DNA from: Pseudoalteromonas sp. GCY
GTDB lineage: Bacteria; Pseudomonadota; Gammaproteobacteria; Enterobacterales; Alteromonadaceae
Length of the DNA stretch: 64,000 nucleotides
NCBI RefSeq assembly: GCF_016695175.1
Contig: NZ_CP068023.1
Location: forward strand, 1,689,501-1,753,500
Direction of reading: 5' to 3'
The translations under genes were made by a program, and so were the position numbers. The notes below the pieces were generated by a model. It made no database searches, was not told where the DNA came from, and was given only the letters and a program-made list of their open reading frames with translations. Of the stretch, positions 1 through 64,000 are shown piece after piece; position 1 is the first letter of the stretch; each line of letters begins with the position of its first letter.

Positions 1-810
1 TGGGTTGGCCTCACGTTGTTATTAATCAGTTATGACAAGCGCCAGCTAAGCAGTAAAACACAAATATTAAGAGCATTGGCAAATGATGAGTTATTTAATG
101 TGTATCAACCTCTCGTGAATGCACAGATGCCATCGATAGTGGGCGTGGAAGTACTCATTCGTTGGCGTCACCCACTTGAAGGAGTGCTCGGTCCCGCTTA
201 CTTTGTGCCTGAAGCTGAGCGTGATGGTACTATTTTAGATATCTCGATAGCGCAAGTCGAAAACGCTGTGCGTGATTTGACGGACATCTTAGCCGCTCAG
301 CCAGATTTTAAGGTGTCTTTTAACGTTAATGGTTTACTTCTGGGCTCTAAACGCTATATCGACGCCTTACTTGCTGCAAAAAACCAAATATCTTCATTAA
401 CTATTGAATTAACTGAACGTGATGTGCTGACGCAGGCTCAAACGAAAACGGTACTAACCGAGCTCAAACGTGCTGGAATAGAAATCGCGATTGATGACTT
501 TGGCACGGGGTATAGTGGTTTGCAGTACTTACAAAGTTTTCCGATCGACCTGCTGAAAATAGATCAGAGCTTTGTTGCATCAATTGGCCTAGATACTTTG
601 CAATCCCCGGTTTTATCGGCAGTGATTGATATGGCGGGAAAGCTGGATAAAAAACTGATTGCTGAAGGGGTAGAAACTCAAGCTCAAGCTCGTTATCTCA
701 AAAGTCGAGGGGTGAATGTTCATCAAGGTTGGCTTTATTTCAAAGCACTGGAACTGCCGCAACTACAGCGTGAGATGGATAAAGTGTTAGATAACAAAAG
801 AGCGGCTTAA
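1..810 (+). CDS. EAL-domain cyclic-di-GMP phosphodiesterase, 5' end outside window
   Basis: This is the C-terminal part of an EAL-domain protein. EAL proteins hydrolyse cyclic di-GMP to pGpG and so favour motility over biofilm. The frame is open from base 1, so the gene starts upstream; the first residues (WVGLTLLLIS) look like the end of a transmembrane helix, as in CSS-motif/EAL membrane proteins. Visible EAL motifs are EVLIRWRHP (Val replaces the middle Ala of the signature), the metal-binding DDFGTGYS, the lysine-containing DLLKIDQSF, IAEGVET and QGWLYFKAL. The catalytic residues therefore look complete and the protein is probably active. The sensory half cannot be seen. Confidence 0.9.
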   Translation, partial: WVGLTLLLISYDKRQLSSKTQILRALANDELFNVYQPLVNAQMPSIVGVEVLIRWRHPLEGVLGPAYFVPEAERDGTILDISIAQVENAVRDLTDILAAQPDFKVSFNVNGLLLGSKRYIDALLAAKNQISSLTIELTERDVLTQAQTKTVLTELKRAGIEIAIDDFGTGYSGLQYLQSFPIDLLKIDQSFVASIGLDTLQSPVLSAVIDMAGKLDKKLIAEGVETQAQARYLKSRGVNVHQGWLYFKALELPQLQREMDKVLDNKRAA

Positions 811-823
811 CCGCTCTTATTTA
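796..823 (+). terminator. Terminator of the EAL gene
   Basis: An 8-bp perfect stem (AAGAGCGG / CCGCTCTT, loop CTTAA) overlaps the EAL stop codon and is followed by a weak T-rich tail. It lies between convergent genes. Confidence 0.6.
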
Positions 824-840
824 ATAAAAAGACCCAACTA

Positions 841-2460
841 TTATAAAATCTCGGCGAAGTAGCAACCAAATGCATCAAGTGTCAGTACATTTGCGCTTGC
901 CGTGCCACTTAGGTGCTTAAGGTCACACTGCGTTAATGCAACTTCAGGAAGTGTCACGCTTTGTTGAGTAGCTGCTAAGTTGAATGCGCACAGCAGTGTC
1001 TGGGTTTGTGTTTTACGGTAAAAAGCTAACACGGGCTCTGGGGTATCAATAAACTCAATGTCACCTGTTTTTAGTGCAGGTTGCGCATTTCGCCACTGTA
1101 AAAATGCTTGATAGTAGCTGAGCGTTGAATTGCTATCTACTGCTTGTTCGTCTACTGCTCGTAGAGCATGTGCTTCAGAAACTGGTAACCAAGGCTTAGA
1201 CTCCGAGAAGCCAGCATTGGTTTTTGCCTTCGTCCACGGAAGTGGCGTTCTACAGCCATCACGGCCTTTAAAGTTTGGCCAAAAGGTAATGCCATATGGG
1301 TCCTGCAGCTCTTCGAAGGCAACGGCGGCTTCGCCAAGTCCTAGCTCTTCGCCTTGATACATACAGACGCTACCGCGCAATGAACCGAGAAGGGCGGTGA
1401 GCATTTTGACCTGTGTATCGTTTACTTTGCCATCTGTACTCCAGCGACTTGCTACCCGTTCTACATCGTGATTTGCAAACGCCCAACATGGCCAACCTTC
1501 GGTCATAACTGACTCTAGGCGAGAAACCGTTTCTCTGATGTACTTTGCACTATAGTCGTTAGTTAGGAGCTCAAAGCTATAACCCATGTGTAGCTTGTTA
1601 CCATCGGCCGTGTACTCTGCCATTGTTTGCAAAGAGTCTTCTGAGCTTATCTCACCCAAGCTAACTGTGCCTGGGTATCTATCTAATAAGGCACGGATCT
1701 CTTCCATGAACAGTAAGTTTTCAGGTTGCGTATTGTTGTAATAATGGTACTGAAAAGCATAAGGGTTGTCTTCGCTAAAGCCACGACCTTGACGAAGCTC
1801 AATAGGCTTAGCTGGATTATTCCTAAGCTGCTTGTCGTGAAAACAGAAGTTGATGGCATCTAGTCTAAATCCATCAACGCCTTTTTTAAGCCAAAATTCG
1901 ACGTTATCTAGTACGGCTTTACGTACTTCAGGGTGATGAAAGTTAAGATCCGGCTGCTCAGTTAGAAAGTTGTGCAGGTAATATTGGCAACGTCTAGGCT
2001 CCCACTGCCAGGCAACACCACCAAAAATGGATAGCCAATTGTTTGGTGGACTGCCGTCTGGATTGGCATCGGCCCATACATACCAATCTGCTTTGTCGTT
2101 TGTTTTGTCTTCACGACTTTCGACAAACCAAGGGTGTTGATTTGAGGTATGACTAAGTACCTGATCAATAATGATCTTAATATCACGATTATGTGCTTCG
2201 CTGATAAGCGTGTCAAAATCGTCGAGTGTACCAAACATAGGATCTATATCGCGATAGTCGCTAATATCATAGCCAAAGTCTTTCATTGGCGATTTAAAAA
2301 ATGGTGAAATCCATACTGCATCAACACCAAGCGATTTAATGTAGTCTAGTCGCTGAATAATACCCTGTAAGTCGCCAATACCATCTGCATTACTGTCCTG
2401 AAAGCTACGCGGATATATTTGATAGATAACCGCGCCTTTCCACCATTCATTATTTGCCAT
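841..2460 (-). CDS. GH13 alpha-glucosidase (oligo-1,6-glucosidase/maltase type), cytoplasmic
   Basis: The 539-aa protein has no signal peptide and should release glucose from maltose and short maltodextrins in the cytoplasm. All GH13 regions are present: IIDQVLSH (region I), GVDGFRLDA with nucleophile D201, SLGEIS with acid/base E270, and FANHDVER (H331, D332). The QPDLN motif (169-173) marks the oligo-1,6-glucosidase/alpha-glucosidase group. Ala after the nucleophile, rather than Val, argues for alpha-1,4 preference; together with the FCFHDK stretch this resembles subfamily GH13_23, which is inference. It is divergent from the TonB-receptor gene, and a 26-bp palindrome carrying a probable operator lies about 130 bp upstream, so it belongs to the maltodextrin regulon. 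Confidence 0.92.
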   Translation of the reverse strand: MANNEWWKGAVIYQIYPRSFQDSNADGIGDLQGIIQRLDYIKSLGVDAVWISPFFKSPMKDFGYDISDYRDIDPMFGTLDDFDTLISEAHNRDIKIIIDQVLSHTSNQHPWFVESREDKTNDKADWYVWADANPDGSPPNNWLSIFGGVAWQWEPRRCQYYLHNFLTEQPDLNFHHPEVRKAVLDNVEFWLKKGVDGFRLDAINFCFHDKQLRNNPAKPIELRQGRGFSEDNPYAFQYHYYNNTQPENLLFMEEIRALLDRYPGTVSLGEISSEDSLQTMAEYTADGNKLHMGYSFELLTNDYSAKYIRETVSRLESVMTEGWPCWAFANHDVERVASRWSTDGKVNDTQVKMLTALLGSLRGSVCMYQGEELGLGEAAVAFEELQDPYGITFWPNFKGRDGCRTPLPWTKAKTNAGFSESKPWLPVSEAHALRAVDEQAVDSNSTLSYYQAFLQWRNAQPALKTGDIEFIDTPEPVLAFYRKTQTQTLLCAFNLAATQQSVTLPEVALTQCDLKHLSGTASANVLTLDAFGCYFAEIL

Positions 2461-2582
2461 GCACTTTCTCCAGACTATGTGCGTATTTGTTCTGTGGCAG
2501 TGCTGAGTATCAAGTAAATACTATGCTGGGCACTTTCACCACTAATTTTGCCAAAGAATACGTCATGCTCATGGGGCTGTAA

Positions 2583-2608
2583 AAAACCTGCATACGTATG
2601 CAGGTTTT
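2583..2608. promoter_or_regulatory. 26-bp perfect palindrome containing TGCATACGTATGCA operator
   Basis: A perfect dyad centred at 2595/2596 (outer arms AAAACC / GGTTTT) encloses TGCATACGTATGCA at 2589-2602. The core matches the sites at 2950 and 7672, so I read it as a LacI-family operator for the divergent alpha-glucosidase. The outer arms would also let it act as a hairpin terminator; no gene ends here, so the operator reading is preferred. Confidence 0.6.
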
Positions 2609-2949
2609 GTTGGGTAAATTTATGATAAGTCATTTACATAATTTTATTTTATAAAATAAATTTACCAATATTGACCTTTAAAAGGGAAGAACCAGACAAA
2701 TAAAGCTTTGTAAGAGTGAACTTTTGGTAAGACCAATTTAACTTGGGTATGGCTAGTGATGACATGTTGAGGATATTTTAATGCTCAGTCGACAATAATA
2801 GCCCATGAAAGTTAAGATTTAGTGAAATTAAAGCAGGTAAATAAATGCCGTCGGTCTTATGACCTTAACTAATAAAAGTATATATTTATCATTAGGTTGA
2901 GTTTTATTCCTGTAAAAAGCCTGTAAATTTCGTTGAAATGCACTAGCTT

Positions 2950-2963
2950 TGAATACGTATGCA
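2950..2963. promoter_or_regulatory. Probable maltodextrin-regulon operator TGAATACGTATGCA
   Basis: A near-perfect 14-bp palindrome about 130 bp upstream of the TonB-receptor start, matching 13 of 14 bases of the site at 2589. The three-site consensus TGMATACRTATGYA is seen in the sequence; assignment to the LacI protein at 13873-14892 is inference from position. Confidence 0.65.
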
Positions 2964-3095
2964 TAAAGTTGTTTACAAATTTAATCAGCCGCTAGTATTT
3001 GACTGACAACAACTGTGCTCGTTTGTTTTTTCATCAGTTTGCACGCCTGATGAACAAATCGCACAATATAATATGGTTAATTGGGATAAAACATT

Positions 3096-5954
3096 ATGTC
3101 TAAGTTCAAACCGAGTATGCTAACGCTTGCGCTGATTGCTGCGGGTGTGAGCCATGCTGCTCCTGTTGAAGATAACACTGCTAATAATGAAGAAAATAAC
3201 GTTGAGGTGATCGAAGTTCGAGGTATCTCGCGCAGTATCATCGCCTCAATCGATAAAAAAAGATTTAGCGACACCATTGCAGAAGTAGTTGATGCTGGAG
3301 ACTTAGCTTCTTTACCTGACGTGTCAATCGCTGACTCCTTGAGCCGATTACCTGGGATCACCGCGGTAAGAGCAAGTGGGCAATCTTCACAACTTAATAT
3401 TCGCGGGATGAACGGCGACTTTATTCAAACCACATTAAATGGACGTGAGCAGGCGAGTACTAGTGGATATACCGCAGGTAGTCGCTGGATTTCATTTGAC
3501 CAATATCCGTCAGAATTAATTAATCAAGCCGCAGTGTATAAATCACCAAAAGCATCGCTGATTGAAGGCGGTGTTGCGGCTACGGTTGAACTTAAAACGG
3601 CAAACCCTCTCGATGCCGAAAAAGAACATAATTTTAATTCTTCGGTAAGATATTCCTACAATGATGCTGCGTCAGATGTGGGCGCGGATTCAACAGGCGA
3701 ACGTATTAGTTTTTCATATCGAGGTAAATTCCTAAATGAGACACTTGGTTTTGCTATTGGTGGGGCGTATCTAAATCAACCAAATAACGCAATTGATATT
3801 TCAGCGCATGCTCCTACACGCTCTCAAGATTTTGATGGTAATGGTACTGAAGAGCGCTCAGTTAATGGCTTTCAATACCGCTCAGCCAAAGGCAGTGATG
3901 AAAGACTAGGACTGTTAAGCACCCTAGTATATCAACCAACAGACGCGTTTAAAGTCCAGTTTGATTATTTCCATTCTAAGTTCGAGTCGGAAGATAAAAA
4001 GAGCGGCTTAAATATTGAAGGGTTTTCAAAAGATATTAACTCGTTGTATACGGTTGATAATGCAGTTGTTAAAGATGGTTTTCTAGTCGCTGGGGATGTA
4101 ACTATTACGGATCCCAATGGCCCATGGGTTGAGATGCGCTCTGAAGACCAATCAACGGACTCAACCACCGACAGCTTTGGCTTAAACTTGCAATACACGA
4201 CAGATTCGTGGGAATTAAAGTTCGACTGGGCTCATAGTGAAGGGGAAAAAACGCGTAGAGATATGATTGCTTCAATGCATGCATACGAATACGGTACTTC
4301 TACACTGGAGGATGGAACGTTAGTTAACACCTGGCAAGAATTAAGAAATCAAACGTTTTCTTTTGAACAAAGAGAGAAAGACTCACCACTGTTAACACTT
4401 GGCAACGGGTATACCGACCTATCTAATATGCGACTGGGTGATTGGGAACAATTCCCTCACAAGTACACAGACGAGTTAGATAGCGTTAAAGTTGATTTTA
4501 AATATTTTATTGAGAACAGCTTTATTTCTTCGATTGAAGTTGGTGCGCGTTGGTCTGATCGTGAATTTACTGATCAACGCTCTACATTTAGATGGGGCGC
4601 ACGCGAAGGTCAAAATGGTTATCAGTTACCGGATGGCACTATCGTCACGAACAAAGGCTGTGAATTTAATGATCAGAACCACCCGTGTATTCCTCACGAT
4701 TTGACGGGATATGTTTCGGTTAGAGATACTCGAGGCTTCCAATACTTGGAATTAGACCTTGAAGGTATCGCTAATGAAGTATTTGGTCCGGGTAATTATG
4801 AAGCGCAACAAACTTGGGGCCACAATTGGACGCTCATTGAAAGTGGAGCTGTTCGAGAAGAAGTATTAGCCGGTTATATTATGGCAAATATAGATACCGA
4901 AATTGCCGACATACCAGTGACGGGTAATTTTGGCGTTCGAGTAGTAAGAACTGATACGAAATCGATAGGTATTCAACAGATCCAAGGTGATGAAGTTGGT
5001 GACTCAATTATCGATGACAATGGCGTTGAAAGAACCGATTATCGCCATGTTAATTACGGTCCTGAATATACAGACACATTGCCTTCACTAAACCTCAATT
5101 TCAGAGTGAGTGACACAGACCAAATTAGGTTTGCAGCTGCAGAAGTTATTGGCCGTCCACCTGTCTACCAGCTTAGAGGTGGTGCAGGGTCTTGGGCTGA
5201 CACTGCAAATGATGGTACTAGTCCTCGTTATAATGTGTGGTCAAAAGGTAATCCAAATTTAGACCCGTTTAGAGCGACTCAAATTGATTTATCTTATGAG
5301 CGTTACTTTGAAGATGGTGGTGCTTTTGTTGCCGCTATATTCTGGAAAGATATTGAATCTTTGATTGAAAGTATCACTTATCAAGAAGGTGAAGTTGACT
5401 GGGCTGATATTGGCCTAGAGGTACCAGATGGGTTCGTTGCAGGTCAATACCAAACGACTCAGAACAATGATCAAGGTGGATACATAAGAGGTATTGAGCT
5501 TGCTTATACCACGATGTTTGATAATTTATCGGGCGTCTTTTCAGGCTTAGGTTTTAACGCTAACTATTCATATACCGAGAGCGAAACAACGGTGGATGGC
5601 GGTGGTAACTTCCCTGATCAGCAATTGCCACTCCCTGGTCTATCAAAAAATGTTTGGAGTGCGACGGTATTTTGGAACATAGACTCGTTCACAACACACC
5701 TGAATATCCGTTACCGTGATGAGTATGTGTATGAAGGGGCTTCACCAGGTGGCTCTTCTCTAGCTTGGGCTGATGAATATACCGTGGTTGATTGGCAGGC
5801 ATCGTACAACTTTGAGAATGGTTTGGAAGCCGTCTTACAGGTTAATAACCTAACTGATGAGCCAAATACCACTAACTATGGTACTGCACTTGCCACTGGT
5901 GAGTACAAAGAGTTTGGTCGCCAGTATTATTTAGGGTTTAACTATAGCTTCTAA
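3096..5954 (+). CDS. TonB-dependent outer-membrane receptor, probably for maltodextrins
   Basis: The 952-aa protein begins with a Sec signal (cleavage after SHA around residue 21). An EVIEVRGI segment is followed by the plug (FSDTIAEVV, LPDVSIADSLSRLPGI, LNIRGMNGDF, GGVAATVELKT) and a large beta-barrel ending in Phe (YYLGFNYSF). Such receptors take up oligosaccharides across the outer membrane using TonB/ExbBD energy. Substrate is inferred from context: maltodextrin hydrolases and a sugar permease follow, and the upstream operator is shared with them. No SusD homologue is present, as is normal for gammaproteobacterial loci. A strong terminator follows, so it may be transcribed alone. Confidence 0.93.
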   Translation: MSKFKPSMLTLALIAAGVSHAAPVEDNTANNEENNVEVIEVRGISRSIIASIDKKRFSDTIAEVVDAGDLASLPDVSIADSLSRLPGITAVRASGQSSQLNIRGMNGDFIQTTLNGREQASTSGYTAGSRWISFDQYPSELINQAAVYKSPKASLIEGGVAATVELKTANPLDAEKEHNFNSSVRYSYNDAASDVGADSTGERISFSYRGKFLNETLGFAIGGAYLNQPNNAIDISAHAPTRSQDFDGNGTEERSVNGFQYRSAKGSDERLGLLSTLVYQPTDAFKVQFDYFHSKFESEDKKSGLNIEGFSKDINSLYTVDNAVVKDGFLVAGDVTITDPNGPWVEMRSEDQSTDSTTDSFGLNLQYTTDSWELKFDWAHSEGEKTRRDMIASMHAYEYGTSTLEDGTLVNTWQELRNQTFSFEQREKDSPLLTLGNGYTDLSNMRLGDWEQFPHKYTDELDSVKVDFKYFIENSFISSIEVGARWSDREFTDQRSTFRWGAREGQNGYQLPDGTIVTNKGCEFNDQNHPCIPHDLTGYVSVRDTRGFQYLELDLEGIANEVFGPGNYEAQQTWGHNWTLIESGAVREEVLAGYIMANIDTEIADIPVTGNFGVRVVRTDTKSIGIQQIQGDEVGDSIIDDNGVERTDYRHVNYGPEYTDTLPSLNLNFRVSDTDQIRFAAAEVIGRPPVYQLRGGAGSWADTANDGTSPRYNVWSKGNPNLDPFRATQIDLSYERYFEDGGAFVAAIFWKDIESLIESITYQEGEVDWADIGLEVPDGFVAGQYQTTQNNDQGGYIRGIELAYTTMFDNLSGVFSGLGFNANYSYTESETTVDGGGNFPDQQLPLPGLSKNVWSATVFWNIDSFTTHLNIRYRDEYVYEGASPGGSSLAWADEYTVVDWQASYNFENGLEAVLQVNNLTDEPNTTNYGTALATGEYKEFGRQYYLGFNYSF

Positions 5955-5972
5955 TTAGTCGCAAGCATCCAT

Positions 5973-6009
5973 GGCCACCAAAGTAACACCTGCTTTGGTG
6001 GCTTTTTTA
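5973..6009 (+). terminator. Rho-independent terminator after the TonB receptor
   Basis: Ten-bp stem GCCACCAAAG / CTTTGGTGGC followed by six T residues. Confidence 0.85.
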
Positions 6010-6112
6010 TAATCGCTCACAGTGTAATGAGTGGTTATCATCAATTATCTAAATTGATATGTTTGTTTCACTTTCAATACGTGGTTTTTAATAGGTTTAA
6101 GGTGCGAAGGCG

Positions 6113-7627
6113 ATGAAAAGTCAGAAAATAGTGATTTTAGGTGGTGGAACTGCAGGTTGGATGGCCGCAAATATGATGGCAAAAAGCTGGGCAGATAAAG
6201 CGATAGAAATCACTGTGGTTGAATCTTCTAGCATCGGGACTATTGGTGTTGGTGAAGGGTCTACTCCGCAGTTCAAAGGATTTATGGACTATTTAGGTAT
6301 CTCGGAAGCCGAGTGGATGCCGGCTTGTAATGCGACCTATAAAAATGGCATTCGGTTTATAGGTTGGTCGACAAAGCCTGGGTTTTCTAGCTATTTCCAC
6401 CCATTTCCTGCACAACCTGACGACTACAGTGCACCGGCTTTTTTTCATAACAGCTTTGTTCGGCGTAAGGCGATTGACGTAGAGGGCCATCCAGACCACT
6501 TTTTTTTAGCGACTCACTTGGCTGATTTAAATAAATCCCCAATTGCTGCAGAAAGCTTCCCATTCGAAATTAATTATGGTTATCACTTTGACTCAGCTTT
6601 GCTTGGCCAGTTGTTGGCACGCAAAGCGGCTGAGTTTAATGTAAAACACATTGATGCCACAATTACCGACGTTCGAAAACACCTTGATGGTGATATTGCA
6701 GCACTAATAACGTCTGATGGTACAGAAATCGCTGGTGATATTTTTATTGACTGCTCGGGCTTCAAAAGTTTACTGCTACAACACACTTTAGGTGTGGGTT
6801 TTGAGTCATTCGAGTCCAATTTATTTAACGACGCTGCGGTCGTTATACCTACCAAGCAACTTGACACTATTCGCTCCGAAACACAATCTGTTGCGCGTCA
6901 ATTTGGGTGGTCTTGGCACATTCCACTAACGAACCGTATCGGTAACGGTTATGTTTATAGTCAGCGTTACTGTAATGCGGATCAAGCCGAAACCGAGCTA
7001 AGGGCTGCTTTGGGTTTGTTGGACTCAGATGTAGAAGCTCGGCATATAAAAATGAAAGTCGGGCAAGTTAAAGCGCACTGGAGTAAAAACTGCATAGCGA
7101 TTGGTTTATCTCAGGGATTCATAGAGCCATTAGAAGCAACCGCTTTGCATATAGTCCAGGAAACCGTTCAAAGTTTCATTGAGTGCTACCAAGATGCGGA
7201 TTTTACCGATGGTAACAGAGATAAACACAACCGCGCTTTGAGCGAACGATATCAGGCTATTCGAGACTACATCGTCGCCCATTATCGTGTCAATAGTCGC
7301 ACTGACACCAACTACTGGCTTGATAATGCCAACAATAACAACTTATCGCGGTCACTCTATCAAATTTTACAGACTTGGGTTTCTGGTAACAACTTATCGG
7401 ATGAATTAGTTCGCCAAAACGTTGAGCAATATTACCCTTCAGTCAGCTGGCATTGTTTATTGGCAGGTTATGGTATCTACCCAGAACAAGCTCAGCTTAA
7501 GTCAGGCAACGCCCTAGCAAACCAACATAGCATCGAAAAAGTGAATGACTTCATTAGACGATGTGGATTGAATTTCAAAGATCACCGAATGGAGCTAGAA
7601 AGCTTTGTGGCAAATGTTCACAAGTAA
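6113..7627 (+). CDS. Flavin-dependent tryptophan-halogenase-like protein (TonB-receptor partner)
   Basis: The 504-aa protein has the FAD-binding motif GGGTAGWMAA at its N-terminus and the halogenase signature WSWHIP. It also has the lysine equivalent to PrnA K79 (K77, in ATYKNGIRF) and a Glu in EPLEATAL matching PrnA E346. In PrnA-type enzymes these residues turn HOCl into the halogenating species. Homologues are frequently encoded beside TonB receptors for alpha-glucans in Alteromonadales, Caulobacter and Xanthomonas, where their true role is unknown. It sits between the receptor and the amylase operon with its own upstream gap. The sequence supports a redox- and halide-competent fold; tryptophan as substrate is not supported by the context. 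Confidence 0.88.
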   Translation: MKSQKIVILGGGTAGWMAANMMAKSWADKAIEITVVESSSIGTIGVGEGSTPQFKGFMDYLGISEAEWMPACNATYKNGIRFIGWSTKPGFSSYFHPFPAQPDDYSAPAFFHNSFVRRKAIDVEGHPDHFFLATHLADLNKSPIAAESFPFEINYGYHFDSALLGQLLARKAAEFNVKHIDATITDVRKHLDGDIAALITSDGTEIAGDIFIDCSGFKSLLLQHTLGVGFESFESNLFNDAAVVIPTKQLDTIRSETQSVARQFGWSWHIPLTNRIGNGYVYSQRYCNADQAETELRAALGLLDSDVEARHIKMKVGQVKAHWSKNCIAIGLSQGFIEPLEATALHIVQETVQSFIECYQDADFTDGNRDKHNRALSERYQAIRDYIVAHYRVNSRTDTNYWLDNANNNNLSRSLYQILQTWVSGNNLSDELVRQNVEQYYPSVSWHCLLAGYGIYPEQAQLKSGNALANQHSIEKVNDFIRRCGLNFKDHRMELESFVANVHK

Positions 7628-7671
7628 CTTGGTATTAATCGTTATAAATAAAATCTAATTAAGGGTCTCTC

Positions 7672-7685
7672 TGAATACATATGTA
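7672..7685. promoter_or_regulatory. Probable maltodextrin-regulon operator TGAATACATATGTA
   Basis: Third copy of the 14-bp palindrome, 62 bp upstream of the amylase start. It probably controls the amylase-transporter-glucoamylase operon. Confidence 0.6.
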
Positions 7686-7746
7686 ATGGGTTCAGTACGT
7701 TCGTTGACGCAAGTAGACTCTTTTAAAACAGCATTGTGACAACACT

Positions 7747-9621
7747 ATGAAAAATAAATCTCTACTATTGGCTGTGTCAGCGCTTTTGGGTGGTGCAGTA
7801 AGTTTAAGCGGCTGTGGCCCCAAGCCAGTTGATAAAAAAACCGAACACATGACGTTGCAATCGGAAGTGGCGCCAGTGAGCAAACCCGTTGTTTATCAAG
7901 TCTTCACAAGGCTCTTTGGCAATACCAAAACGGTGAACAAACCTTGGGGAACAATAGAGGAAAACGGCGTAGGTAAGTTTTCTGATTTTACTCCTACGGC
8001 ATTACAACAAATCAAGGCAATGGGCGTGACCCATGTTTGGTATACCGGCGTGCTCCATCACGCAGTAGTGACGGATTATAGTAAGTATGGGATCAGCCAA
8101 GATGATCCTGATGTTGTAAAAGGCAGAGCGGGTTCACCCTATGCAATAAAAGATTACTACAACGTTAACCCAGATCTTGCGAACGATCCTTCTGCGCGAC
8201 TGGCTGAGTTTGAAGCCTTAATCAAACGCACACATGACGCCGGCTTAAAAGTGATCATTGATATTGTGCCAAACCATGTCGCACGTAACTATGAGTCACT
8301 CGGTGCGCCTAAAGGAGCTGTTGATTTTGGCGCGAATGACGATACGCAAGTTGCATATGCTCGGGACAATAATTTTTATTATGTGGTTGGTGAGGAGTTT
8401 ACAGTACCAACGAGTGAAAGCTATCAGGTGTTAGGTGGTGGATCTCATCCATTGGCGGATGGAAAATTTGCAGAAAATCCAGCAAAGTGGACCGGTAACG
8501 GTGCTCGTGCGGCAAAGCCTGATATTAATGATTGGTATGAAACCGTCAAAGTGAATTACGGTGTGAAGCCTGACGGTAGCTACGATTTCGACCGCTTGCC
8601 AGATGACTATGCTCAGCAAGATTACCGTGCACATTTTGAATTTTGGCAACACAAGCAATTGCCTGATAGTTGGTACAAATTTCAAGCCATTACGCACTTT
8701 TGGTTAGAAAAGGGCGTAGACGGTTTCCGTTACGATATGGCGGAAATGGTGCCAGTAGAGTTTTGGAGCTTCTTAAACTCGTCGATTAAAACAAAAAATC
8801 CTGAAGCTTTCTTGCTTGCAGAAGTCTATAACCCCACTTTATATCGCCCGTATATCAAACAAGGGAAGATGGATTACCTCTACGACAAAGTGGGTTTTTA
8901 CGACACGTTGAAGGCGTTAATGCAAGGCAAAGGTAGTGCCCAAGCCGTGTTGGATATTCATCAATCGGTAGCCGATATTGCCCCACATATGTTGCACTTT
9001 TTAGAAAACCATGATGAGCAGCGTATCGCAAGCCCTGAATTTGTAGGCGATCCGCTAAAAGGTAAACCCGCTATGGTGGTCAGTCACCTGATAAGCACAG
9101 CGCCATCAATGATCTATTTTGGACAAACATTAGGTGAAGACGGTTCTGAGCAGGCGGGGTTCGGCAGTCCAAGCAGAACCAGTATCTTTGACTATATTGG
9201 TGTACCCGAACATCAAAAATGGATGAATGACGGGAAATTTGATGGCGCGCTACTTTCAGGTGAGCAAAAGGCGCTTCGTAATTACTACGTCAAATTACTC
9301 CATCTTGCAAAGCAGCCGGCGATTGCGGCTGGTGAATACGAGCAAGTCACCCTGAGTGTTGAGATGCCAAGCAATGCTGAAACAGTCATGGCATTTGGCC
9401 GTAAATTAGGTCAACAAAAGCTGTTGGTCGTGAGCAACTTTAATTCAGAACAAGAACAAACAGTCACCGTAAATCTGCCTAAAGATTGGCATGGTGCTTA
9501 TAACGATATTTTAGAGTCACACCCGACTTTACAATTACAACCAACAACTGATGGCGAGCATGTCAACGCAACGATCACGCTAGCGCCGCTTGCCAGCGCG
9601 GTTTATCAATTAGAGAAGTAA
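7747..9621 (+). CDS. Lipoprotein alpha-amylase, GH13
   Basis: The 624-aa protein has a lipoprotein signal with lipobox LSGC (Cys23), so it is probably anchored in a cell-envelope membrane facing the periplasm or the surface. GH13 regions are intact: IIDIVPNHV, GVDGFRYDM with nucleophile D330, LLAEVYNP with E359, and LENHDEQR with H422/D423. A C-terminal beta-sandwich-like segment follows. It should cut alpha-1,4-glucans entering through the TonB receptor. The next gene starts 4 bp after its stop, so the two are translationally close and in one operon. Confidence 0.92.
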   Translation: MKNKSLLLAVSALLGGAVSLSGCGPKPVDKKTEHMTLQSEVAPVSKPVVYQVFTRLFGNTKTVNKPWGTIEENGVGKFSDFTPTALQQIKAMGVTHVWYTGVLHHAVVTDYSKYGISQDDPDVVKGRAGSPYAIKDYYNVNPDLANDPSARLAEFEALIKRTHDAGLKVIIDIVPNHVARNYESLGAPKGAVDFGANDDTQVAYARDNNFYYVVGEEFTVPTSESYQVLGGGSHPLADGKFAENPAKWTGNGARAAKPDINDWYETVKVNYGVKPDGSYDFDRLPDDYAQQDYRAHFEFWQHKQLPDSWYKFQAITHFWLEKGVDGFRYDMAEMVPVEFWSFLNSSIKTKNPEAFLLAEVYNPTLYRPYIKQGKMDYLYDKVGFYDTLKALMQGKGSAQAVLDIHQSVADIAPHMLHFLENHDEQRIASPEFVGDPLKGKPAMVVSHLISTAPSMIYFGQTLGEDGSEQAGFGSPSRTSIFDYIGVPEHQKWMNDGKFDGALLSGEQKALRNYYVKLLHLAKQPAIAAGEYEQVTLSVEMPSNAETVMAFGRKLGQQKLLVVSNFNSEQEQTVTVNLPKDWHGAYNDILESHPTLQLQPTTDGEHVNATITLAPLASAVYQLEK

Positions 9622-9624
9622 CCT

Positions 9625-11124
9625 ATGCAACAAGAACAACAAAAACCACAACTCAGTTTTTGGCAGATATGGAATATGTGCTTTGGGTTTCTTGGGATCC
9701 AATTTGGTTTTGCACTGCAAAACGGCAATGTGAGTCGTATTTTTCAAACCCTCGGTGCCAAGGTCGACGACATCCCCATATTGTGGGTTGCAGCGCCCTT
9801 AACGGGTTTAATCGTGCAGCCAATTATCGGCTACTGGAGTGATAGGACATGGGGAAAACTTGGGCGTAGAAGACCATTTTTTTTGTGGGGAGCTATTCTC
9901 ACCACGCTATCGCTTTTCATCATGCCAAATTCTCCAACGCTTTGGATTGCGGCGGGTATGCTGTGGATAATGGATGCGTCTATCAACGTCACGATGGAGC
10001 CGTTTAGAGCATTAGTAGGTGATAATCTGAATGAAAAGCAACGTGCAACAGGTTATGCGATGCAGAGCTTTTTCATTGGTGTTGGTGCCGTGGTCGCGTC
10101 TGCGCTGCCTTGGATGATGACCAATTGGTTTGAGGTGAGTAACACAGCTCCTGCTGGACAAATTCCCGACTCGGTAAAATACGCATTTTACTGGGGGGGA
10201 GCTATCTTGTTCATCTCAGTATTGTGGACGATTCTAAAAACGAAAGAATATAGCCCTGAGCAACTCGCAGCCTTTGAACAAGCGCAAATGAATACGCAAA
10301 GCGCAACACTGTCAGACTTACCTGTGAACTTTTTAAAAGGCAGTGCGGTGAGCGGTTTAATTGGCGGTATTGTGTTGTTTGCCGTTGCACTTCTTGACCT
10401 TGAAAAAGAGCTGTATTTGCTCAGTGGGCTGCTTATCGCTTTTGCAATTGTATTTGTCATTGCGCATGTGATGCAGCAAAAACAGCGTGTAAGTAATGGT
10501 TTTTATCATGTTATTTTTGACCTATTTACGATGCCAAAGACCATGCAGCAGCTTGCTGTGGTGCAGTTTTTTAGCTGGTTTTCGCTATTTGCCATGTGGA
10601 TCTACACCACCTCAGCGGTGACGAGCTATCACTATGGTACGTCAGATGTAACGAGCAAGCTTTATAACGACGGTGCTGATTGGGTCGGGGTGTTATTTGC
10701 AGCTTACAATGGCTTTGCTGCTATTGCTGCGATGGTGATCCCATTCACGGTTAAGCACATTGGTCTCAAAGGGGCACATGCAGCTAACTTGCTTTTTGGC
10801 GCAGTGTCTTTAATTAGCTTCAAATTTATCGGTGACCCTACATTACTTTGGTTGCCAATGGTGGGCATTGGCTTTGCTTGGGCATCTATTTTGTCATTAC
10901 CTTACGCGATGTTAAGTAACGCTCTGCCAAGCAACAAAATGGGTGTATTTATGGGGATCTTTAACTTTTTTATCGTGATCCCACAATTACTCGCCGCCAG
11001 TATTCTAGGTCTAATTCTACGTCATGGTTTTGATAACCAACCGATATTCGCACTCGTCATCGGAGGCGTGTCATTTTTACTCGCTGCATTAGCTGTTTCA
11101 AGAGTCACAATAAAGGCTCAATAA
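9625..11124 (+). CDS. MFS sugar permease of the SLC45/GPH type, probable maltose/maltodextrin importer
   Basis: The 499-aa membrane protein has about 12 hydrophobic helices. The loop after helix 2 carries the GKLGRRRPF motif typical of the sucrose/maltose SLC45-like (GPH) proton symporters. It would bring maltose or short maltodextrins from the periplasm into the cytoplasm, where the alpha-glucosidase at 841-2460 acts. It is flanked within 4 bp and 10 bp by amylase and glucoamylase genes, which supports the substrate. Sucrose remains possible from the family alone. Confidence 0.88.
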   Translation: MQQEQQKPQLSFWQIWNMCFGFLGIQFGFALQNGNVSRIFQTLGAKVDDIPILWVAAPLTGLIVQPIIGYWSDRTWGKLGRRRPFFLWGAILTTLSLFIMPNSPTLWIAAGMLWIMDASINVTMEPFRALVGDNLNEKQRATGYAMQSFFIGVGAVVASALPWMMTNWFEVSNTAPAGQIPDSVKYAFYWGGAILFISVLWTILKTKEYSPEQLAAFEQAQMNTQSATLSDLPVNFLKGSAVSGLIGGIVLFAVALLDLEKELYLLSGLLIAFAIVFVIAHVMQQKQRVSNGFYHVIFDLFTMPKTMQQLAVVQFFSWFSLFAMWIYTTSAVTSYHYGTSDVTSKLYNDGADWVGVLFAAYNGFAAIAAMVIPFTVKHIGLKGAHAANLLFGAVSLISFKFIGDPTLLWLPMVGIGFAWASILSLPYAMLSNALPSNKMGVFMGIFNFFIVIPQLLAASILGLILRHGFDNQPIFALVIGGVSFLLAALAVSRVTIKAQ

Positions 11125-11134
11125 GGAGAACAAG

Positions 11135-13531
11135 ATGATTAAATTATCGACAATCGCACTTGCCTTGGTAAGTGCTGGCCTCATGGGTTGCGGATCACAG
11201 CAATCTGGCAATGAAACCCTGACGGCACCAGGTGCACCTGGCGTTAAACCTTATTGGTCATACTCTGGAAAAACGGGGATTGGTACGTCGTACGAAGCGT
11301 ACAAAGACGGCAAGTACAGCGATTCTGCGGCTACTAAAGCAGTTTCAAAGGTATGGTTTTCTGTTGCAAAAGGGATGATCACAGAGACCATGTTTGGACT
11401 TATTCACCAAGCGCAGATCAAAGACATGCAATTTATCATCGTGGGTGACGGCTTTGCAGTGAAAGAATCTGATACTGACGCCCTAGATGTCACGATTGAC
11501 TATCTTTATAAAGATGCCAGTGGACGACCGTTATCGCTGGCTTACAAAATTTTAAGCACGGACAAACAAGGTCGCTTTACCCTTGAAAAGCACATTTTTA
11601 CAGATCCAGATGGACAAACTTTGTTTGTTCGAGCAAAAGTAGATACTGATCTCAAAGATGTACAGGCTTTTGTGAACGTTAACCCATACGTGAATAACAA
11701 TGGCTTAAACGATTTTGCGAAAGTGACAGAGCAAGGTCTGTTAGCATGGGAAGGTAAGAACTATCTCTCTTTGCAGAGCAAAACCGGCTTTGTTGAAGCA
11801 TCTGTCGGTTTTACTGGCACCAGCGATAATTTAGCGGCACTTGAGTCTACAGGACATATAGCGCAAGCTTATGCGTCTACAGGCAAAGAGAGTGGCAACG
11901 TTAACTGGTTGGCAAACCTAGGACAAGTAAAGGACAGCAGCACCTTTGACCTTACCTTGAGTTTTGGTCATTCCCAGCAGCAAAGCTTTGCTGAGGGGGC
12001 AGCCACATTAGCCAAAGGTTACGATAAGGTACTGGCTGATTATAATGGCCAAGGCGAAGCGACTGGCTGGCAAGATTATCTCGAAAGTTTAGCGCCACTA
12101 AAGTCCATGACGGCAAATACCGCAGACAACGGCAAGTTACTTTACACCAGTGCGCTTGTGCTTAAGGCGCAAGAAGATAAAACCCATGCCGGTGCGCTGA
12201 TAGCATCGTTGTCAAATCCGTGGGGGGACACGGTGCCAGCAGAGCAAGGGCATACCGGCTATAAAGCAGTATGGGTGCGTGATTTTTATCAAGTGGCGAT
12301 GGCATTTTTGGCGATGGGAGATACACAAACAGCACTCACTGCTTTTGAGTATCTAGAAAAAGTGCAAGTTACGGATAAAACACCGGGTAACCATGGCGAT
12401 ACCGGCTGGTTCTTACAAAAAACGCATGTAGATGGCGAGCTTGAGTGGGTTGGTGTACAACTTGACCAAACGGCAATGCCGATTATGCTGGCATGGAAAC
12501 TGTGGCAAGCGGGGGTGCTAAGCGATGATAGACTGGTTTATTGGTACAATAAGATGTTAAAGCCTGCGGCTAACTTCTTAGTTGAAGGGGGACTGGCTAA
12601 AATATTGTGGAATGACACGCAAATCACACCGCCTGCGACGCAACAAGAGCGTTGGGAAGAGCAAAATGGCTATTCACCATCGACTACCGCGGCAATCATT
12701 GCAGGCCTGGTGACGGCGAGCGACATTGCTAAATTGGCCGGTGATAAAGCGGGACAAGAGAAATTCCTTGCGACGGCGCAGCAGTACAATCGTGACGTTG
12801 AGTCATTCATGTTCACAACCAAAGGGAGTCTGCAAAGCAAACACAGTGACGGTCAATATTTCTTCCGTATTGGACAAGACGAAGATCCTAATTCCAGTAC
12901 GACTCTAAATGCCAATAATGGCCGTAACGGAATGGATAAGAAGCAGATCATCGACGGTGGCTTTTTAGAACTCGTGCGTTACGGGGTTAGAGGGGCTGAC
13001 GCACCGAGCATCGTGGCTACCATACCCGAATACGATGATGAGTCGATAGCTGAAAACTTAAGAGTAAAATATAGCTTTAAATTTGATGGCGATGTTAATA
13101 GTTATCCGGGGTACCGCCGTTACGGTAATGACGGTTATGGTGAAGATGAGAAGCGTGGTATCAATTATGCCGAAAATGGTCAGAATACCGATGGTCAACG
13201 CGGCCGAGTGTGGCCTTTCTTTACCGGAGAGCGTGGTCACTATGATATTGCGCTGGCGCTGCTCGATGGTGAGTTAAGTGCGGATGAACAGAGCGAAATA
13301 CAAAATACTTATGTGAAGGGGATGGAGCACTTTGCTAATGAAGGCATGATGTTACCTGAGCAAGTATGGGATGGTGTGGGTAAAAATACCTTTGGCTATG
13401 AACTTGGCGAAGGAACGAACTCGGCGACGCCTTTGGCTTGGACACATGCTGAATACGTAAAGTTAGTGCGCTCTCTTAATGAAAAGCAAGTATGGGATCA
13501 CTACCCAATTGTAGAAAGTAAACTGAAATAA
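11135..13531 (+). CDS. Lipoprotein glucoamylase, GH15 (glucan 1,4-alpha-glucosidase)
   Basis: The 798-aa protein has a lipoprotein signal with lipobox LMGC (Cys19). An N-terminal beta-sandwich (about 30-290, starting APGVKPYWS) is typical of bacterial glucoamylase/glucodextranase proteins. The (alpha/alpha)6 GH15 domain follows, with AVWVRDFYQ, EWVGVQLDQTAMP, NGYSPSTTAA, RGRVWPFFTGERGHY and PEQVWDG, which include the acidic catalytic region. It releases beta-glucose from chain ends in the periplasm or at the surface. A good AAGGAG site lies just upstream of its start and a strong terminator follows its stop; it is the last gene of the operon. Confidence 0.92.
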   Translation: MIKLSTIALALVSAGLMGCGSQQSGNETLTAPGAPGVKPYWSYSGKTGIGTSYEAYKDGKYSDSAATKAVSKVWFSVAKGMITETMFGLIHQAQIKDMQFIIVGDGFAVKESDTDALDVTIDYLYKDASGRPLSLAYKILSTDKQGRFTLEKHIFTDPDGQTLFVRAKVDTDLKDVQAFVNVNPYVNNNGLNDFAKVTEQGLLAWEGKNYLSLQSKTGFVEASVGFTGTSDNLAALESTGHIAQAYASTGKESGNVNWLANLGQVKDSSTFDLTLSFGHSQQQSFAEGAATLAKGYDKVLADYNGQGEATGWQDYLESLAPLKSMTANTADNGKLLYTSALVLKAQEDKTHAGALIASLSNPWGDTVPAEQGHTGYKAVWVRDFYQVAMAFLAMGDTQTALTAFEYLEKVQVTDKTPGNHGDTGWFLQKTHVDGELEWVGVQLDQTAMPIMLAWKLWQAGVLSDDRLVYWYNKMLKPAANFLVEGGLAKILWNDTQITPPATQQERWEEQNGYSPSTTAAIIAGLVTASDIAKLAGDKAGQEKFLATAQQYNRDVESFMFTTKGSLQSKHSDGQYFFRIGQDEDPNSSTTLNANNGRNGMDKKQIIDGGFLELVRYGVRGADAPSIVATIPEYDDESIAENLRVKYSFKFDGDVNSYPGYRRYGNDGYGEDEKRGINYAENGQNTDGQRGRVWPFFTGERGHYDIALALLDGELSADEQSEIQNTYVKGMEHFANEGMMLPEQVWDGVGKNTFGYELGEGTNSATPLAWTHAEYVKLVRSLNEKQVWDHYPIVESKLK

Positions 13532-13551
13532 CAAACAGTAAGTAAGCACAT

Positions 13552-13583
13552 AAAAAATGCCGAAGATGAGTTCGGCATTTTTT
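13552..13583 (+). terminator. Rho-independent terminator of the amylase operon
   Basis: AAAAAATGCCGAA / TTCGGCATTTTTT hairpin, bidirectional in appearance. Confidence 0.9.
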
Positions 13584-13602
13584 ATTCGATTCCGCTGAAG
13601 AT

Positions 13603-13872
13603 CTAGGGCCTGTTTATCTTTCAAGTTTGTTTTTGCAGCAGTTTGATTGGTATTTATACAAGGCAGAGCCTGCGTAGCATAGTTGTTCTATGTGAGTCAG
13701 GCGATAACACAGTAGAAATGCCAATAAAGCGCTGCCCTTTGGGTTCACCTGAGTGCGCTTTGTTCATTGTTGCTCAACTTTTGCCTAGATTACTAGGCGG
13801 CAAGTCGAGCGTCGCGACCAAAACACACTCAGGAGAACAAAAATCAAACAGCAAAGGTCAAACAGGCCCTAG
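13603..13872. repeat. 270-bp non-coding element with inverted terminal repeats (MITE-like)
   Basis: The ends are a 13-bp perfect inverted repeat (CTAGGGCCTGTTT / AAACAGGCCCTAG), with weaker similarity continuing inwards. The right end stops exactly at the last base before the stop codon of the LacI gene. Internal short palindromes are visible. No transposase or credible protein is encoded. The left end closely resembles the sequence at 63665-63695, so the family is present at least twice in the window. Confidence 0.75.
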
Positions 13873-14892
13873 CTATCGCGAAGATTGTCTAACAATAAGC
13901 TTGGGCGGCAAGAGGGTAGAGGCTACCGCTTCACCTCGGATAAGCGTAAGTAAGTTATCGACCAGCATTTGTCCTGCCAATGTGGTGTTTTGCTGCACAG
14001 TAGTTAAAGAGGGAGATACATAACCCGCCGCGGCAATGTTATCAAAGCCAACGACATGCACATCATGAGGCACGCGAACGCCTGCTTCTTGAAGCGCCTT
14101 AATCGCACCAATAGCAATGAGATCGCTAGCTGCGAAAAGCGCGTTAAATTTAACATTGTTGGCGATTAATGAGCGAGTCGCATGATACCCAGAGTCTTCT
14201 GTGGAAATCGCATTTGCCATCTTACGGTCGCTCACCTCAATACCTTTTGCTTTAAGGGTGTCTCTAAAGCCTTTAAAACGCGCAAAAAACTCCGGGCTGT
14301 GATCCGAGGCATCGCCAATAAACGCACAATCTGTTCTGACCATGTCGATTAAATGCTTTGCAGCCAATACACCACCACCGTAATTGTCGCAGCTCACAGT
14401 TAGGTCTGGACGGTTATCAACCGTTGCCCCCCAACAAACAAACTTTGTGTGGTTGTCGAGTAGAGTTTGTAACTTTGACTGGTAATCGATGTAATCACCA
14501 TAGCCAAGTAAAATTAACCCATCAGCACGGTGACTATCCTCATAATCTGCATGCCAATCACTGCTCGTCGATTGGAACGATACTAAAAGGTCATAGCCTT
14601 CTTTTGCGCACGCTCGGGTAATACTGCCAAGCATACTTAAAAAGAAAGGATTAATTTGCGACTCGTCTTCTGTGGGGTCTTCAAATAACAGCAAAGCCAA
14701 TGTACTACTTTGCTGAGTGCGCAGATTACTCGCGTTTTTATCGACCTTATAGTTAAGCTTTTTAGCAATCTCATGAACGCGACGACGAGTTTCTTCGTTA
14801 ACCAAAGGGCTATTTCTTAGGGCGCGCGACACCGTAGATTGCGAAACGCCAGCATAATGGGCGATATCAAATGAAGTTGCTTTACCTTTCAT
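13873..14892 (-). CDS. LacI-family regulator, probable maltodextrin repressor
   Basis: The 339-aa protein has an N-terminal helix-turn-helix (ATSFDIAHYAGVSQSTVSRAL), hinge and periplasmic-binding-like sensor domain. I place the start at the ATG preceded by GAGAAG rather than at the upstream ATG (14931), which lacks a ribosome site. The recognition helix carries Gln-Ser where the paired LacI at 16223 has Lys-Lys, so the two should read different operators. Position next to the glucan genes suggests it binds the TGMATACRTATGYA sites; this is inference. It is divergent from glk. Confidence 0.85.
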   Translation of the reverse strand: MKGKATSFDIAHYAGVSQSTVSRALRNSPLVNEETRRRVHEIAKKLNYKVDKNASNLRTQQSSTLALLLFEDPTEDESQINPFFLSMLGSITRACAKEGYDLLVSFQSTSSDWHADYEDSHRADGLILLGYGDYIDYQSKLQTLLDNHTKFVCWGATVDNRPDLTVSCDNYGGGVLAAKHLIDMVRTDCAFIGDASDHSPEFFARFKGFRDTLKAKGIEVSDRKMANAISTEDSGYHATRSLIANNVKFNALFAASDLIAIGAIKALQEAGVRVPHDVHVVGFDNIAAAGYVSPSLTTVQQNTTLAGQMLVDNLLTLIRGEAVASTLLPPKLIVRQSSR

Positions 14893-14986
14893 GTTCTTCT
14901 CAACGCTTAAGACAGTGACATTGTCAGCCATTCAATTTTTTTTTCAACCAATTTCACCGAATTTGCAAATTTTTATTGATACAGTC

Positions 14987-15000
14987 TGACACCGGTGTCA
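14987..15000. promoter_or_regulatory. LacI-family operator TGACACCGGTGTCA upstream of glk
   Basis: Perfect 14-bp palindrome in the lacI/glk divergent region, identical to two copies before edd. It probably binds the LacI protein encoded at 16223-17242 (GluR-like by context). Confidence 0.8.
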
Positions 15001-15040
15001 TAATGTCGATGTTTTATCATTTTGTTGTCAAAACGTATTT

Positions 15041-15070
15041 GGCTGCCCTATGCCAAGGGCAGCATTTTTT
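15041..15070 (+). terminator. Terminator-like hairpin in the glk leader
   Basis: GCTGCCCT / AGGGCAGC stem followed by seven T residues, lying between the operator and the glk start codon. It may attenuate glk transcription or end a short RNA. GGCAGCC at 15159-15165 could pair with GGCTGCC at 15041-15047 as an alternative structure. Confidence 0.6.
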
Positions 15071-15210
15071 TACCAAATTAACAGAATAACAGGTAAGAGC
15101 AAAAGCCAAGGCGTGCAAATTTTGGCGAGTTGAGACAATAAATTGCAGGACGTGTGCTGGCAGCCCTGATGTTAGCCCAAGCATAATCGCAGTGATAAAG
15201 AGATAATAAT

Positions 15211-16212
15211 ATGAGCCAGACAACAAGCCATTCATCCGTGCCGTTTGAGCCGATTGTCGTTGCCGACATCGGGGGAACAAACGCCAGATTTGCAATCGTG
15301 TCAGATTTTGATACGCGCACTAACCATTTTGTAATTACGCATCAAGCCACTTTTCCTAGTGCTGAATTCCAGTCTTTTGAATCCGCTATCCAAAAATATT
15401 TAACTGAGCTACCTGTTGCGCAACCAAGCAGAGCATGCCTCGCGGTTGCCGGTCCTATCAAATCTCAGCAAGTTCATTTAACTAATTTAGGTTGGCATTT
15501 TAATTCCGAAGACATCAAAGCTCAGTTCGATTTTGCCGAACTTGCCGTGATCAACGACTTTGCTGCCTTTGCCTATGCGGCGCCCTACTTAGCACTAGAG
15601 AAAAACCTAGTGATTAAGCAAGGTCAGCCTGAGCTAGGTGCAAATATCGGCGTAATGGGTCCTGGCACTGGATTTGGTGCAGCTTGTCTTGCTAGAGATA
15701 TTAACGGCAGCGCGGTGATGAGCTGTGAGGCAGGGCATATCTCACTTGCACCGGTTACTACCTTAGATAAAGAGCTGTTAACGGTACTGCGCGCGAGTAT
15801 TCAACATGTCTCAGTCGAGACGGTGTTTTCAGGCCCAGGTATTGCGAGACTCTACAAAGCCATGGCAGAAGTGCGTGGTGAGCAAGCTAAAGATCTTAAT
15901 GCGGCGCAGATCAGTGCGCTCGCGAAAGAATGCAAAGTGTGCGATGCAACATTGAGTCACTTCTGTGACTGGATGGGTAGTGTGGCTGGTGATTTAGCAC
16001 TAACTTTTGGTGCCTTAGGTGGTGTTTATATAGGTGGTGGGATCTTGCCGAGGATGAAAGAGCGATTGCAAGCAAGTAGCTTTGTTGAGCGCTTTACCGA
16101 AAAAGGCATGATGTCACAGTACACGAGCCAAATTCCAGTTACTTTGGTGGTACAAGATAATATCCCACTGATTGGTGCAGCAGCATGTATTCATGAGCGA
16201 CGCCGGGCTTAA
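15211..16212 (+). CDS. glk: Glucokinase
   Basis: The 333-aa cytoplasmic kinase phosphorylates glucose to glucose-6-phosphate with ATP. The phosphate-binding motif VVADIGGTNARFAIV lies near the N-terminus, followed by VINDFAAFAYA with the catalytic Asp, a GPGTGFGAA loop and the conserved CEAGHISLAP segment. Free glucose made by the glucoamylase and alpha-glucosidase would enter metabolism here and then flow into the Entner-Doudoroff genes downstream. A GATAAAGAGAT sequence precedes the ATG. A LacI gene follows 10 bp after the stop. Confidence 0.95.
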   Translation: MSQTTSHSSVPFEPIVVADIGGTNARFAIVSDFDTRTNHFVITHQATFPSAEFQSFESAIQKYLTELPVAQPSRACLAVAGPIKSQQVHLTNLGWHFNSEDIKAQFDFAELAVINDFAAFAYAAPYLALEKNLVIKQGQPELGANIGVMGPGTGFGAACLARDINGSAVMSCEAGHISLAPVTTLDKELLTVLRASIQHVSVETVFSGPGIARLYKAMAEVRGEQAKDLNAAQISALAKECKVCDATLSHFCDWMGSVAGDLALTFGALGGVYIGGGILPRMKERLQASSFVERFTEKGMMSQYTSQIPVTLVVQDNIPLIGAAACIHERRRA

Positions 16213-16222
16213 GGGAAAATCG

Positions 16223-17242
16223 ATGAAAAAAGTAACTATTAATAGCGTTGCCGAATATGCCGGAGTGTCTAAAAAGACAGTATCTCGGGTATTAAATAAC
16301 GAGCCAAATGTTAGTCCAGCAACGCGGGAAAAAGTCCTGAAGGTCTTTGAAGAGCTGAATTATAAGCCTAACCCTATTGCACGCGGTTTGGCACAAAATC
16401 GTAGCTTTATCATCGGTTGTTTATACGACAACCCATCAAAAAGCTATATCACGCGAGTGCAAAGTGGTGCGCTAGAAGCGTGTCAGAAACATAGTTACAA
16501 TTTATTGATACATCCTTGTGAACTGCGCGGCCAAGACCTTATCGACAATGTTGATCAGCTGCTTACCACATCGAGACTTGACGGTATTGTGCTTACTCCG
16601 CCGTTTTCAGACTCCAACGAGCTTATTGCTTTTCTAAAGCAGCGTAATATTCCCTATGCACGCGTTGCTTCAGCCATTGAAGGCGATGATTCGATTTCAA
16701 TTCGCAGTAATGACGAGCAGGGCGCTTTTGAGTTAACCGAGCACCTGATCAATTTAGGTCATACCGAAATTGCCTTTATTAAAGGTCACCCTGATCACAG
16801 TGCCACAGAAAATCGTTTCTCTGGTTACCAAAAAGCACTAGCAAAGCATGGTATAGAATATCGAGAGCGGTTAGTTGCAGAAGGTAACTTTAGTTATCAC
16901 TCAGGTGCAGACAGTGCAAAAGCTATATTGGACTTAGAGCCAAGACCAACGGCTGTATTTGCATCAAACGACTACATGGCTGCAGCAGTGTTAAAACTTG
17001 CTACGCAGCGAGAGATCAAAGTGCCCGAGCAGTTATCTATTGCTGGGTTTGATAACGCACCTATCGCAAGGCATATTTGGCCGGGTCTGACGACGATAGC
17101 ACAGCCTGTGGAAGAAATGACTCGGATAGCGGTAGAAGAGCTGATTAAGCATATATCTCAGCCGCAAGAAGCACCGTTTCAGCAAGTTTTAGAAGCTAAG
17201 CTCATCACTCGAGAGTCGACGAAAGCGCGCTCGAATTCATAA
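16223..17242 (+). CDS. LacI-family regulator of glucose/Entner-Doudoroff genes (GluR-like)
   Basis: The 339-aa repressor has the helix-turn-helix VAEYAGVSKKTVSRVL and a LacI-type sensor domain ending with the usual SIAGFDNAPIA and LTTIAQP motifs. A longer frame starting inside glk exists, but this ATG is preceded by AAGGGAAAAT. Co-transcription with glk and identical palindromes before glk and edd make it the likely binder of TGACACCGGTGTCA. The name GluR-like is from context. The effector, probably a sugar phosphate or glucose, cannot be read. Confidence 0.88.
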   Translation: MKKVTINSVAEYAGVSKKTVSRVLNNEPNVSPATREKVLKVFEELNYKPNPIARGLAQNRSFIIGCLYDNPSKSYITRVQSGALEACQKHSYNLLIHPCELRGQDLIDNVDQLLTTSRLDGIVLTPPFSDSNELIAFLKQRNIPYARVASAIEGDDSISIRSNDEQGAFELTEHLINLGHTEIAFIKGHPDHSATENRFSGYQKALAKHGIEYRERLVAEGNFSYHSGADSAKAILDLEPRPTAVFASNDYMAAAVLKLATQREIKVPEQLSIAGFDNAPIARHIWPGLTTIAQPVEEMTRIAVEELIKHISQPQEAPFQQVLEAKLITRESTKARSNS

Positions 17243-17267
17243 CTTTTTCAATTTTTATACTTGCCCC

Positions 17268-17298
17268 AAAGCCCAACGCTTAGCCGTTGGGCTTTTTA
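17268..17298 (+). terminator. Rho-independent terminator after the second LacI gene
   Basis: AAAGCCCAACG / CGTTGGGCTTTTT hairpin. Confidence 0.88.
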
Positions 17299-17356
17299 TT
17301 TTCGGTGGTTATAATTTGGTCATTTTAAAAAGTTAGACTAAATTTATAAGAAGGGT

Positions 17357-17370
17357 TGACACCGGTGTCA
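17357..17370. promoter_or_regulatory. LacI-family operator TGACACCGGTGTCA, distal copy before edd
   Basis: Perfect palindrome identical to the glk site. Its centre is 33 bp (about three helical turns) from the next copy, a spacing that would put both repressors on the same DNA face. Confidence 0.8.
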
Positions 17371-17389
17371 GCTTTATGCGTAAATATAG

Positions 17390-17403
17390 TGACACCGGTG
17401 TCA
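17390..17403. promoter_or_regulatory. LacI-family operator TGACACCGGTGTCA, proximal copy before edd
   Basis: Second tandem copy. Its right end overlaps the TCAGGTT arm of the first leader hairpin (17401-17426). Confidence 0.8.
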
Positions 17404-17507
17404 GGTTGGGGTGAGAGACAACCTGATAGCGTACCTTTGAACGGGTAAATCAAAGCAGCTCTGTACAAGGATTACCACGAATGCTGGTAATCGTGCAGAG
17501 CCTTTTT
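17401..17507 (+). promoter_or_regulatory. Hairpin-rich edd leader ending in a terminator-like structure
   Basis: Three successive inverted repeats are seen: TCAGGTT/AACCTGA (17401-17426), CTTTGA/TCAAAG (17435-17455), and a compound stem GCTCTG plus GATTACCA pairing with TGGTAATC plus CAGAGC (17458-17501) followed by CTTTTT. The last looks like an intrinsic terminator placed inside the 5' leader of edd. Attenuation or an unnamed structured RNA is inferred. Confidence 0.5.
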
Positions 17508-17532
17508 CCTCTAACACTAGAGAGTCAGTAAT

Positions 17533-19386
17533 ATGTTGCATCCACGAATTCAGGAAGTCACCGAACGCGTCATTGAGCGAAGCAAAGCAACACGTCAAGC
17601 CTATTTAGCTCGAATCCAACAAGCAAAAAAACAAACGCGCGTACGAGCGGGACTGGGCTGTGGAAACCTAGCACACGTAATGGCTGCTTGCTCAAGCAGT
17701 GATAAAGCTCGCCTAAAAGAAGACGAGCAACCAAACCTAGCAATTATCAATTCGTACAATGACATGTTGTCTGCGCACGAACCTTATAAAGAATATCCAG
17801 ATTTAATTAAAGCAGTGGCAAACAAGTTTGACGCGACTGCGCAAGTAGCAGGTGGTGTACCTGCTATGTGTGACGGGGTTACCCAAGGCCGCGATGGCAT
17901 GGAGCTGTCTTTGTTCTCTCGTGACGTCATTGCCATGTCAACAGCGGTGGCATTATCACACGATGTCTTCGATGGGGTTTTCTGTCTTGGTGTATGTGAC
18001 AAAATCGTCCCAGGATTATTAATCGGTGCTTTGTCTTTTGGCCATTTGCCCATTTTCTTTTTACCAGCAGGTCCAATGCAATCAGGGATCCCGAACAAAG
18101 AAAAGGCACGTATTCGTCAAAAGTTTGCACAGGGCTTAGTCAGCCGCGAAGAGTTACTGGAAGCTGAGAGTGCTTCATACCACAGTGCAGGTACTTGTAC
18201 TTTCTACGGTACGGCGAACTCGAACCAAATGCTAATGGAGATCATGGGTCTTCATTTACCTGGTAGCTCGTTTATCAATCCATACACAGAATTAAGAGAT
18301 GGCTTAACGGCGAGTGCGGTTGAGACCATGCTAACTCAGCTACTTGACGGTAAAAGCGGTAATGCACTTGCGGATATAGTGAGTGAAAAAACTGTGATCA
18401 ATGGCTTGGTCGGTCTGTTGTCTACTGGTGGTTCTACCAACCATGCCATTCACTTAGTCGCAATGGCAAAAGCGGCAGGCGTTCAAATCACTTGGAAAGA
18501 TATGGCTGATTTGTCTGAAGTAGTGCCGTTATTAACGCGTATCTATCCAAATGGTCATGCCGATGTAAACCACTTCCAAGCGGCTGGTGGCATGGGCTTC
18601 TTAATGCGTGAATTAAGAGATGGCGGCTTCTTACACAATGACGTAAAAACGATTGTGGGTGAAGGGCTTGATGCTTACACGATGGAACCACTATTGGATA
18701 TCAACAGCAATGTGATCATCAGCGATAACCAAGGCCCTGCCAAAGTGAAGTGGGTACCAGTACCTGAGAATTCACTGGATGAAGAAGTACTTCGCCCAGT
18801 AGCAAATCCATTTAACAAGCAAGGCGGCTTGCAACTACTTAATGGTAATTTAGGTAAAGCGGTGATTAAAGTGTCTGCGGTACAAGAGCAGCACCAAACG
18901 GTGACTGCACCAGCGAAAGTATTCAGCTCTCAAAGCGAATTACAAGAAGCCTTTACTGCTGGCAAGCTTAACCAAGACTTTATTGCTGTGATTAAAGAGC
19001 AAGGCCCTAAAGCGAAAGGTATGCCCGAGTTACATAAACTGACACCTGTCATGGCTACATTACAAGACCAAGGTTTTAAAGTGGCGATTGTGACAGATGG
19101 TCGTATGTCTGGTGCGTCTGGTAAAGTACCTGCGGCGATCCACCTTGCGCCGGAAGCGGTTGAAGGTGGTGCAATTGCAAAAGTACACGAAGGTGATTTG
19201 ATCACCTTAAATGCACCAAAAGGCGAATTAGTGCTACACGTCTCTGATGAAGAAATGGCACAGCGCGAATTACAGCTTTCACCGCAATCGCAAACATTTG
19301 GTACGGGTCGAGAGCTATTCTCAGGATTTAGACACGTAGTGAGCAGTGCAGATCAAGGCGCATGCTCATTTGGCATCGAAGAATAA
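17533..19386 (+). CDS. edd: Phosphogluconate dehydratase
   Basis: The 617-aa enzyme dehydrates 6-phosphogluconate to 2-keto-3-deoxy-6-phosphogluconate, the first committed Entner-Doudoroff step. IlvD/Edd family marks are visible: [35 protein letters not shown] (iron-sulphur Cys), [10 protein letters not shown] and [19 protein letters not shown]. The length fits Edd, slightly above 600 aa. eda and gap follow in the same direction with short gaps, so the three form one operon controlled by two tandem LacI operators. Confidence 0.96.
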
Positions 19387-19409
19387 TAACAGTGGGAATG
19401 AGGGTGAGC

Positions 19410-20030
19410 ATGAGTATTAAAGAGATATTGTCAGCAGCACCAGTGGTTCCGGTTATCGTTATTGATAACCTCGAAGACGCGGTGCCGCTTGCTACGGCAT
19501 TGTTTAATGGTGGCTTAAAAGCACTCGAAGTGACACTTCGTACACCGGTGGCAGCGCAAGCGGTAAAAGACATTAAAGCGGCTTTACCAGACGCCTATGT
19601 CGGTACTGGTACGGTAGTGGATAAGGCAACCTTTAATGCCTCTGTAGAAGCCGGCGCTGACTTTATGGTAAGTCCAGGTGTTAATGACGAATTATTGGAA
19701 CTGGCTAAGTCGTCAAGTATTCCATTTCTTCCAGGTGCTGCAACGCCAAGCGAAGTGATGAAGCTTGCAAGTCATGGTTTTGAATTCTTAAAGTTTTTCC
19801 CAGCAGAAGCAGCAGGCGGTGCACCAATGCTTAAATCCATTGGCGGACCAATTCCACAAGTAAAATTCTGTCCAACGGGTGGTATTTCGTTGGCAACTGC
19901 ACCTAAGTATCTTGCACTCGACAATGTGGTATGTGTGGGTGGTACTTGGATGCTTGATAAAGCACTTATCGCAAACAAAGACTGGCAAGCCATTGAAGCG
20001 CTTGCGAAACAAGCAAGTGAAGTAAAATAG
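19410..20030 (+). CDS. eda: KDPG aldolase
   Basis: The 206-aa enzyme splits 2-keto-3-deoxy-6-phosphogluconate into pyruvate and glyceraldehyde-3-phosphate, and may act on 4-hydroxy-2-oxoglutarate. Typical motifs are PVIVIDNLEDAVPLA, LEVTLRT, VGTGTV, FMVSPG and FEFLKFFPAEAAGG with the Schiff-base lysine. The start is set at the ATG after GGGTGAGC; an in-frame ATG at 19398 is an alternative. The glyceraldehyde-3-phosphate product is the substrate of the next gene. Confidence 0.95.
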   Translation: MSIKEILSAAPVVPVIVIDNLEDAVPLATALFNGGLKALEVTLRTPVAAQAVKDIKAALPDAYVGTGTVVDKATFNASVEAGADFMVSPGVNDELLELAKSSSIPFLPGAATPSEVMKLASHGFEFLKFFPAEAAGGAPMLKSIGGPIPQVKFCPTGGISLATAPKYLALDNVVCVGGTWMLDKALIANKDWQAIEALAKQASEVK

Positions 20031-20047
20031 ATTAGGGGACAGTTATC

Positions 20048-21052
20048 ATGATTAATATCGCAATTAATGGCTATGGACGTATCGGTCGTAACGTACTTCG
20101 TGCACTGTATGAGTCAGGTCAGAATAAAGACATCAAAGTCGTTGCCATCAACGATCTCGCACCTGCAAACGTAAACGCGCATTTGACTCAATTTGACTCT
20201 GTACATGGTCGCTTTCAAGAGCAGGTTGTTCTTAACGACAACACACTCGTTATCGGTGGTGACGAAATCACGCTAACGCAAGAGCGTGACCCTGCAAATC
20301 TTCCTTGGAAAGCGCTAAACGTTGATATCGTGCTTGAATGTACAGGGTTGTTCACTTCTCGCGAAGCTGCGGCTAAACACATTGAAGCTGGTGCGAAAAA
20401 AGTGATTGTATCTGCGCCGGGCACAGATATGGATGCAACGGTTGTTCATGGCGTTAACAGCGAAGTGCTAAATGCTGAATCAACCATTATCTCTAACGCA
20501 TCTTGTACCACAAACTGTCTTGCGCCTATTGCAAAAGTATTGAATGATACTATTGGTATTGAGCAAGGTAGCATGACAACCATTCATGCCTACACCAACG
20601 ATCAGAATCTATCAGACGTTTACCACCCTGATTTATATCGTGCGCGTAGTGCCACTCAGTCGATGATCCCGACGAAAACGGGCGCGGCAAAAGCGGTTGG
20701 CTTAGTGCTTCCTGAACTTGCTGGCAAACTAGATGGTATGGCGGTTCGTGTGCCAACCATCAACGTATCACTGGTTGATTTAACGTTTGTTGCCAAGCGT
20801 GACACTTCAAAAGAAGAAGTGAATGCAGCAATCAAAGCGGCCGCTGAGGGCGCGATGAGTGCAATCCTTGAGTACAATGAATTACCTTTGGTTTCTATCG
20901 ATTTCAACCACAATCCAGCTTCTTCAGTGTTTGACTCAACACAAACCAAAGTAGATGGAAAGCTGGTAAAAGTGATGGCTTGGTATGATAACGAATGGGG
21001 CTTCTCTTGCCGCATGCTAGACCAAGTTAAAGCACTAGGTGCATTTTTATAA
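20048..21052 (+). CDS. gap: Glyceraldehyde-3-phosphate dehydrogenase, type I
   Basis: The 334-aa enzyme oxidises glyceraldehyde-3-phosphate to 1,3-bisphosphoglycerate. The N-terminal NGYGRIGRN Rossmann motif is followed by AINDLAP, whose Asp favours NAD over NADP. The catalytic motif SNASCTTNC has C153, and H180 sits in TTIHAYT. It is the third gene of the edd-eda-gap operon and processes the triose phosphate released by Eda. Epd (erythrose-4-phosphate dehydrogenase) is a less likely alternative given the operon. Confidence 0.93.
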
Positions 21053-21070
21053 TCAGGATTAATTTCTGAC

Positions 21071-21106
21071 CAAAAGCTCTGCAGATCGCGGAGCTTTTTT
21101 GTTTTT
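21071..21106 (+). terminator. Rho-independent terminator of edd-eda-gap
   Basis: AAAAGCTC(TGCAGATCGC)GGAGCTTTTTTG hairpin followed by T residues. Confidence 0.8.
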
Positions 21107-21154
21107 GACGGAAAAATTGCCATTCTTCCTTATCAATTAGTATAAGTTCCTTGA

Positions 21155-21865
<711 letters not shown>

Positions 21866-21890
21866 TAACTAAGCGTTTGCTTGGTTAACA

Positions 21891-21916
21891 TGTAGGAGTC
21901 CAAAGAGACTCCTACA
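21891..21916. terminator. Bidirectional terminator between adk and the broken secreted-protein gene
   Basis: Ten-bp stem TGTAGGAGTC / GACTCCTACA between convergent genes, with a weak T-rich tail. Confidence 0.6.
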
Positions 21917-21941
21917 TTATCTCTAAACTAGCTAAATCGTT

Positions 21942-22421
21942 TTAATAAGTGCTGTAGTGGAAAGTAATGCTTTCTTTTCGACTTGGCTCTGCATAATGGA
22001 AGTTGCCTGTGGCTTCTACTCTATGAACGATAGAGGCTGAAATACCCGCTTTAAATGCCTCACCATTAAACGTAGTTGTATTCCCTTAATCGTTAGGATT
22101 AATTTCAATACACTTGAAAGGTGCCGTGCTGTATGCACGACTGAAACAAAGCTCCACCGTTTCATTGCCAGGATCGGCGTAACCCGCTGAAGTATAGCTA
22201 ACTCCAGTGATAGTACCCGTTTTACTTCCATATGGGATATCACTTAAATCGATGTTTAATACAGAAAACTCTGTAGTCGAAAGACCGCCTGCTGAGCTTA
22301 ATACTAGCATCCGACTAGGTTGTTTTTCTTTCGTGATCATAAAATCGTCAGCAATTGCTTGACCACTAAGTGCGAGTGAAGAAATGAAGAGGGCGGTAAG
22401 AGACATCTTTTTCATTAACAA
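21942..22421 (-). pseudogene. Small secreted protein gene interrupted by an in-frame TAA
   Basis: The first 111 codons encode a signal peptide (LTALFISSLALSGQAIA) and a beta-rich domain of unknown family. A TAA at 22086-22088 stops the frame, yet the same frame stays open for 47 more protein-like codons (GNTTTFNGEAFKAGIS... to HYSTY) before the next stop. The uninterrupted protein would be about 159 aa. This looks like a single nonsense substitution or a sequencing error; the shortened 111-aa product may still be made. No function can be assigned. Confidence 0.6.
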
Positions 22422-22509
22422 TTCCTTATTGGATAGTCTAATTCAAGCTACGCAGTGCAACTGCATAGTGGCGTGATTGTAATGAAGGGAGAATGTTTAG
22501 GTTAACCTT

Positions 22510-22672
22510 ATACCAATTAATCTTAATACTTGCTCAATTTGAAGGAGCAAATCTGACGCCAACTGCGTTAAAAATTTCTCATTTAGAACAACTAAATAGC
22601 AAAATTTTCGGCTTGTTATCGAAGATATTTTCTCGCCTCAAAATAGATCACTTAATTAAGCTTAATTGGTAT
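22510..22672. repeat. 163-bp MITE-like element with ATACCAATTAA inverted ends
   Basis: ATACCAATTAA at 22510-22520 is mirrored exactly by TTAATTGGTAT at 22662-22672. The interior (CTTGCTCAATTTGAAGGAGCAAA and others) has short internal palindromes and no credible protein. Ends with ACCAATT are familiar from dispersed repeats in Pseudoalteromonas; that comparison is from memory. Confidence 0.7.
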
Positions 22673-22732
22673 TATTTTTGTAAAATAATGCAACTAAATC
22701 AGCAGGTTATGATTTTGTTTTGATGAATCTTA

Positions 22733-22760
22733 TGAGTAAGGGGCTGGTGCCCCTTACCGG
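22733..22760 (-). terminator. Possible terminator of cmoAB
   Basis: GTAAGGGGC / GCCCCTTAC stem directly after the cmoB stop; the T tail on the minus strand is poor. Confidence 0.4.
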
Positions 22761-22762
22761 TT

Positions 22763-23731
22763 TTACGCTTTTGCGATAAATATAGCACGGAGCGGAGCGG
22801 GATAGCCTTCAATGGTTTTGCTGGTGTCATTTGGATCTAAGAAATCAGCAAGCGACTCTGTTTCCATCCAAGGGGTTTGGCGCTGCTCGTCTAACGACGT
22901 GACATCTTTGTTTACCACTTTGATATCTTTAAAGCCCACGCGCTCGAGCCATAATGTTAATGCGTCGCAGCTTGGAATAAACCATACATTGCGCATCTTG
23001 GCGTAGCGGTCGGTCGGCACTAAAACTGTATTTACATCACCCTCAATGACGAGTGTTTCTAGCACTAATTCGCCACCTTTTCTTAGCTGAGACTTTAGCT
23101 GCGCTAAAAAGTCGATTGGTGAACGACGGTGATATAGCACGCCCATTGAAAACACAGTATCAAATGCTTTTAACTCAGGCAGTTGCTCTACACCTAGTGG
23201 TAGTAAATGCACGTTTGGATCGGGGTTAAAGTGTTTAATAGTTTGGAATTGGCATAAAAATAGGTCGGAGGGATCAATGCCAACAACAAGCTCTGCGCCT
23301 TCCCCGCGCATACGCCACAAGTGATAACCAGAGCCACAGCCGATATCCAATACATTACGGCCATGAAGGTCGCTGATATGGGGGAGCAGTCGGTCCCACT
23401 TCCAGTCGCTGCGCCACTCAGTATCAATATGGACGCCATGTAAATGAAATGGTCCCTTACGCCATGGCATCATGCGTTTTAGTAAATGCGTTAACTGCTT
23501 TTTATGACCTTCATTAACGTCTGCGCCAGTACCTATCTCAACCTTGGTTTTTATATCAACATGCGTAGTTGAGATCTCTGGTAGATTTTTAATGACTTTT
23601 TCCCATTTCGGCCAGTCGCCATGTTGGGCTTCTTTTTGCCAATGGCTAAGCTGTGCAGGCAACGTTTCTAGCCAATGGCTCAGTGGGGTTTTCGCAATGG
23701 TTGCATAAAAGTCGGTAAACCAATGATTCAT
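22763..23731 (-). CDS. cmoB: tRNA U34 carboxymethyltransferase
   Basis: The 322-aa enzyme transfers the carboxymethyl group of carboxy-SAM to 5-hydroxyuridine at tRNA position 34, giving cmo5U. The SAM-fold motif [16 protein letters not shown], the preceding [15 protein letters not shown] and the C-terminal [17 protein letters not shown] are hallmark CmoB stretches. It begins 8 bp after cmoA on the same strand, so both steps are co-expressed. Confidence 0.96.
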
Positions 23732-23739
23732 AATTGCCT

Positions 23740-24498
<759 letters not shown>

Positions 24499-24568
24499 TT
24501 AGCATTTTATGCTGGATAGTCAGTGATAAATTCAGTAGCTTGGCTACTATTAACAATAAGAAGTAAAT

Positions 24569-25255
24569 ATGAGACCAAAAATGGCGAAAAGCAAAGTGAT
24601 TAGCACAGAAGACATCCTCTCAACGCTATGCCACTCAGTAACAGAAGTTCTGTCGTCGGCAAGCGGCAACCAAATTAACTATTCCGCGATGGTACAAAAG
24701 ATCACCCGTACCTGTATGAGGCCTGACATCGGCTGTTTCGTATTGTTTGATGGCGGCTTTACCGGTTTAGTCGTAACTAATTTTACCGCGCAAGCAGCAA
24801 TGGAGGTGTATACCGATTACATGCGCAACATGGGCATGCCTGAAGAAGAAATTGCGCATAGTCATTTATCCGATGACGTTGCCAACGTATTGGGTGAGTT
24901 GATGAACCAGATTGTTGGTGATTTCACCAATAAAGTACGTGAGCAACTACATACCTCTATCACGCAAAACCAACCTAAGATGATGGCTATCAACAAACAG
25001 GTGCAGATCTCGGTAGACACAACGATGGATCGCCCGCAGGCGAGACGCGTTACCTTTACCACTCAAGGCCAGAATATTTTCTATCTTGAATTGGCAATGG
25101 ATAAAACTGAATTTATTAAGCTACATGACTTTGATATTGCGGAGTCGGTAGACCCAGATGACATTATTGCAAGTCAGGCTGAGAAGAAAAAGCCAGCGGA
25201 GCCGCAGGAAGAAGATGTTATAGATGACGACTTTATGGATCGGTTAGGATTGTAA
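24569..25255 (+). CDS. DUF3334 protein with a CheX/CheC-like fold
   Basis: The 228-aa cytoplasmic protein resembles the DUF3334 family of marine gammaproteobacteria. A segment DVANVLGELMNQIVGDF contains the E-x-x-N motif used by CheC/CheX/FliY phosphatases to remove phosphate from response regulators. The acidic C-terminal tail (about 195-228) looks disordered. A role in chemotaxis or two-component dephosphorylation is inferred; a large hybrid kinase lies next door. AAGAAG precedes the ATG; the Met four codons later is an alternative start. Confidence 0.75.
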   Translation: MRPKMAKSKVISTEDILSTLCHSVTEVLSSASGNQINYSAMVQKITRTCMRPDIGCFVLFDGGFTGLVVTNFTAQAAMEVYTDYMRNMGMPEEEIAHSHLSDDVANVLGELMNQIVGDFTNKVREQLHTSITQNQPKMMAINKQVQISVDTTMDRPQARRVTFTTQGQNIFYLELAMDKTEFIKLHDFDIAESVDPDDIIASQAEKKKPAEPQEEDVIDDDFMDRLGL

Positions 25256-25285
25256 AACCGTATTTAAGTACTTGTCTTTTAGCAC

Positions 25286-25314
25286 ATATAGAAAGACCAC
25301 ACCTGTGGTCTTTC
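25286..25314. terminator. Bidirectional terminator between DUF3334 and hybrid-kinase genes
   Basis: AGAAAGACCACA / TGTGGTCTTTCT stem between convergent genes. Confidence 0.75.
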
Positions 25315-25366
25315 TGTTAGGTAAAAATCTTCATTTCGCCCTCGGATAAAATATATAGCAATAGCA

Positions 25367-28300
25367 CTAATGCAGTGCGCCTTTTCCTGCATTAAGCTCA
25401 GGTGCTTCTTCTACATGTTTAATGGATGTTAGCATCATAAAGGCTTCATTGAACTCAAAGCGGGCGATGGCGGTTTTTAATTTCTGTAGTTCTGGTTCCG
25501 TCAAATAGCTACTTACCGAAATTGAGTCTACTAACTCTGTGGCTTGAGTATCATAATCTCTTAACGCACACGCGAGCTGGATGAGTTCCTCTAATTGACT
25601 ATTACCACCTTTTTCTTCGTTGTTTTTCGTTACATCTACTACCTGTTGAGTTACCTCTCTTTTACGGCGCTTCTGGCATTGTTCCAGTGCATATTTAACG
25701 TATTTAATCAGCTCGTCAATTTCGCTCGCATTAGGTGGGCGGACGTTAAGAGAAGCCTCAATGTGCTTAAACTCTTCAGTTAGCTTAACAATCGAAAGGT
25801 TAGCGCTAGCGCCTTTTAATGCATGTAGCATGCTATGTGCAAGTTCAAAATTCTCAATGGCTAAAGCCTGTTTTAAATTGATCAGCTCTTCAATCTGCTG
25901 GGACAGGAACTTTTCTAAGATATCGAAGTAAACCTTCTGGTTGCCCGCGGCTCGAGCAATACCCTCGGCAATATCAATGCCTTCAAACTCAATGACCTCA
26001 TCAACTTCCTCTACCTCTGTAGTGACTTCTGTTGGGTTTGCTACGGGCGTTGCTAAAAGGCTACTGGTCTCAGCACTTGCGTATTTCAAAATACTTTTAA
26101 CGAGTTGCTCAACGTCGATGGGTTTGGTGACGTGGCCATTCATACCAGCATCGATGCAAGTCTGGATGTCTTCTTCCATGGCGTTGGCGGTCATCGCGAG
26201 AATAGGAAGTGTATTTTTATCGAACTCTATACGAAGGTTTTGCGTCGCGGTAATGCCATCCATCACTGGCATTTGCATATCCATTAAAACAATATCTATG
26301 TATTTGCTATGAACTTGCTCAATGGCTTCTTGCCCATTATCAGCGACTGCCACTTGAGCTCCGAAGCTAGATAAGATCTCCACTGCGATTTCCTGGTTGA
26401 CGGGTTGATCCTCCGCAACCAAAATCGATATGCCATTTAGTGCTTGTTTACTAATCGTTTGTTCTTTTTTGGTGATAGTGGTTCTTATTTCTGGTGAGTC
26501 AAACACGGCATTTTGAATAACGTCCACAAGATTTGACGGATTAATCGGCTTTAAAAGTACACCATCGACTAAACTGGCTTGGCTATCGTTGAGGTTTAAT
26601 TCTCGACCATAAGCTGTGACTAAAATGAACTTACTTTGCGACACATCGACTTGCGATTGCAGCTTAGTGATCAGCTCGATACCATCTAATTTTGGCATAT
26701 GCCAATCGACGAAAATAAGATCTGGTAAATCTTGTGTCAGGACGAATTGATTTAATGCCTTATGAGGGTCTAAATAAGAGCAAACCTGCATACCAAAGTT
26801 TGTTAGCATACCGCTTAAAACGTCCAATGCGTGTTGGTTATCGTCAATGATTGTTGCTGATAGCTCTGATAAGTGGGTAGAGGCCATTTTCGCCTGACTC
26901 AGCTCGTCACTGACTTCCATTTCTAATGTGAAATAAAACTCCGAACCGACGTTCTCCTCACTCTCAACATATATTTCTCCCCCCATAAGCTTGACCAGTT
27001 GCTGTGAAATCGTGAGGCCGAGTCCAGTACCGCCATATTTTCGGGTGATCGAATTGTCTGCTTGCGAGAAAGATTGAAATAGGTTTTTTTGCTGGCGTTT
27101 ATTCATACCAATACCGGAGTCTTTGACGCTAAACTTAATTTTCGCTAACCCTTTTTCGACATTGACGAGGGCAACATGAATAACAACCTCACCGGTTTCT
27201 GTGAATTTAACCGCGTTACCCGCTAAATTGATGAGTACTTGGCTTATTCTAAATTGATCGCCAATCACACAGTAGGGCACTTGTGAGTCAAGATCAAAGA
27301 CCAACTCTAGTTGTTTTTCTTGGGCTTTTACACTGACGATGGTAGCAACACTGTCGAGTAACTTTTCTGTTGAAAAAGCCTGATATTCTAACTCGATTTT
27401 ACCAGCTTCGATTTTCGAAAAATCGAGTATATCGTTGATTAATCTCAGTAATTGCTTTGCCGCAGTATCTATTTTTGATACGTAGTCGTGCTGTTTTGCA
27501 TTTAATTCGGTCGCGAGTGCGAGATGAGACATACCAATAATCGCGTTCATTGGGGTTCTAATTTCATGGCTCATGTTGGCGAGGAATTCGCTTTTCGCTT
27601 TTGCCGAGTTTTGAGCCAAGTCTTTTGCCTCTATGAGCTCACGTTGCAGTTGGTTCCTCTCCGAAACATCAAGGTACATGCCAACAATCCCAGCTACAGC
27701 GCCATTTTCATTAAAAAATGGCGCTTCGTATACAATCAGTTCCCGCGCCTGCTCTTGGCCATCGAGCAATAGTACTTCGTAAGTTTGCTCTTGGGTTGTG
27801 GTGATAATTTCGTGGGCTTTGGACTCAAATAGACTGGCTATTCCTAAATCAAAAATCTCGTCTAGTTTGGCGCCAATCACATCTACTTCAAATTGATCTA
27901 ACAGTGCCAAAAAGGACTTGTTTACCCCCATAAATACACCGTCAGTAGAACGATAGTACGTAGGGTTTGGGATAGCATTGATAATGTGGTGGGTAAGTTC
28001 AAGTTGTTCGCTTAAGGCCGACTCTGTCTTTTGTTGTTTTTCGATATTTTCATTAATAGCAAGCGCGAGACTTAAGTCCTTACACAAGTACTCAAGCGCT
28101 TCAAATTGGCTGTCTATCAACGCCTGAGCACTACCGACTAGCAGCACATAAACTACATGATTACCGATGGCTAGTGGAAAGCAATAACGGCTTTGCAACT
28201 TCACTTCAACTTCTTGTTCTTTGAGCCACAACGGTTCTTGTTGTACTTGTGGTTCATTATTTGTTGCGCAAAACGCTATCGTGGACGCAATAATTGAGTG

Positions 28301-29098
28301 GCTTGGTGTCACCCCATGGCTTTTCACTAACGACAAGGTGTCGTCTTCTGAATTGGCATAGAGGCAAACACTCGGTGCATTGAACTCATTGGCAATAAAC
28401 TCTAGTGCGTGGCGCACGATAGGCTCGGAACCGGTGATTGATTTTAGTTCGCGATTATAGTTTTCGATAATTGCGGCTGACGCCAACTTTTGGCTTTGAG
28501 AAGTGGTGGCTGCATGGATCGCTTGTGTGAGCCGTTTTACATCGGCGTCACTGTTTGTGGGTGCTACTGAAAGAGGGGCGCCGTTTAACGCTTGTGCACG
28601 TAGCGTATTGACGATGCGATAGAGCGGGGAGAAATGTTTGGTGCGCATAAACCAAACATAAAAGCTTAAAAATAGTGTTAACACCGCGAAAGCAAGGCCA
28701 GTAATCAACAGTATTTTAAGTTGTTGATTGGTGCTTGTTTCGAGTTCTGCGTTTGCAATGAGAGGCAGTTGTGAGATGGCGTTTTGATAACTTTGAGGTA
28801 AATCGACCTGTTCAACCGTATCTGCTAAAAATCGAGATTTTAATCTTGCTTGGGTTTCATAAATTTGTTGTAGCGGTAGTGGTAATGAGTGACTTGGTGC
28901 AGATTTGATGTCATCGAGCCATTGGGCGTTTTTATCTTTGCTATACATCTCAAGTGAGAGGTGGTTGTGATAAGCGGTATTAACGTCGGTCGCGAGTGTG
29001 CTATGAGTGGTTGTTGAGTAGTAGATAAGCGCTGCGCTTCCTAGGGCTGCCATCAAGGCGAAAAGTGCGATCCAACTTAGTAATGCTTTTGAGGACAT
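25367..29098 (-). CDS. Hybrid sensor histidine kinase, two receivers and Hpt
   Basis: The 1243-aa inner-membrane protein has helices at about 7-27 and 127-150 flanking a short periplasmic region, a GAF-like region (about 215-350) and a PAS domain (about 370-485). HisKA has H511 in MSHEIRTP, and the HATPase domain shows NAVKFT, DSGIGM and GGTGLGL. Receiver 1 has D798 (FVDWHMP), receiver 2 has D940 (LMDMQMP), and the Hpt domain has H1092 (LHALKG). All phosphorelay residues are present, as in BarA/LuxQ-like hybrids. The signal is unknown. It is divergent from a receiver-HATPase gene and may act with it. Confidence 0.92.
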
Positions 29099-29203
29099 AA
29101 GTTATTATTTACGCGTGAATTTATATATAAACATAGTCGCGATATACAATTTCTCAAGCTATGCTGTAAAAAGTGTCTATCGTAAGGACTTGAGTAACGT
29201 TAC

Positions 29204-30325
29204 ATGTCAGACATTTTAATTGTTGACGATATGCCGGAAAACCTCCAGGTATTGCAGCTCATACTAAGAAAGGAAGGATATAAAGTATTAGCAGCACGAG
29301 GGGGGGACATTGCCTTAGGTATCGTTAAAAAGCATCAGCCTGAATTAATTATTACTGATATAAAAATGCCAAATATGTCGGGAATTGAACTATGTAAAGT
29401 GCTTAAGTCCGACAATTCGACGACGGCCATTCCCGTTATTTTTGTGAGTGCTTATGAAGACAGCGAGAGCTTGGTACAAGCATTCGAGGTCGGTGGTGTT
29501 GATTACATCACCAAACCCTATAAACCCGCTGAAATCATAGCCAGAGTAAACACCCAATTTAAGTTAATTGAAGCGCAAAAATTAGCGGTAAAACAGCAGC
29601 TATCTAAAGCCATAAACCAAATGGTGATGGGGATCGCACACGAAATTAATACCCCGCTTGGTACCAGTATTACGTCAAACACCTTTTTAGAAGGCGTCAT
29701 GCAAGAGCTACAAAGTGCACTCACCGCAGGTACGCTTACGCAGGATGGGTTGGTTACGGGGTTTGAACAGATCAAAGACAGTAGTGCGCTGTGCAGCCGT
29801 AATCTAGAAAAAGTGGCTAAGTTTGTCAGCTTATTAAAATCGGTCTCTCAGTCTGAGCGAGATAGCAGCTGTGCTGACGTTAAATTACAAGAAATAGAAA
29901 CAAGACTGAAAAAAGATTTTTCAAAGCAAGACGTACAAATCCAGTTTGTTGGTAACACAACAACAGAGATTTATGTGGATGGACAAGCTCTGGTTGAGGT
30001 ACTGAGCAACTTAGTTGAAAATTCCATTGCGCATGCTTGGATTGACCATGATCACCTTGCCACCATCACCTTTACGCACTCGGGTAACAATTTACATGTG
30101 AATTATACTGACAATGGAATAGGGCTTAGAGGAGTTAGTACACAAGAGTTATTAAAACCATTTGTTACAACAAAAAGAGGTAATGCAGGCCATGTTGGGT
30201 TAAGCGCAAATTTAACTGCCAACTTGATTTCAGGGGCACTCAATGGAGAGTTTAGTGTGAAAAATACACCGCAAGGGTTGGAGTGGGATATCCAAATACC
30301 GATAGATGCCCCCGATAATGCTTGA
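29204..30325 (+). CDS. Receiver-histidine kinase fusion protein
   Basis: The 373-aa soluble protein has an N-terminal receiver (D52 in ITDIKMP, K104 in TKPYKP). A dimerisation helix with the H-box GIAHEINTPLG (H146) and an HATPase domain (LVENSIAHAW, DNGIGL, GHVGLSANLTANL) follow. It lacks sensing domains and would receive phosphate from another kinase, plausibly the divergent hybrid kinase, and relay or modulate it. Such REC-HK proteins often have no DNA-binding output. Partnership is inferred from head-to-head arrangement. Confidence 0.88.
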   Translation: MSDILIVDDMPENLQVLQLILRKEGYKVLAARGGDIALGIVKKHQPELIITDIKMPNMSGIELCKVLKSDNSTTAIPVIFVSAYEDSESLVQAFEVGGVDYITKPYKPAEIIARVNTQFKLIEAQKLAVKQQLSKAINQMVMGIAHEINTPLGTSITSNTFLEGVMQELQSALTAGTLTQDGLVTGFEQIKDSSALCSRNLEKVAKFVSLLKSVSQSERDSSCADVKLQEIETRLKKDFSKQDVQIQFVGNTTTEIYVDGQALVEVLSNLVENSIAHAWIDHDHLATITFTHSGNNLHVNYTDNGIGLRGVSTQELLKPFVTTKRGNAGHVGLSANLTANLISGALNGEFSVKNTPQGLEWDIQIPIDAPDNA

Positions 30326-30711
30326 TCTGCATCAAAAGTCTCAGGTCCTATACATAAAGGCGGACATAAGTCCTTATATCATTTGTCCTAATTCAATAAG
30401 CTCGCTCGCTGTTAAAACGTAATCTTTAAAAAGTACTCTGCTAACCATGTAATTAGCTACACTTTTTGAAGAATTATCGACAACACGATCGTATAAGGGC
30501 TTTTTAGCCTTTGCTGTTGCTGTTTTTAGCGAGTCTTGTTAGATGCAAGTTTACTGCTTAAAAACAACCCCCTAGGTTAACAGACCCGATAACATACGCC
30601 TTACCTTCTACTAGGTACGCAGTGTTGAGATGACACGGGAAGTGCGTTATTTACTCCAATGTGCAATTGAGTAAATAACCATGAATTACTAATAATTTTG
30701 GTGGAACCATT
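30326..30711. other. 386-bp intergenic region with a possible gene fragment
   Basis: No complete gene is visible. On the minus strand one frame (30374-30538) stays open for 55 codons of protein-like composition, including YDRVVDNSSKSVANYMVSRV, but has no upstream ATG and is not recognised. A small GGAC/GTCC hairpin lies at 30362-30373. Confidence 0.4.
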
Positions 30712-31554
30712 ATGCAACAGTTACCTACCGTAGACTATCAATCGCCAAATGCTGCGAAAGAATTTGTAGAATCTTTAAGAAACACGGGTTTCGGTGTACT
30801 AAAAAATCACCCAATCCCACAAGAGTTGGTTGAATCAATCTACAAACATTGGCAAGAATTTTTTAATTCAGAAGAAAAACACGAGTTCCTTTTCAATAAA
30901 GAAACCCAAGACGGTTACTTCCCACCAGAAGTCTCTGAAGTTGCGAAAGGTTTTACAGTAAAAGACATTAAAGAGTACTTTCACGTTTATCCAAAAGGTC
31001 GCGTACCGGCTCAATTAGAAGCGGAAATTCGTGAATATTACCGTTTAGCGAGCGAGTTTGCTCAAGAACTGCTAAGCTGGGTGCAAGCTGAAGCGCCTGC
31101 AGATGTGAGAGCGAGATTCTCTATTGACCTTAAAGATATGATCAAAGAATCAGAGCAAACATTACTACGTATTCTTCATTACCCACCAATGACAGGTGAT
31201 GAAGAACCAGGTGCAATTCGCGCCGCAGCTCATGGTGATATCAATCTACTTACTGTATTACCAGCGGCAAATGAGCCTGGCCTGCAAGTGCAAAGACAAG
31301 ATGGCAGTTGGTTAGACGTACCATGCGACTTTGGTTCGTTGATTATTAACATTGGTGACATGCTGCAAGAGGCGTCGGGTGATTACTTCCCATCGACAAT
31401 TCACCGTGTGATTAACCCAACAGGCAAAGCGTCGACGAAATCTCGTATTTCATTGCCGCTATTCTTGCATCCAAGACCGGATGTTGTGTTGTCAGAGCGT
31501 TACACTGCAGATAGCTATTTGCAAGAGCGTTTGAGAGAACTTGGGGTCAAGTAA
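30712..31554 (+). CDS. 2-oxoglutarate/Fe(II) oxygenase, isopenicillin-N-synthase family
   Basis: The 280-aa cytoplasmic enzyme has the DIOX_N segment (about 5-110) and the jelly-roll domain. Iron ligands are H174 and D176 in AHGDINL and H231 in STIHRV, and R245 (KSRISLP) binds the co-substrate. Members hydroxylate, desaturate or cyclise small molecules. The substrate cannot be read from the context; it stands alone between the kinase pair and the nag genes. It is well preserved and likely housekeeping in this group. Confidence 0.85.
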   Translation: MQQLPTVDYQSPNAAKEFVESLRNTGFGVLKNHPIPQELVESIYKHWQEFFNSEEKHEFLFNKETQDGYFPPEVSEVAKGFTVKDIKEYFHVYPKGRVPAQLEAEIREYYRLASEFAQELLSWVQAEAPADVRARFSIDLKDMIKESEQTLLRILHYPPMTGDEEPGAIRAAAHGDINLLTVLPAANEPGLQVQRQDGSWLDVPCDFGSLIINIGDMLQEASGDYFPSTIHRVINPTGKASTKSRISLPLFLHPRPDVVLSERYTADSYLQERLRELGVK

Positions 31555-31600
31555 CCTAGACTTACGATAGCGAATAACCTGAACGATAAGGTTAAATCGA

Positions 31601-31638
31601 TAAAGCGACTTGATGTAATATTGAGTCGCTTTTTTATT
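31601..31638 (+). terminator. Rho-independent terminator after the oxygenase gene
   Basis: AAAGCGACT / GAGTCGCTTTTTT hairpin. Confidence 0.85.
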
Positions 31639-31767
31639 ATGTGTCTAACAATCCCTAATCTCTGTTAGTCCTTGTAATTTGACGATTATTGCAATTTTTC
31701 ACTGACAATCCTCACAAACTGTGCAATATTAGTTTTTTTCAAAATGAAGAAATTTCTTGAAAAATTT

Positions 31768-31785
31768 AATGACAACGCTGTCATT
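31768..31785. promoter_or_regulatory. NagR box AATGACAACGCTGTCATT
   Basis: Eighteen-bp near-palindrome about 90 bp upstream of nagK, with a matching copy at 35431. It fits the LacI-type NagR motif known from Shewanella and relatives. The nagR gene itself is not in this window. Confidence 0.8.
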
Positions 31786-31876
31786 TGTTGTGTAACATCA
31801 ATTCAACATGAATGAAAAACCGTGTCCAACGAAAACAATAACGCGGTCTAATCTAGAGCAAAGTAGGGGTCTTTAC

Positions 31877-32788
31877 ATGATGGCTAAACAGGTTAACCAA
31901 GACCAACTATACATCGGCGTCGATGGTGGTGGAACAAAATGCCGCGCTACAATTTATTCTCTTCAACATGGCGTTTTGGGTACGGGTCTAGGCGGTCCTG
32001 CTAATCCCTTACATGGTTTAGAGCGCACGCTTGAATCTATCATGGTGTCGACACAAATGGCGTTACAAGACGCAGGTCTTCGTGTTGAACAAGTACATGA
32101 GCTAAATGCAGGTCTTGGTCTTGCAGGTGTTAACTTACCCGCGCTCTATGACAAAATCATGCAATGGGAGCATCCCTTTAAACAAATGTTCCTTACCACA
32201 GATTTACACACCGCGTGTATTGGTGCTCATGAGGGTAGCGATGGTGCAGTGATTATTACCGGCACCGGCTCCTGTGGTTTTGCCTTAGTTGATGGTAAAA
32301 CAGTGAACTATGGTGGTCATGGCTTTGCTCAAGGCGATATGGGTAGTGGTGCTTGGATGGGGTTAGAGGCGGTAAAAGCTGCGTTACTCGACCTCGATGG
32401 CCTTGGCGAAAAAACGTCATTGAGCCAAGTATTACTAGAGCACTTCAGTGCGAAAGGGGCAATGGGTATTGCAGAGCAAATGGCGGGGCAGCCGTCTAGC
32501 GGCTATGCAAAGCTGGCTCGTTATGTATTAGAGCAAGCAAAACTAAATGATGAAATTGCCCTTTCAATTGTGAATTCAGGTGCGGAATATATCAGTCGTT
32601 TAGCTCAGCGTTTACTTGAATTAAACCCGCCTAGACTCTCTATGATCGGCGGATTATCCGAGCCGCTACAACCTTGGCTCGACCCAGAAGTTGCAAAGCA
32701 AGTCCAATTACCTAAACAACCTCCTGAAATGGGGGCTATTTACTTTGCTATTCAAAGTGCAGGTCAAGAATTTAAAAAGGCGAACTAA
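31877..32788 (+). CDS. nagK: N-acetylglucosamine/glucosamine kinase, BadF/BadG type
   Basis: The 303-aa kinase phosphorylates N-acetylglucosamine (or glucosamine) at C6. It begins MMAKQVNQDQ, then shows the phosphate-binding IGVDGGGTKCRA, TGTGSCGFAL and QGDMGSGAWMG motifs of the BadF/BadG/BcrA/BcrD ATPase family. The start is placed at the ATG eight bases after AGGGG; a frame beginning 69 bp earlier lies close behind the NagR box and is unlikely. Its stop overlaps the nagA start by one base. Glucosamine kinase activity is an alternative reading. Confidence 0.9.
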   Translation: MMAKQVNQDQLYIGVDGGGTKCRATIYSLQHGVLGTGLGGPANPLHGLERTLESIMVSTQMALQDAGLRVEQVHELNAGLGLAGVNLPALYDKIMQWEHPFKQMFLTTDLHTACIGAHEGSDGAVIITGTGSCGFALVDGKTVNYGGHGFAQGDMGSGAWMGLEAVKAALLDLDGLGEKTSLSQVLLEHFSAKGAMGIAEQMAGQPSSGYAKLARYVLEQAKLNDEIALSIVNSGAEYISRLAQRLLELNPPRLSMIGGLSEPLQPWLDPEVAKQVQLPKQPPEMGAIYFAIQSAGQEFKKAN

Positions 32789-33912
32789 TGACGACTCAAT
32801 GTTATTTTGCTCCAGAGTTTTTTGATGGTGAATGTTTTAAAAATAACGTTTTTTTCGAGGTAAAGAACGGTCAAATTCGTTATGTAACTGAGTCGCAAGT
32901 AACCAATGTTAGGAAACTTTCAGGGTTAGTTGTTCCAGGCTTTATTGACGTTCAAGTTAATGGTGGTGGTGGCGCATTTTTTAACGCCGAGCAATCCACG
33001 ACATGCTTGGCGACTATGGTTAGAGCACATGGCCAATTTGGTTCCACGGGATTAATGCCAACCCTTATCACTGACAAGATTGAAGTGATGCAACAAGCGG
33101 CAGATGCAACAGCAGAAGCTATTGCTACTAATCAGCCCGGAGTGCTTGGGATCCATTTTGAAGGTCCACACTTATCTCATCCTAAAAAGGGTACGCATAG
33201 CGAAAAGTTCATCAGACCAATTTCAGAGCAAGAGTTTGCGGTTTACGCGCGTCAAGATTTAGGCATCAAAATGGTGACTTTAGCACCTGAAACTGTGCCA
33301 CTTAGCGATATCGAACGCTTGATTTCACTGGGTGTGAAAGTGTGTATCGGTCATTCAAACGCGGATTATGAAACGGCTAATGCCGCGCTCAGCGTTGGCG
33401 TGGATGGCTTTACTCACCTATTTAACGCAATGTCTGCGTTCACTTCCCGTGAGCCGGGCGTTGTCGGCGCAGCGCTTTGGAATGACAATAGCTGGTGTGG
33501 TTTGATCGTTGATGGCCATCACGTTCATCCATTGTCGGCGCAGCTTGCGATTCGTACTAAGCAGCGCGGCAAAATGATGCTAGTGACGGATGCCATGCCT
33601 CCGGTTGGTACAGATGATACGGAGTTTGACTTTTTTGATGGCAGAAAAGTTATTCGTACCGGTGATCGGTTAAATTCAACAACCGGTGAGCTTGCTGGCA
33701 GTGTATTGGATATGGCAAGTGCAGTGCGAAACACCGTCAATACGCTTAACGTGAGCCTAGCTGAGAGTTTACGCATGGCCTCTCTTTACCCTGCGCAATA
33801 TCTTGGCCTGTCTCAAAAGGGGCATCTAAGATCGGGCGCTGATGCTGATTTCGTGGTGCTCGACAGCGATTTGATTGTGAAGCAAACCTATATTGGTGGT
33901 CAGTTGCTATAA
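32788..33912 (+). CDS. nagA: N-acetylglucosamine-6-phosphate deacetylase
   Basis: The 374-aa amidohydrolase converts GlcNAc-6-phosphate to glucosamine-6-phosphate and acetate. Motifs are PGFIDVQVNGGGG, HFEGPHLSHPKKGTH, IGHSNADYETA, THLFNAMSA and VTDAMPPVG with the catalytic Asp. It is translationally coupled to nagK and supplies the substrate of NagB. Confidence 0.95.
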   Translation: MTTQCYFAPEFFDGECFKNNVFFEVKNGQIRYVTESQVTNVRKLSGLVVPGFIDVQVNGGGGAFFNAEQSTTCLATMVRAHGQFGSTGLMPTLITDKIEVMQQAADATAEAIATNQPGVLGIHFEGPHLSHPKKGTHSEKFIRPISEQEFAVYARQDLGIKMVTLAPETVPLSDIERLISLGVKVCIGHSNADYETANAALSVGVDGFTHLFNAMSAFTSREPGVVGAALWNDNSWCGLIVDGHHVHPLSAQLAIRTKQRGKMMLVTDAMPPVGTDDTEFDFFDGRKVIRTGDRLNSTTGELAGSVLDMASAVRNTVNTLNVSLAESLRMASLYPAQYLGLSQKGHLRSGADADFVVLDSDLIVKQTYIGGQLL

Positions 33913-33963
33913 CTGATTTGCAATTGAATAGTGGACGGAAACGGCCGCTTAAGTTTCCCTGAT

Positions 33964-34000
33964 AAAACCCCGCAGTAGTACCGCGGGGCTTTGTTTTTTT
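33964..34000 (+). terminator. Rho-independent terminator after nagA
   Basis: AACCCCGC(AGTAGTA)CCGCGGGGCT-type hairpin followed by a T-rich run. Confidence 0.8.
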
Positions 34001-34171
34001 AAGCTTAGCCGGTATTTGGTTAAGCATGGGTGGATCGACAACTCAGGAAGTTATTGTCGTGTGCGTAATGATAGAGTCATGATTGCAACGCGCATCAAAA
34101 CTAACCTTGAGGCAAATGGATTTGCTTGATTGAGCGATCCATAGTTAATGTTTTCACGCGGATAAATAACA

Positions 34172-35305
34172 ATGACAACGAATAATAAGCCAAAGCGACT
34201 TGCGTCTTTAGATGCCTTACGCGGCATGGATATGTTCTGGATCTTAGGTGGCCAGTCTATTTTTGCGGCACTGTTTGTATTGACCGGATGGCAAGGGTGG
34301 AAGGCGTTTGAAGCGCACACGCTGCACAGCCCTTGGCATGGCTTCACTTTTTATGATCTTATCTTTCCACTGTTTATCTTTTTATCGGGTGTGGCGATGG
34401 GCTTGTCGCCTAAACGTATCGACCATTTGCCCTTTAATGAACGTAAACCGTTTTATCTCAAAGCACTGAAGCGCCTTTTGTTACTGTGTGCTTTTGGCGT
34501 GTTATACAACCATGGTTGGGGAACTGGGATCCCAATGGATCCTGACGGTGTTCGCTACGCCAGTGTGTTAGGTCGCATCGCGTTTGCTTGGTTCTTTTGT
34601 GCTTTACTGGTTTGGCATACGAGTTTGCGAACCTTGGCCTATGTGGGTGTAGGCATATTGTTATTTTATTGGTTACTGCTTTGCTTTGTCCCAGTTCCTG
34701 GTGGGCAAGCGGGGGACTTAAGTGCAAATGGTGTTGGTAGTTGGAATGCGTTCATTGACACGTATTTACTACCAGGGATCAGTTATCAAAATCGTCCTGT
34801 TGACCCAGAAGGTGTGCTGTCAAGCTTACCTGCCATTGTAAATGCTATCGCAGGTGTATTTGCTGGTCGTGCTATTGCTAATGCACAAACGCAGGGAGAG
34901 TGGAAAACCGTTGGTATTTTGACAGGCTCTGGTGTACTCGTCTTAGCACTAGGTTGGCTTTGGGACATGCAATTTCCAGTTAATAAAGAACTGTGGACAA
35001 GCTCATTTGTGCTAGTAACCGTAGGCTGGAGTGCAATTCTACTTGCGGTATTTTACGCGATAGTAGATGTACTCAGCTTTCAACGTTGGGCGTATCCATT
35101 TGTTATTATAGGAGCCAATTCCATTATTATTTATTTGGCCTCAAGCTTAGTGAATTGGACCTTTATTAGTAAAAGCATATTCGGTGGCGTGATTGCCGCC
35201 GTGCCAACAGCGTGGCAGCCGCTAATTGCTGTTTTTGCGCTACTGGCGGTACAGCTTTTAGTGCTGCATTGGATGTATAAACGCCGTATTTTTGTAAGTG
35301 TATAA
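34172..35305 (+). CDS. nagX: NagX inner-membrane protein, DUF5009/heparan-glucosaminide acetyltransferase-like
   Basis: The 377-aa protein has about ten transmembrane helices. The start RLASLDALRGMDMFWI and the WHGFTFYDLIFPLFIFLSGVAMG segment are typical of the YeiB/DUF5009-type acyltransferase relatives found as NagX in marine chitin and GlcNAc clusters. It may assist uptake or acetylation of amino sugars, but no activity is proven for the bacterial family. It sits between nagA and nagB, separated by terminators, so it may have its own promoter. Confidence 0.85.
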   Translation: MTTNNKPKRLASLDALRGMDMFWILGGQSIFAALFVLTGWQGWKAFEAHTLHSPWHGFTFYDLIFPLFIFLSGVAMGLSPKRIDHLPFNERKPFYLKALKRLLLLCAFGVLYNHGWGTGIPMDPDGVRYASVLGRIAFAWFFCALLVWHTSLRTLAYVGVGILLFYWLLLCFVPVPGGQAGDLSANGVGSWNAFIDTYLLPGISYQNRPVDPEGVLSSLPAIVNAIAGVFAGRAIANAQTQGEWKTVGILTGSGVLVLALGWLWDMQFPVNKELWTSSFVLVTVGWSAILLAVFYAIVDVLSFQRWAYPFVIIGANSIIIYLASSLVNWTFISKSIFGGVIAAVPTAWQPLIAVFALLAVQLLVLHWMYKRRIFVSV

Positions 35306-35323
35306 TATTCACAAGCCTCCTTT

Positions 35324-35352
35324 CAAAAAGCCCACCGTTGTGGGCTTTTTAA
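35324..35352 (+). terminator. Rho-independent terminator after nagX
   Basis: AAAAAGCCCAC / GTGGGCTTTTT hairpin. Confidence 0.88.
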
Positions 35353-35430
35353 CACCTTTCGATTGCATAGAGTAAAAAATATCCATATTTTTTTTCACTT
35401 TTGCTTTACAAGCGAATTATTTCTGATAAT

Positions 35431-35448
35431 AATGACAGCGTTGTCATA
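35431..35448. promoter_or_regulatory. NagR box AATGACAGCGTTGTCATA
   Basis: Second copy of the NagR motif, 120 bp upstream of nagB, reading AATGACARCGYTGTCATW together with the nagK copy. Confidence 0.8.
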
Positions 35449-35486
35449 ATGGTAATAACCTAATGTTGTGTATCCCAATTAGGTTC

Positions 35487-35529
35487 GATCTGACCTTGCT
35501 TTGATTGCACGCGAGGCAAGGCTCAGATC
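35487..35529 (+). promoter_or_regulatory. Strong hairpin in the nagB leader
   Basis: GATCTGACCTTGC pairs with GCAAGGCTCAGATC, with one bulge. It sits about 40 bp before the nagB ATG, which lacks a clear Shine-Dalgarno sequence. Translational or transcriptional control is inferred. Confidence 0.45.
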
Positions 35530-35567
35530 CCATTTTATTCTAATCATCTCAACATTTGGTTAATCGT

Positions 35568-36362
35568 ATGCAAGTAGTCATTTTAAAAGACGCTGCCGAA
35601 GTGGCAGCATATGGTGCAGACATTTTTACAACGCAATTAAAGCGTAAAGCTAACTCTGTGTTGGGATTAGCGACGGGTTCAACACCGGTTGCTTTGTATC
35701 AAGAATTAATTAAGCGTAACCAAGCGAACGAAATCAGTTTTGCTGAAGTTACCAGCTTTAACCTAGATGAATATTTAGGCCTCGATGGCTCGCATCCACA
35801 AAGTTATCGTTACTTTATGCAGCAGCAGCTGTTTGACCATATCAACATTGATAAAAGTAACACGCACGTACCGCCGGGTGATGCAAAAAATCCAATTACG
35901 GCGTGCGGCGAGTATGAAGCGCGTATTAAATCTGCTGGTGGAATTGATGTACAACTGTTAGGTATTGGCAGAAATGGCCATATTGGCTTTAACGAGCCAT
36001 CTTCTGGGTTGACGTCACGCACTCGGGTTAAAACCCTAACGAAAGCGACGATTGATGATAATGCTCGTTTTTTTAAAGCTGATGAGTACCAACCTCACTT
36101 GTCAATCACAATGGGTATTGGCACGATTTTAGATGCTAAAAAAGTCGTGTTATTAGCGACTGGTGAAAATAAAGCTGATGCCGTTGTTGCTATGGTGGAA
36201 GGCCCGTTAACAGCTGCATGTCCGGCTTCAGCACTACAAATGCATCGTGATGCTGTAATCGTCATCGATGAAGCTGCGGCATCTAAGCTAAAAGATATTG
36301 AATTCTATAAGCATATTGAAAACGAAAATCAAAAGCTGTTGGACTATCTTGCCTCTCTGTAG
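35568..36362 (+). CDS. nagB: Glucosamine-6-phosphate deaminase
   Basis: The 264-aa enzyme converts glucosamine-6-phosphate to fructose-6-phosphate and ammonia, ending the GlcNAc pathway. It shows [39 protein letters not shown] and [13 protein letters not shown], the classic NagB motifs, rather than the SIS-domain NagB-II found in Shewanella. The ATG of MQVVILKD is chosen over a TTG four codons upstream. It is preceded by its own NagR box and a leader hairpin. Confidence 0.95.
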
Positions 36363-36386
36363 TGTGAAATCACACTGTAGTTTTCA

Positions 36387-36413
36387 AAAGCCCATTTATG
36401 GGCTTTTTTTTTG
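36387..36413 (+). terminator. Rho-independent terminator after nagB
   Basis: AAAAGCCCAT / ATGGGCTTTTTTTT hairpin. Confidence 0.88.
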
Positions 36414-36491
36414 CCTGTACCTTTGTGCTATGGTAGTTTTAAGGTCTCGCCGAAGTGGATAAAATGTTCCAGAACACGAAGGAATAGGGGC

Positions 36492-37412
36492 TTGCTGTAT
36501 TACACTCAAATGACGTTAGACAGAGCGTCTAACGAAAGAAAAGATCAAAACTGGTTATTATCTCAAATGGGTGACAATAGTCGCTGGTTATTAATTCAAG
36601 ACGACGCTAATTTAGTGCGTGTCCGAGATAATGAATTACATTATCTTTCTCGAATAGAAGTCGCTGATTTAGCACTCCAAGACGCGATATTCTTAGGTCG
36701 TGACGAAGCGCACAGCTATTTTGCGCTTGACGTCTCCAAACAACGAGACAAGCTTTCTTTTATTGACTCCGAGTCAGAATTCATCGACATGCGCCAAGTG
36801 GGTCGTAACTTACCAAGGCAACAAGGCTCAATTGGCGTGCTTGCACGAGGCTTATGTTACTGGCATAAAACCCATTGTTTTTGCGGACGTTGTGGGCAAC
36901 CCAATAAAATGGTTGAAGCAGGTCATGCAAGACGTTGTGTTAACCCCGAATGTCGTCATATGACGTTTCCACGTACAGATCCAGCCGTTATCATGCTTGT
37001 CACTCATGTTTTCCCTGATGGCGTTGAGCGCTGCTTGTTGGGCCGTCAGGCAATTTGGCCAGAAGGCGTATTTTCGACGCTGGCTGGGTTTGTTGACCCC
37101 GGCGAGTCGTTAGAGCAAGCCGTTATAAGGGAAGTGATGGAAGAAGCGGGTGTTGAAGCATACGACGCCACTTATATTGCCTCGCAGCCTTGGCCGTTCC
37201 CGTCTTCACTTATGCTTGGATTTATCGCGAAGGCGAAAACCACAGAGATTTTTGTCGAGCAAGATGAGCTTGAGCAAGCAAAATGGTTTTCACGGGCGGA
37301 GCTTAATACATTTTCAGAGTGGGGTGATACAAAGCCCGGCTATAAACTCACCAGAGAAGACTCTATCTCCAGATATTTAGTTGAATACTGGCGTGCACAA
37401 TCAGAAGAGTAA
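36492..37412 (+). CDS. nudC: NAD+ diphosphatase / NAD-RNA decapping Nudix hydrolase
   Basis: The protein is about 307 aa. A four-Cys zinc site (CGRCGQ and CVNPEC) precedes the Nudix box GFVDPGESLEQAVIREVMEEAGV-like segment (conserved G, E, REVMEE). The NudC signature SQPWPFPSS follows. It hydrolyses NAD(H) and removes NAD caps from RNA. The start is uncertain: homologues often begin with a YTQM-like stretch, which here needs a TTG or CTG start near 36492-36495 just after AGGGG; the first ATG is at 36510. It is followed closely by metC. Confidence 0.88.
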   Translation: MLYYTQMTLDRASNERKDQNWLLSQMGDNSRWLLIQDDANLVRVRDNELHYLSRIEVADLALQDAIFLGRDEAHSYFALDVSKQRDKLSFIDSESEFIDMRQVGRNLPRQQGSIGVLARGLCYWHKTHCFCGRCGQPNKMVEAGHARRCVNPECRHMTFPRTDPAVIMLVTHVFPDGVERCLLGRQAIWPEGVFSTLAGFVDPGESLEQAVIREVMEEAGVEAYDATYIASQPWPFPSSLMLGFIAKAKTTEIFVEQDELEQAKWFSRAELNTFSEWGDTKPGYKLTREDSISRYLVEYWRAQSEE

Positions 37413-37414
37413 TT

Positions 37415-38593
37415 ATGAAAAAGCATACTAAAATCGTTGCTGCTGGAAGAAAAGCAGAATATACCAAAGGGGTAGTAAACCCAGTTGTTCAGCGCGCCTC
37501 TACCGTGGTTTTTGAGAGCGTTGCAGAAATGCAAGAAGCGATAAAAGGCCGTGGACATCGCACATTGTTTTACGGCCGCCGTGGCACCAATACCCATTTC
37601 GCCTTGCAAGATGCCATTACAGAGCTTGAAAATGGTGCGGGTTGCGCCTTATATCCGTCCGGTGCTGCTGCTATCGCACAGTCACTACTGTCATTTTTAA
37701 AAGCAGGTGATCACTTGCTGATGGTGGATACTGCGTATGAACCAACCAGAGATTTGTGCGATAAGCTGTTAAAAGGCTATGGTATCGAAACCACTTATTA
37801 TGACCCTATGGTTGGTGCTGGTATTGACGCGTTAATTCAAGACAATACCAAAGTGTTGTTCTTAGAGTCTCCAGGTTCAATCACCATGGAAGTTCAAGAT
37901 GTGCCTGCGATGGTTGAAGTTGCAAAGCGCCGTGGCGTTATCACTATGCTTGATAATACGTGGGGCAATGGCTGGCAATTTCGTCCGCTCGATCATGGTG
38001 TTGATATCAGCATTCAAGCGGCAACTAAGTATATTGTAGGGCATTCGGATGTCATGATGGGGGTTGCCGTTGCAAATGAGCGTTATTGGCCTGAGCTTAG
38101 AGAGCACTCGTATTTACTTGGTCAATGTACTTCTGCAGATGATGCTTATTTAGCACTACGTGGGTTACGTACTATGCCTGCGAGGTTAAAGCAACACGAG
38201 CAGTCGGCAAAGATAGTGGCGAAATGGCTCGAAGCGCATCCGCTCGTGGATCACGTTAGACATCCCGCTTTTGAGACTTGCCCCGGTCATGAATTCTTCA
38301 AGCGAGACTTTGATGGCAGTAATGGTTTATTTTCAATCGTAATGAAAGAAGGTAGCCAAAAGGCGATTAACCGTTTCTTAGATGCCTTATCCCATTTTAA
38401 AATGGGTTTCTCATGGGGCGGCTATGAAAGCTTAGTTACAGCCAATAAAACCATGGAGCATTTGCGATCAGCCACAGGTTGGACACTTGGCCCCGTGATC
38501 CGCCTTCACATCGGTCTTGAAGACGTAGAAGACTTGATAGAAGATTTAGAACACGCACTTAAGGTCTACGAACAAAACCTCGCGAAATCTTAA
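37415..38593 (+). CDS. metC: Cystathionine beta-lyase
   Basis: The 392-aa PLP enzyme cleaves cystathionine to homocysteine, pyruvate and ammonia in methionine synthesis. Marks include FYGRRGTNTHFALQDAI, LYPSGAAAIAQSLLSFL, MLDNTWGNGWQFRPL and the PLP lysine in SIQAATKYIVGHSDVMMG. The WGGYESL segment near the C-terminus separates proteobacterial MetC from gamma-synthases. It starts 2 bp after nudC, so the two are probably co-transcribed. Confidence 0.94.
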   Translation: MKKHTKIVAAGRKAEYTKGVVNPVVQRASTVVFESVAEMQEAIKGRGHRTLFYGRRGTNTHFALQDAITELENGAGCALYPSGAAAIAQSLLSFLKAGDHLLMVDTAYEPTRDLCDKLLKGYGIETTYYDPMVGAGIDALIQDNTKVLFLESPGSITMEVQDVPAMVEVAKRRGVITMLDNTWGNGWQFRPLDHGVDISIQAATKYIVGHSDVMMGVAVANERYWPELREHSYLLGQCTSADDAYLALRGLRTMPARLKQHEQSAKIVAKWLEAHPLVDHVRHPAFETCPGHEFFKRDFDGSNGLFSIVMKEGSQKAINRFLDALSHFKMGFSWGGYESLVTANKTMEHLRSATGWTLGPVIRLHIGLEDVEDLIEDLEHALKVYEQNLAKS

Positions 38594-38915
38594 AACCAAC
38601 TACAAACTTGTTTAATTGTTGCGTCGTGTTTTGGTTTGAGCACAGCGCAACGCCTCAAAACCACTTGTGCGACATCCTTGGTTTGCTGTGTTTGTACTTA
38701 TATAAAGTATTTGGCCTTCAGCCTACAAATATCTCCTTTTCACAACACAGTTAATAATATATTGAAAAATATATATATTTTAATGTTATTGAACTTATCA
38801 ACTTTTAGTCTTTCCCCTTCAGAACGAAATCATCTAAAAATCATCATAACGTCAGTTATCGAACTTTGGATCTTGTTAGCGTGAACCCGTAACGTTGACT
38901 TTTAAAGGAAATGCT
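38594..38915. other. 322-bp gap with no recognised gene
   Basis: AT-rich sequence; the one longish frame on the plus strand has a hydrophobic, unrecognisable product and no ribosome site. An AAAGGA ribosome site for the next gene lies at its end. Confidence 0.4.
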
Positions 38916-39962
38916 ATGCTGCGAGCATGTATTTTTAGCGTATTTTCGCTCTCCATACTGATGATTGCCAATAAAAGTAATGGACAATAAGAGAGCCTTG
39001 TAAAGCTCACGGGTGCTTATATGGGACAAACGCCACCAGGAGAAATTGCTGAGCCTTTTGCGCCAGGCATTATCTCAACATCCGGTTGGGAACTAGAAGG
39101 GGTTTTCTCCCCAAATCTAAAGGAGTTTTACTATGTCACTCGAGGTGACAATAACAAAGGCGCGATCGTCAATGGCTTTCGTGAGGTAAACAATGTCTGG
39201 GAAAAGTATCTGGAATTTCCTCGCAATGGCGAAGTGACCTTCTCGCCAGATGGTGAACGTATGCATATGGCAAAAGGTTACAAGGAGCGAACTAAAGGCG
39301 GCTGGTCTGCTCGAAAGAGTGTGGGGCCAGAAATTGATAGAAGTGATTTTGGAGTTATGCGTTTATCGGCCTCATCGGCAGGGACTTACGTTTTTGATGA
39401 TAATCGAGGAGAGGTGATTCGGATTTCGCGGCTACTTGATGGTAACCGAACTGAACCAGTAGAGCTGGGCGCTAATATTAACTCAGGACGATGGACCGCA
39501 CACCCCTTTATCGCACCAGATGAGAGTTACTTAATTTGGGATAGCGAGCGCCCGGAAGGATTCGGCAGTTCGGATTTATACATCAGTTTTAAACAACAAG
39601 ATGGCAGTTGGGGACGTGCTATCAACATGGGTGATAAGGTAAATTCAGACAAATGGGATGCTTATGCTACGGTCACTTCGGATGGCAAATACATATTGTT
39701 TAATCGGGGGATGGATAACGAGAATTCCAATGTCGACATCTACTGGGTAGATGCAAAGATAATTAATGAGTTAAAAACGAAAAATGGCTATTCTGAACCA
39801 AAAAGCCAAGGAGATTTCCCAAGAGATCAGGTGCACGGTATTTCGCTTTCCGCACCACTTGTAGTGAAGTTAAACAACCAGTTCTTTCGGCCTATGACGA
39901 ACGGTTTGATAGCATGCTCTGCACGACCAAAGTCTATCTTTAGGTGTCTGTCATCTAGGTAG
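38916..39962 (+). pseudogene. PD40 beta-propeller secreted protein, nonsense codon and disrupted 3' end
   Basis: The gene starts with a good AAAGGA site and a signal peptide (IFSVFSLSILMIANKSNG). It hits TAA at 38988-38990 (codon 25), after which the frame continues uninterrupted: GAYMGQTPPGEIAEPFAPGIIS, FSPNLKEFYYV, FSPDGERMHMAKGYKERT, APDESYLIWDSERP, SDLYISFKQQDGSWG, VTSDGKYILF and DIYWVDAKII. These are WD40-like PD40 motifs. Its last meaningful part (KLNNQFFRPM) lies in a direct repeat, after which about 20 foreign residues end the frame. A paralogous 3' half is found at 51193-51633. A downstream start at 39021 could still give a cytoplasmic fragment. Confidence 0.75.
39846..39905. repeat. 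Left copy of a ~60-bp direct repeat flanking an 11.3-kb insertion
   Basis: Aligns with 51178-51240 with five mismatches and one 3-bp gap, and both copies encode A-P-L-x-V-(x)-K-L-N-N-Q-F-F-R-P-M in the same reading phase. A block of 33 identical bases includes TTAAACAACCAGTTCTTTCG. Confidence 0.85.
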
Positions 39963-40194
39963 CGAATGAGTGTTGACCATTATCTGAGTGTGTTGTGGAC
40001 GGCTTTGCCCTAGCTTCGATTTTGGTAGCACCGTTTGCGCTGATTTATCTAACCAGTAAGTACTTTTTATTTATTAATTTTAATTAGGCAACTTCGTGAT
40101 CTAAAAACCTTGTTATAACCATAACTGAATGGCTTAAGAGCAATGACGGACTAGCCAGACAATAACGACTGCTATTGTTCGGCGCTTAGGGTAG
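39963..40194. other. Degenerate non-coding stretch inside the left island boundary
   Basis: No intact gene. One plus-strand frame around 39998-40087 encodes a short hydrophobic segment (GFALASILVAPFALIYLTSK) ending at TAG, which may be the remains of an EamA-like transporter; this is weak. Confidence 0.3.
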
Positions 40195-40400
40195 TGACGT
40201 CATCGCCTTCTTTGTCGGGCTATTTAAACTTGTCTTTTTTCAAGCCGCTTTTACCACAAAGCGAAGCCGGTGTTATCCCAATACAACACCTTCAGCTTGT
40301 TCTTATTTTTATTATAAAACGCAAACATTTGGCCGCTCATTGCAGACTCAGCCAGTATTCTATGGCCTTGTGTTTAGGTGAAGTTTACTCTGCTCCTAGC
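40195..40400 (-). pseudogene. IS66-family TnpB (ORF2) relic
   Basis: On the minus strand, from 40340 downwards, the sequence reads MSGQMFAFYNKNKNKLKVLYWDNTGFALW, then a stop where Tyr is expected, then KRLEK. A one-base shift leads to DKFK-stop-PDKEGDD, where the stop replaces the conserved Trp. This matches the well-known IS66 ORF2 core (ILYWD-x-x-GF-x-LW-x-KRLE-x-x-x-F-x-WP). Two stops and a frameshift show decay; no complete IS66 transposase is present. Confidence 0.75.
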
Positions 40401-40506
40401 CTTTTTAGCGGAACTTTCGTCAGGTGCTATTGCAAGTCAGTTAAAATTTTTATCCAGCGACTCCTCGTTCAGCGCCGTGTACAGAGAGCCCACACCATCA
40501 AGTAGT

Positions 40507-40556
40507 AATCAACATCTTTAAATTTATGTAAATATTTAAATTTAGAAATGTTGATT
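40507..40556. promoter_or_regulatory. Inverted repeat upstream of the biosynthetic operon
   Basis: AATCAACAT (40507-40515) is mirrored by ATGTTGATT (40548-40556), with a nested AAATTT/AAATTT dyad. It lies about 85 bp before the first gene and may be an operator or a structured leader; no regulator gene is in the cluster. Confidence 0.45.
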
Positions 40557-40638
40557 TGGGGTGAGGCTTTTGTTAATTTTGGTTGGGATTTAAGCATTAT
40601 AAAAGCAGTAATAACATTAAATTAAAGGAATAACGATT

Positions 40639-41658
40639 ATGACAGCCGTCATTAGAGGGATCGGTGTATGTGTCCCACCAAAGATTGTTACTAACGATGA
40701 TATTTCAAAAACACTTGATACCAGCGACCTGTGGATTCGTGAAAGGACGGGAATAGAGCGCCGGTACATGGTAGATGGCGAGATATCCACTATGGATCTC
40801 GCGATTAAAGCCGGGCTCAGGGCAATCGAATCGGCACAAACCAATAAAATAGACATGGTTATTGTTGCAACAACCTCTCCCGAAAGACTTTGCCCGGCAG
40901 TTGCTCCAGAAGTGGCTGACAAAATGGGGCTTAAAGGAGTCGCGGCATACGATATCACGTCTGCTTGCGCCGGATTTGTTTATGGCATGGCAACCGCAAA
41001 GGGCTTTGTGGAAAGCGGCATTGCCGATACTGTTTTGCTTATTGGCGCGGAAGCATTTACAAAATTTGTTAATAAAGATGATAGAACCACTTGGCCAATT
41101 TTTGGCGATGGTGCAGGTGCCATGGTTATCGGCAAAGGAGAGCCAGATGAACTAGGTGCGATTGGCCAATTTGATCTTGGTGCTGATGGTTCTCTCAGCG
41201 ATGCATTATGCACACATGCAGGGGGGGCAAGGCAAAGGGTTAAGGACTCCTTAGGGCAACATGCGCAAAGCCATGCCTACTATCTCAGTATGAATGGCCG
41301 GGTCGTATATGAAAATGCAGTTTCACAAATGACCCAGTCTTCGCTCAAAGCGGTCAGACAGAACGATCTGACCATCGAAGAGTTAGACTGGATGATCGGA
41401 CATCAAGCCAATATCAGAATTCTTCAAACAGTAGCGTATGAGTTAGACCTACCGGAATGTAAAGTAGCCAGCAACATTGCTGATCATGGCAATACGCTTA
41501 CGGCTTCAATTCCATTGCTACTAAACGATTATGCACACAGCAACCAGCTAAAACCAGGTCAGAAACTTCTAATCACAGCATTTGGCGCAGGTTTCTCCTG
41601 GGGGTCAACGGTTGTGACCTGGCCAGATCTCAGAACCTATCAAAAAGAATGGAATTAA
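40639..41658 (+). CDS. Ketoacyl-ACP synthase III (KAS III/FabH-like), operon gene 1
   Basis: The 339-aa enzyme should condense an acyl-CoA starter with malonyl-ACP. The full triad is present: C110 in TSACAGFVYG, H255 in GHQANIR and N285 in DHGNT. It is longer than housekeeping FabH (about 317 aa) and followed directly by a dedicated ACP and KAS II, so it is a pathway-specific starter enzyme. A strong AAAGGAA site precedes the ATG. Starter choice (acetyl, propionyl or branched acyl) cannot be read with confidence. Confidence 0.9.
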   Translation: MTAVIRGIGVCVPPKIVTNDDISKTLDTSDLWIRERTGIERRYMVDGEISTMDLAIKAGLRAIESAQTNKIDMVIVATTSPERLCPAVAPEVADKMGLKGVAAYDITSACAGFVYGMATAKGFVESGIADTVLLIGAEAFTKFVNKDDRTTWPIFGDGAGAMVIGKGEPDELGAIGQFDLGADGSLSDALCTHAGGARQRVKDSLGQHAQSHAYYLSMNGRVVYENAVSQMTQSSLKAVRQNDLTIEELDWMIGHQANIRILQTVAYELDLPECKVASNIADHGNTLTASIPLLLNDYAHSNQLKPGQKLLITAFGAGFSWGSTVVTWPDLRTYQKEWN

Positions 41659-41701
41659 TTTTCCAATCATTTTTCATCAACAAAAAACAAGCGAGGCAAT
41701 T

Positions 41702-41932
41702 ATGTTTTCACTAAACGAACTTAAAACGATCATTGAAACTAGATTCAAAATGGATGTATCTAAAACTTCCGGAGATACTTCTCTCGAAGATATCGGTTTT
41801 GATTCTCTTTCTCAGCTGGATCTTGCTCAGGCGATCCATAAACAACACGGCATTAAAATTAGCGATGATGATATGGAGTCAATCTCAACGCTAGATGATG
41901 TTGTTAACTATGTCAGCGGGAAACTGTCATGA
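41702..41932 (+). CDS. Acyl carrier protein, operon gene 2
   Basis: The 76-aa protein has the phosphopantetheine site FDSLSQLD with S35. The second helix continues QLDLAQAIHKQHGIKI, less acidic than housekeeping AcpP, as in carrier proteins of secondary metabolism. Its stop overlaps the KAS II start (ATGA), so the two are translationally coupled. A 4'-phosphopantetheinyl transferase is not encoded in the cluster and must come from elsewhere. Confidence 0.92.
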   Translation: MFSLNELKTIIETRFKMDVSKTSGDTSLEDIGFDSLSQLDLAQAIHKQHGIKISDDDMESISTLDDVVNYVSGKLS

Positions 41933-43146
41933 GCAATCAACCTGTGGTGATTACCGGTATGGGGATGATCACCCCTGCAGGTAACTCTGTTTCAGAAAAC
42001 TGGGACAATATCATCAAAGGCGAAACCAAAGCGGCTTTAGACCCAAGTCTCGAAGATTGTCCGGTTAAATTAAGTTGCAGAGTCAACAATATCGATGAAC
42101 TGGATATGGAAGTAGCCAAACCTTGGTTTTGGGACGACTATGCAAAGTTCGCCCAACTTGCCACTCTTGAAGCTCTGAGAGCGGCGGGATTGGATCACAA
42201 AAATTGGGAAGATCCGACACGCGTAGCTGTTTTAATCGGCTCTGGCGCCGGCGGTACACAGACATTGGAGGCGCAACATCGCGCTATGTTAGAAGGTGAT
42301 TATGAAGATTTATCTCCTCTGACATTGCCAATGGGGTTATTAAATATGGCTGCCGGGCAAGTTGCTATTGAGGTAAATGCGCTCGGACCGTGCTTTTCTC
42401 CCTGCAGTGCCTGCGCGTCAGGTGCTATGGCAATTGGGCTAGCTAAATATCTAATTAACAACGACATTGCCGATGTGGTCATTGCGGGAGGAGCGGAAGC
42501 TGCCATTACTCCTTTCTATGTCTCGTCGTTTGCAAAAATGCGGACGTTGAGTTTAAACCCCGATCCTGCTACGGCTTCGCGCCCGTTTGACAAAGAGCGA
42601 AACGGGTTTGTTATTGGAGAGGGAGCCGGTGTTCTAATCTTAGAATCTCAGGCACATGCGAGCAAAAGAAATGCCCCTGTAGCTGGTCATTTATTAGGAT
42701 ATGGCTTTTCGGCCGATGCTCATCACGTAACAACGCCTCACCCTGAAGGCGAAGGCGCATTTTTGGCGATGCAAACGGCACTAAAAGATGGGCAATGTCA
42801 CCCTTCAGATGTTGGTTACGTTAATGCGCACGGGACATCAACTAAAGGCAATGATGTTATTGAAAGTGAAGCGATAAAAAGGCTATTTGGCTCACAAGTA
42901 CCAGTTAGCTCAACAAAAGGAGTCACAGGTCACTTACTAGGCGCAGGTGGTGCTATTGAGGCTATTTATTGTCTCAAAGGGCTTCAAAGCGGCGTTATCC
43001 CCGCCAGTGCGAACTTGAAAGAGTTGGACCCAAATATCAATGTAAATGTAATTGCAGGTAACTCCATTGAGCAACAGTATCGCATAGCGCTATCAAATTC
43101 ATTTGGTTTCGGAGGCCAAAACGCGGCGCTGTTGTTATCAAATTAA
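41929..43146 (+). CDS. Ketoacyl-ACP synthase II (FabF-like), operon gene 3
   Basis: The 405-aa condensing enzyme has C162 in SACASGAMA, H301 in VNAHGTSTKGND, K330 and H335 in STKGVTGHLLGAGG, so it is catalytically complete. It would extend the ACP-bound chain with malonyl-ACP after the KAS III step. No chain-length-factor partner or malonyltransferase is present, so malonyl loading must use the housekeeping FabD. Confidence 0.92.
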   Translation: MSNQPVVITGMGMITPAGNSVSENWDNIIKGETKAALDPSLEDCPVKLSCRVNNIDELDMEVAKPWFWDDYAKFAQLATLEALRAAGLDHKNWEDPTRVAVLIGSGAGGTQTLEAQHRAMLEGDYEDLSPLTLPMGLLNMAAGQVAIEVNALGPCFSPCSACASGAMAIGLAKYLINNDIADVVIAGGAEAAITPFYVSSFAKMRTLSLNPDPATASRPFDKERNGFVIGEGAGVLILESQAHASKRNAPVAGHLLGYGFSADAHHVTTPHPEGEGAFLAMQTALKDGQCHPSDVGYVNAHGTSTKGNDVIESEAIKRLFGSQVPVSSTKGVTGHLLGAGGAIEAIYCLKGLQSGVIPASANLKELDPNINVNVIAGNSIEQQYRIALSNSFGFGGQNAALLLSN

Positions 43147-43159
43147 TAAGGAAAATTAT

Positions 43160-44971
43160 ATGGAACTACAGACAAAAAAGGACTTGCAAGGCTTTATCTA
43201 CAACCGAGCTTATGACTTGGATCATAAAGATCTGCAGGTTTTATTACGAGACAATATTTTCAAATACCAAAGTGGTCTTAATATGGCCGAGTTGGGTAAG
43301 CTATCTTATAAAAGAAGTGAATTTATACACTCTAAGATTGAATCTCCTCTAGAGGTACTGGCAAATCCCTCTAGGCTATTTGCCCTTGCTGAGTGGGCAG
43401 GTTTGCTTGATGTATCTTGTTTCTCAATCATCATGGTTCACTATAATCTAACTATGGGTACATTCTATGACCATGCATTACATAACCAAGCGACCGCTGC
43501 AGAATTAGAAGAATTAGATAACCTGAAATCTTTCGGGCCTTATATGGCCACTGAACTAGGGTATGGAAATAATGTTGCCGCATTAAAAACGGAAGCAATC
43601 TATGACCATGATGAAAAGTGCTTCTTTCTGAATACACCTGACTGCCTGGCACAAAAATACATGTCATACAGCGGCTTTTCAGACATACCTAAAATAGCCG
43701 TTGTAATGGCAAGACTAAAAATTAAAGAGAAAGACCACGGTGTGTTTCCCTTTGTTGTTCGTCTTTGCGACGAAAACGGGTTACGTGACGGTATTCAGGC
43801 GATACCTTGCCCAGAAAAACCAGTGCAAGGTCTGGACAATGGCCTCACTTCGTTCCACAACCTGAGAGTCGAGCGAGACCACGCTTTGTTGGGCGAGATC
43901 GCAGCTATCTCAGAAGACGGAGAATTTGTAGCCAATATTAAGAATGTACGAGCAAGATTTTTAAAATCTATGTCGCGCATCATGCCCGGTCGCCTTTGTG
44001 TTTCAAGTGCTGCGCTTGGAGCAGGCAAAGCGAGCTGTTACATTGCCTTGAAATTTGCTCAATATCGTTTATCTAATGCGCCAGGTGCTAGCGATACTGC
44101 AATTATACATTTCCGACCATTCCAGCGAGCGTTGTTTGTTAACTTGAGTAAAGTGTATGCCATGTCTGCATTAACAAACGATGGCAAGACTAAATTCCTC
44201 GATGGTGATGGCAAAGTAGATAACGACTTAACAACTCAAATTAATATCACTAAAGCCATTGTAACCTGGGAAATGGCTGATGTTGTCTCAAACTGCCGAG
44301 AACGAGTTGGCGCTCAGGGGATATTCTCTATAAATAAAATCACTGAATATATTTCCTTGCTGCAAGGCTTAGTAACGGCTGAAGGTGATAACCAAGTCCT
44401 AATTGCCACTGCGGCTGGGCAACTTGTCAATCAGTCTCCTGCGGCGCTTACCCATACAGGTGATGAGCGCCTGAGTGAACTGTCTGTAGAGAATATCATT
44501 ACACTGTTAAACGCGAGAGAAAGCCACTTACATAAGAGCATCTCAGAGAATAAGATAAACTCAGCAGGTAGTTTCTTTGATGAGTGGAATGACAACGCAA
44601 ATGATTCTATTAAGTTAGCCCGTCTGAGAGGCCATCGATTAGCGTTGCAAGCTCAGGCGAAATGGCAATGTGAGTCTTCTGTAGCCCAATCACATTTGGA
44701 AACTTTAGGTCGCTTGTTTGGGTTATCACTTCTAAAAGAAGATTCAGCCTGGTATTGCAGTTGTGATCTGGTAGAGCGTGATCTGATTCATGGCCTGGAC
44801 AGGGAAATCGACAGGCTTTGCCTGCTCCTAGAGCCTCATATCAACACACTCATTGACGCGTTTGGCTATGACGAAGCACTTTTTGATGCACCCATTTGCT
44901 TTCCTGATTATGGCGAACAGTTTACGGCTAGATCCGAGCGCATGAATAGCGAAGGAAAGCGTTATGAATAA
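43160..44971 (+). CDS. Acyl-CoA oxidase-like flavoenzyme, operon gene 4
   Basis: The 603-aa protein has the length and layout of peroxisomal-type acyl-CoA oxidases. The mid-domain segment ELGYGNNVAALKTEAIYD, HGVFPFVVRLCDENG and the C-terminal helical bundle with GAQGIFS are visible. It should insert an alpha,beta double bond into a CoA- or ACP-bound acyl chain and pass electrons to oxygen. Such oxidases are rare in bacterial primary metabolism and usually serve secondary pathways. The ATG after AAGGAAAAT is preferred over an in-frame start inside the KAS II gene. Confidence 0.82.
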   Translation: MELQTKKDLQGFIYNRAYDLDHKDLQVLLRDNIFKYQSGLNMAELGKLSYKRSEFIHSKIESPLEVLANPSRLFALAEWAGLLDVSCFSIIMVHYNLTMGTFYDHALHNQATAAELEELDNLKSFGPYMATELGYGNNVAALKTEAIYDHDEKCFFLNTPDCLAQKYMSYSGFSDIPKIAVVMARLKIKEKDHGVFPFVVRLCDENGLRDGIQAIPCPEKPVQGLDNGLTSFHNLRVERDHALLGEIAAISEDGEFVANIKNVRARFLKSMSRIMPGRLCVSSAALGAGKASCYIALKFAQYRLSNAPGASDTAIIHFRPFQRALFVNLSKVYAMSALTNDGKTKFLDGDGKVDNDLTTQINITKAIVTWEMADVVSNCRERVGAQGIFSINKITEYISLLQGLVTAEGDNQVLIATAAGQLVNQSPAALTHTGDERLSELSVENIITLLNARESHLHKSISENKINSAGSFFDEWNDNANDSIKLARLRGHRLALQAQAKWQCESSVAQSHLETLGRLFGLSLLKEDSAWYCSCDLVERDLIHGLDREIDRLCLLLEPHINTLIDAFGYDEALFDAPICFPDYGEQFTARSERMNSEGKRYE

Positions 44972-45389
44972 GCACTTATATAAATGCCCCGTGAGATGGT
45001 CTGATATGGATGTCTATGGGGTAGTAAATAATGTATCAATCATGCGTTTGCTCGAAGAGGCCAGAGTTGATTTTATTTGGGGGATTTCAAAAAAAAATGG
45101 CGATGCATTTTTCGATCAAGGCTCGGTAGTTGTGTCTCATTCTGTTAGATATCATGCTCCATTGGTTCACAAGCATGAGCCCGTGAACATTACAATGTGG
45201 GTAAGTGACATATCCGCAGCGACAGTAACCATTGCATATACCGTGCATGATGGCGATCGGCTTTGCACTTCAGCTGAAACAACTATGGCACCTTATTGCT
45301 ATAAAAAGTCACGGCCCCGGTCTTTAAGTGCAGCAGAAAGTGCATTTTTCGAGACCTACCTCCATCAGGATAGTGGTGTTACTTCATGA
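44964..45389 (+). CDS. Hot-dog thioesterase (4HBT type), operon gene 5
   Basis: The 141-aa protein starts with VRWSDMDVYGVVNNVSIMRLLEEARVDF, the hot-dog thioesterase motif with the catalytic Asp of the 4-hydroxybenzoyl-CoA thioesterase/YbgC group. It probably releases the finished acyl chain from ACP or CoA. Its start overlaps the preceding stop by 8 bp and its stop overlaps the next start (ATGA), showing tight coupling. Confidence 0.88.
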   Translation: MNKHLYKCPVRWSDMDVYGVVNNVSIMRLLEEARVDFIWGISKKNGDAFFDQGSVVVSHSVRYHAPLVHKHEPVNITMWVSDISAATVTIAYTVHDGDRLCTSAETTMAPYCYKKSRPRSLSAAESAFFETYLHQDSGVTS

Positions 45390-46273
45390 AGTTAGCAACT
45401 ATTTTAAGCAAGGGTAGTCGCTACCCTTGCTTAGTTGACTGCAATGGTGATTTAAGAGATGTGTCGAGCATTATCGGTTCTTGGTATGATACGGCGCTGT
45501 CACTTAGCGCACTCAACACCTTAATTTCCGATGTTAACTTAACCTTATTACCTAAGTTTAATGACCAGGAAGTTCAGTTTCTAGCGCCAATACAGCCAAA
45601 ACAGATCATTTCTATAGGACTAAATTATAGAAAGCATGCTCAGGTAGCGGGCCTTCCTTTACCAAAGGAACCCATTATTTCTTGCAAATCAATTGGCTCT
45701 GTATGTGGACCGACAGATCCAGTGTTAATCCCTACGCACGCCAACCACGTCGACTGGGAAGTTGAACTCGGCGTTGTCATCGGCGAAACCTGCCAATTAT
45801 TGGAGTCAGAGCAACAAGCATACAACTCGATATTAGGGTACTGTGTCGCCAATGACTTCTCAGATAGACAATGGCTACTTGAACGTGAAGGTGAATGGGT
45901 AAAAGGCAAATCTTTTCAAAGTTTTTGTCCTCTAGGACCATATGTTGTGACTGCTGATTCCTTCTCTTACCCTCTGGACCTAACGCTAACTTGTTACGTT
46001 AATGGGGTCTTGAGACAAAATGGAAGTACGACAGACATGGTCTTTACACCTGCCTTTTTAGTGCATTATGTCAGCCAGTTTATGACCTTGTACCCAGGTG
46101 ATGTAATACTGACTGGAAGCCCGGATGGTATATCCCTTGGAAATGACAATATACCCTACCTCAAGCCCGGAGACCGCGTTACAACACACATCAGTCAGCT
46201 AGGTTATCAAGAGCAACTTTGTCAACGTTACCCACAAAGTGAGGACATTCTAAATGAAGAATACACCATCTGA
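45386..46273 (+). CDS. Fumarylacetoacetate hydrolase-family enzyme, operon gene 6
   Basis: The 295-aa protein has the FAH fold marks SIGLNYRKHA, a metal site with E125, E127 (DWEVELGVVIGE) and D157/D160 (NDFSDRQW), GKSFQSFCPLGPYV and ILTGSPDGIS. Family members hydrolyse, decarboxylate, hydrate or isomerise 2-oxo-enoates and acylpyruvates. In this operon it most likely acts on a 2-oxo acid made by the FAD oxidase; which reaction is unknown. It overlaps the aminotransferase start by 20 bp. Confidence 0.85.
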   Translation: MKLATILSKGSRYPCLVDCNGDLRDVSSIIGSWYDTALSLSALNTLISDVNLTLLPKFNDQEVQFLAPIQPKQIISIGLNYRKHAQVAGLPLPKEPIISCKSIGSVCGPTDPVLIPTHANHVDWEVELGVVIGETCQLLESEQQAYNSILGYCVANDFSDRQWLLEREGEWVKGKSFQSFCPLGPYVVTADSFSYPLDLTLTCYVNGVLRQNGSTTDMVFTPAFLVHYVSQFMTLYPGDVILTGSPDGISLGNDNIPYLKPGDRVTTHISQLGYQEQLCQRYPQSEDILNEEYTI

Positions 46274-47279
46274 CTTTGGTCTGACGATGACGCCCCATAT
46301 GGTCACGATAGATTGGCATGAAGCTAACGGCTGGGGCGATATTCATCTTCATAAATATCATGACTTGTCTCTGGCGCCACATTCTCAGTGCTTTCATTAT
46401 GCTCAAGGTGTATTTGAAGGGTTAAAAGCATTTAGGCAAGCAAACAACGATGCGGCATTGTTTAGAGCTTATGATCATGCTCGTCGTTTTCAATCTTCAT
46501 GTGAGCGCTTAGCCATCCCTGTGTTAGGTGAAGATGTGTTTGTTGATGCGTTGCTTACGCTGCTTAAAGCAGATCTTCAATACCTTCCTGATATTAGGGA
46601 GGGTACGCTCTATTTCAGACCCTTCATAATCGCAACTGAGCCATCATTAGGCTTCTATGGTCGAGCTAAAAGCTTCAAGTTTATTGTTATCGCGTGTCCC
46701 ATGAGCAACTATTTTAGCTCAACCAAAGCCATTAACATTATGGTTGAGTCCAATTACAGTCGTTCAGCTAAAGGTGGAACTGGTGCCGTTAAAGCGATTG
46801 GTAATTATGCCGGAACCATCCTCTCTCAGCAGCAGGCCAAAGAACAGAACTATCACCAGGTTCTGTGGTTAGATGCTAACCACAACAAGTATATAGAGGA
46901 GTTAAGCTCCTCAAATATTTTCTTTGTTTATAAAGACAAAGTTATAACACCTCGCCTAAGTGGCTCGATTCTGCCGGGGATCACCAGAGATACCACCATC
47001 AGTCTTATACAGCAAAATAACTTTACCGTTGAAGAATCAAGCATTGAGCTGCAACAACTTATTAATGATTGGTATAACGGCGATCTGTTAGAGGTCTTTG
47101 TCACAGGTACCACCGCGGGTATCACCTCAGTTAAAAAAATTGATTATTTACAGCACAGCCTTAATTTTGAACAGTATTTGACCGCGCAAACACTCGCTCA
47201 GAAGTTATCAGATATTCAAATATCAAACACACCAAATAATCAATCATGGCTAACCAATCTGAATTGTCATAAAAAATAA
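46254..47279 (+). CDS. Branched-chain-type aminotransferase (fold type IV), operon gene 7
   Basis: The 341-aa PLP enzyme resembles type II branched-chain aminotransferases: FHYAQGVFEGLKAFR, LYFRPFIIAT, GGTGAVKAIGNYAG with PLP lysine K180, and LPGITRDT. The usual EEVGTMN active-site loop is replaced by EELSSSN (215-221), suggesting a substrate other than leucine, isoleucine or valine. It would convert a 2-oxo acid made by the pathway into an amino acid. No other branched-chain amino acid genes are near, so a primary-metabolism role is unlikely. Confidence 0.88.
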   Translation: MKNTPSDFGLTMTPHMVTIDWHEANGWGDIHLHKYHDLSLAPHSQCFHYAQGVFEGLKAFRQANNDAALFRAYDHARRFQSSCERLAIPVLGEDVFVDALLTLLKADLQYLPDIREGTLYFRPFIIATEPSLGFYGRAKSFKFIVIACPMSNYFSSTKAINIMVESNYSRSAKGGTGAVKAIGNYAGTILSQQQAKEQNYHQVLWLDANHNKYIEELSSSNIFFVYKDKVITPRLSGSILPGITRDTTISLIQQNNFTVEESSIELQQLINDWYNGDLLEVFVTGTTAGITSVKKIDYLQHSLNFEQYLTAQTLAQKLSDIQISNTPNNQSWLTNLNCHKK

Positions 47280-47304
47280 AACAATTAATTTCAAGGAATT
47301 AGAT

Positions 47305-48042
47305 ATGCATAACAACATTGAAAAAAAAGCGGCTTTCGTATCGGGAGGCGCCAGAGGTATAGGACGAGAAATCGTTCGTCACCTTGTCGCACATGATTAT
47401 AATGTCACATTCACCTATCGAAATAACCGAGAAGCCGCAGAGTCACTAATTCAGGAATGTGATGGTTCTGTGCTCGGTGTACTTAGTAATGCAGCAGATA
47501 AAGATAGCATTTGTCTGGCAATTGAGAAGCACATTACGCAATTTGGAAGATTAGATTATTTGATAAACAATGCGGGTATAAACAGAGATAAGGCTTTTAA
47601 ATCCCTATCTTACGAAGACTGGCAACAAGTTATAGATACTAATCTATCAGGTACCTTTTTACACTGCCAACAGGCAATCAAATATCTTATAGAAACACAA
47701 GGAAGCATTATTAACATTGCGTCTGTATCTGGCTTAATAGGCGTAGCAGGCCAGGCAAATTATGCCGCTAGTAAAGCTGGCATATTGGGTCTCACTCGTT
47801 CACTTGCCAAAGAGTATGCAAGCAGAGGTGTTAATGTTAATGCTCTAGCCCCTGGTTTTATCGTAACGGATATGACAGATAAACTGCACGAGCGAGTAAA
47901 GGAGCAAGTACTGGACTCGATCCCGATGAAGCGATTTGGCAGTGCAAAAGATATTGCAGAAATTGTCACTTTCTTAGGCTCAAACTCTTGTAACTATATG
48001 ACAGGGCAAGTTATTCCTGTTGATGGTGGACTTTCAGTTTAA
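47305..48042 (+). CDS. 3-oxoacyl-ACP reductase (FabG-like SDR), operon gene 8
   Basis: The 245-aa short-chain reductase has the NADPH site SGGARGIGRE, NNAGIN, and the catalytic S140, Y153, K157 (ASVSGL, ANYAASK), and ends MTGQVIPVDGG. It should reduce the beta-keto group formed by the condensing enzymes. Confidence 0.92.
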   Translation: MHNNIEKKAAFVSGGARGIGREIVRHLVAHDYNVTFTYRNNREAAESLIQECDGSVLGVLSNAADKDSICLAIEKHITQFGRLDYLINNAGINRDKAFKSLSYEDWQQVIDTNLSGTFLHCQQAIKYLIETQGSIINIASVSGLIGVAGQANYAASKAGILGLTRSLAKEYASRGVNVNALAPGFIVTDMTDKLHERVKEQVLDSIPMKRFGSAKDIAEIVTFLGSNSCNYMTGQVIPVDGGLSV

Positions 48043-48051
48043 AAAGGAAAG

Positions 48052-49464
48052 ATGATGGTAAGTCAAAATGCATTAACGGTATTTGAAGCACTAAAAAATC
48101 TTGGTGTCGACTGTTCTATGGATGAGGATCAATGCGTCAAGCATGGACAAGATCAGTCACCTATTTCTACCGTGATTTCTCCTGATATAGTCGTGTACCC
48201 GAAGCATACTCAGCATGTGATGGATATTGTATCTATTGCTAATCAAATGAAAATGCCGATTGTGCCTTTCGGAGCTGGTACCTCTGTTGAGGGTCACGTG
48301 CTGCCAATTCATGGGGGGATTGCCATGAATATGACACACATGAACCAAATTCTCGAAATTTCTCCTGAGTCTCTTACAGCAAAAGTGCAACCAGGCGTTA
48401 CCAGAAAGCAGCTTGATCAGGCACTTGCTGCATATAATTTATGTTTTCCAATTGGTCCAGGAGTGAATGCGACGCTAGGTGGGATGTGCTCAACCGGTGC
48501 CAGTGGTACCAATGCTGTTAAGTATGGAACTATGAAAGAAAACGTGCTCGGGCTTGAAGTTGTTACAAGCGAAGGAAAGCTTGCTAAAACAGGCACCAAA
48601 GCGAGAAAAACAAGTGCAGGTTATGACTTGACTAGATTGATGATCGGCAGTGAGGGAACGTTGGGTGTATTCACCGAAATTACTTTGAAGCTTTACCCGG
48701 TACCAGAGCAAATATCTGTGGCCATTTGTTCTTTTGAAAGTATCTCTGACGCAGTCAACTCCGTTATTAGTATAATTCAGAATAGTATTCCTATTGCTCG
48801 AGTAGAGCTGATGGATGGGCATACTGTTTCTTTAGTGAATGATTATAGCCAACTTGAACTATCTGAAATTCCAAAATTAATCTTGGAGTTTCATGGATCG
48901 TCGCAGTATATCAGTGAACAAGTTGAGAGAGTAAATTCAATCGTATCTCAGTTTGGTGGTTCCGAGTTTAATTGGGCAACAGAAAAAGAAGAAAGAAACA
49001 AACTATGGCAGGCAAGACACGATACCTATTATGCCGCTATCGCCTCAAAAGAGAACGCTCGTTCAATTAGCACTGATACATGTGTTCCAATAGATAAATT
49101 GGCTGATTGCTTACTTGAATCGATTAATGAGGTTAACGACTCAGGTCTCCCTTATTTCCTTGTGGGGCATGTTGGAGATGGTAACTTTCATTTCGGATAC
49201 TTGATTGACCCAGATATTGAAGCAGAGAGGCAAACAGCTGAAGCATTAAATTCCAGACTCATCGAACGTGCGATTAAGTTTGAAGGGACTTGTACAGGTG
49301 AGCATGGTGTTGGAATGAGAAAAATACACTATCTGGAACAGGAATTGGGGGCCGAGTCCATTAACCTTATGCAAAAAATTAAACAAGCGCTAGACCCTAA
49401 TAATATCCTCAACCCGGGAAAAGTGGTGCTGCTGAGTTCAGTACAGGAAGACATAGAAGGTTAA
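48052..49464 (+). CDS. FAD-linked 2-hydroxy-acid oxidase/dehydrogenase (GlcD/D-lactate dehydrogenase type), operon gene 9
   Basis: The 470-aa VAO-family protein has an N-terminal FAD domain (MPIVPFGAGTSVEGH, GVNATLGGMCSTGASGTNAV, MIGSEGTLGVFTEITLKL). The C-terminal cap has VGHVGDGNFHF and GEHGVGMRK. Family members oxidise 2-hydroxy acids (D-lactate, glycolate, longer chains) to 2-oxo acids. Next to an aminotransferase and an FAH enzyme this gives a plausible 2-hydroxy to 2-oxo to 2-amino acid sequence; the order is inferred. Confidence 0.88.
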   Translation: MMVSQNALTVFEALKNLGVDCSMDEDQCVKHGQDQSPISTVISPDIVVYPKHTQHVMDIVSIANQMKMPIVPFGAGTSVEGHVLPIHGGIAMNMTHMNQILEISPESLTAKVQPGVTRKQLDQALAAYNLCFPIGPGVNATLGGMCSTGASGTNAVKYGTMKENVLGLEVVTSEGKLAKTGTKARKTSAGYDLTRLMIGSEGTLGVFTEITLKLYPVPEQISVAICSFESISDAVNSVISIIQNSIPIARVELMDGHTVSLVNDYSQLELSEIPKLILEFHGSSQYISEQVERVNSIVSQFGGSEFNWATEKEERNKLWQARHDTYYAAIASKENARSISTDTCVPIDKLADCLLESINEVNDSGLPYFLVGHVGDGNFHFGYLIDPDIEAERQTAEALNSRLIERAIKFEGTCTGEHGVGMRKIHYLEQELGAESINLMQKIKQALDPNNILNPGKVVLLSSVQEDIEG

Positions 49465-49466
49465 GT

Positions 49467-49943
49467 ATGCACACATTAGTAAGTACACCATTTGATGAAC
49501 TACACCTAGGTAAAAAGGTCACTTTATATAAAAAAGTTACTGAATCTGATGTCGAACTGTTTGCACAAGTATCTGGCGATTGTAACCCGCTTCATCTTGA
49601 TGAAGTGTTCGCTCAGCAAAGCGTTTTTAAAACTAGAGTTGCGCATGGCATGCTAAGTGGCGCGTTGATAAGTGCCGCGCTGGCGATGGCAATGCCCGGA
49701 CCTGGGAGTATTTATCTTGGTCAGGACCTAGCATTTTTGGGCGCGGTAAAGATTGATGAAGTTATACGTATAGAGCTTACAGTGCGAGAGAAAATAGGGA
49801 TCAACAAAGTTCGTATCGAAACTAACATTTTCAATAGTGACAACAAGAAAGTGGTTGCAGGAAATGCTCAGTCTTATGTCAGTTCAGATCAACACTCTAT
49901 TGAAGTGAAAGCCTTTCCATTTTCTTATATTGGTATAGTCTAA
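49467..49943 (+). CDS. MaoC-like (R)-hydratase/dehydratase, operon gene 10
   Basis: The 158-aa hot-dog protein has the hydratase motif GDCNPLHLDEVFA (D38, H43) and TRVAHGMLSGALISAALA, as in PhaJ-like (R)-specific enoyl-CoA hydratases. It probably dehydrates the beta-hydroxyacyl intermediate made by the ketoreductase, replacing FabZ. It starts 2 bp after the oxidase stop. Confidence 0.9.
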   Translation: MHTLVSTPFDELHLGKKVTLYKKVTESDVELFAQVSGDCNPLHLDEVFAQQSVFKTRVAHGMLSGALISAALAMAMPGPGSIYLGQDLAFLGAVKIDEVIRIELTVREKIGINKVRIETNIFNSDNKKVVAGNAQSYVSSDQHSIEVKAFPFSYIGIV

Positions 49944-49995
49944 TAGAAATGTCTTAACCGCAGGTTCAATAACACTGAAAAAGGAGTGAGTTAGA

Positions 49996-50919
49996 ATGCA
50001 AAAACAGGAAGGTTTTAGAGGAAACCTCGAAATGATTGCTTCAATGACCATTGCAGGGACCATAGGCTGGTTCGTTGTGATGTCAGAACAATCACCGGAA
50101 ACGGCAGTTTTCTGGCGTTGTTTATTTGGGGCCACTTTCATGCTTTTAGTTTGTTTGTATAAGGGCATTTTTAAACAAGTTAAACTCAATAAGCCGTCAC
50201 TCATATTACTAACAGTTGGCGGTGTAGCTTTATCACTCAACTGGCTGTTTTTATTCAAATCCTTTTCGCTATCATCCATTGCAATTGCTACGATTACTTA
50301 TCATATTGAACCGTTTATACTTGTCTTGCTTGGCGCTATCTTTTTTAAAGAGCATATTTCTACGGACAAAGTGTTGTGGCTAATATGTGCCTTCTTGGGA
50401 ACCATATTTATTATTGTGGGAAAACAAGAAGGAGGGGCGGCGCTCACTGATAAAGACACTTACTTACAAGGCGTATTTTATGCGGTAATAGCCGCGTCCT
50501 TCTATGCAATTGCGGCTATCACGGCCAAAAAGCTGAAGCATATCCCACCTCATATTATTGTGGCATTTCAACTTTTTATTGGTATTTTTGTGCTTCTTCC
50601 ATTTACTCCTTTGGGAGATATTTCTGCCATTTCGGCTGTATCTTGGTCTTTTTTAGTTACGATAGGGATTATTCATACCGGGCTGATGTGTTTACTATTA
50701 TATAGTGCCATTCAGAAAATACCGACCGCTTTGGTGGGAGCGTTGTCTTTCATCTATCCGGTCGTTGCGGTTATCGTTGACTGGGCGGCATTCGATACAC
50801 GCTTGACGTTACTGCAATTCGCTGGTGCCAGTGCAATTTTGATAGGGGCGGCTGGTGTCAATCTCAATTGGCGGATCACAAAGAAAAAGTTAAAAGAAAA
50901 TCGGAATGAGCTCGTTTAG
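49996..50919 (+). CDS. EamA/DMT-superfamily exporter, operon gene 11
   Basis: The 307-aa membrane protein has about ten helices and two EamA repeats (first near 15-140, second near 155-295, with ALVGALSFIYPVVAVIVDW). Relatives such as RhtA and YdcZ-like proteins export amino acids and small metabolites. As the last gene of the biosynthetic operon it is the likely product exporter or self-protection factor. A strong AAAAAGGAGT site precedes the ATG. An amino-acid-like product would fit; this is inference. Confidence 0.85.
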   Translation: MQKQEGFRGNLEMIASMTIAGTIGWFVVMSEQSPETAVFWRCLFGATFMLLVCLYKGIFKQVKLNKPSLILLTVGGVALSLNWLFLFKSFSLSSIAIATITYHIEPFILVLLGAIFFKEHISTDKVLWLICAFLGTIFIIVGKQEGGAALTDKDTYLQGVFYAVIAASFYAIAAITAKKLKHIPPHIIVAFQLFIGIFVLLPFTPLGDISAISAVSWSFLVTIGIIHTGLMCLLLYSAIQKIPTALVGALSFIYPVVAVIVDWAAFDTRLTLLQFAGASAILIGAAGVNLNWRITKKKLKENRNELV

Positions 50920-50937
50920 CTCAAAATAACCTGTATT

Positions 50938-50975
50938 AAACCAGGCAGTCGGCTTTTCAAGGCACACTGTCTGGT
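50938..50975 (+). terminator. Possible terminator of the biosynthetic operon
   Basis: ACCAGGCAGT / ACTGTCTGGT stem with one mismatch, 18 bp after the last stop; no T tract, so efficiency is uncertain. Confidence 0.45.
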
Positions 50976-51043
50976 CTGTACTCATTCATTTTAAGCACCT
51001 CCATAAAAATACCAGATACAACTCACAGAGCATTTTCTGATTT

Positions 51044-51174
51044 GTAAGCGTGCAGCGAACCACACCTAGAGGCTAACGTGCCATGTTAGTAAACTGTCGA
51101 TTTCACACTGTGGCTGAGCCAATGCGTTTAAGCAATGCATCACATAGTCGAATGGTGGTTCGCTGCACGCTTAC
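51044..51174. mobile_element. 131-bp element with 20-bp perfect inverted repeats (GTAAGCG ends)
   Basis: GTAAGCGTGCAGCGAACCAC at 51044-51063 is exactly mirrored at 51155-51174. GTAAGCG termini are typical of IS66-family ends, and an IS66 TnpB relic lies at the other side of the island. No coding capacity. The expected 8-bp target duplication is not seen. It abuts the right direct repeat. Confidence 0.65.
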
Positions 51175-51177
51175 CTC

Positions 51178-51240
51178 CTTTCAGCACCACTTATGGTGAT
51201 GAAGTTAAACAACCAGTTCTTTCGGCCTATGATGAGCGGT
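51178..51240. repeat. Right copy of the ~60-bp direct repeat flanking the island
   Basis: Partner of 39846-39905; same translation phase, so recombination between the copies would fuse the two PD40 fragments into one frame. Confidence 0.85.
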
Positions 51241-51633
51241 CGTGGTCATTTCGGCTTTTCCCTGTTGCGAAACGGCACACAGGAAAACCCGGTTAAGTTA
51301 GGTGGTGATATAAATCAAGGAGGCTGGATAGCACATCCTTATAATGCGCCAGATGAATCCTACTTGATGTGGGACATGGTACGAGAAGATGGCAAAGGTG
51401 GTGCGGATATTTATATTGGCTTTAAGCGACAAGTTGGCGCTTGGTCAAAGTCTATCAATATGGACGATAAAATGAATACCGATCCCCACGAAAGTTCACC
51501 TTGGGTGACGTACGATGACAAATACTTGTTTTTTACGCGAGGCAATAGGGAAGTAAAAGCAGGCGGTGAATGCAATTGGGTTGGTAAATGGTATTGGGTC
51601 GATGCGAAAGCTATCGCTGACCTAAAACCTTAA
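51193..51633 (+). pseudogene. 3' half of a PD40 beta-propeller gene
   Basis: The frame encodes 146 residues that align with the C-terminal half of the PD40 protein at 38916-39962: GGWIAHPYNAPDESYLMWD, GGADIYIGFKRQVGAWSKSINMDDKMNT and KYLFFTRG, ending WYWVDAKAIADLKP. It has no signal peptide or N-terminal blades and lies just after the island boundary, so it is a broken gene. The IS3-family element begins 5 bp after its stop. Confidence 0.75.
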
Positions 51634-51646
51634 GTGTATGTAGTGG

Positions 51647-52863
<1,217 letters not shown>

Positions 52864-53136
52864 TTCTTTCTTAATGGGTGGCCAAATTAACTATGCCACT
52901 ACAGTAACAACCTTAAGTGTAGTATTGCGTTACTCGGCTAGTTGCTAGTCATAAGAGCAGAATTAATGTTTTACTTTAAGTGCAACCTTCAGGCTTTCAT
53001 TCAACAACTGATTTAAACCTTTATTGAGTTACTTGCGTCTCAAGGAGCATAATTATAAAAAATTGTATTTTTTAATAGCAAGATCGATTTGCTATACAAT
53101 ACCACGTGCTAAATTTTGACATTAGGGACAATTTTG

Positions 53137-54876
53137 ATGCTTACTCGTTTTTCGTACTTTTGTACCATTCTATCCATAGTTACCACCTCATTTTCGACAT
53201 TAGCTTCAGATGTTTTAGATTGTGTTATTGAGAGATATAGTCAGCCAAATAGCCCGTTTACGGGTTTACCTAATCCTGCCGAACAGGGCGAACATAAATA
53301 CACAGTAATGAACTATGGCGAACGACCATTTTTATTTGCTATATCAAAACCTGATGTAATTGCTCCAAATGTGAGCTTACCTAGCTTTCTTTCCGACTAT
53401 TCTCGTAACCAAGGATATGAGGACAATGCTTACCACAAATTTAAAAGTAGTAATTTACCTTTGGAGGCTAAAGTTTGGCTTCCGTTGGGAGCCCAACCAC
53501 TACCGTTAGTATTATTAGTCCATGGAAATTCTGCTCCAGGGTTTGATTATCTAGGTGAATTACTCGCCAGCCGAGGTCACTTTGTTGTGCAAGTAAATCA
53601 AACTTATTTGAATGATTTATTGGGAGAAAATGGTGCCCGTGGTTGGATACTGCTTGAACATATTAAGCTGCTGCAAAAATGGAATGCTGAGCAAGGTCAC
53701 GCTTTTTATAACAAAATAGATTTAGAGAATATCGCTTTAATAGGGATGTCTAGAGGAGGGGAGGCTGTTGCTTTAGCTGCATCATTTAATCAATGGAAGA
53801 CCTTACCAAATAGTAGTGAATCAACAGAGTTTGGTTTTAACATTAAATCCATTGTCGCATTAGCCCCAATGGACGGGCAATATCAACATACTGATGGTAG
53901 AAACATCCTGAAAAATGTTAACTATTTAGTGTTACAAGGAGGTCATGATGCGGATGTTTATCAGTTTCTTGGTAGCCAACAATGGCATCGAACTCACTTC
54001 GATGATGATAAAAACTACTTAAAGCAGTCCATTTATATTTATCGTGCTAACCACATAAACTTTAATCAAGATATGTCTGATGATTTCCATTGGGGAAGCA
54101 GCAAAGATTTTTATTCTAAGCTATTAACACCCAAACAACAGGAGAATTTAACTAAAGTGTATGTTTCTGCTTTTTTGGAAGCTACATTGGCGAACGCAAA
54201 AGAGTATCGAAAAATTTTTAGACAACCTGTGGCTGGTGAGTTTGGTCTTCCTGACGATATTTATGTCAGTCGCCATATGGCATCTGATTTCAAAGTTATA
54301 GAAGATTTTGAAAATGTAGCTAAAAAGGAAAGTACCGTTAAAGTCCTATCCGATAAAACGTTAACAGAAGTGCCAATCAATATAGACTCAGAGCGCCTAA
54401 GAAACGGAACTAAAACTTCTAATAATGTATTAAAGGTTCAACTTAAGAAACAAGTTGAAACACGGTTGAGCATTAAGCTTTCAGAAGCTGAGTTGTTACA
54501 TCAAAATCGCAAAGGAAAATCCTACCTAAGTTTCTCACTGGCTCGAGCTGATTCAGGAGAAAGCGAAGGATGTGGATCATACAATTTGTTATCTGATACT
54601 AGGGTAGAGCTACTTGATAAGTCTGGTGCAGTATTTAAAAAAAGTATGGGCGCATCTGGCAGTGTCTCCCCTTTATTAATTTCTGACTTCTCTGAATTGG
54701 AAAAAGGTGATATGAAATATGCGCCGACAGAGCCAGTATTGCAAACCTTTACGCTCCCTATTGAATTGAATAAGCCAATCAGTGCCGAAAGCGAATTAGA
54801 GCTTGTCTTGATTTTTGCACCGAAGCGAGATGTATCTATCATCGTGGATGATATTGGGATAACTAGTTCTATATAG
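53137..54876 (+). CDS. Secreted alpha/beta hydrolase of unknown substrate
   Basis: The 579-aa protein has a Sec signal (FCTILSIVTTSFSTLAS). The hydrolase core has LPLVLLVHGNSAPGFDYLG (oxyanion region) and nucleophile S205 in GMSRGGEA; ALAPMDGQYQ and a late RANHINF give plausible acid and His. The fold resembles platelet-activating-factor acetylhydrolase/dienelactone hydrolase relatives. Residues about 390-579 form an extra beta-rich C-terminal domain I do not recognise. A start at ATG with upstream TAGGGA is preferred over a TTG 21 bp earlier. It lies just beyond the IS3 element. Confidence 0.72.
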   Translation: MLTRFSYFCTILSIVTTSFSTLASDVLDCVIERYSQPNSPFTGLPNPAEQGEHKYTVMNYGERPFLFAISKPDVIAPNVSLPSFLSDYSRNQGYEDNAYHKFKSSNLPLEAKVWLPLGAQPLPLVLLVHGNSAPGFDYLGELLASRGHFVVQVNQTYLNDLLGENGARGWILLEHIKLLQKWNAEQGHAFYNKIDLENIALIGMSRGGEAVALAASFNQWKTLPNSSESTEFGFNIKSIVALAPMDGQYQHTDGRNILKNVNYLVLQGGHDADVYQFLGSQQWHRTHFDDDKNYLKQSIYIYRANHINFNQDMSDDFHWGSSKDFYSKLLTPKQQENLTKVYVSAFLEATLANAKEYRKIFRQPVAGEFGLPDDIYVSRHMASDFKVIEDFENVAKKESTVKVLSDKTLTEVPINIDSERLRNGTKTSNNVLKVQLKKQVETRLSIKLSEAELLHQNRKGKSYLSFSLARADSGESEGCGSYNLLSDTRVELLDKSGAVFKKSMGASGSVSPLLISDFSELEKGDMKYAPTEPVLQTFTLPIELNKPISAESELELVLIFAPKRDVSIIVDDIGITSSI

Positions 54877-54947
54877 CTCATCAGCTTTCTTTTAAAGAAG
54901 CTAGTCATTAACGCATTAGGAAAGTTAGTTTGCCTTAAGGTGAGGCA

Positions 54948-55105
54948 TAAAATCGTTCTTAACGGCGGCTATTGGCACTGGGTCGACATGCGGTTCTAAA
55001 TTGTATCTGTCCAAATACGAGTTGGGTGAGCGTCCGTTATCGCAATTGGATTTAAGATATGAAGTTGCTGTTGAACGGCCGAGTTTGGTACTTATATTTG
55101 ATTAA
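54948..55105 (+). pseudogene. Possible frameshifted gene remnant
   Basis: Two short protein-like stretches in different frames follow one another: KIVLNGGYWHWVDMRF, ending at TAA, then KLYLSKYELGERPLSQL-type residues continuing to YEVAVERPSLVLIFD and TAA. This looks like the 3' end of a decayed gene. The family is not recognised. Confidence 0.35.
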
Positions 55106-55170
55106 GCCCTAACAATCAAACCTGACAGATAAAGTTAAGACTTATTCACCATAAGAATAAAGGTGAGGAA

Positions 55171-55199
55171 TTCGGATCAAGACAAGGCTTGATCCGGTT
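55171..55199 (+). terminator. Hairpin between the remnant and the DUF4136 gene
   Basis: CGGATCAAG / CTTGATCCG stem followed by GTTTTCTCTT on the plus strand; it may serve both directions. Confidence 0.6.
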
Positions 55200-55204
55200 T
55201 TCTC

Positions 55205-55756
55205 TTAGTGTTGTGGCTGTGGTGGGAAGTTGGCCAGCAATTCCGAAATGGTTTTGTTAATTGACGCTGTTCTTTGATCTGGTGATTGGTTGCTACGTAA
55301 GCGACCTTCTTTTGCACCGCGCCAAACTAGCTGGTTAGACGCTTTGTCTATCATATCGAGTACTAGCGTGCCCACTTCATATTCACGTGTTGTGGTCTGT
55401 GTTTGCCAGCCAATACCCCAGTAATTCCAACGCGCACCATAAGTGGTGTGAAGCGAGTCAGATTCAATTTTTGTATCAACTGATGCGTGATAGTTAACCA
55501 GTAAGTCGGCCGATTGCGGATCGGTGAGGGTGAAACCTTGTTTGCTCATTTCGTTTTGAATTGCACTGCGGATCCGCTTTTCCATTAAGTCATTGACTTG
55601 GTATTCACGACCATTATTTTTTAGGTCCGCTTCGGGTGACCAAGCATAGGTTTTGTAGTTAGCGAATTGTACAGACTTATCATAATCCCAATCAGGGGTT
55701 TTGGCGCAAGCCGCTAACATCAGCACCAAAGTGGCGATAACAATATTCTTAAACAT
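55205..55756 (-). CDS. DUF4136 lipoprotein
   Basis: The 183-aa protein has a lipoprotein signal with lipobox LAAC (Cys17). The DUF4136 pattern follows: ANYKTYAWSPEAD, IRSAIQNEMSKQGFTL, ADLLVNYHASVDTK, GTLVLDMIDKASNQLVWRGAKEGRL. The family is periplasmic or outer-membrane and of unknown function, often stress related. It follows mksB on the same strand after a gap of about 107 bp. Confidence 0.88.
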   Translation of the reverse strand: MFKNIVIATLVLMLAACAKTPDWDYDKSVQFANYKTYAWSPEADLKNNGREYQVNDLMEKRIRSAIQNEMSKQGFTLTDPQSADLLVNYHASVDTKIESDSLHTTYGARWNYWGIGWQTQTTTREYEVGTLVLDMIDKASNQLVWRGAKEGRLRSNQSPDQRTASINKTISELLANFPPQPQH

Positions 55757-55863
55757 GTGTCTTTACTCCTTAGTCGGATGTTTGCTCTACCTTAACGTGT
55801 TAAGGCGTTAAATGGTAGAGACAAGCATCCTTTAATCATTGTGTCTAAGACATTAACTTGGGA

Positions 55864-58641
55864 TTAATGTTCCACTTCTATCCAGTCTTTTTCATCCACC
55901 CAGTTTTGGCTACCTTTTGCAACACTGCGGATCGGCACCAAGTAGTCACAGCTGATCTGTGGTTTCACCGATGCAAAAATTGGCACAAACCCAAAGCTTA
56001 GCGCGGTTTCGATAATGGCCTTTTGGTTTTGCGGGTCGATGTCCGCGGCTTCATCAATGTAAATTGGGATGCGATACATCGCTTGCTCTTGATCAGATAA
56101 CAGATAGCGAATAAATAGCATGCCACATAAAAGCTTGATGGTGATCCGCGTACCGTTTGAACCGGCCGAGTCAATTTTATCAAAGTGCTCAGTATCACCT
56201 GCGCGGTTGACCACTTCAAAGCGAATGTCAAAGAGATCGGTTAACGTCAATCCCGCTTTATCACTTGCAAGTTTGATGATGTGATCTTTCGCCTCATTAA
56301 CAGACTTTTCTGAGCTAGGCTGCTCACTAAGTAAGTCTAAGCTTTCGCCTTTTTCATATAAATCTGAAGTGCTAATAATGGTATCTATGCTATCAACTAG
56401 CATCTTACGAGGGATGACATTGATTTTGAATGCCTGCAAGTTAGAGATACGATGCTGGCTTATGCCTTTGTTAAAGCTGTTCATCTCTCGGCGTAAGCGG
56501 TCTAAGTCTTGACGCAGTCCTTTAATGGTTGCGGCCACTTCAGTGAGTGCCACTCGTGCTTGTTTATCGACGGCATCTCGTTCGTTATCTAAGTTATGAT
56601 ACGCGCTGATCAGCTTTTGATACTTAATGGTAACGTCTGACTCGTTTTCAAACTTAGTGATCCCAGCATTGTAGATATGCAAGTAGGTATTACGCACATT
56701 AACGTCTAAGTTTCTAAGCTCATTACAATCTTTATTAAACTGGTGGATCACTTCAGAGAGATTATCAAAATCAAGATTAATTTCGATTTCATACGGTGCC
56801 AGCTTACCCGAATATAGGTCTAGTGTGTGGTCGATACGTTCTGACTTCACTTGCTTTAGGCGGTCGGCTTGGCGCACCAATAAGTCTTGCTTGCTTTTAA
56901 TGATAGAACGGCGGTCTGAAATCGAACCAGCATTACGTTGAATATCATGTAAATATTCATCAACTTGCTCTCGTTCCATCTCTAGTTGCTCTTTTAGTGC
57001 TTGTTGAGCATCGACTGATTGCAACATAGTTTGATATTGCTCAAAGCGCTTCATGGCCGCTTCGGTAGCCATGAGTTCATCATAAAGTGCATCACGCTCT
57101 TTTTGCTTTTCAGCGACGTTTGCGGCTACTTCACGCTGTTGCTTTAAATCGCTAAGTGATTGTTGTAGTGACTCCAGCTGTGCTTGCAGTTGGGCTTTGT
57201 TCTCACCGCTTTGCATTTGCACTGGACTTAGTTTTTTCAACTTAACGGTAGCACCTGGTACTTTAAGCTCACCACCTTGAACTGACTTAGATAGCGACTC
57301 TAAAAATGCGCCAAAGGCTTCTTCGTCGGTGATATCAATTTCACCTTGAGAGGTGGTTGAAAACGATAACAAATCTGGATTCAAGATCCGTGAGATCTCT
57401 TCCACTTCTTTTAAAGAAAGATCTTCACGCATACGAGTAAACAGGTTGAACTCAAGGTTCTTGAGTTGCAGTTTTAAACTCTTAATTTGCTTTTGTGTTT
57501 CATTAATGCGGAAATCAAGGGTATGGAGACTTTGCCCTTGTGCACTATTAATAGAGAAGGAAAGTTGCTCATATTCCTTTTTCAACAGAGTTAAATTGGT
57601 TTTAAGCGTTGCATGATTAGTCAGTTCAAATTCACGTTTTAACGCGTGGAAATCGGTAAACCATTGCTCTATTTGGGTTTGCTTACGCTCGATATCGCGA
57701 GACTGTTGGACGTACAGCTGCTGCTTAGACTCAAATTCGTGCTTTTCGGCTTCTATGTCTTCTAGCTGTGTTGCCAATTCTGCAATTTGCTCGTTGTGAT
57801 AGTTATCATATTCGACCAAAGCTAAATCGAGTTTCGGGGCGTAAGCCGCCAGTTTACCTTTTAATACAGCCTCATTTTCAAGCATTTTCTCAAGGGCTGA
57901 AATTGGCTCTTGCATCGACTCCAGCGCATTCAGCTCACGGCGCGCACGGTTGACCTTATCAAAAGCGCGACGCCAGACTTCATAAAAGTCGACTTTAGAG
58001 TTCGACATATGGCGTTCGAACACCTTGAGCATAAAGCGCTTTACGTCCTGCGCACCGAGTTTGTGCAGATTCAGAATACGACGGAATATTTCTTTGTATA
58101 CTGGTGCATCTTGGACATTATTCAGCGGGATCATCTTCAGGTTGATATCACCATCAAATGGTGTGGCGCCACCTGTGAGTAGGGCATTAAGTTCTTGTGC
58201 TTTTAGCTCTACAGGTTTGAGTTGTTTTTCCTGTAAGTGATTAAATAGCTTAGTGTACTTGATGATACTTTTACCTTGGGTGTAATCATCAAGATTCAGT
58301 TTGCCTTGATAGCAAAAAAACTGGTGCGCGTAACCGGCAATTTTACCCAGTCCCGCAACGCCAATGACCACATCGCCGTGGGGGAGGTTGGCTTCAAGCA
58401 AAATATAGGATTGATCAGAAGAAAAGTAGAACTTACGCGTTTCTTCTAAATCGTGACCATCCCATTCAGTCAGTCTTAAATCGTTGATAAGTGGAAACTG
58501 CAGCGCATTGATCACCGAGCTTTTACCGGTGTTATTCGGAGCGCAGATAGACGCGCTTTTATCCAGAGGAATGACACACTTAGCGTATCCGGCGGTATTT
58601 AATAATGCTAGTTTACTTAAGCCGTACAACTGCTCGCTCAT
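55864..58641 (-). CDS. mksB: Condensin subunit MksB, SMC-like ATPase
   Basis: The 925-aa protein has the Walker A motif APNNTGKSS (34-42) and long coiled coils (about 240-450 and 480-770) around a small hinge. An ABC-like signature segment (DSAGSNGTR) and Walker B IPIYIDEAADIDP lie near the C-terminus. This is the MukB-like ATPase of the MksBEF bacterial condensin, which compacts and helps segregate DNA. It is translationally coupled to mksE (overlap of 4 bp). The related Wadjet plasmid-defence systems have an extra topoisomerase VI-like nuclease (JetD/MksG), which is absent here, so a chromosome-maintenance role is favoured. Confidence 0.88.
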   Translation of the reverse strand: MSEQLYGLSKLALLNTAGYAKCVIPLDKSASICAPNNTGKSSVINALQFPLINDLRLTEWDGHDLEETRKFYFSSDQSYILLEANLPHGDVVIGVAGLGKIAGYAHQFFCYQGKLNLDDYTQGKSIIKYTKLFNHLQEKQLKPVELKAQELNALLTGGATPFDGDINLKMIPLNNVQDAPVYKEIFRRILNLHKLGAQDVKRFMLKVFERHMSNSKVDFYEVWRRAFDKVNRARRELNALESMQEPISALEKMLENEAVLKGKLAAYAPKLDLALVEYDNYHNEQIAELATQLEDIEAEKHEFESKQQLYVQQSRDIERKQTQIEQWFTDFHALKREFELTNHATLKTNLTLLKKEYEQLSFSINSAQGQSLHTLDFRINETQKQIKSLKLQLKNLEFNLFTRMREDLSLKEVEEISRILNPDLLSFSTTSQGEIDITDEEAFGAFLESLSKSVQGGELKVPGATVKLKKLSPVQMQSGENKAQLQAQLESLQQSLSDLKQQREVAANVAEKQKERDALYDELMATEAAMKRFEQYQTMLQSVDAQQALKEQLEMEREQVDEYLHDIQRNAGSISDRRSIIKSKQDLLVRQADRLKQVKSERIDHTLDLYSGKLAPYEIEINLDFDNLSEVIHQFNKDCNELRNLDVNVRNTYLHIYNAGITKFENESDVTIKYQKLISAYHNLDNERDAVDKQARVALTEVAATIKGLRQDLDRLRREMNSFNKGISQHRISNLQAFKINVIPRKMLVDSIDTIISTSDLYEKGESLDLLSEQPSSEKSVNEAKDHIIKLASDKAGLTLTDLFDIRFEVVNRAGDTEHFDKIDSAGSNGTRITIKLLCGMLFIRYLLSDQEQAMYRIPIYIDEAADIDPQNQKAIIETALSFGFVPIFASVKPQISCDYLVPIRSVAKGSQNWVDEKDWIEVEH

Positions 58642-59186
58642 AGCTCGTCCTCAATATCATATTGTTCTTCGTTTACTTCCATTAGCGCGTCAATGTAGCG
58701 ATAAATCGGTGCAAGTAGCATAAAGCCTTGCTCAACCTCACGGGCTAGACCCAGTCTCACCATACGTAAAAACACGTCTTTTCTGAGATCTGAGCCCGAA
58801 AAAATCTCCAACTGGTCAAAAAGATGCTTATTGAGCTGCACTATGGTTTGCATTAGCTCTAAATCGCAGCTTTCATCAAATAGTACGCGAAGCGGATCTT
58901 TACCTTGGTTGGCATAGTGCTCAATCAAAATATAAATGGTTAGGGCAATCGCACGGGAAATTTTCCCCATATTTGGCGTGCTTTCATCGCTTGCCAAATA
59001 GTAAAAGCCACGGGCATCGTGCTGTAAGTCATGGCCTAAGGCTGAAAATAGCGCTTGATAGCTATCAATTTGCTGATCTAATTCTTGCCAAAGGGTAGTG
59101 TCTTGCTCACAGATATGATACCCGCTCACCAGTTTTTTATTAATGGCTTGGAGTTCATTGAGCATGTCTAAGTTAATTGTCGTCAT
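58638..59186 (-). CDS. mksE: Condensin subunit MksE (kite protein)
   Basis: The protein is about 182 aa from the ATG of MTTINLDMLNEL; a GTG start at 59213 that overlaps mksF is an alternative. Winged-helix-rich, with an acidic C-terminus (EVNEEQYDIEDEL). Length and position between mksF and mksB identify it as the kite subunit that binds the kleisin. It overlaps the mksB start. Confidence 0.82.
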   Translation of the reverse strand: MTTINLDMLNELQAINKKLVSGYHICEQDTTLWQELDQQIDSYQALFSALGHDLQHDARGFYYLASDESTPNMGKISRAIALTIYILIEHYANQGKDPLRVLFDESCDLELMQTIVQLNKHLFDQLEIFSGSDLRKDVFLRMVRLGLAREVEQGFMLLAPIYRYIDALMEVNEEQYDIEDEL

Positions 59187-59190
59187 AATG

Positions 59191-60435
59191 CTAATCTTGT
59201 TTTGCTTTGGCACTAAATGGATATAAAGAGAAGGTATGCGATGCGATAGTGATCTTACTCTTTTGTTGCTCTTGGCTAAGCGCCAAGTCAGATTCGTTGA
59301 TCAGCTTTTGATAAAGAAACAGCATTTCGTCTGCTTCAAGATCTGGGTAGCTATCGCTTAAAAAGCCCAATAGTGCCTGGCGCTTTTTACCGGTTTGTTG
59401 AAATCTCGTTTTTACCGAGTTGTAATCTGGAATGTTAGGGCTTTGATAAGCTGGCACATCGTCGTGATCGGGTAGCTGATATTCTTCATGCTCAAACTCA
59501 ACGAGACTTGCCATATAAGCGACCATGTGACGCTTTTGCCCAAGGTTAAAACGTTGAATGTCTGACACAAATTCTGGTTGAACTGGTGAGAGTAAACGGT
59601 CAACGCCGCGTTTTCTAATTTGTCCAAGGACTTTAGAGGCTTGGCGTGTAATGAGTGTATTGCGGCGTAACTCTTCACGTAACGGCATGAGGAGATCGGC
59701 ACTGCGGCTTAAGCTTTCTCTACCAATGAGGTGCATATCTAAAATGCGTGTTCTGAGCTGCTCCAGCATACGTTTGTCTGCAGCGCCACGACCTAATTGT
59801 TCAATTTCGTCAATTTGTTCACTGACCTGAAGCTCTATTTGATCAAAGCAGCGTTGGAATGGGCCATGAATATCGACCATTTCCAGCATAGGTTCGATAT
59901 ATTCGTCAAACGCTTCCAATACGGCTTTATATCTCATGCCAAGAGACAGCGTTGAGGTGTCAGACTTTGCTTGTTCAACCAAGTTCATGATAGCGCTTTC
60001 GTTATGCTCGAACAGCTTAACAATTTTACGAACGCGTTCGTCCATAATGCGGCTGAAACGGCGTAGCTCAGAGTAGTCGGCCTCTTCACCAGCTTGTGCG
60101 ATGCGATTACCTAATCTTTCTAAGTCTTTTACCAGCACCGTGATCTCTTCCGCTAAACCAAGGCTCTCTTCTTGTAAAAGAAAGCTGGCGAAGTCAGCGA
60201 TTGCACGGTTGATTTCTAACTGTGAAGATTTAGCTAAAGGGATAATAATTTCTTGTTGGAGTAATCGATTGGTTTCTTTATAAATTCGTTCACTCGACCA
60301 GCTAGGGTTTTTCTGTTTTAGGATGTTTTGTACATCTTTTAGACTGAAATCTGCGAGCTTAAATCGTTTAAAAAGTAGATCGAGTACGCTCCAGTGTTCA
60401 TTTATCGTATTTAATAATTTTTTTGCTGGGATCAT
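59191..60435 (-). CDS. mksF: Condensin subunit MksF (kleisin)
   Basis: The 414-aa mostly helical protein has an N-terminal winged-helix region (LDLLFKRFKLADFSLKDVQ) and coiled helices in the middle. It is the MukF-like kleisin that bridges the MksB heads and holds MksE. It is the first gene of the mksFEB operon. No nuclease gene lies on either side: upstream is divergent nhaD, downstream a lipoprotein gene. Confidence 0.85.
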   Translation of the reverse strand: MIPAKKLLNTINEHWSVLDLLFKRFKLADFSLKDVQNILKQKNPSWSSERIYKETNRLLQQEIIIPLAKSSQLEINRAIADFASFLLQEESLGLAEEITVLVKDLERLGNRIAQAGEEADYSELRRFSRIMDERVRKIVKLFEHNESAIMNLVEQAKSDTSTLSLGMRYKAVLEAFDEYIEPMLEMVDIHGPFQRCFDQIELQVSEQIDEIEQLGRGAADKRMLEQLRTRILDMHLIGRESLSRSADLLMPLREELRRNTLITRQASKVLGQIRKRGVDRLLSPVQPEFVSDIQRFNLGQKRHMVAYMASLVEFEHEEYQLPDHDDVPAYQSPNIPDYNSVKTRFQQTGKKRQALLGFLSDSYPDLEADEMLFLYQKLINESDLALSQEQQKSKITIASHTFSLYPFSAKAKQD

Positions 60436-60591
60436 AACTTTCCAGTGTGTAGTAGCTAAGTTACATCGCTACTTCATCAATTTGTCACAAAATGTTTATC
60501 GTACGTAGCATGGGGGCTGTGATGGTGCTAGAATCCGCCGCGAAAACGAACCCACCCCTTGTTACATTTAATTACAGGTTGTTTACGCATT

Positions 60592-61839
60592 ATGGTCACG
60601 CCCATTATTCTAACCCTGATCGCCATCGCTTTTATACTCATCGTTATAGAAGATATTATTCACGTAAACAAGGCCAAAACAACGCTTTTTTTTGGTACTT
60701 TATGTTGGATTATCGCCTTTATCTCTCCAATTCATGGTCAAAGCCCAGAAATTGTACAAATTGAGTTAGACCATAACATTTTGGAAATCGCGACGCTTTG
60801 GCTGTTCTTAATGGCTGCAATGACGTTTGTGGCCTACTTGAACTCAAAAGGGTTTATCCAAAATATTGTTCACCGGATCATGCCAACCCATATTAGCGAA
60901 CGCAAGCTAATGTTTTTGGTCGGTGCTTTTGCATTCGTATTTTCGTCAATATCGGATAACATCACCGCGACGCTTATTTCATTAGCTGTAGTCATGTCTT
61001 TGAAATTAGACCCGAAAAAGCTAATTAGATATGCGACGTTAATTATCTTCAGTGTTAACTCCGGTGGGGTATCATTGATCACTGGTGATGTAACCACCTT
61101 GATGATATTTCTAGCCGATAAAGTGACTATCCCGGATCTGCTTTTACTAATAGCCCCCTCTATTTTTAGCGTATTTATCTTAGCTGCGATGCTGTCAATC
61201 GGCATGAATGATAAGATCACCTTTGAAAAGGCTGAATTACGTAGAATTGAAAAGACCGATATCACGATTGCGCTCATCTTCTTATCAACCATTTTTGCCA
61301 CGTTATTCTTAAGCGTGCAATACCATGTACCGCCGATGCTAACTTTCTTATTTGGCTTGTCTTTGATGTTCTTAATGGCGCAATTCTTGATGCGCAAGAA
61401 GGACGTCAATAAGAAAATCATCGACTATATCCGTGAAATTGAATATGACACCTTGTTGTTCTTTGTGGGTGTGCTGTTATTAGTTGGTGCGTTGAAAGAG
61501 GTCGGTGTACTGTCTAAGTTTACCGATTTATATCTGCATCTTGCGCCGGAATACGCAAATTACTTGGTCGGTTTAATGAGTGCGGCGGTAGATAACGTGC
61601 CTTTGACGGCGGCACTATTAAAAGCAGACATTACGATGACTCCAGCGCAATGGCTAACCTTTACTTATGCGACTGGCGTTGGTGGCTCTATGCTCATCAT
61701 TGGCTCTGCAGCGGGGATCATTGCAATGAGTAAGGTTAAAGCGTTAACCTTCTCAAGCTATCTTAAAATGAGTATCTACCTGCTTATCGCATATACCATT
61801 GGATATAGTGGCGCGTATTTCGCGGGTCAACTTATTTAA
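60592..61839 (+). CDS. nhaD: Na+/H+ antiporter NhaD
   Basis: The 415-aa inner-membrane protein has about 12 helices and exports sodium in exchange for protons, as expected in a marine bacterium. NhaD-family marks include SSISDNITATLISLAVV, FSVNSGGVSLITGDVTTLM, FFVGVLLLVGALKE and SAAVDNVPLTAALL, with buried acidic residues in the conserved SDN and VDNVP motifs. The ATG of MVTPIIL is chosen; a TTG 33 bp upstream lies in the same frame. It is divergent from mksF. Confidence 0.92.
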   Translation: MVTPIILTLIAIAFILIVIEDIIHVNKAKTTLFFGTLCWIIAFISPIHGQSPEIVQIELDHNILEIATLWLFLMAAMTFVAYLNSKGFIQNIVHRIMPTHISERKLMFLVGAFAFVFSSISDNITATLISLAVVMSLKLDPKKLIRYATLIIFSVNSGGVSLITGDVTTLMIFLADKVTIPDLLLLIAPSIFSVFILAAMLSIGMNDKITFEKAELRRIEKTDITIALIFLSTIFATLFLSVQYHVPPMLTFLFGLSLMFLMAQFLMRKKDVNKKIIDYIREIEYDTLLFFVGVLLLVGALKEVGVLSKFTDLYLHLAPEYANYLVGLMSAAVDNVPLTAALLKADITMTPAQWLTFTYATGVGGSMLIIGSAAGIIAMSKVKALTFSSYLKMSIYLLIAYTIGYSGAYFAGQLI

Positions 61840-61926
61840 GACCAATGGATTTAATTTTTACCGCTCTGGGATAAGTTTTTCATAAATAACTTGACACCTA
61901 GACGGCTAAAAGATAATTTTCTTACA

Positions 61927-61957
61927 TCGCCCGCATTGATTGCGGGCTTTTATTTTG
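61927..61957 (+). terminator. Rho-independent terminator after nhaD
   Basis: GCCCGCA / TGCGGGC stem followed by a T-rich tract. Confidence 0.85.
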
Positions 61958-61988
61958 CTTTTATTCAGATTAACAAAGGCAAAATAAA

Positions 61989-62149
61989 CAGAAGAGGCGC
62001 GATGCTTAGGTAGTTAGTGTGAGGTGACGAGACCAATGACCACTAGTGAGGGAAGTATTCGCCGAGGAGAAAAGTTGCTCGTCGCAACGATTCTTCGGTT
62101 TACGAGGCTGAATCCTCGGAACTGTCACCGTATTGGTGGAGAGCTTCTG
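61989..62149 (+). promoter_or_regulatory. Lysine riboswitch (L box)
   Basis: The P1 stem CAGAAG (61989-61994) pairs with CTTCTG (62144-62149). Conserved L-box stretches are present: AGAGGCGCGATGC near the start, CGCCGAGGAG in the middle and ACTGTCACCGTATTGGTGG before P1 closes. It lies directly upstream of the lysine-sensitive aspartokinase gene. A small hairpin GACTG/CAGTC (62212-62227) next to the ribosome site may be the expression platform, implying translational control. Confidence 0.9.
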
Positions 62150-62242
62150 GCAAAGGTCATTTCAAGCGTTCGTCTTTCTAGAAATCCCATGCCGAGTTCT
62201 CCTTATAAAATTTGACTGTGCCAACAGTCGAGAGGAGAGAAA

Positions 62243-63589
62243 ATGAATTCGCAGTATGTTGTAGCCAAATTTGGCGGTACCAGTGTCGCTGACTTTGAAG
62301 CTATGTCTCGTTGTGCTCACATTGTTCGTGACAACCCAAATGTTCGAGTGGTCGTTGTGAGTGCATGTGCTGGCGTAACCAATCACCTTGTAACGCTAAC
62401 CCAACAAAAGGAAGATGAAGCCGGGCGCAAAGCAGTTGTTGCAGCGGTTGAAAACATACAGCAAGCGATTATCGACCAAGTGTCTTTGGATGCTGATCTT
62501 GCTGAGGGTTACAAGCAAACTTTCAGTGAATTTGAAAGCCTTGCGAGTTTACCAGCACTTAGCAGACAGCAATGCGATGAAATGCTGAGCTTTGGCGAAC
62601 GTTTTTCTTCTTATTTGTTTACCCAAATATTACGTAATAACCAAGTTCAGGCGTCGCGCTTTGATGTGCGTAAAGTGCTTAAAACAGATAATCAATTTGG
62701 TAAAGCGAATCCGAATGTTGCAGCTACGCGTGAAGCCGCGCAAACCAGTTTGGTCGCACTACTTGGCGACACAGTGCAGGTGACGCAAGGGTTTATTGGT
62801 AGTGACCAATACGGCCAGACGACCACGCTGGGTCGTGGAGGCTCTGACTATAGTGCTGCATTGTTAGCTGAGGCAATTGATGCGTCTAGCGTGCATATTT
62901 GGACCGATGTCATTGGTATTTTTAGTACTGATCCGCGCTTGTGCGCAAAGGCTAGACCTATTCCTCGTTTAAGTTTCGATGAAGCGGCTGAAATGGCTAC
63001 ATTTGGTGCTAAGGTGTTACATCCCGCAACCATATTACCAGCTAGTCGTAAAGGTATTTCAGTATTTGTTGGTTCAAGTCGTGATCCGCAAGCGGGTGGT
63101 ACTTGGATTGAAAAAGAGAAAACGGCGCAGGCAGGCATTCGCGCTGTGACACAACGTAAAAACCAAATACTATTGACGCTAAAAAGCCCTGAAATGCTCC
63201 TTGCTAGCGGCTTTTTGGCTCGTATCTTCACCATTCTAAGCAATTACAATATATCGGTTGACTTGGTAACGACTTCGGAAATTAGTGTCGCGCTTACGCT
63301 AGATAATGCGCCGAATGCTTCTCGACCAGAGTTAGAACAAGCTTGTTTGGATGAACTTGGCGAGTTTTGTCATGTGACCGTTGAAAATAATCTTACTTTA
63401 GTGGCCATGATAGGTTCTGAGATCCAGTTGAAGAAGTGTCAACTTAACCTCATGGATGTGTTGTCAGAGTTCAATATTCGACTAATATGCCATGGTGCGA
63501 GCAAGCACAATCTGTGCTTTTTAGTTGAGCAACAGGAGTCAGATCAGGTCGTGCAGTCAATTCATGCTAAATTACTAGAGGTTGCGTAA
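62243..63589 (+). CDS. lysC: Lysine-sensitive aspartokinase III
   Basis: The 448-aa enzyme phosphorylates aspartate, the first step to lysine, threonine and methionine. It has VAKFGGTSVADF (nucleotide/aspartate site), SFGERFSSYL, TLGRGGSDYSAALLAEA and two C-terminal ACT domains (about 300-448). It lacks a homoserine dehydrogenase domain, so it is monofunctional LysC. A lysine riboswitch precedes it, so lysine should act on both gene and enzyme. GAGGAGAG precedes the ATG. Confidence 0.95.
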   Translation: MNSQYVVAKFGGTSVADFEAMSRCAHIVRDNPNVRVVVVSACAGVTNHLVTLTQQKEDEAGRKAVVAAVENIQQAIIDQVSLDADLAEGYKQTFSEFESLASLPALSRQQCDEMLSFGERFSSYLFTQILRNNQVQASRFDVRKVLKTDNQFGKANPNVAATREAAQTSLVALLGDTVQVTQGFIGSDQYGQTTTLGRGGSDYSAALLAEAIDASSVHIWTDVIGIFSTDPRLCAKARPIPRLSFDEAAEMATFGAKVLHPATILPASRKGISVFVGSSRDPQAGGTWIEKEKTAQAGIRAVTQRKNQILLTLKSPEMLLASGFLARIFTILSNYNISVDLVTTSEISVALTLDNAPNASRPELEQACLDELGEFCHVTVENNLTLVAMIGSEIQLKKCQLNLMDVLSEFNIRLICHGASKHNLCFLVEQQESDQVVQSIHAKLLEVA

Positions 63590-63664
63590 GTGAATTTATT
63601 GTTGTTAAGGAACTAATAAAAAAGTTGCATTATTGAGCAAGGGGTGGCACTTTGTTTATAACGG

Positions 63665-63705
63665 TTAGGGTCTGCTGACCTTCAAGTTTGTTTTTCCCTA
63701 GGAGT
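63665..63705. repeat. Partial copy of the 13603-type repeat end
   Basis: TAGGGTCTGCTGACC followed by TTCAAGTTTGTTTTT resembles the left end at 13604-13635 (TAGGGCCTGTTTATC then TTTCAAGTTTGTTTTT). Only one end is present, just before the DUF924 gene. Confidence 0.5.
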
Positions 63706-63711
63706 GCCATC

Positions 63712-64000
63712 ATGAATTATAAAGACGTCTACGAATTCTGGTTTGTTGAATGCACTGAATCAGACTGGTGGAAGAAGTCTGCGGACTTTGATCGCATAAT
63801 AAAAAATCGCTTCGGTATTTTGCACCAAATGGCGCACCAAGGTGAGCTTTCGAGCTGGAGAGCGACACCTCTTGGCGCGCTGTGCGAAATCATTATCTTA
63901 GATCAGTTTTCACGCAATATATTCAGAGACACTCCAGAGGCGTTTGCCAGTGATCCTTTGGCGCTGAGCCTCACCCAACACGCCATCGAAAAGGGCTATC
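63712..64000 (+). CDS. DUF924-family protein, 3' end outside window
   Basis: The first 96 codons are visible, starting MNYKDVYEFWFVECTESDWW, then KSADFDRIIKNRFG, IIILDQFSRNIFRDTPEAFASDPLAL. These are the standard opening motifs of the DUF924 (TPR-like helical) family, whose function is unknown. TAGGAGTG gives a good ribosome site. The rest of the gene lies beyond the window. Confidence 0.85.
   Translation, partial: MNYKDVYEFWFVECTESDWWKKSADFDRIIKNRFGILHQMAHQGELSSWRATPLGALCEIIILDQFSRNIFRDTPEAFASDPLALSLTQHAIEKGY

Follow-up and report, generated by a model that had tools for sequence, protein, structure and literature searches.

A compact Pseudoalteromonas operon and its relatives as a candidate route from short acyl chains to a small 2-amino acid

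The window, a 64,000-nucleotide stretch of Pseudoalteromonas DNA, carries a compact eleven-gene operon that we are somewhat inclined to read as a biosynthesis and export unit for a small L-2-amino acid, hydrophobic to mildly polar, made from a short acyl-ACP. Judged by its gene content, the operon is one member of a family represented in 25 fetched loci and not an isolated oddity. If this reading is true, the family would be an unassigned biosynthetic one, small enough for reconstitution with purified enzymes, that makes branched-chain amino-acid mimics in unrelated bacteria. New relative to an earlier, sequence-only reading of this DNA are a redox count, a Val in the FAH-superfamily protein at a position that is non-Glu in 7/23 cluster homologues, and Ser/Thr changes in the pocket of 17/18 cluster aminotransferases.

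In the proposed pathway, KAS III would load a short acyl-CoA and KAS II may lengthen the chain. Processing of the beta carbon would fall to the ketoreductase, helped by MaoC or by dehydratases of the host; unsaturation would be put in by the ACOX-like enzyme, and the 4HBT thioesterase would let go of the free acid. The released acid would become a D-2-hydroxy acid and then, via the LDHD-type flavoenzyme, a 2-oxo acid; the FAH-fold enzyme may tautomerise, isomerise or hydrate the 2-hydroxy or 2-oxo acid without hydrolysing it. Amination by the BCAT-like enzyme and export by EamA would follow. What the sequences themselves show is which genes are there, that they are conserved and occur together, and that catalytic residues are in place; we infer the order of steps, as well as the chain length and the product.

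Organisation of the operon

All eleven ORFs (40639..50919) lie uninterrupted on the + strand (Table 1). Four junctions overlap (ACP/KAS II by 4 nt, ACOX/TE by 8 nt, TE/FAH by 4 nt and FAH/aminotransferase by 20 nt) and the remaining six intergenic gaps measure 43, 13, 25, 9, 2 and 52 nt, an operon-like spacing which suggests that the eleven genes are co-transcribed. The sequence-only reading had described eleven co-directional genes; these are borne out, intact and at the same coordinates, and its family names for the eleven proteins agree with the Pfam and NCBIfam assignments. Consensus scans gave no signal for promoter-like sites (20, against a shuffle mean of 25.8) or terminator-like sites (11, against 9.6 in shuffles), and an Rfam scan returned zero families at or above threshold.

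Table 1. Features of the island and the scores on which their assignments rest
Feature	Position	Strand	Basis
Island, whole operon plus leader, 10.8 kb	40219..51043	+	discrete module
KAS III (FabH-like), predicted starter condensation	40639..41658	+	NF006829 371.3 bits, cut-off 249
Acyl carrier protein, DSL serine	41702..41932	+	PF00550 49.9 bits, cut-off 20.8
KAS II (FabF-like), predicted elongation	41929..43146	+	NF005589 449.3 bits, cut-off 387; active-site Cys present
ACOX, acyl-CoA/ACP oxidase-like flavoprotein, predicted desaturation	43160..44971	+	PF22924 + PF01756
4HBT (YbgC-like) thioesterase, predicted free-acid release	44964..45389	+	PF13279 65.8 bits, cut-off 25.5
FAH-superfamily enzyme	45386..46273	+	PF01557 208.4 bits
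Class-IV aminotransferase of BCAT type II, amination predicted as last step	46254..47279	+	NF009897 + TIGR01123
FabG-like ketoreductase (SDR)	47305..48042	+	NF009466 249.1 bits, cut-off 222
FAD D-2-hydroxy-acid dehydrogenase, mammalian-LDHD type	48052..49464	+	PF02913, PF01565; 437 bits to LDHD structure 8jdc
MaoC-type (R)-enoyl hydratase/dehydratase	49467..49943	+	PF01575 79.2 bits; 5cpg, an (R)-specific enoyl-CoA hydratase, 141.7 bits
EamA-family exporter	49996..50919	+	PF00892 115.1 bits

The island is 98.3% identical to, and collinear with, positions 7060-17882 of a P. flavipulchra locus (L002), with different flanking DNA on both sides, and it is absent at the collinear region of a cluster-free sister genome (G014). 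The cluster is rare in the genus, occurring in 1/99 Pseudoalteromonas genomes. The host is itself a Pseudoalteromonas close to P. flavipulchra.

A gene family across phyla

The gene block goes beyond chance because the same block is conserved in several phyla. FAH is carried by 25 of the 80 fetched loci with ACOX relatives; besides Pseudoalteromonas, these come from Pseudomonas of soil, Paraburkholderia, Massilia, Mitsuaria and actinomycetes, Streptomyces among them. The D-2-hydroxy-acid oxidase is present in 25/25 FAH loci, compared with 0/16 of the nearest FAH-less loci and 1/55 of all FAH-less loci (a comparison set in which 7 loci are shorter than 15 kb), and BCAT is present in 17/25 FAH loci versus 0/55. 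The ketoreductase occurs in 23 of the 25 and the thioesterase in 24. Gene identities are correlated between loci, a signal part of which shared species history alone would give. Searches of an open-licence paper library turned up no described cluster with the same genes. Among the FAH-less relatives, ten proteins neighbouring three loci (L019, L023 and L031) comprise regulators and sigma factors, plus an oxidoreductase and a further EamA, with no hint of a product among them.

Not every gene travels with this core. MaoC does not belong to the core, and BCAT is absent from the cluster in seven loci (Pseudomonas, Paraburkholderia and Massilia) and in an eighth (L022) that stops at its contig edge. 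In those three genera, another enzyme would therefore aminate, or the product would be the 2-oxo acid.

Other positions are filled by different proteins. The LDHD-like oxidase type is found in eight other proteobacterial loci at 49-58% identity and in P. flavipulchra at 99%, and 16 actinomycete loci carry a GlcD-like type at 30-34% identity that is divergently transcribed in 15/16. For the Pseudoalteromonas oxidase itself we rejected assignment to the GlcD glycolate oxidase equivalog, as it scores 364.5 bits against the TIGR00387 cut-off of 567.9 and LDHD is its closest solved relative (437 bits). EamA relatives with 51-52% identity open the five Pseudomonas clusters, and the exporter is swapped among loci, belonging to the EamA family in 6 and to the AzlC family in 10; the two AzlC members scanned lie above the Pfam cut-off and below that of the NCBIfam azlC model. 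The proposed scheme of building, desaturating and releasing a chain, turning it into a 2-oxo acid, aminating it and exporting the product draws support from FAH, D-2-hydroxy-acid oxidase and aminotransferase travelling together across phyla and from the replacement of oxidase and exporter by distant or unrelated equivalents; it has a gap between released acid and 2-hydroxy acid, where none of the cluster enzymes could be assigned to putting the hydroxyl on C2.

Predicted chain building, desaturation and release

KAS III, KAS II, ACP and ketoreductase look like a discrete type II FAS/PKS module with its catalytic residues kept, including a Cys-His-Asn set in KAS III that we take to be the active-site motif. 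The KAS III-ACP-KAS II cassette of prodiginine clusters (RedP/Q/R) is likewise a free-standing type II set that starts and elongates fatty acids, whereas here ACOX, TE, FAH, D-2-hydroxy-acid oxidase and aminotransferase come after.

The ACOX protein contains both expected domains (PF22924, 56.3 bits, cut-off 27; PF01756, 39.7 bits, cut-off 22.1) and matches no NCBIfam model at E 0.001. Its TAEGD motif, with a Glu that we assume to be of the catalytic type, is present in 41/41 aligned ACOX proteins; by its domains and this residue it counts as a predicted acyl-CoA oxidase. Its start is probably ATG 43160 rather than the upstream TTG 43103. An additional role as epoxidase or alpha-hydroxylase was not adopted, evidence for it being lacking.

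Degradation commonly uses the ACOX, MaoC, FAH and LDHD families, and the operon might be catabolic, its oxidase, hydratase, FAH and 2-hydroxy-acid dehydrogenase breaking down an unusual acid. We consider this very improbable: the operon has its own ACP, KAS III and KAS II with active-site residues, none of its eleven genes encodes a CoA ligase or a thiolase, its transporter is of the EamA exporter type and not a recognised uptake system, and the cluster is rare in its genus.

The proposed passage from the released acid to the 2-oxo acid

By our own arithmetic, two electrons removed by ACOX and two by LDHD suffice to convert CH2 to C=O at C2. The redox balance of a simple 2-amino acid thus closes with no need of an oxygenase, and no oxygenase families were found in the island. 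The fungal 2-amino-fatty-acid pathways to HC-toxin and apicidin rely on fatty acid synthase and on oxygenases for C2. They follow the same course of fatty chain, 2-hydroxy acid, 2-oxo acid and BCAT-like aminotransferase, but the Pseudoalteromonas island lacks any recognised counterpart of their C2 oxygenases. MaoC chemistry would place a hydroxyl on C3, and we know of no reaction in any of the cluster families by which C2 of an acid is hydrated or oxygenated. If the biosynthetic reading is right, the operon poses a sharp question of enzymology, namely how oxygen reaches C2 of the free acid when no oxygenase takes part.

The FAH protein is assigned by PF01557 to the FAH fold. Its closest solved structure is the L-2,4-diketo-3-deoxyrhamnonate hydrolase 8gsr (213 bits), and it scores far below the cut-off of the corresponding NCBIfam model (254.6 bits, cut-off 500). 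It differs from 8gsr in the His-x-x-Glu motif, which we take to be the C-C hydrolase dyad of the family and which here reads H-A-Q-V. With Val in place of the hydrolase-type Glu, it is therefore probably not a C-C hydrolase. Across 23 aligned cluster proteins (the window plus 22 loci, with L002 outside the set and L007 and L022 left out as partial matches), the last residue is Glu in 16, Gln in 5, Asp in 1 and Val in 1. A specific proposal would be an oxygenase-free route from acyl-ACP to 2-amino acid shared across phyla, in which the oxidase makes a 2,3-unsaturation, water is placed on C2 in an unprecedented step with participation of an FAH-fold protein whose hydrolase Glu is relaxed or lost, and flavin oxidation and transamination follow; in this full form we hold it to be unlikely. 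If true, it would be a hitherto unrecognised way for marine gammaproteobacteria, betaproteobacteria and actinomycetes to make non-proteinogenic amino acids, the exporters differing between them and the end products possibly resembling furanomycin.

The aminotransferase and a possible branched-chain starter

Two models (NF009897, 352.2 bits, cut-off 307; TIGR01123, 297.1 bits, cut-off 250.05) and a GAVK Lys, presumably the PLP lysine, place the aminotransferase in the predicted class-IV branched-chain type. The sole other match in the genome, IlvE, is 31% identical to it. In a set of 18 cluster BCATs that takes in L002 and L033, the residue before a conserved Asn is Ser in 17, against Met in the four solved BCATs compared, and the Ala of the GTA motif is Ser or Thr in the same proportion; the exception is the Rhodococcus protein (L033, 29% identity), which has Met and Ala like ordinary BCATs.

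BCAT and FabH-type KAS III are the usual pairing for branched starters, and the aminotransferase could instead act upstream, turning Leu, Ile and Val into 2-oxo acids and these into branched acyl-CoA for KAS III, with an unsaturated branched acid and not an amino acid as product. A 2-oxo-acid dehydrogenase E1 homologue (family F20) directly downstream in three Pseudomonas loci, an extra LeuB at two betaproteobacterial loci and the ordinary pocket of the L033 enzyme are consistent with this; the F20 member of L005 lies above the aceE cut-off and below that of TIGR03186 (1401.7 against 1408.3 bits). However, Pfam/NCBIfam scans of the Pseudoalteromonas island detect no 2-oxo-acid dehydrogenase, the D-2-hydroxy-acid oxidase (25/25) and FAH are left without explanation, and the AzlC and EamA families both take in amino-acid exporters. 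We think a branched-chain starter rather unlikely.

Comparison with furanomycin

Furanomycin is made from propionate and acetate by a polyketide route, and a 2013 paper names as the producers known by then a Streptomyces (S. threomyceticus) and a Pseudomonas (P. fluorescens SBW25) and identifies no genes (PMC3662646). The family could encode this pathway or a close relative, with a propionyl starter, two acetate units, a dihydrofuran ring and transamination. Both producer types also host the present clusters, propionyl-CoA might serve as substrate for the products of the accessory PccB/mmdA-like and E1-like genes, and the pocket positions are more polar in 17/18 BCATs. Yet, by our own arithmetic, oxidation at both C2 and C6 exceeds what the core supplies: going from 3-hydroxyhept-4-enoate to the 2-oxo acid of furanomycin takes six electrons, against four from a single round each of ACOX and LDHD, leaving the core short by one two-electron oxidation. 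Each of ten genomes has a single IleRS, with no second, self-resistance copy, although such an extra copy is no defining trait; no tRNA synthetase is found among three large neighbouring ORFs (L011, L013 and L017), and neither producer is among the 80 named loci. A published SBW25 prophage primer matched one of 398 Pseudomonas genomes, of 6.6 Mb in at least 51 contigs, which we did not take to be SBW25. We judge this identification quite improbable. The two systems would be alike in a polyketide-derived free amino acid and have overlapping host types, and if our reading is right the operon provides a concrete gene set to compare with furanomycin.

Gene content and conservation of the operon

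The sequence-only reading had proposed a co-directional operon of eleven genes. Eleven uninterrupted ORFs, four of whose junctions overlap and whose largest gap is 52 nt, bear this out; Pfam and NCBIfam assign them to KAS III, ACP, KAS II, acyl-CoA oxidase (ACOX), 4HBT thioesterase, FAH, class-IV aminotransferase (BCAT type II), FabG-type reductase, LDHD/GlcD-type flavoprotein, MaoC hydratase and EamA transporter families. The ACOX matched no NCBIfam model, and the operon's base composition was not unusual relative to the rest of the 64-kb window. The same reading held the logic of the gene set to be apparently undescribed, and our search of open-licence papers found no description of this set.

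An ACOX-alignment scan of a one-genome-per-species collection returned 269 relatives, of which the best 80 loci were compared. FAH is present in 25 of these 80, and the FAH-type loci carry KAS III (25), KAS II (25), thioesterase (24), ketoreductase (23), D-2-hydroxy-acid oxidase (25) and aminotransferase (17); ACP passed the tblastn cut-off in 24, and the last one, Rhodococcus locus L033, has it as an ORF. The 55 FAH-less loci contain one oxidase (L070) and no aminotransferase, though truncation may account for some absences, seven of these loci being under 15 kb; the 16 nearest in ACOX (within L002-L042) have neither gene. The order KAS III-ACP-KAS II-ACOX-thioesterase-FAH is conserved in 24 of the 25, the exception again being the Rhodococcus locus, in which thioesterase is missing and FAH lies farther along. 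Pairwise identities correlate between genes (r 0.68-0.99, 28 gene pairs), partly through common species descent. By topology alone, a midpoint-rooted KAS III, KAS II and ACOX tree of 36 taxa groups the window with Mitsuaria and Rhodococcus, next to other proteobacteria and away from other actinomycetes. Agarilytica rhodophyticola has an ACOX 63% and an aminotransferase 54% identical to those of the window, and no FAH match at the cut-off used. The operon is thus a member of a family and not a one-off.

Proposed pathway and product

The operon can be read as a stand-alone fatty-acid-type module with an added tail leading from 2-hydroxy acid to amino acid. Eight proteobacterial loci other than P. 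flavipulchra have an LDHD-like oxidase (49-58% identity), and 16 actinomycete loci have a GlcD-like one (30-34%). As exporter, P. flavipulchra and five loci of Pseudomonas carry EamA, and ten others carry a protein of the AzlC family (Pfam scan on two of these). That distant or unrelated proteins substitute for both argues for a need to oxidize a D-2-hydroxy acid and to export a product resembling an amino acid.

Starting from an acyl-ACP, ACOX and the LDHD-type enzyme would each remove two electrons; with four electrons out and one water in, C2 would pass from CH2 to C=O, so an oxygenase would be unnecessary for a plain 2-amino acid. The Glu of the ACOX TAEGD motif is present in 41/41 aligned proteins. 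The route suggested from sequence, from acyl chain through 2-oxo acid to exported amino acid, gains from the co-occurrence of oxidase and aminotransferase with FAH and from the exporter swaps; its weak step is hydration, as the cluster has no enzyme known to place a hydroxyl on C2 instead of C3. FAH is the sole conserved candidate for this from a family handling free 2-oxo acids, and we know of no precedent for it. The FAH proteins retain the WE-x-EL region. The Glu of H-x-x-E, reportedly required for hydrolysis in work on FAHD1, is present in the two solved relatives compared and is Val in the window; among 23 FAH proteins it is Glu in 16 and Gln, Asp or Val in seven. If that Glu is required, hydrolysis is not the conserved function of the cluster FAH, even with 16 still carrying it.

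In 17 of 18 cluster aminotransferases the residue before the conserved Asn is Ser (Met in the four solved BCATs compared, three mycobacterial-type and one human variant) and the Ala of the GTA motif is Ser or Thr; the Rhodococcus protein has Met and Ala. In the window's own genome the only other match is an IlvE-type protein, 31% identical. The pocket changes point to a substrate other than Leu/Ile/Val, perhaps a more polar one. The product would most likely be a short amino acid resembling a branched-chain one, perhaps unsaturated or branched. Clusters without aminotransferase may export the 2-oxo acid or rely on a host enzyme for amination.

Could the product be furanomycin, a polyketide-derived amino-acid antibiotic? 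Trippe et al. 2013 (PMC3662646) name P. fluorescens SBW25 and S. threomyceticus as producers, give acetate/propionate as its origin and describe its pathway genes as not identified as of 2013. These producers match the host types of the cluster family, yet both are absent from the best 80 of 269 ACOX loci, no IleRS duplicate was found in ten cluster genomes and furanomycin, unlike a plain 2-amino acid, would need two electrons beyond the ACOX and LDHD count. We consider this identity an improbable rival.

Additional neighbors

Further neighbors were found by ORF clustering, with one representative per group scanned. A PccB/mmdA-like carboxyltransferase lies near 12 FAH-type and three other loci. 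Three Pseudomonas loci have a 2-oxo-acid dehydrogenase E1 homologue, of the homodimeric type (~900 aa) and immediately 3' of the ketoreductase. The window MaoC is matched in P. flavipulchra and, across just 43% of its length, in FAH-less L027; the Rhodococcus locus has a separate MaoC-domain protein. Paraburkholderia and Massilia add a flavin-dependent monooxygenase, flavin reductase, GST, MFS transporter and second LeuB (3-isopropylmalate dehydrogenase). Each genome has another leuB above the family cut-off, and the cluster copy may be a resistance copy or a biosynthetic enzyme. Near the Streptomyces paradoxus cluster is an NRPS-type protein with condensation, AMP-binding and carrier domains; there the amino acid might be incorporated into a peptide.

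Rarity and genomic setting

The window lies at 1689501-1753500 of its contig. The ACOX of P. flavipulchra (L002) is 99% identical to that of the window, which places the host in the P. flavipulchra group of Pseudoalteromonas. The shared stretch matches at 98.3%, and flanking DNA differs between the strains on both sides. G014, a sister genome with no ACOX match, retains both flanks and lacks the island. The cluster is rare: ACOX was found in 1/99 Pseudoalteromonas genomes (E <= 1e-50) and 1/369 Gammaproteobacteria genomes drawn (E <= 1e-80), each time the window's own, and the Pseudomonas ACOX (L003) in 3/398 Pseudomonas genomes drawn, counting its own. This patchy distribution suggests horizontal transfer.

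Positions of the operon, its surroundings and selected genes at related loci
Sequence	Position	Strand	Feature
Window	to ~38828		left flank retained in G014
Window	39021-39962		PD40-type gene, holding a 41-nt repeat
Window	39865-39905		41-nt direct repeat, left copy
Window	40219-51043		matches L002 7060-17882
Window	40639-50919	+	eleven-gene operon
Window	51044-51174		131-bp MITE-like element
Window	51193-51633		fragment related to PD40-type gene, holding a 41-nt repeat
Window	51200-51240		41-nt direct repeat, right copy
Window	51647-52863	-	transposase pair
Window	from 54996		right flank retained in G014
Window	55864-60435	-	three-gene condensin-like set
L005, L006, L007 (Pseudomonas)	~15350-18077		E1 homologue
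L011 (Paraburkholderia)	18788-20338		second leuB
L014 (Massilia)	4932-6044		second leuB
L017 (S. paradoxus)	18655-21795		NRPS-type protein

The MITE-like element has perfect 20-nt inverted ends, adjoins the island's right edge and has two more partial copies (85-88%) elsewhere in the genome. The direct repeats flanking the operon are 95% identical and are perhaps a recombination trace. The transposase pair just past the island comprises an rve integrase core and a small ORF resembling the IS3 first ORF. The three-gene set encodes a 414-aa protein, MksE (PF21980, 143 bits) and an SMC-like protein of 925 aa that matches JetC only weakly (27 bits). We read the set as a condensin of the MksBEF type and not as a clear Wadjet system.
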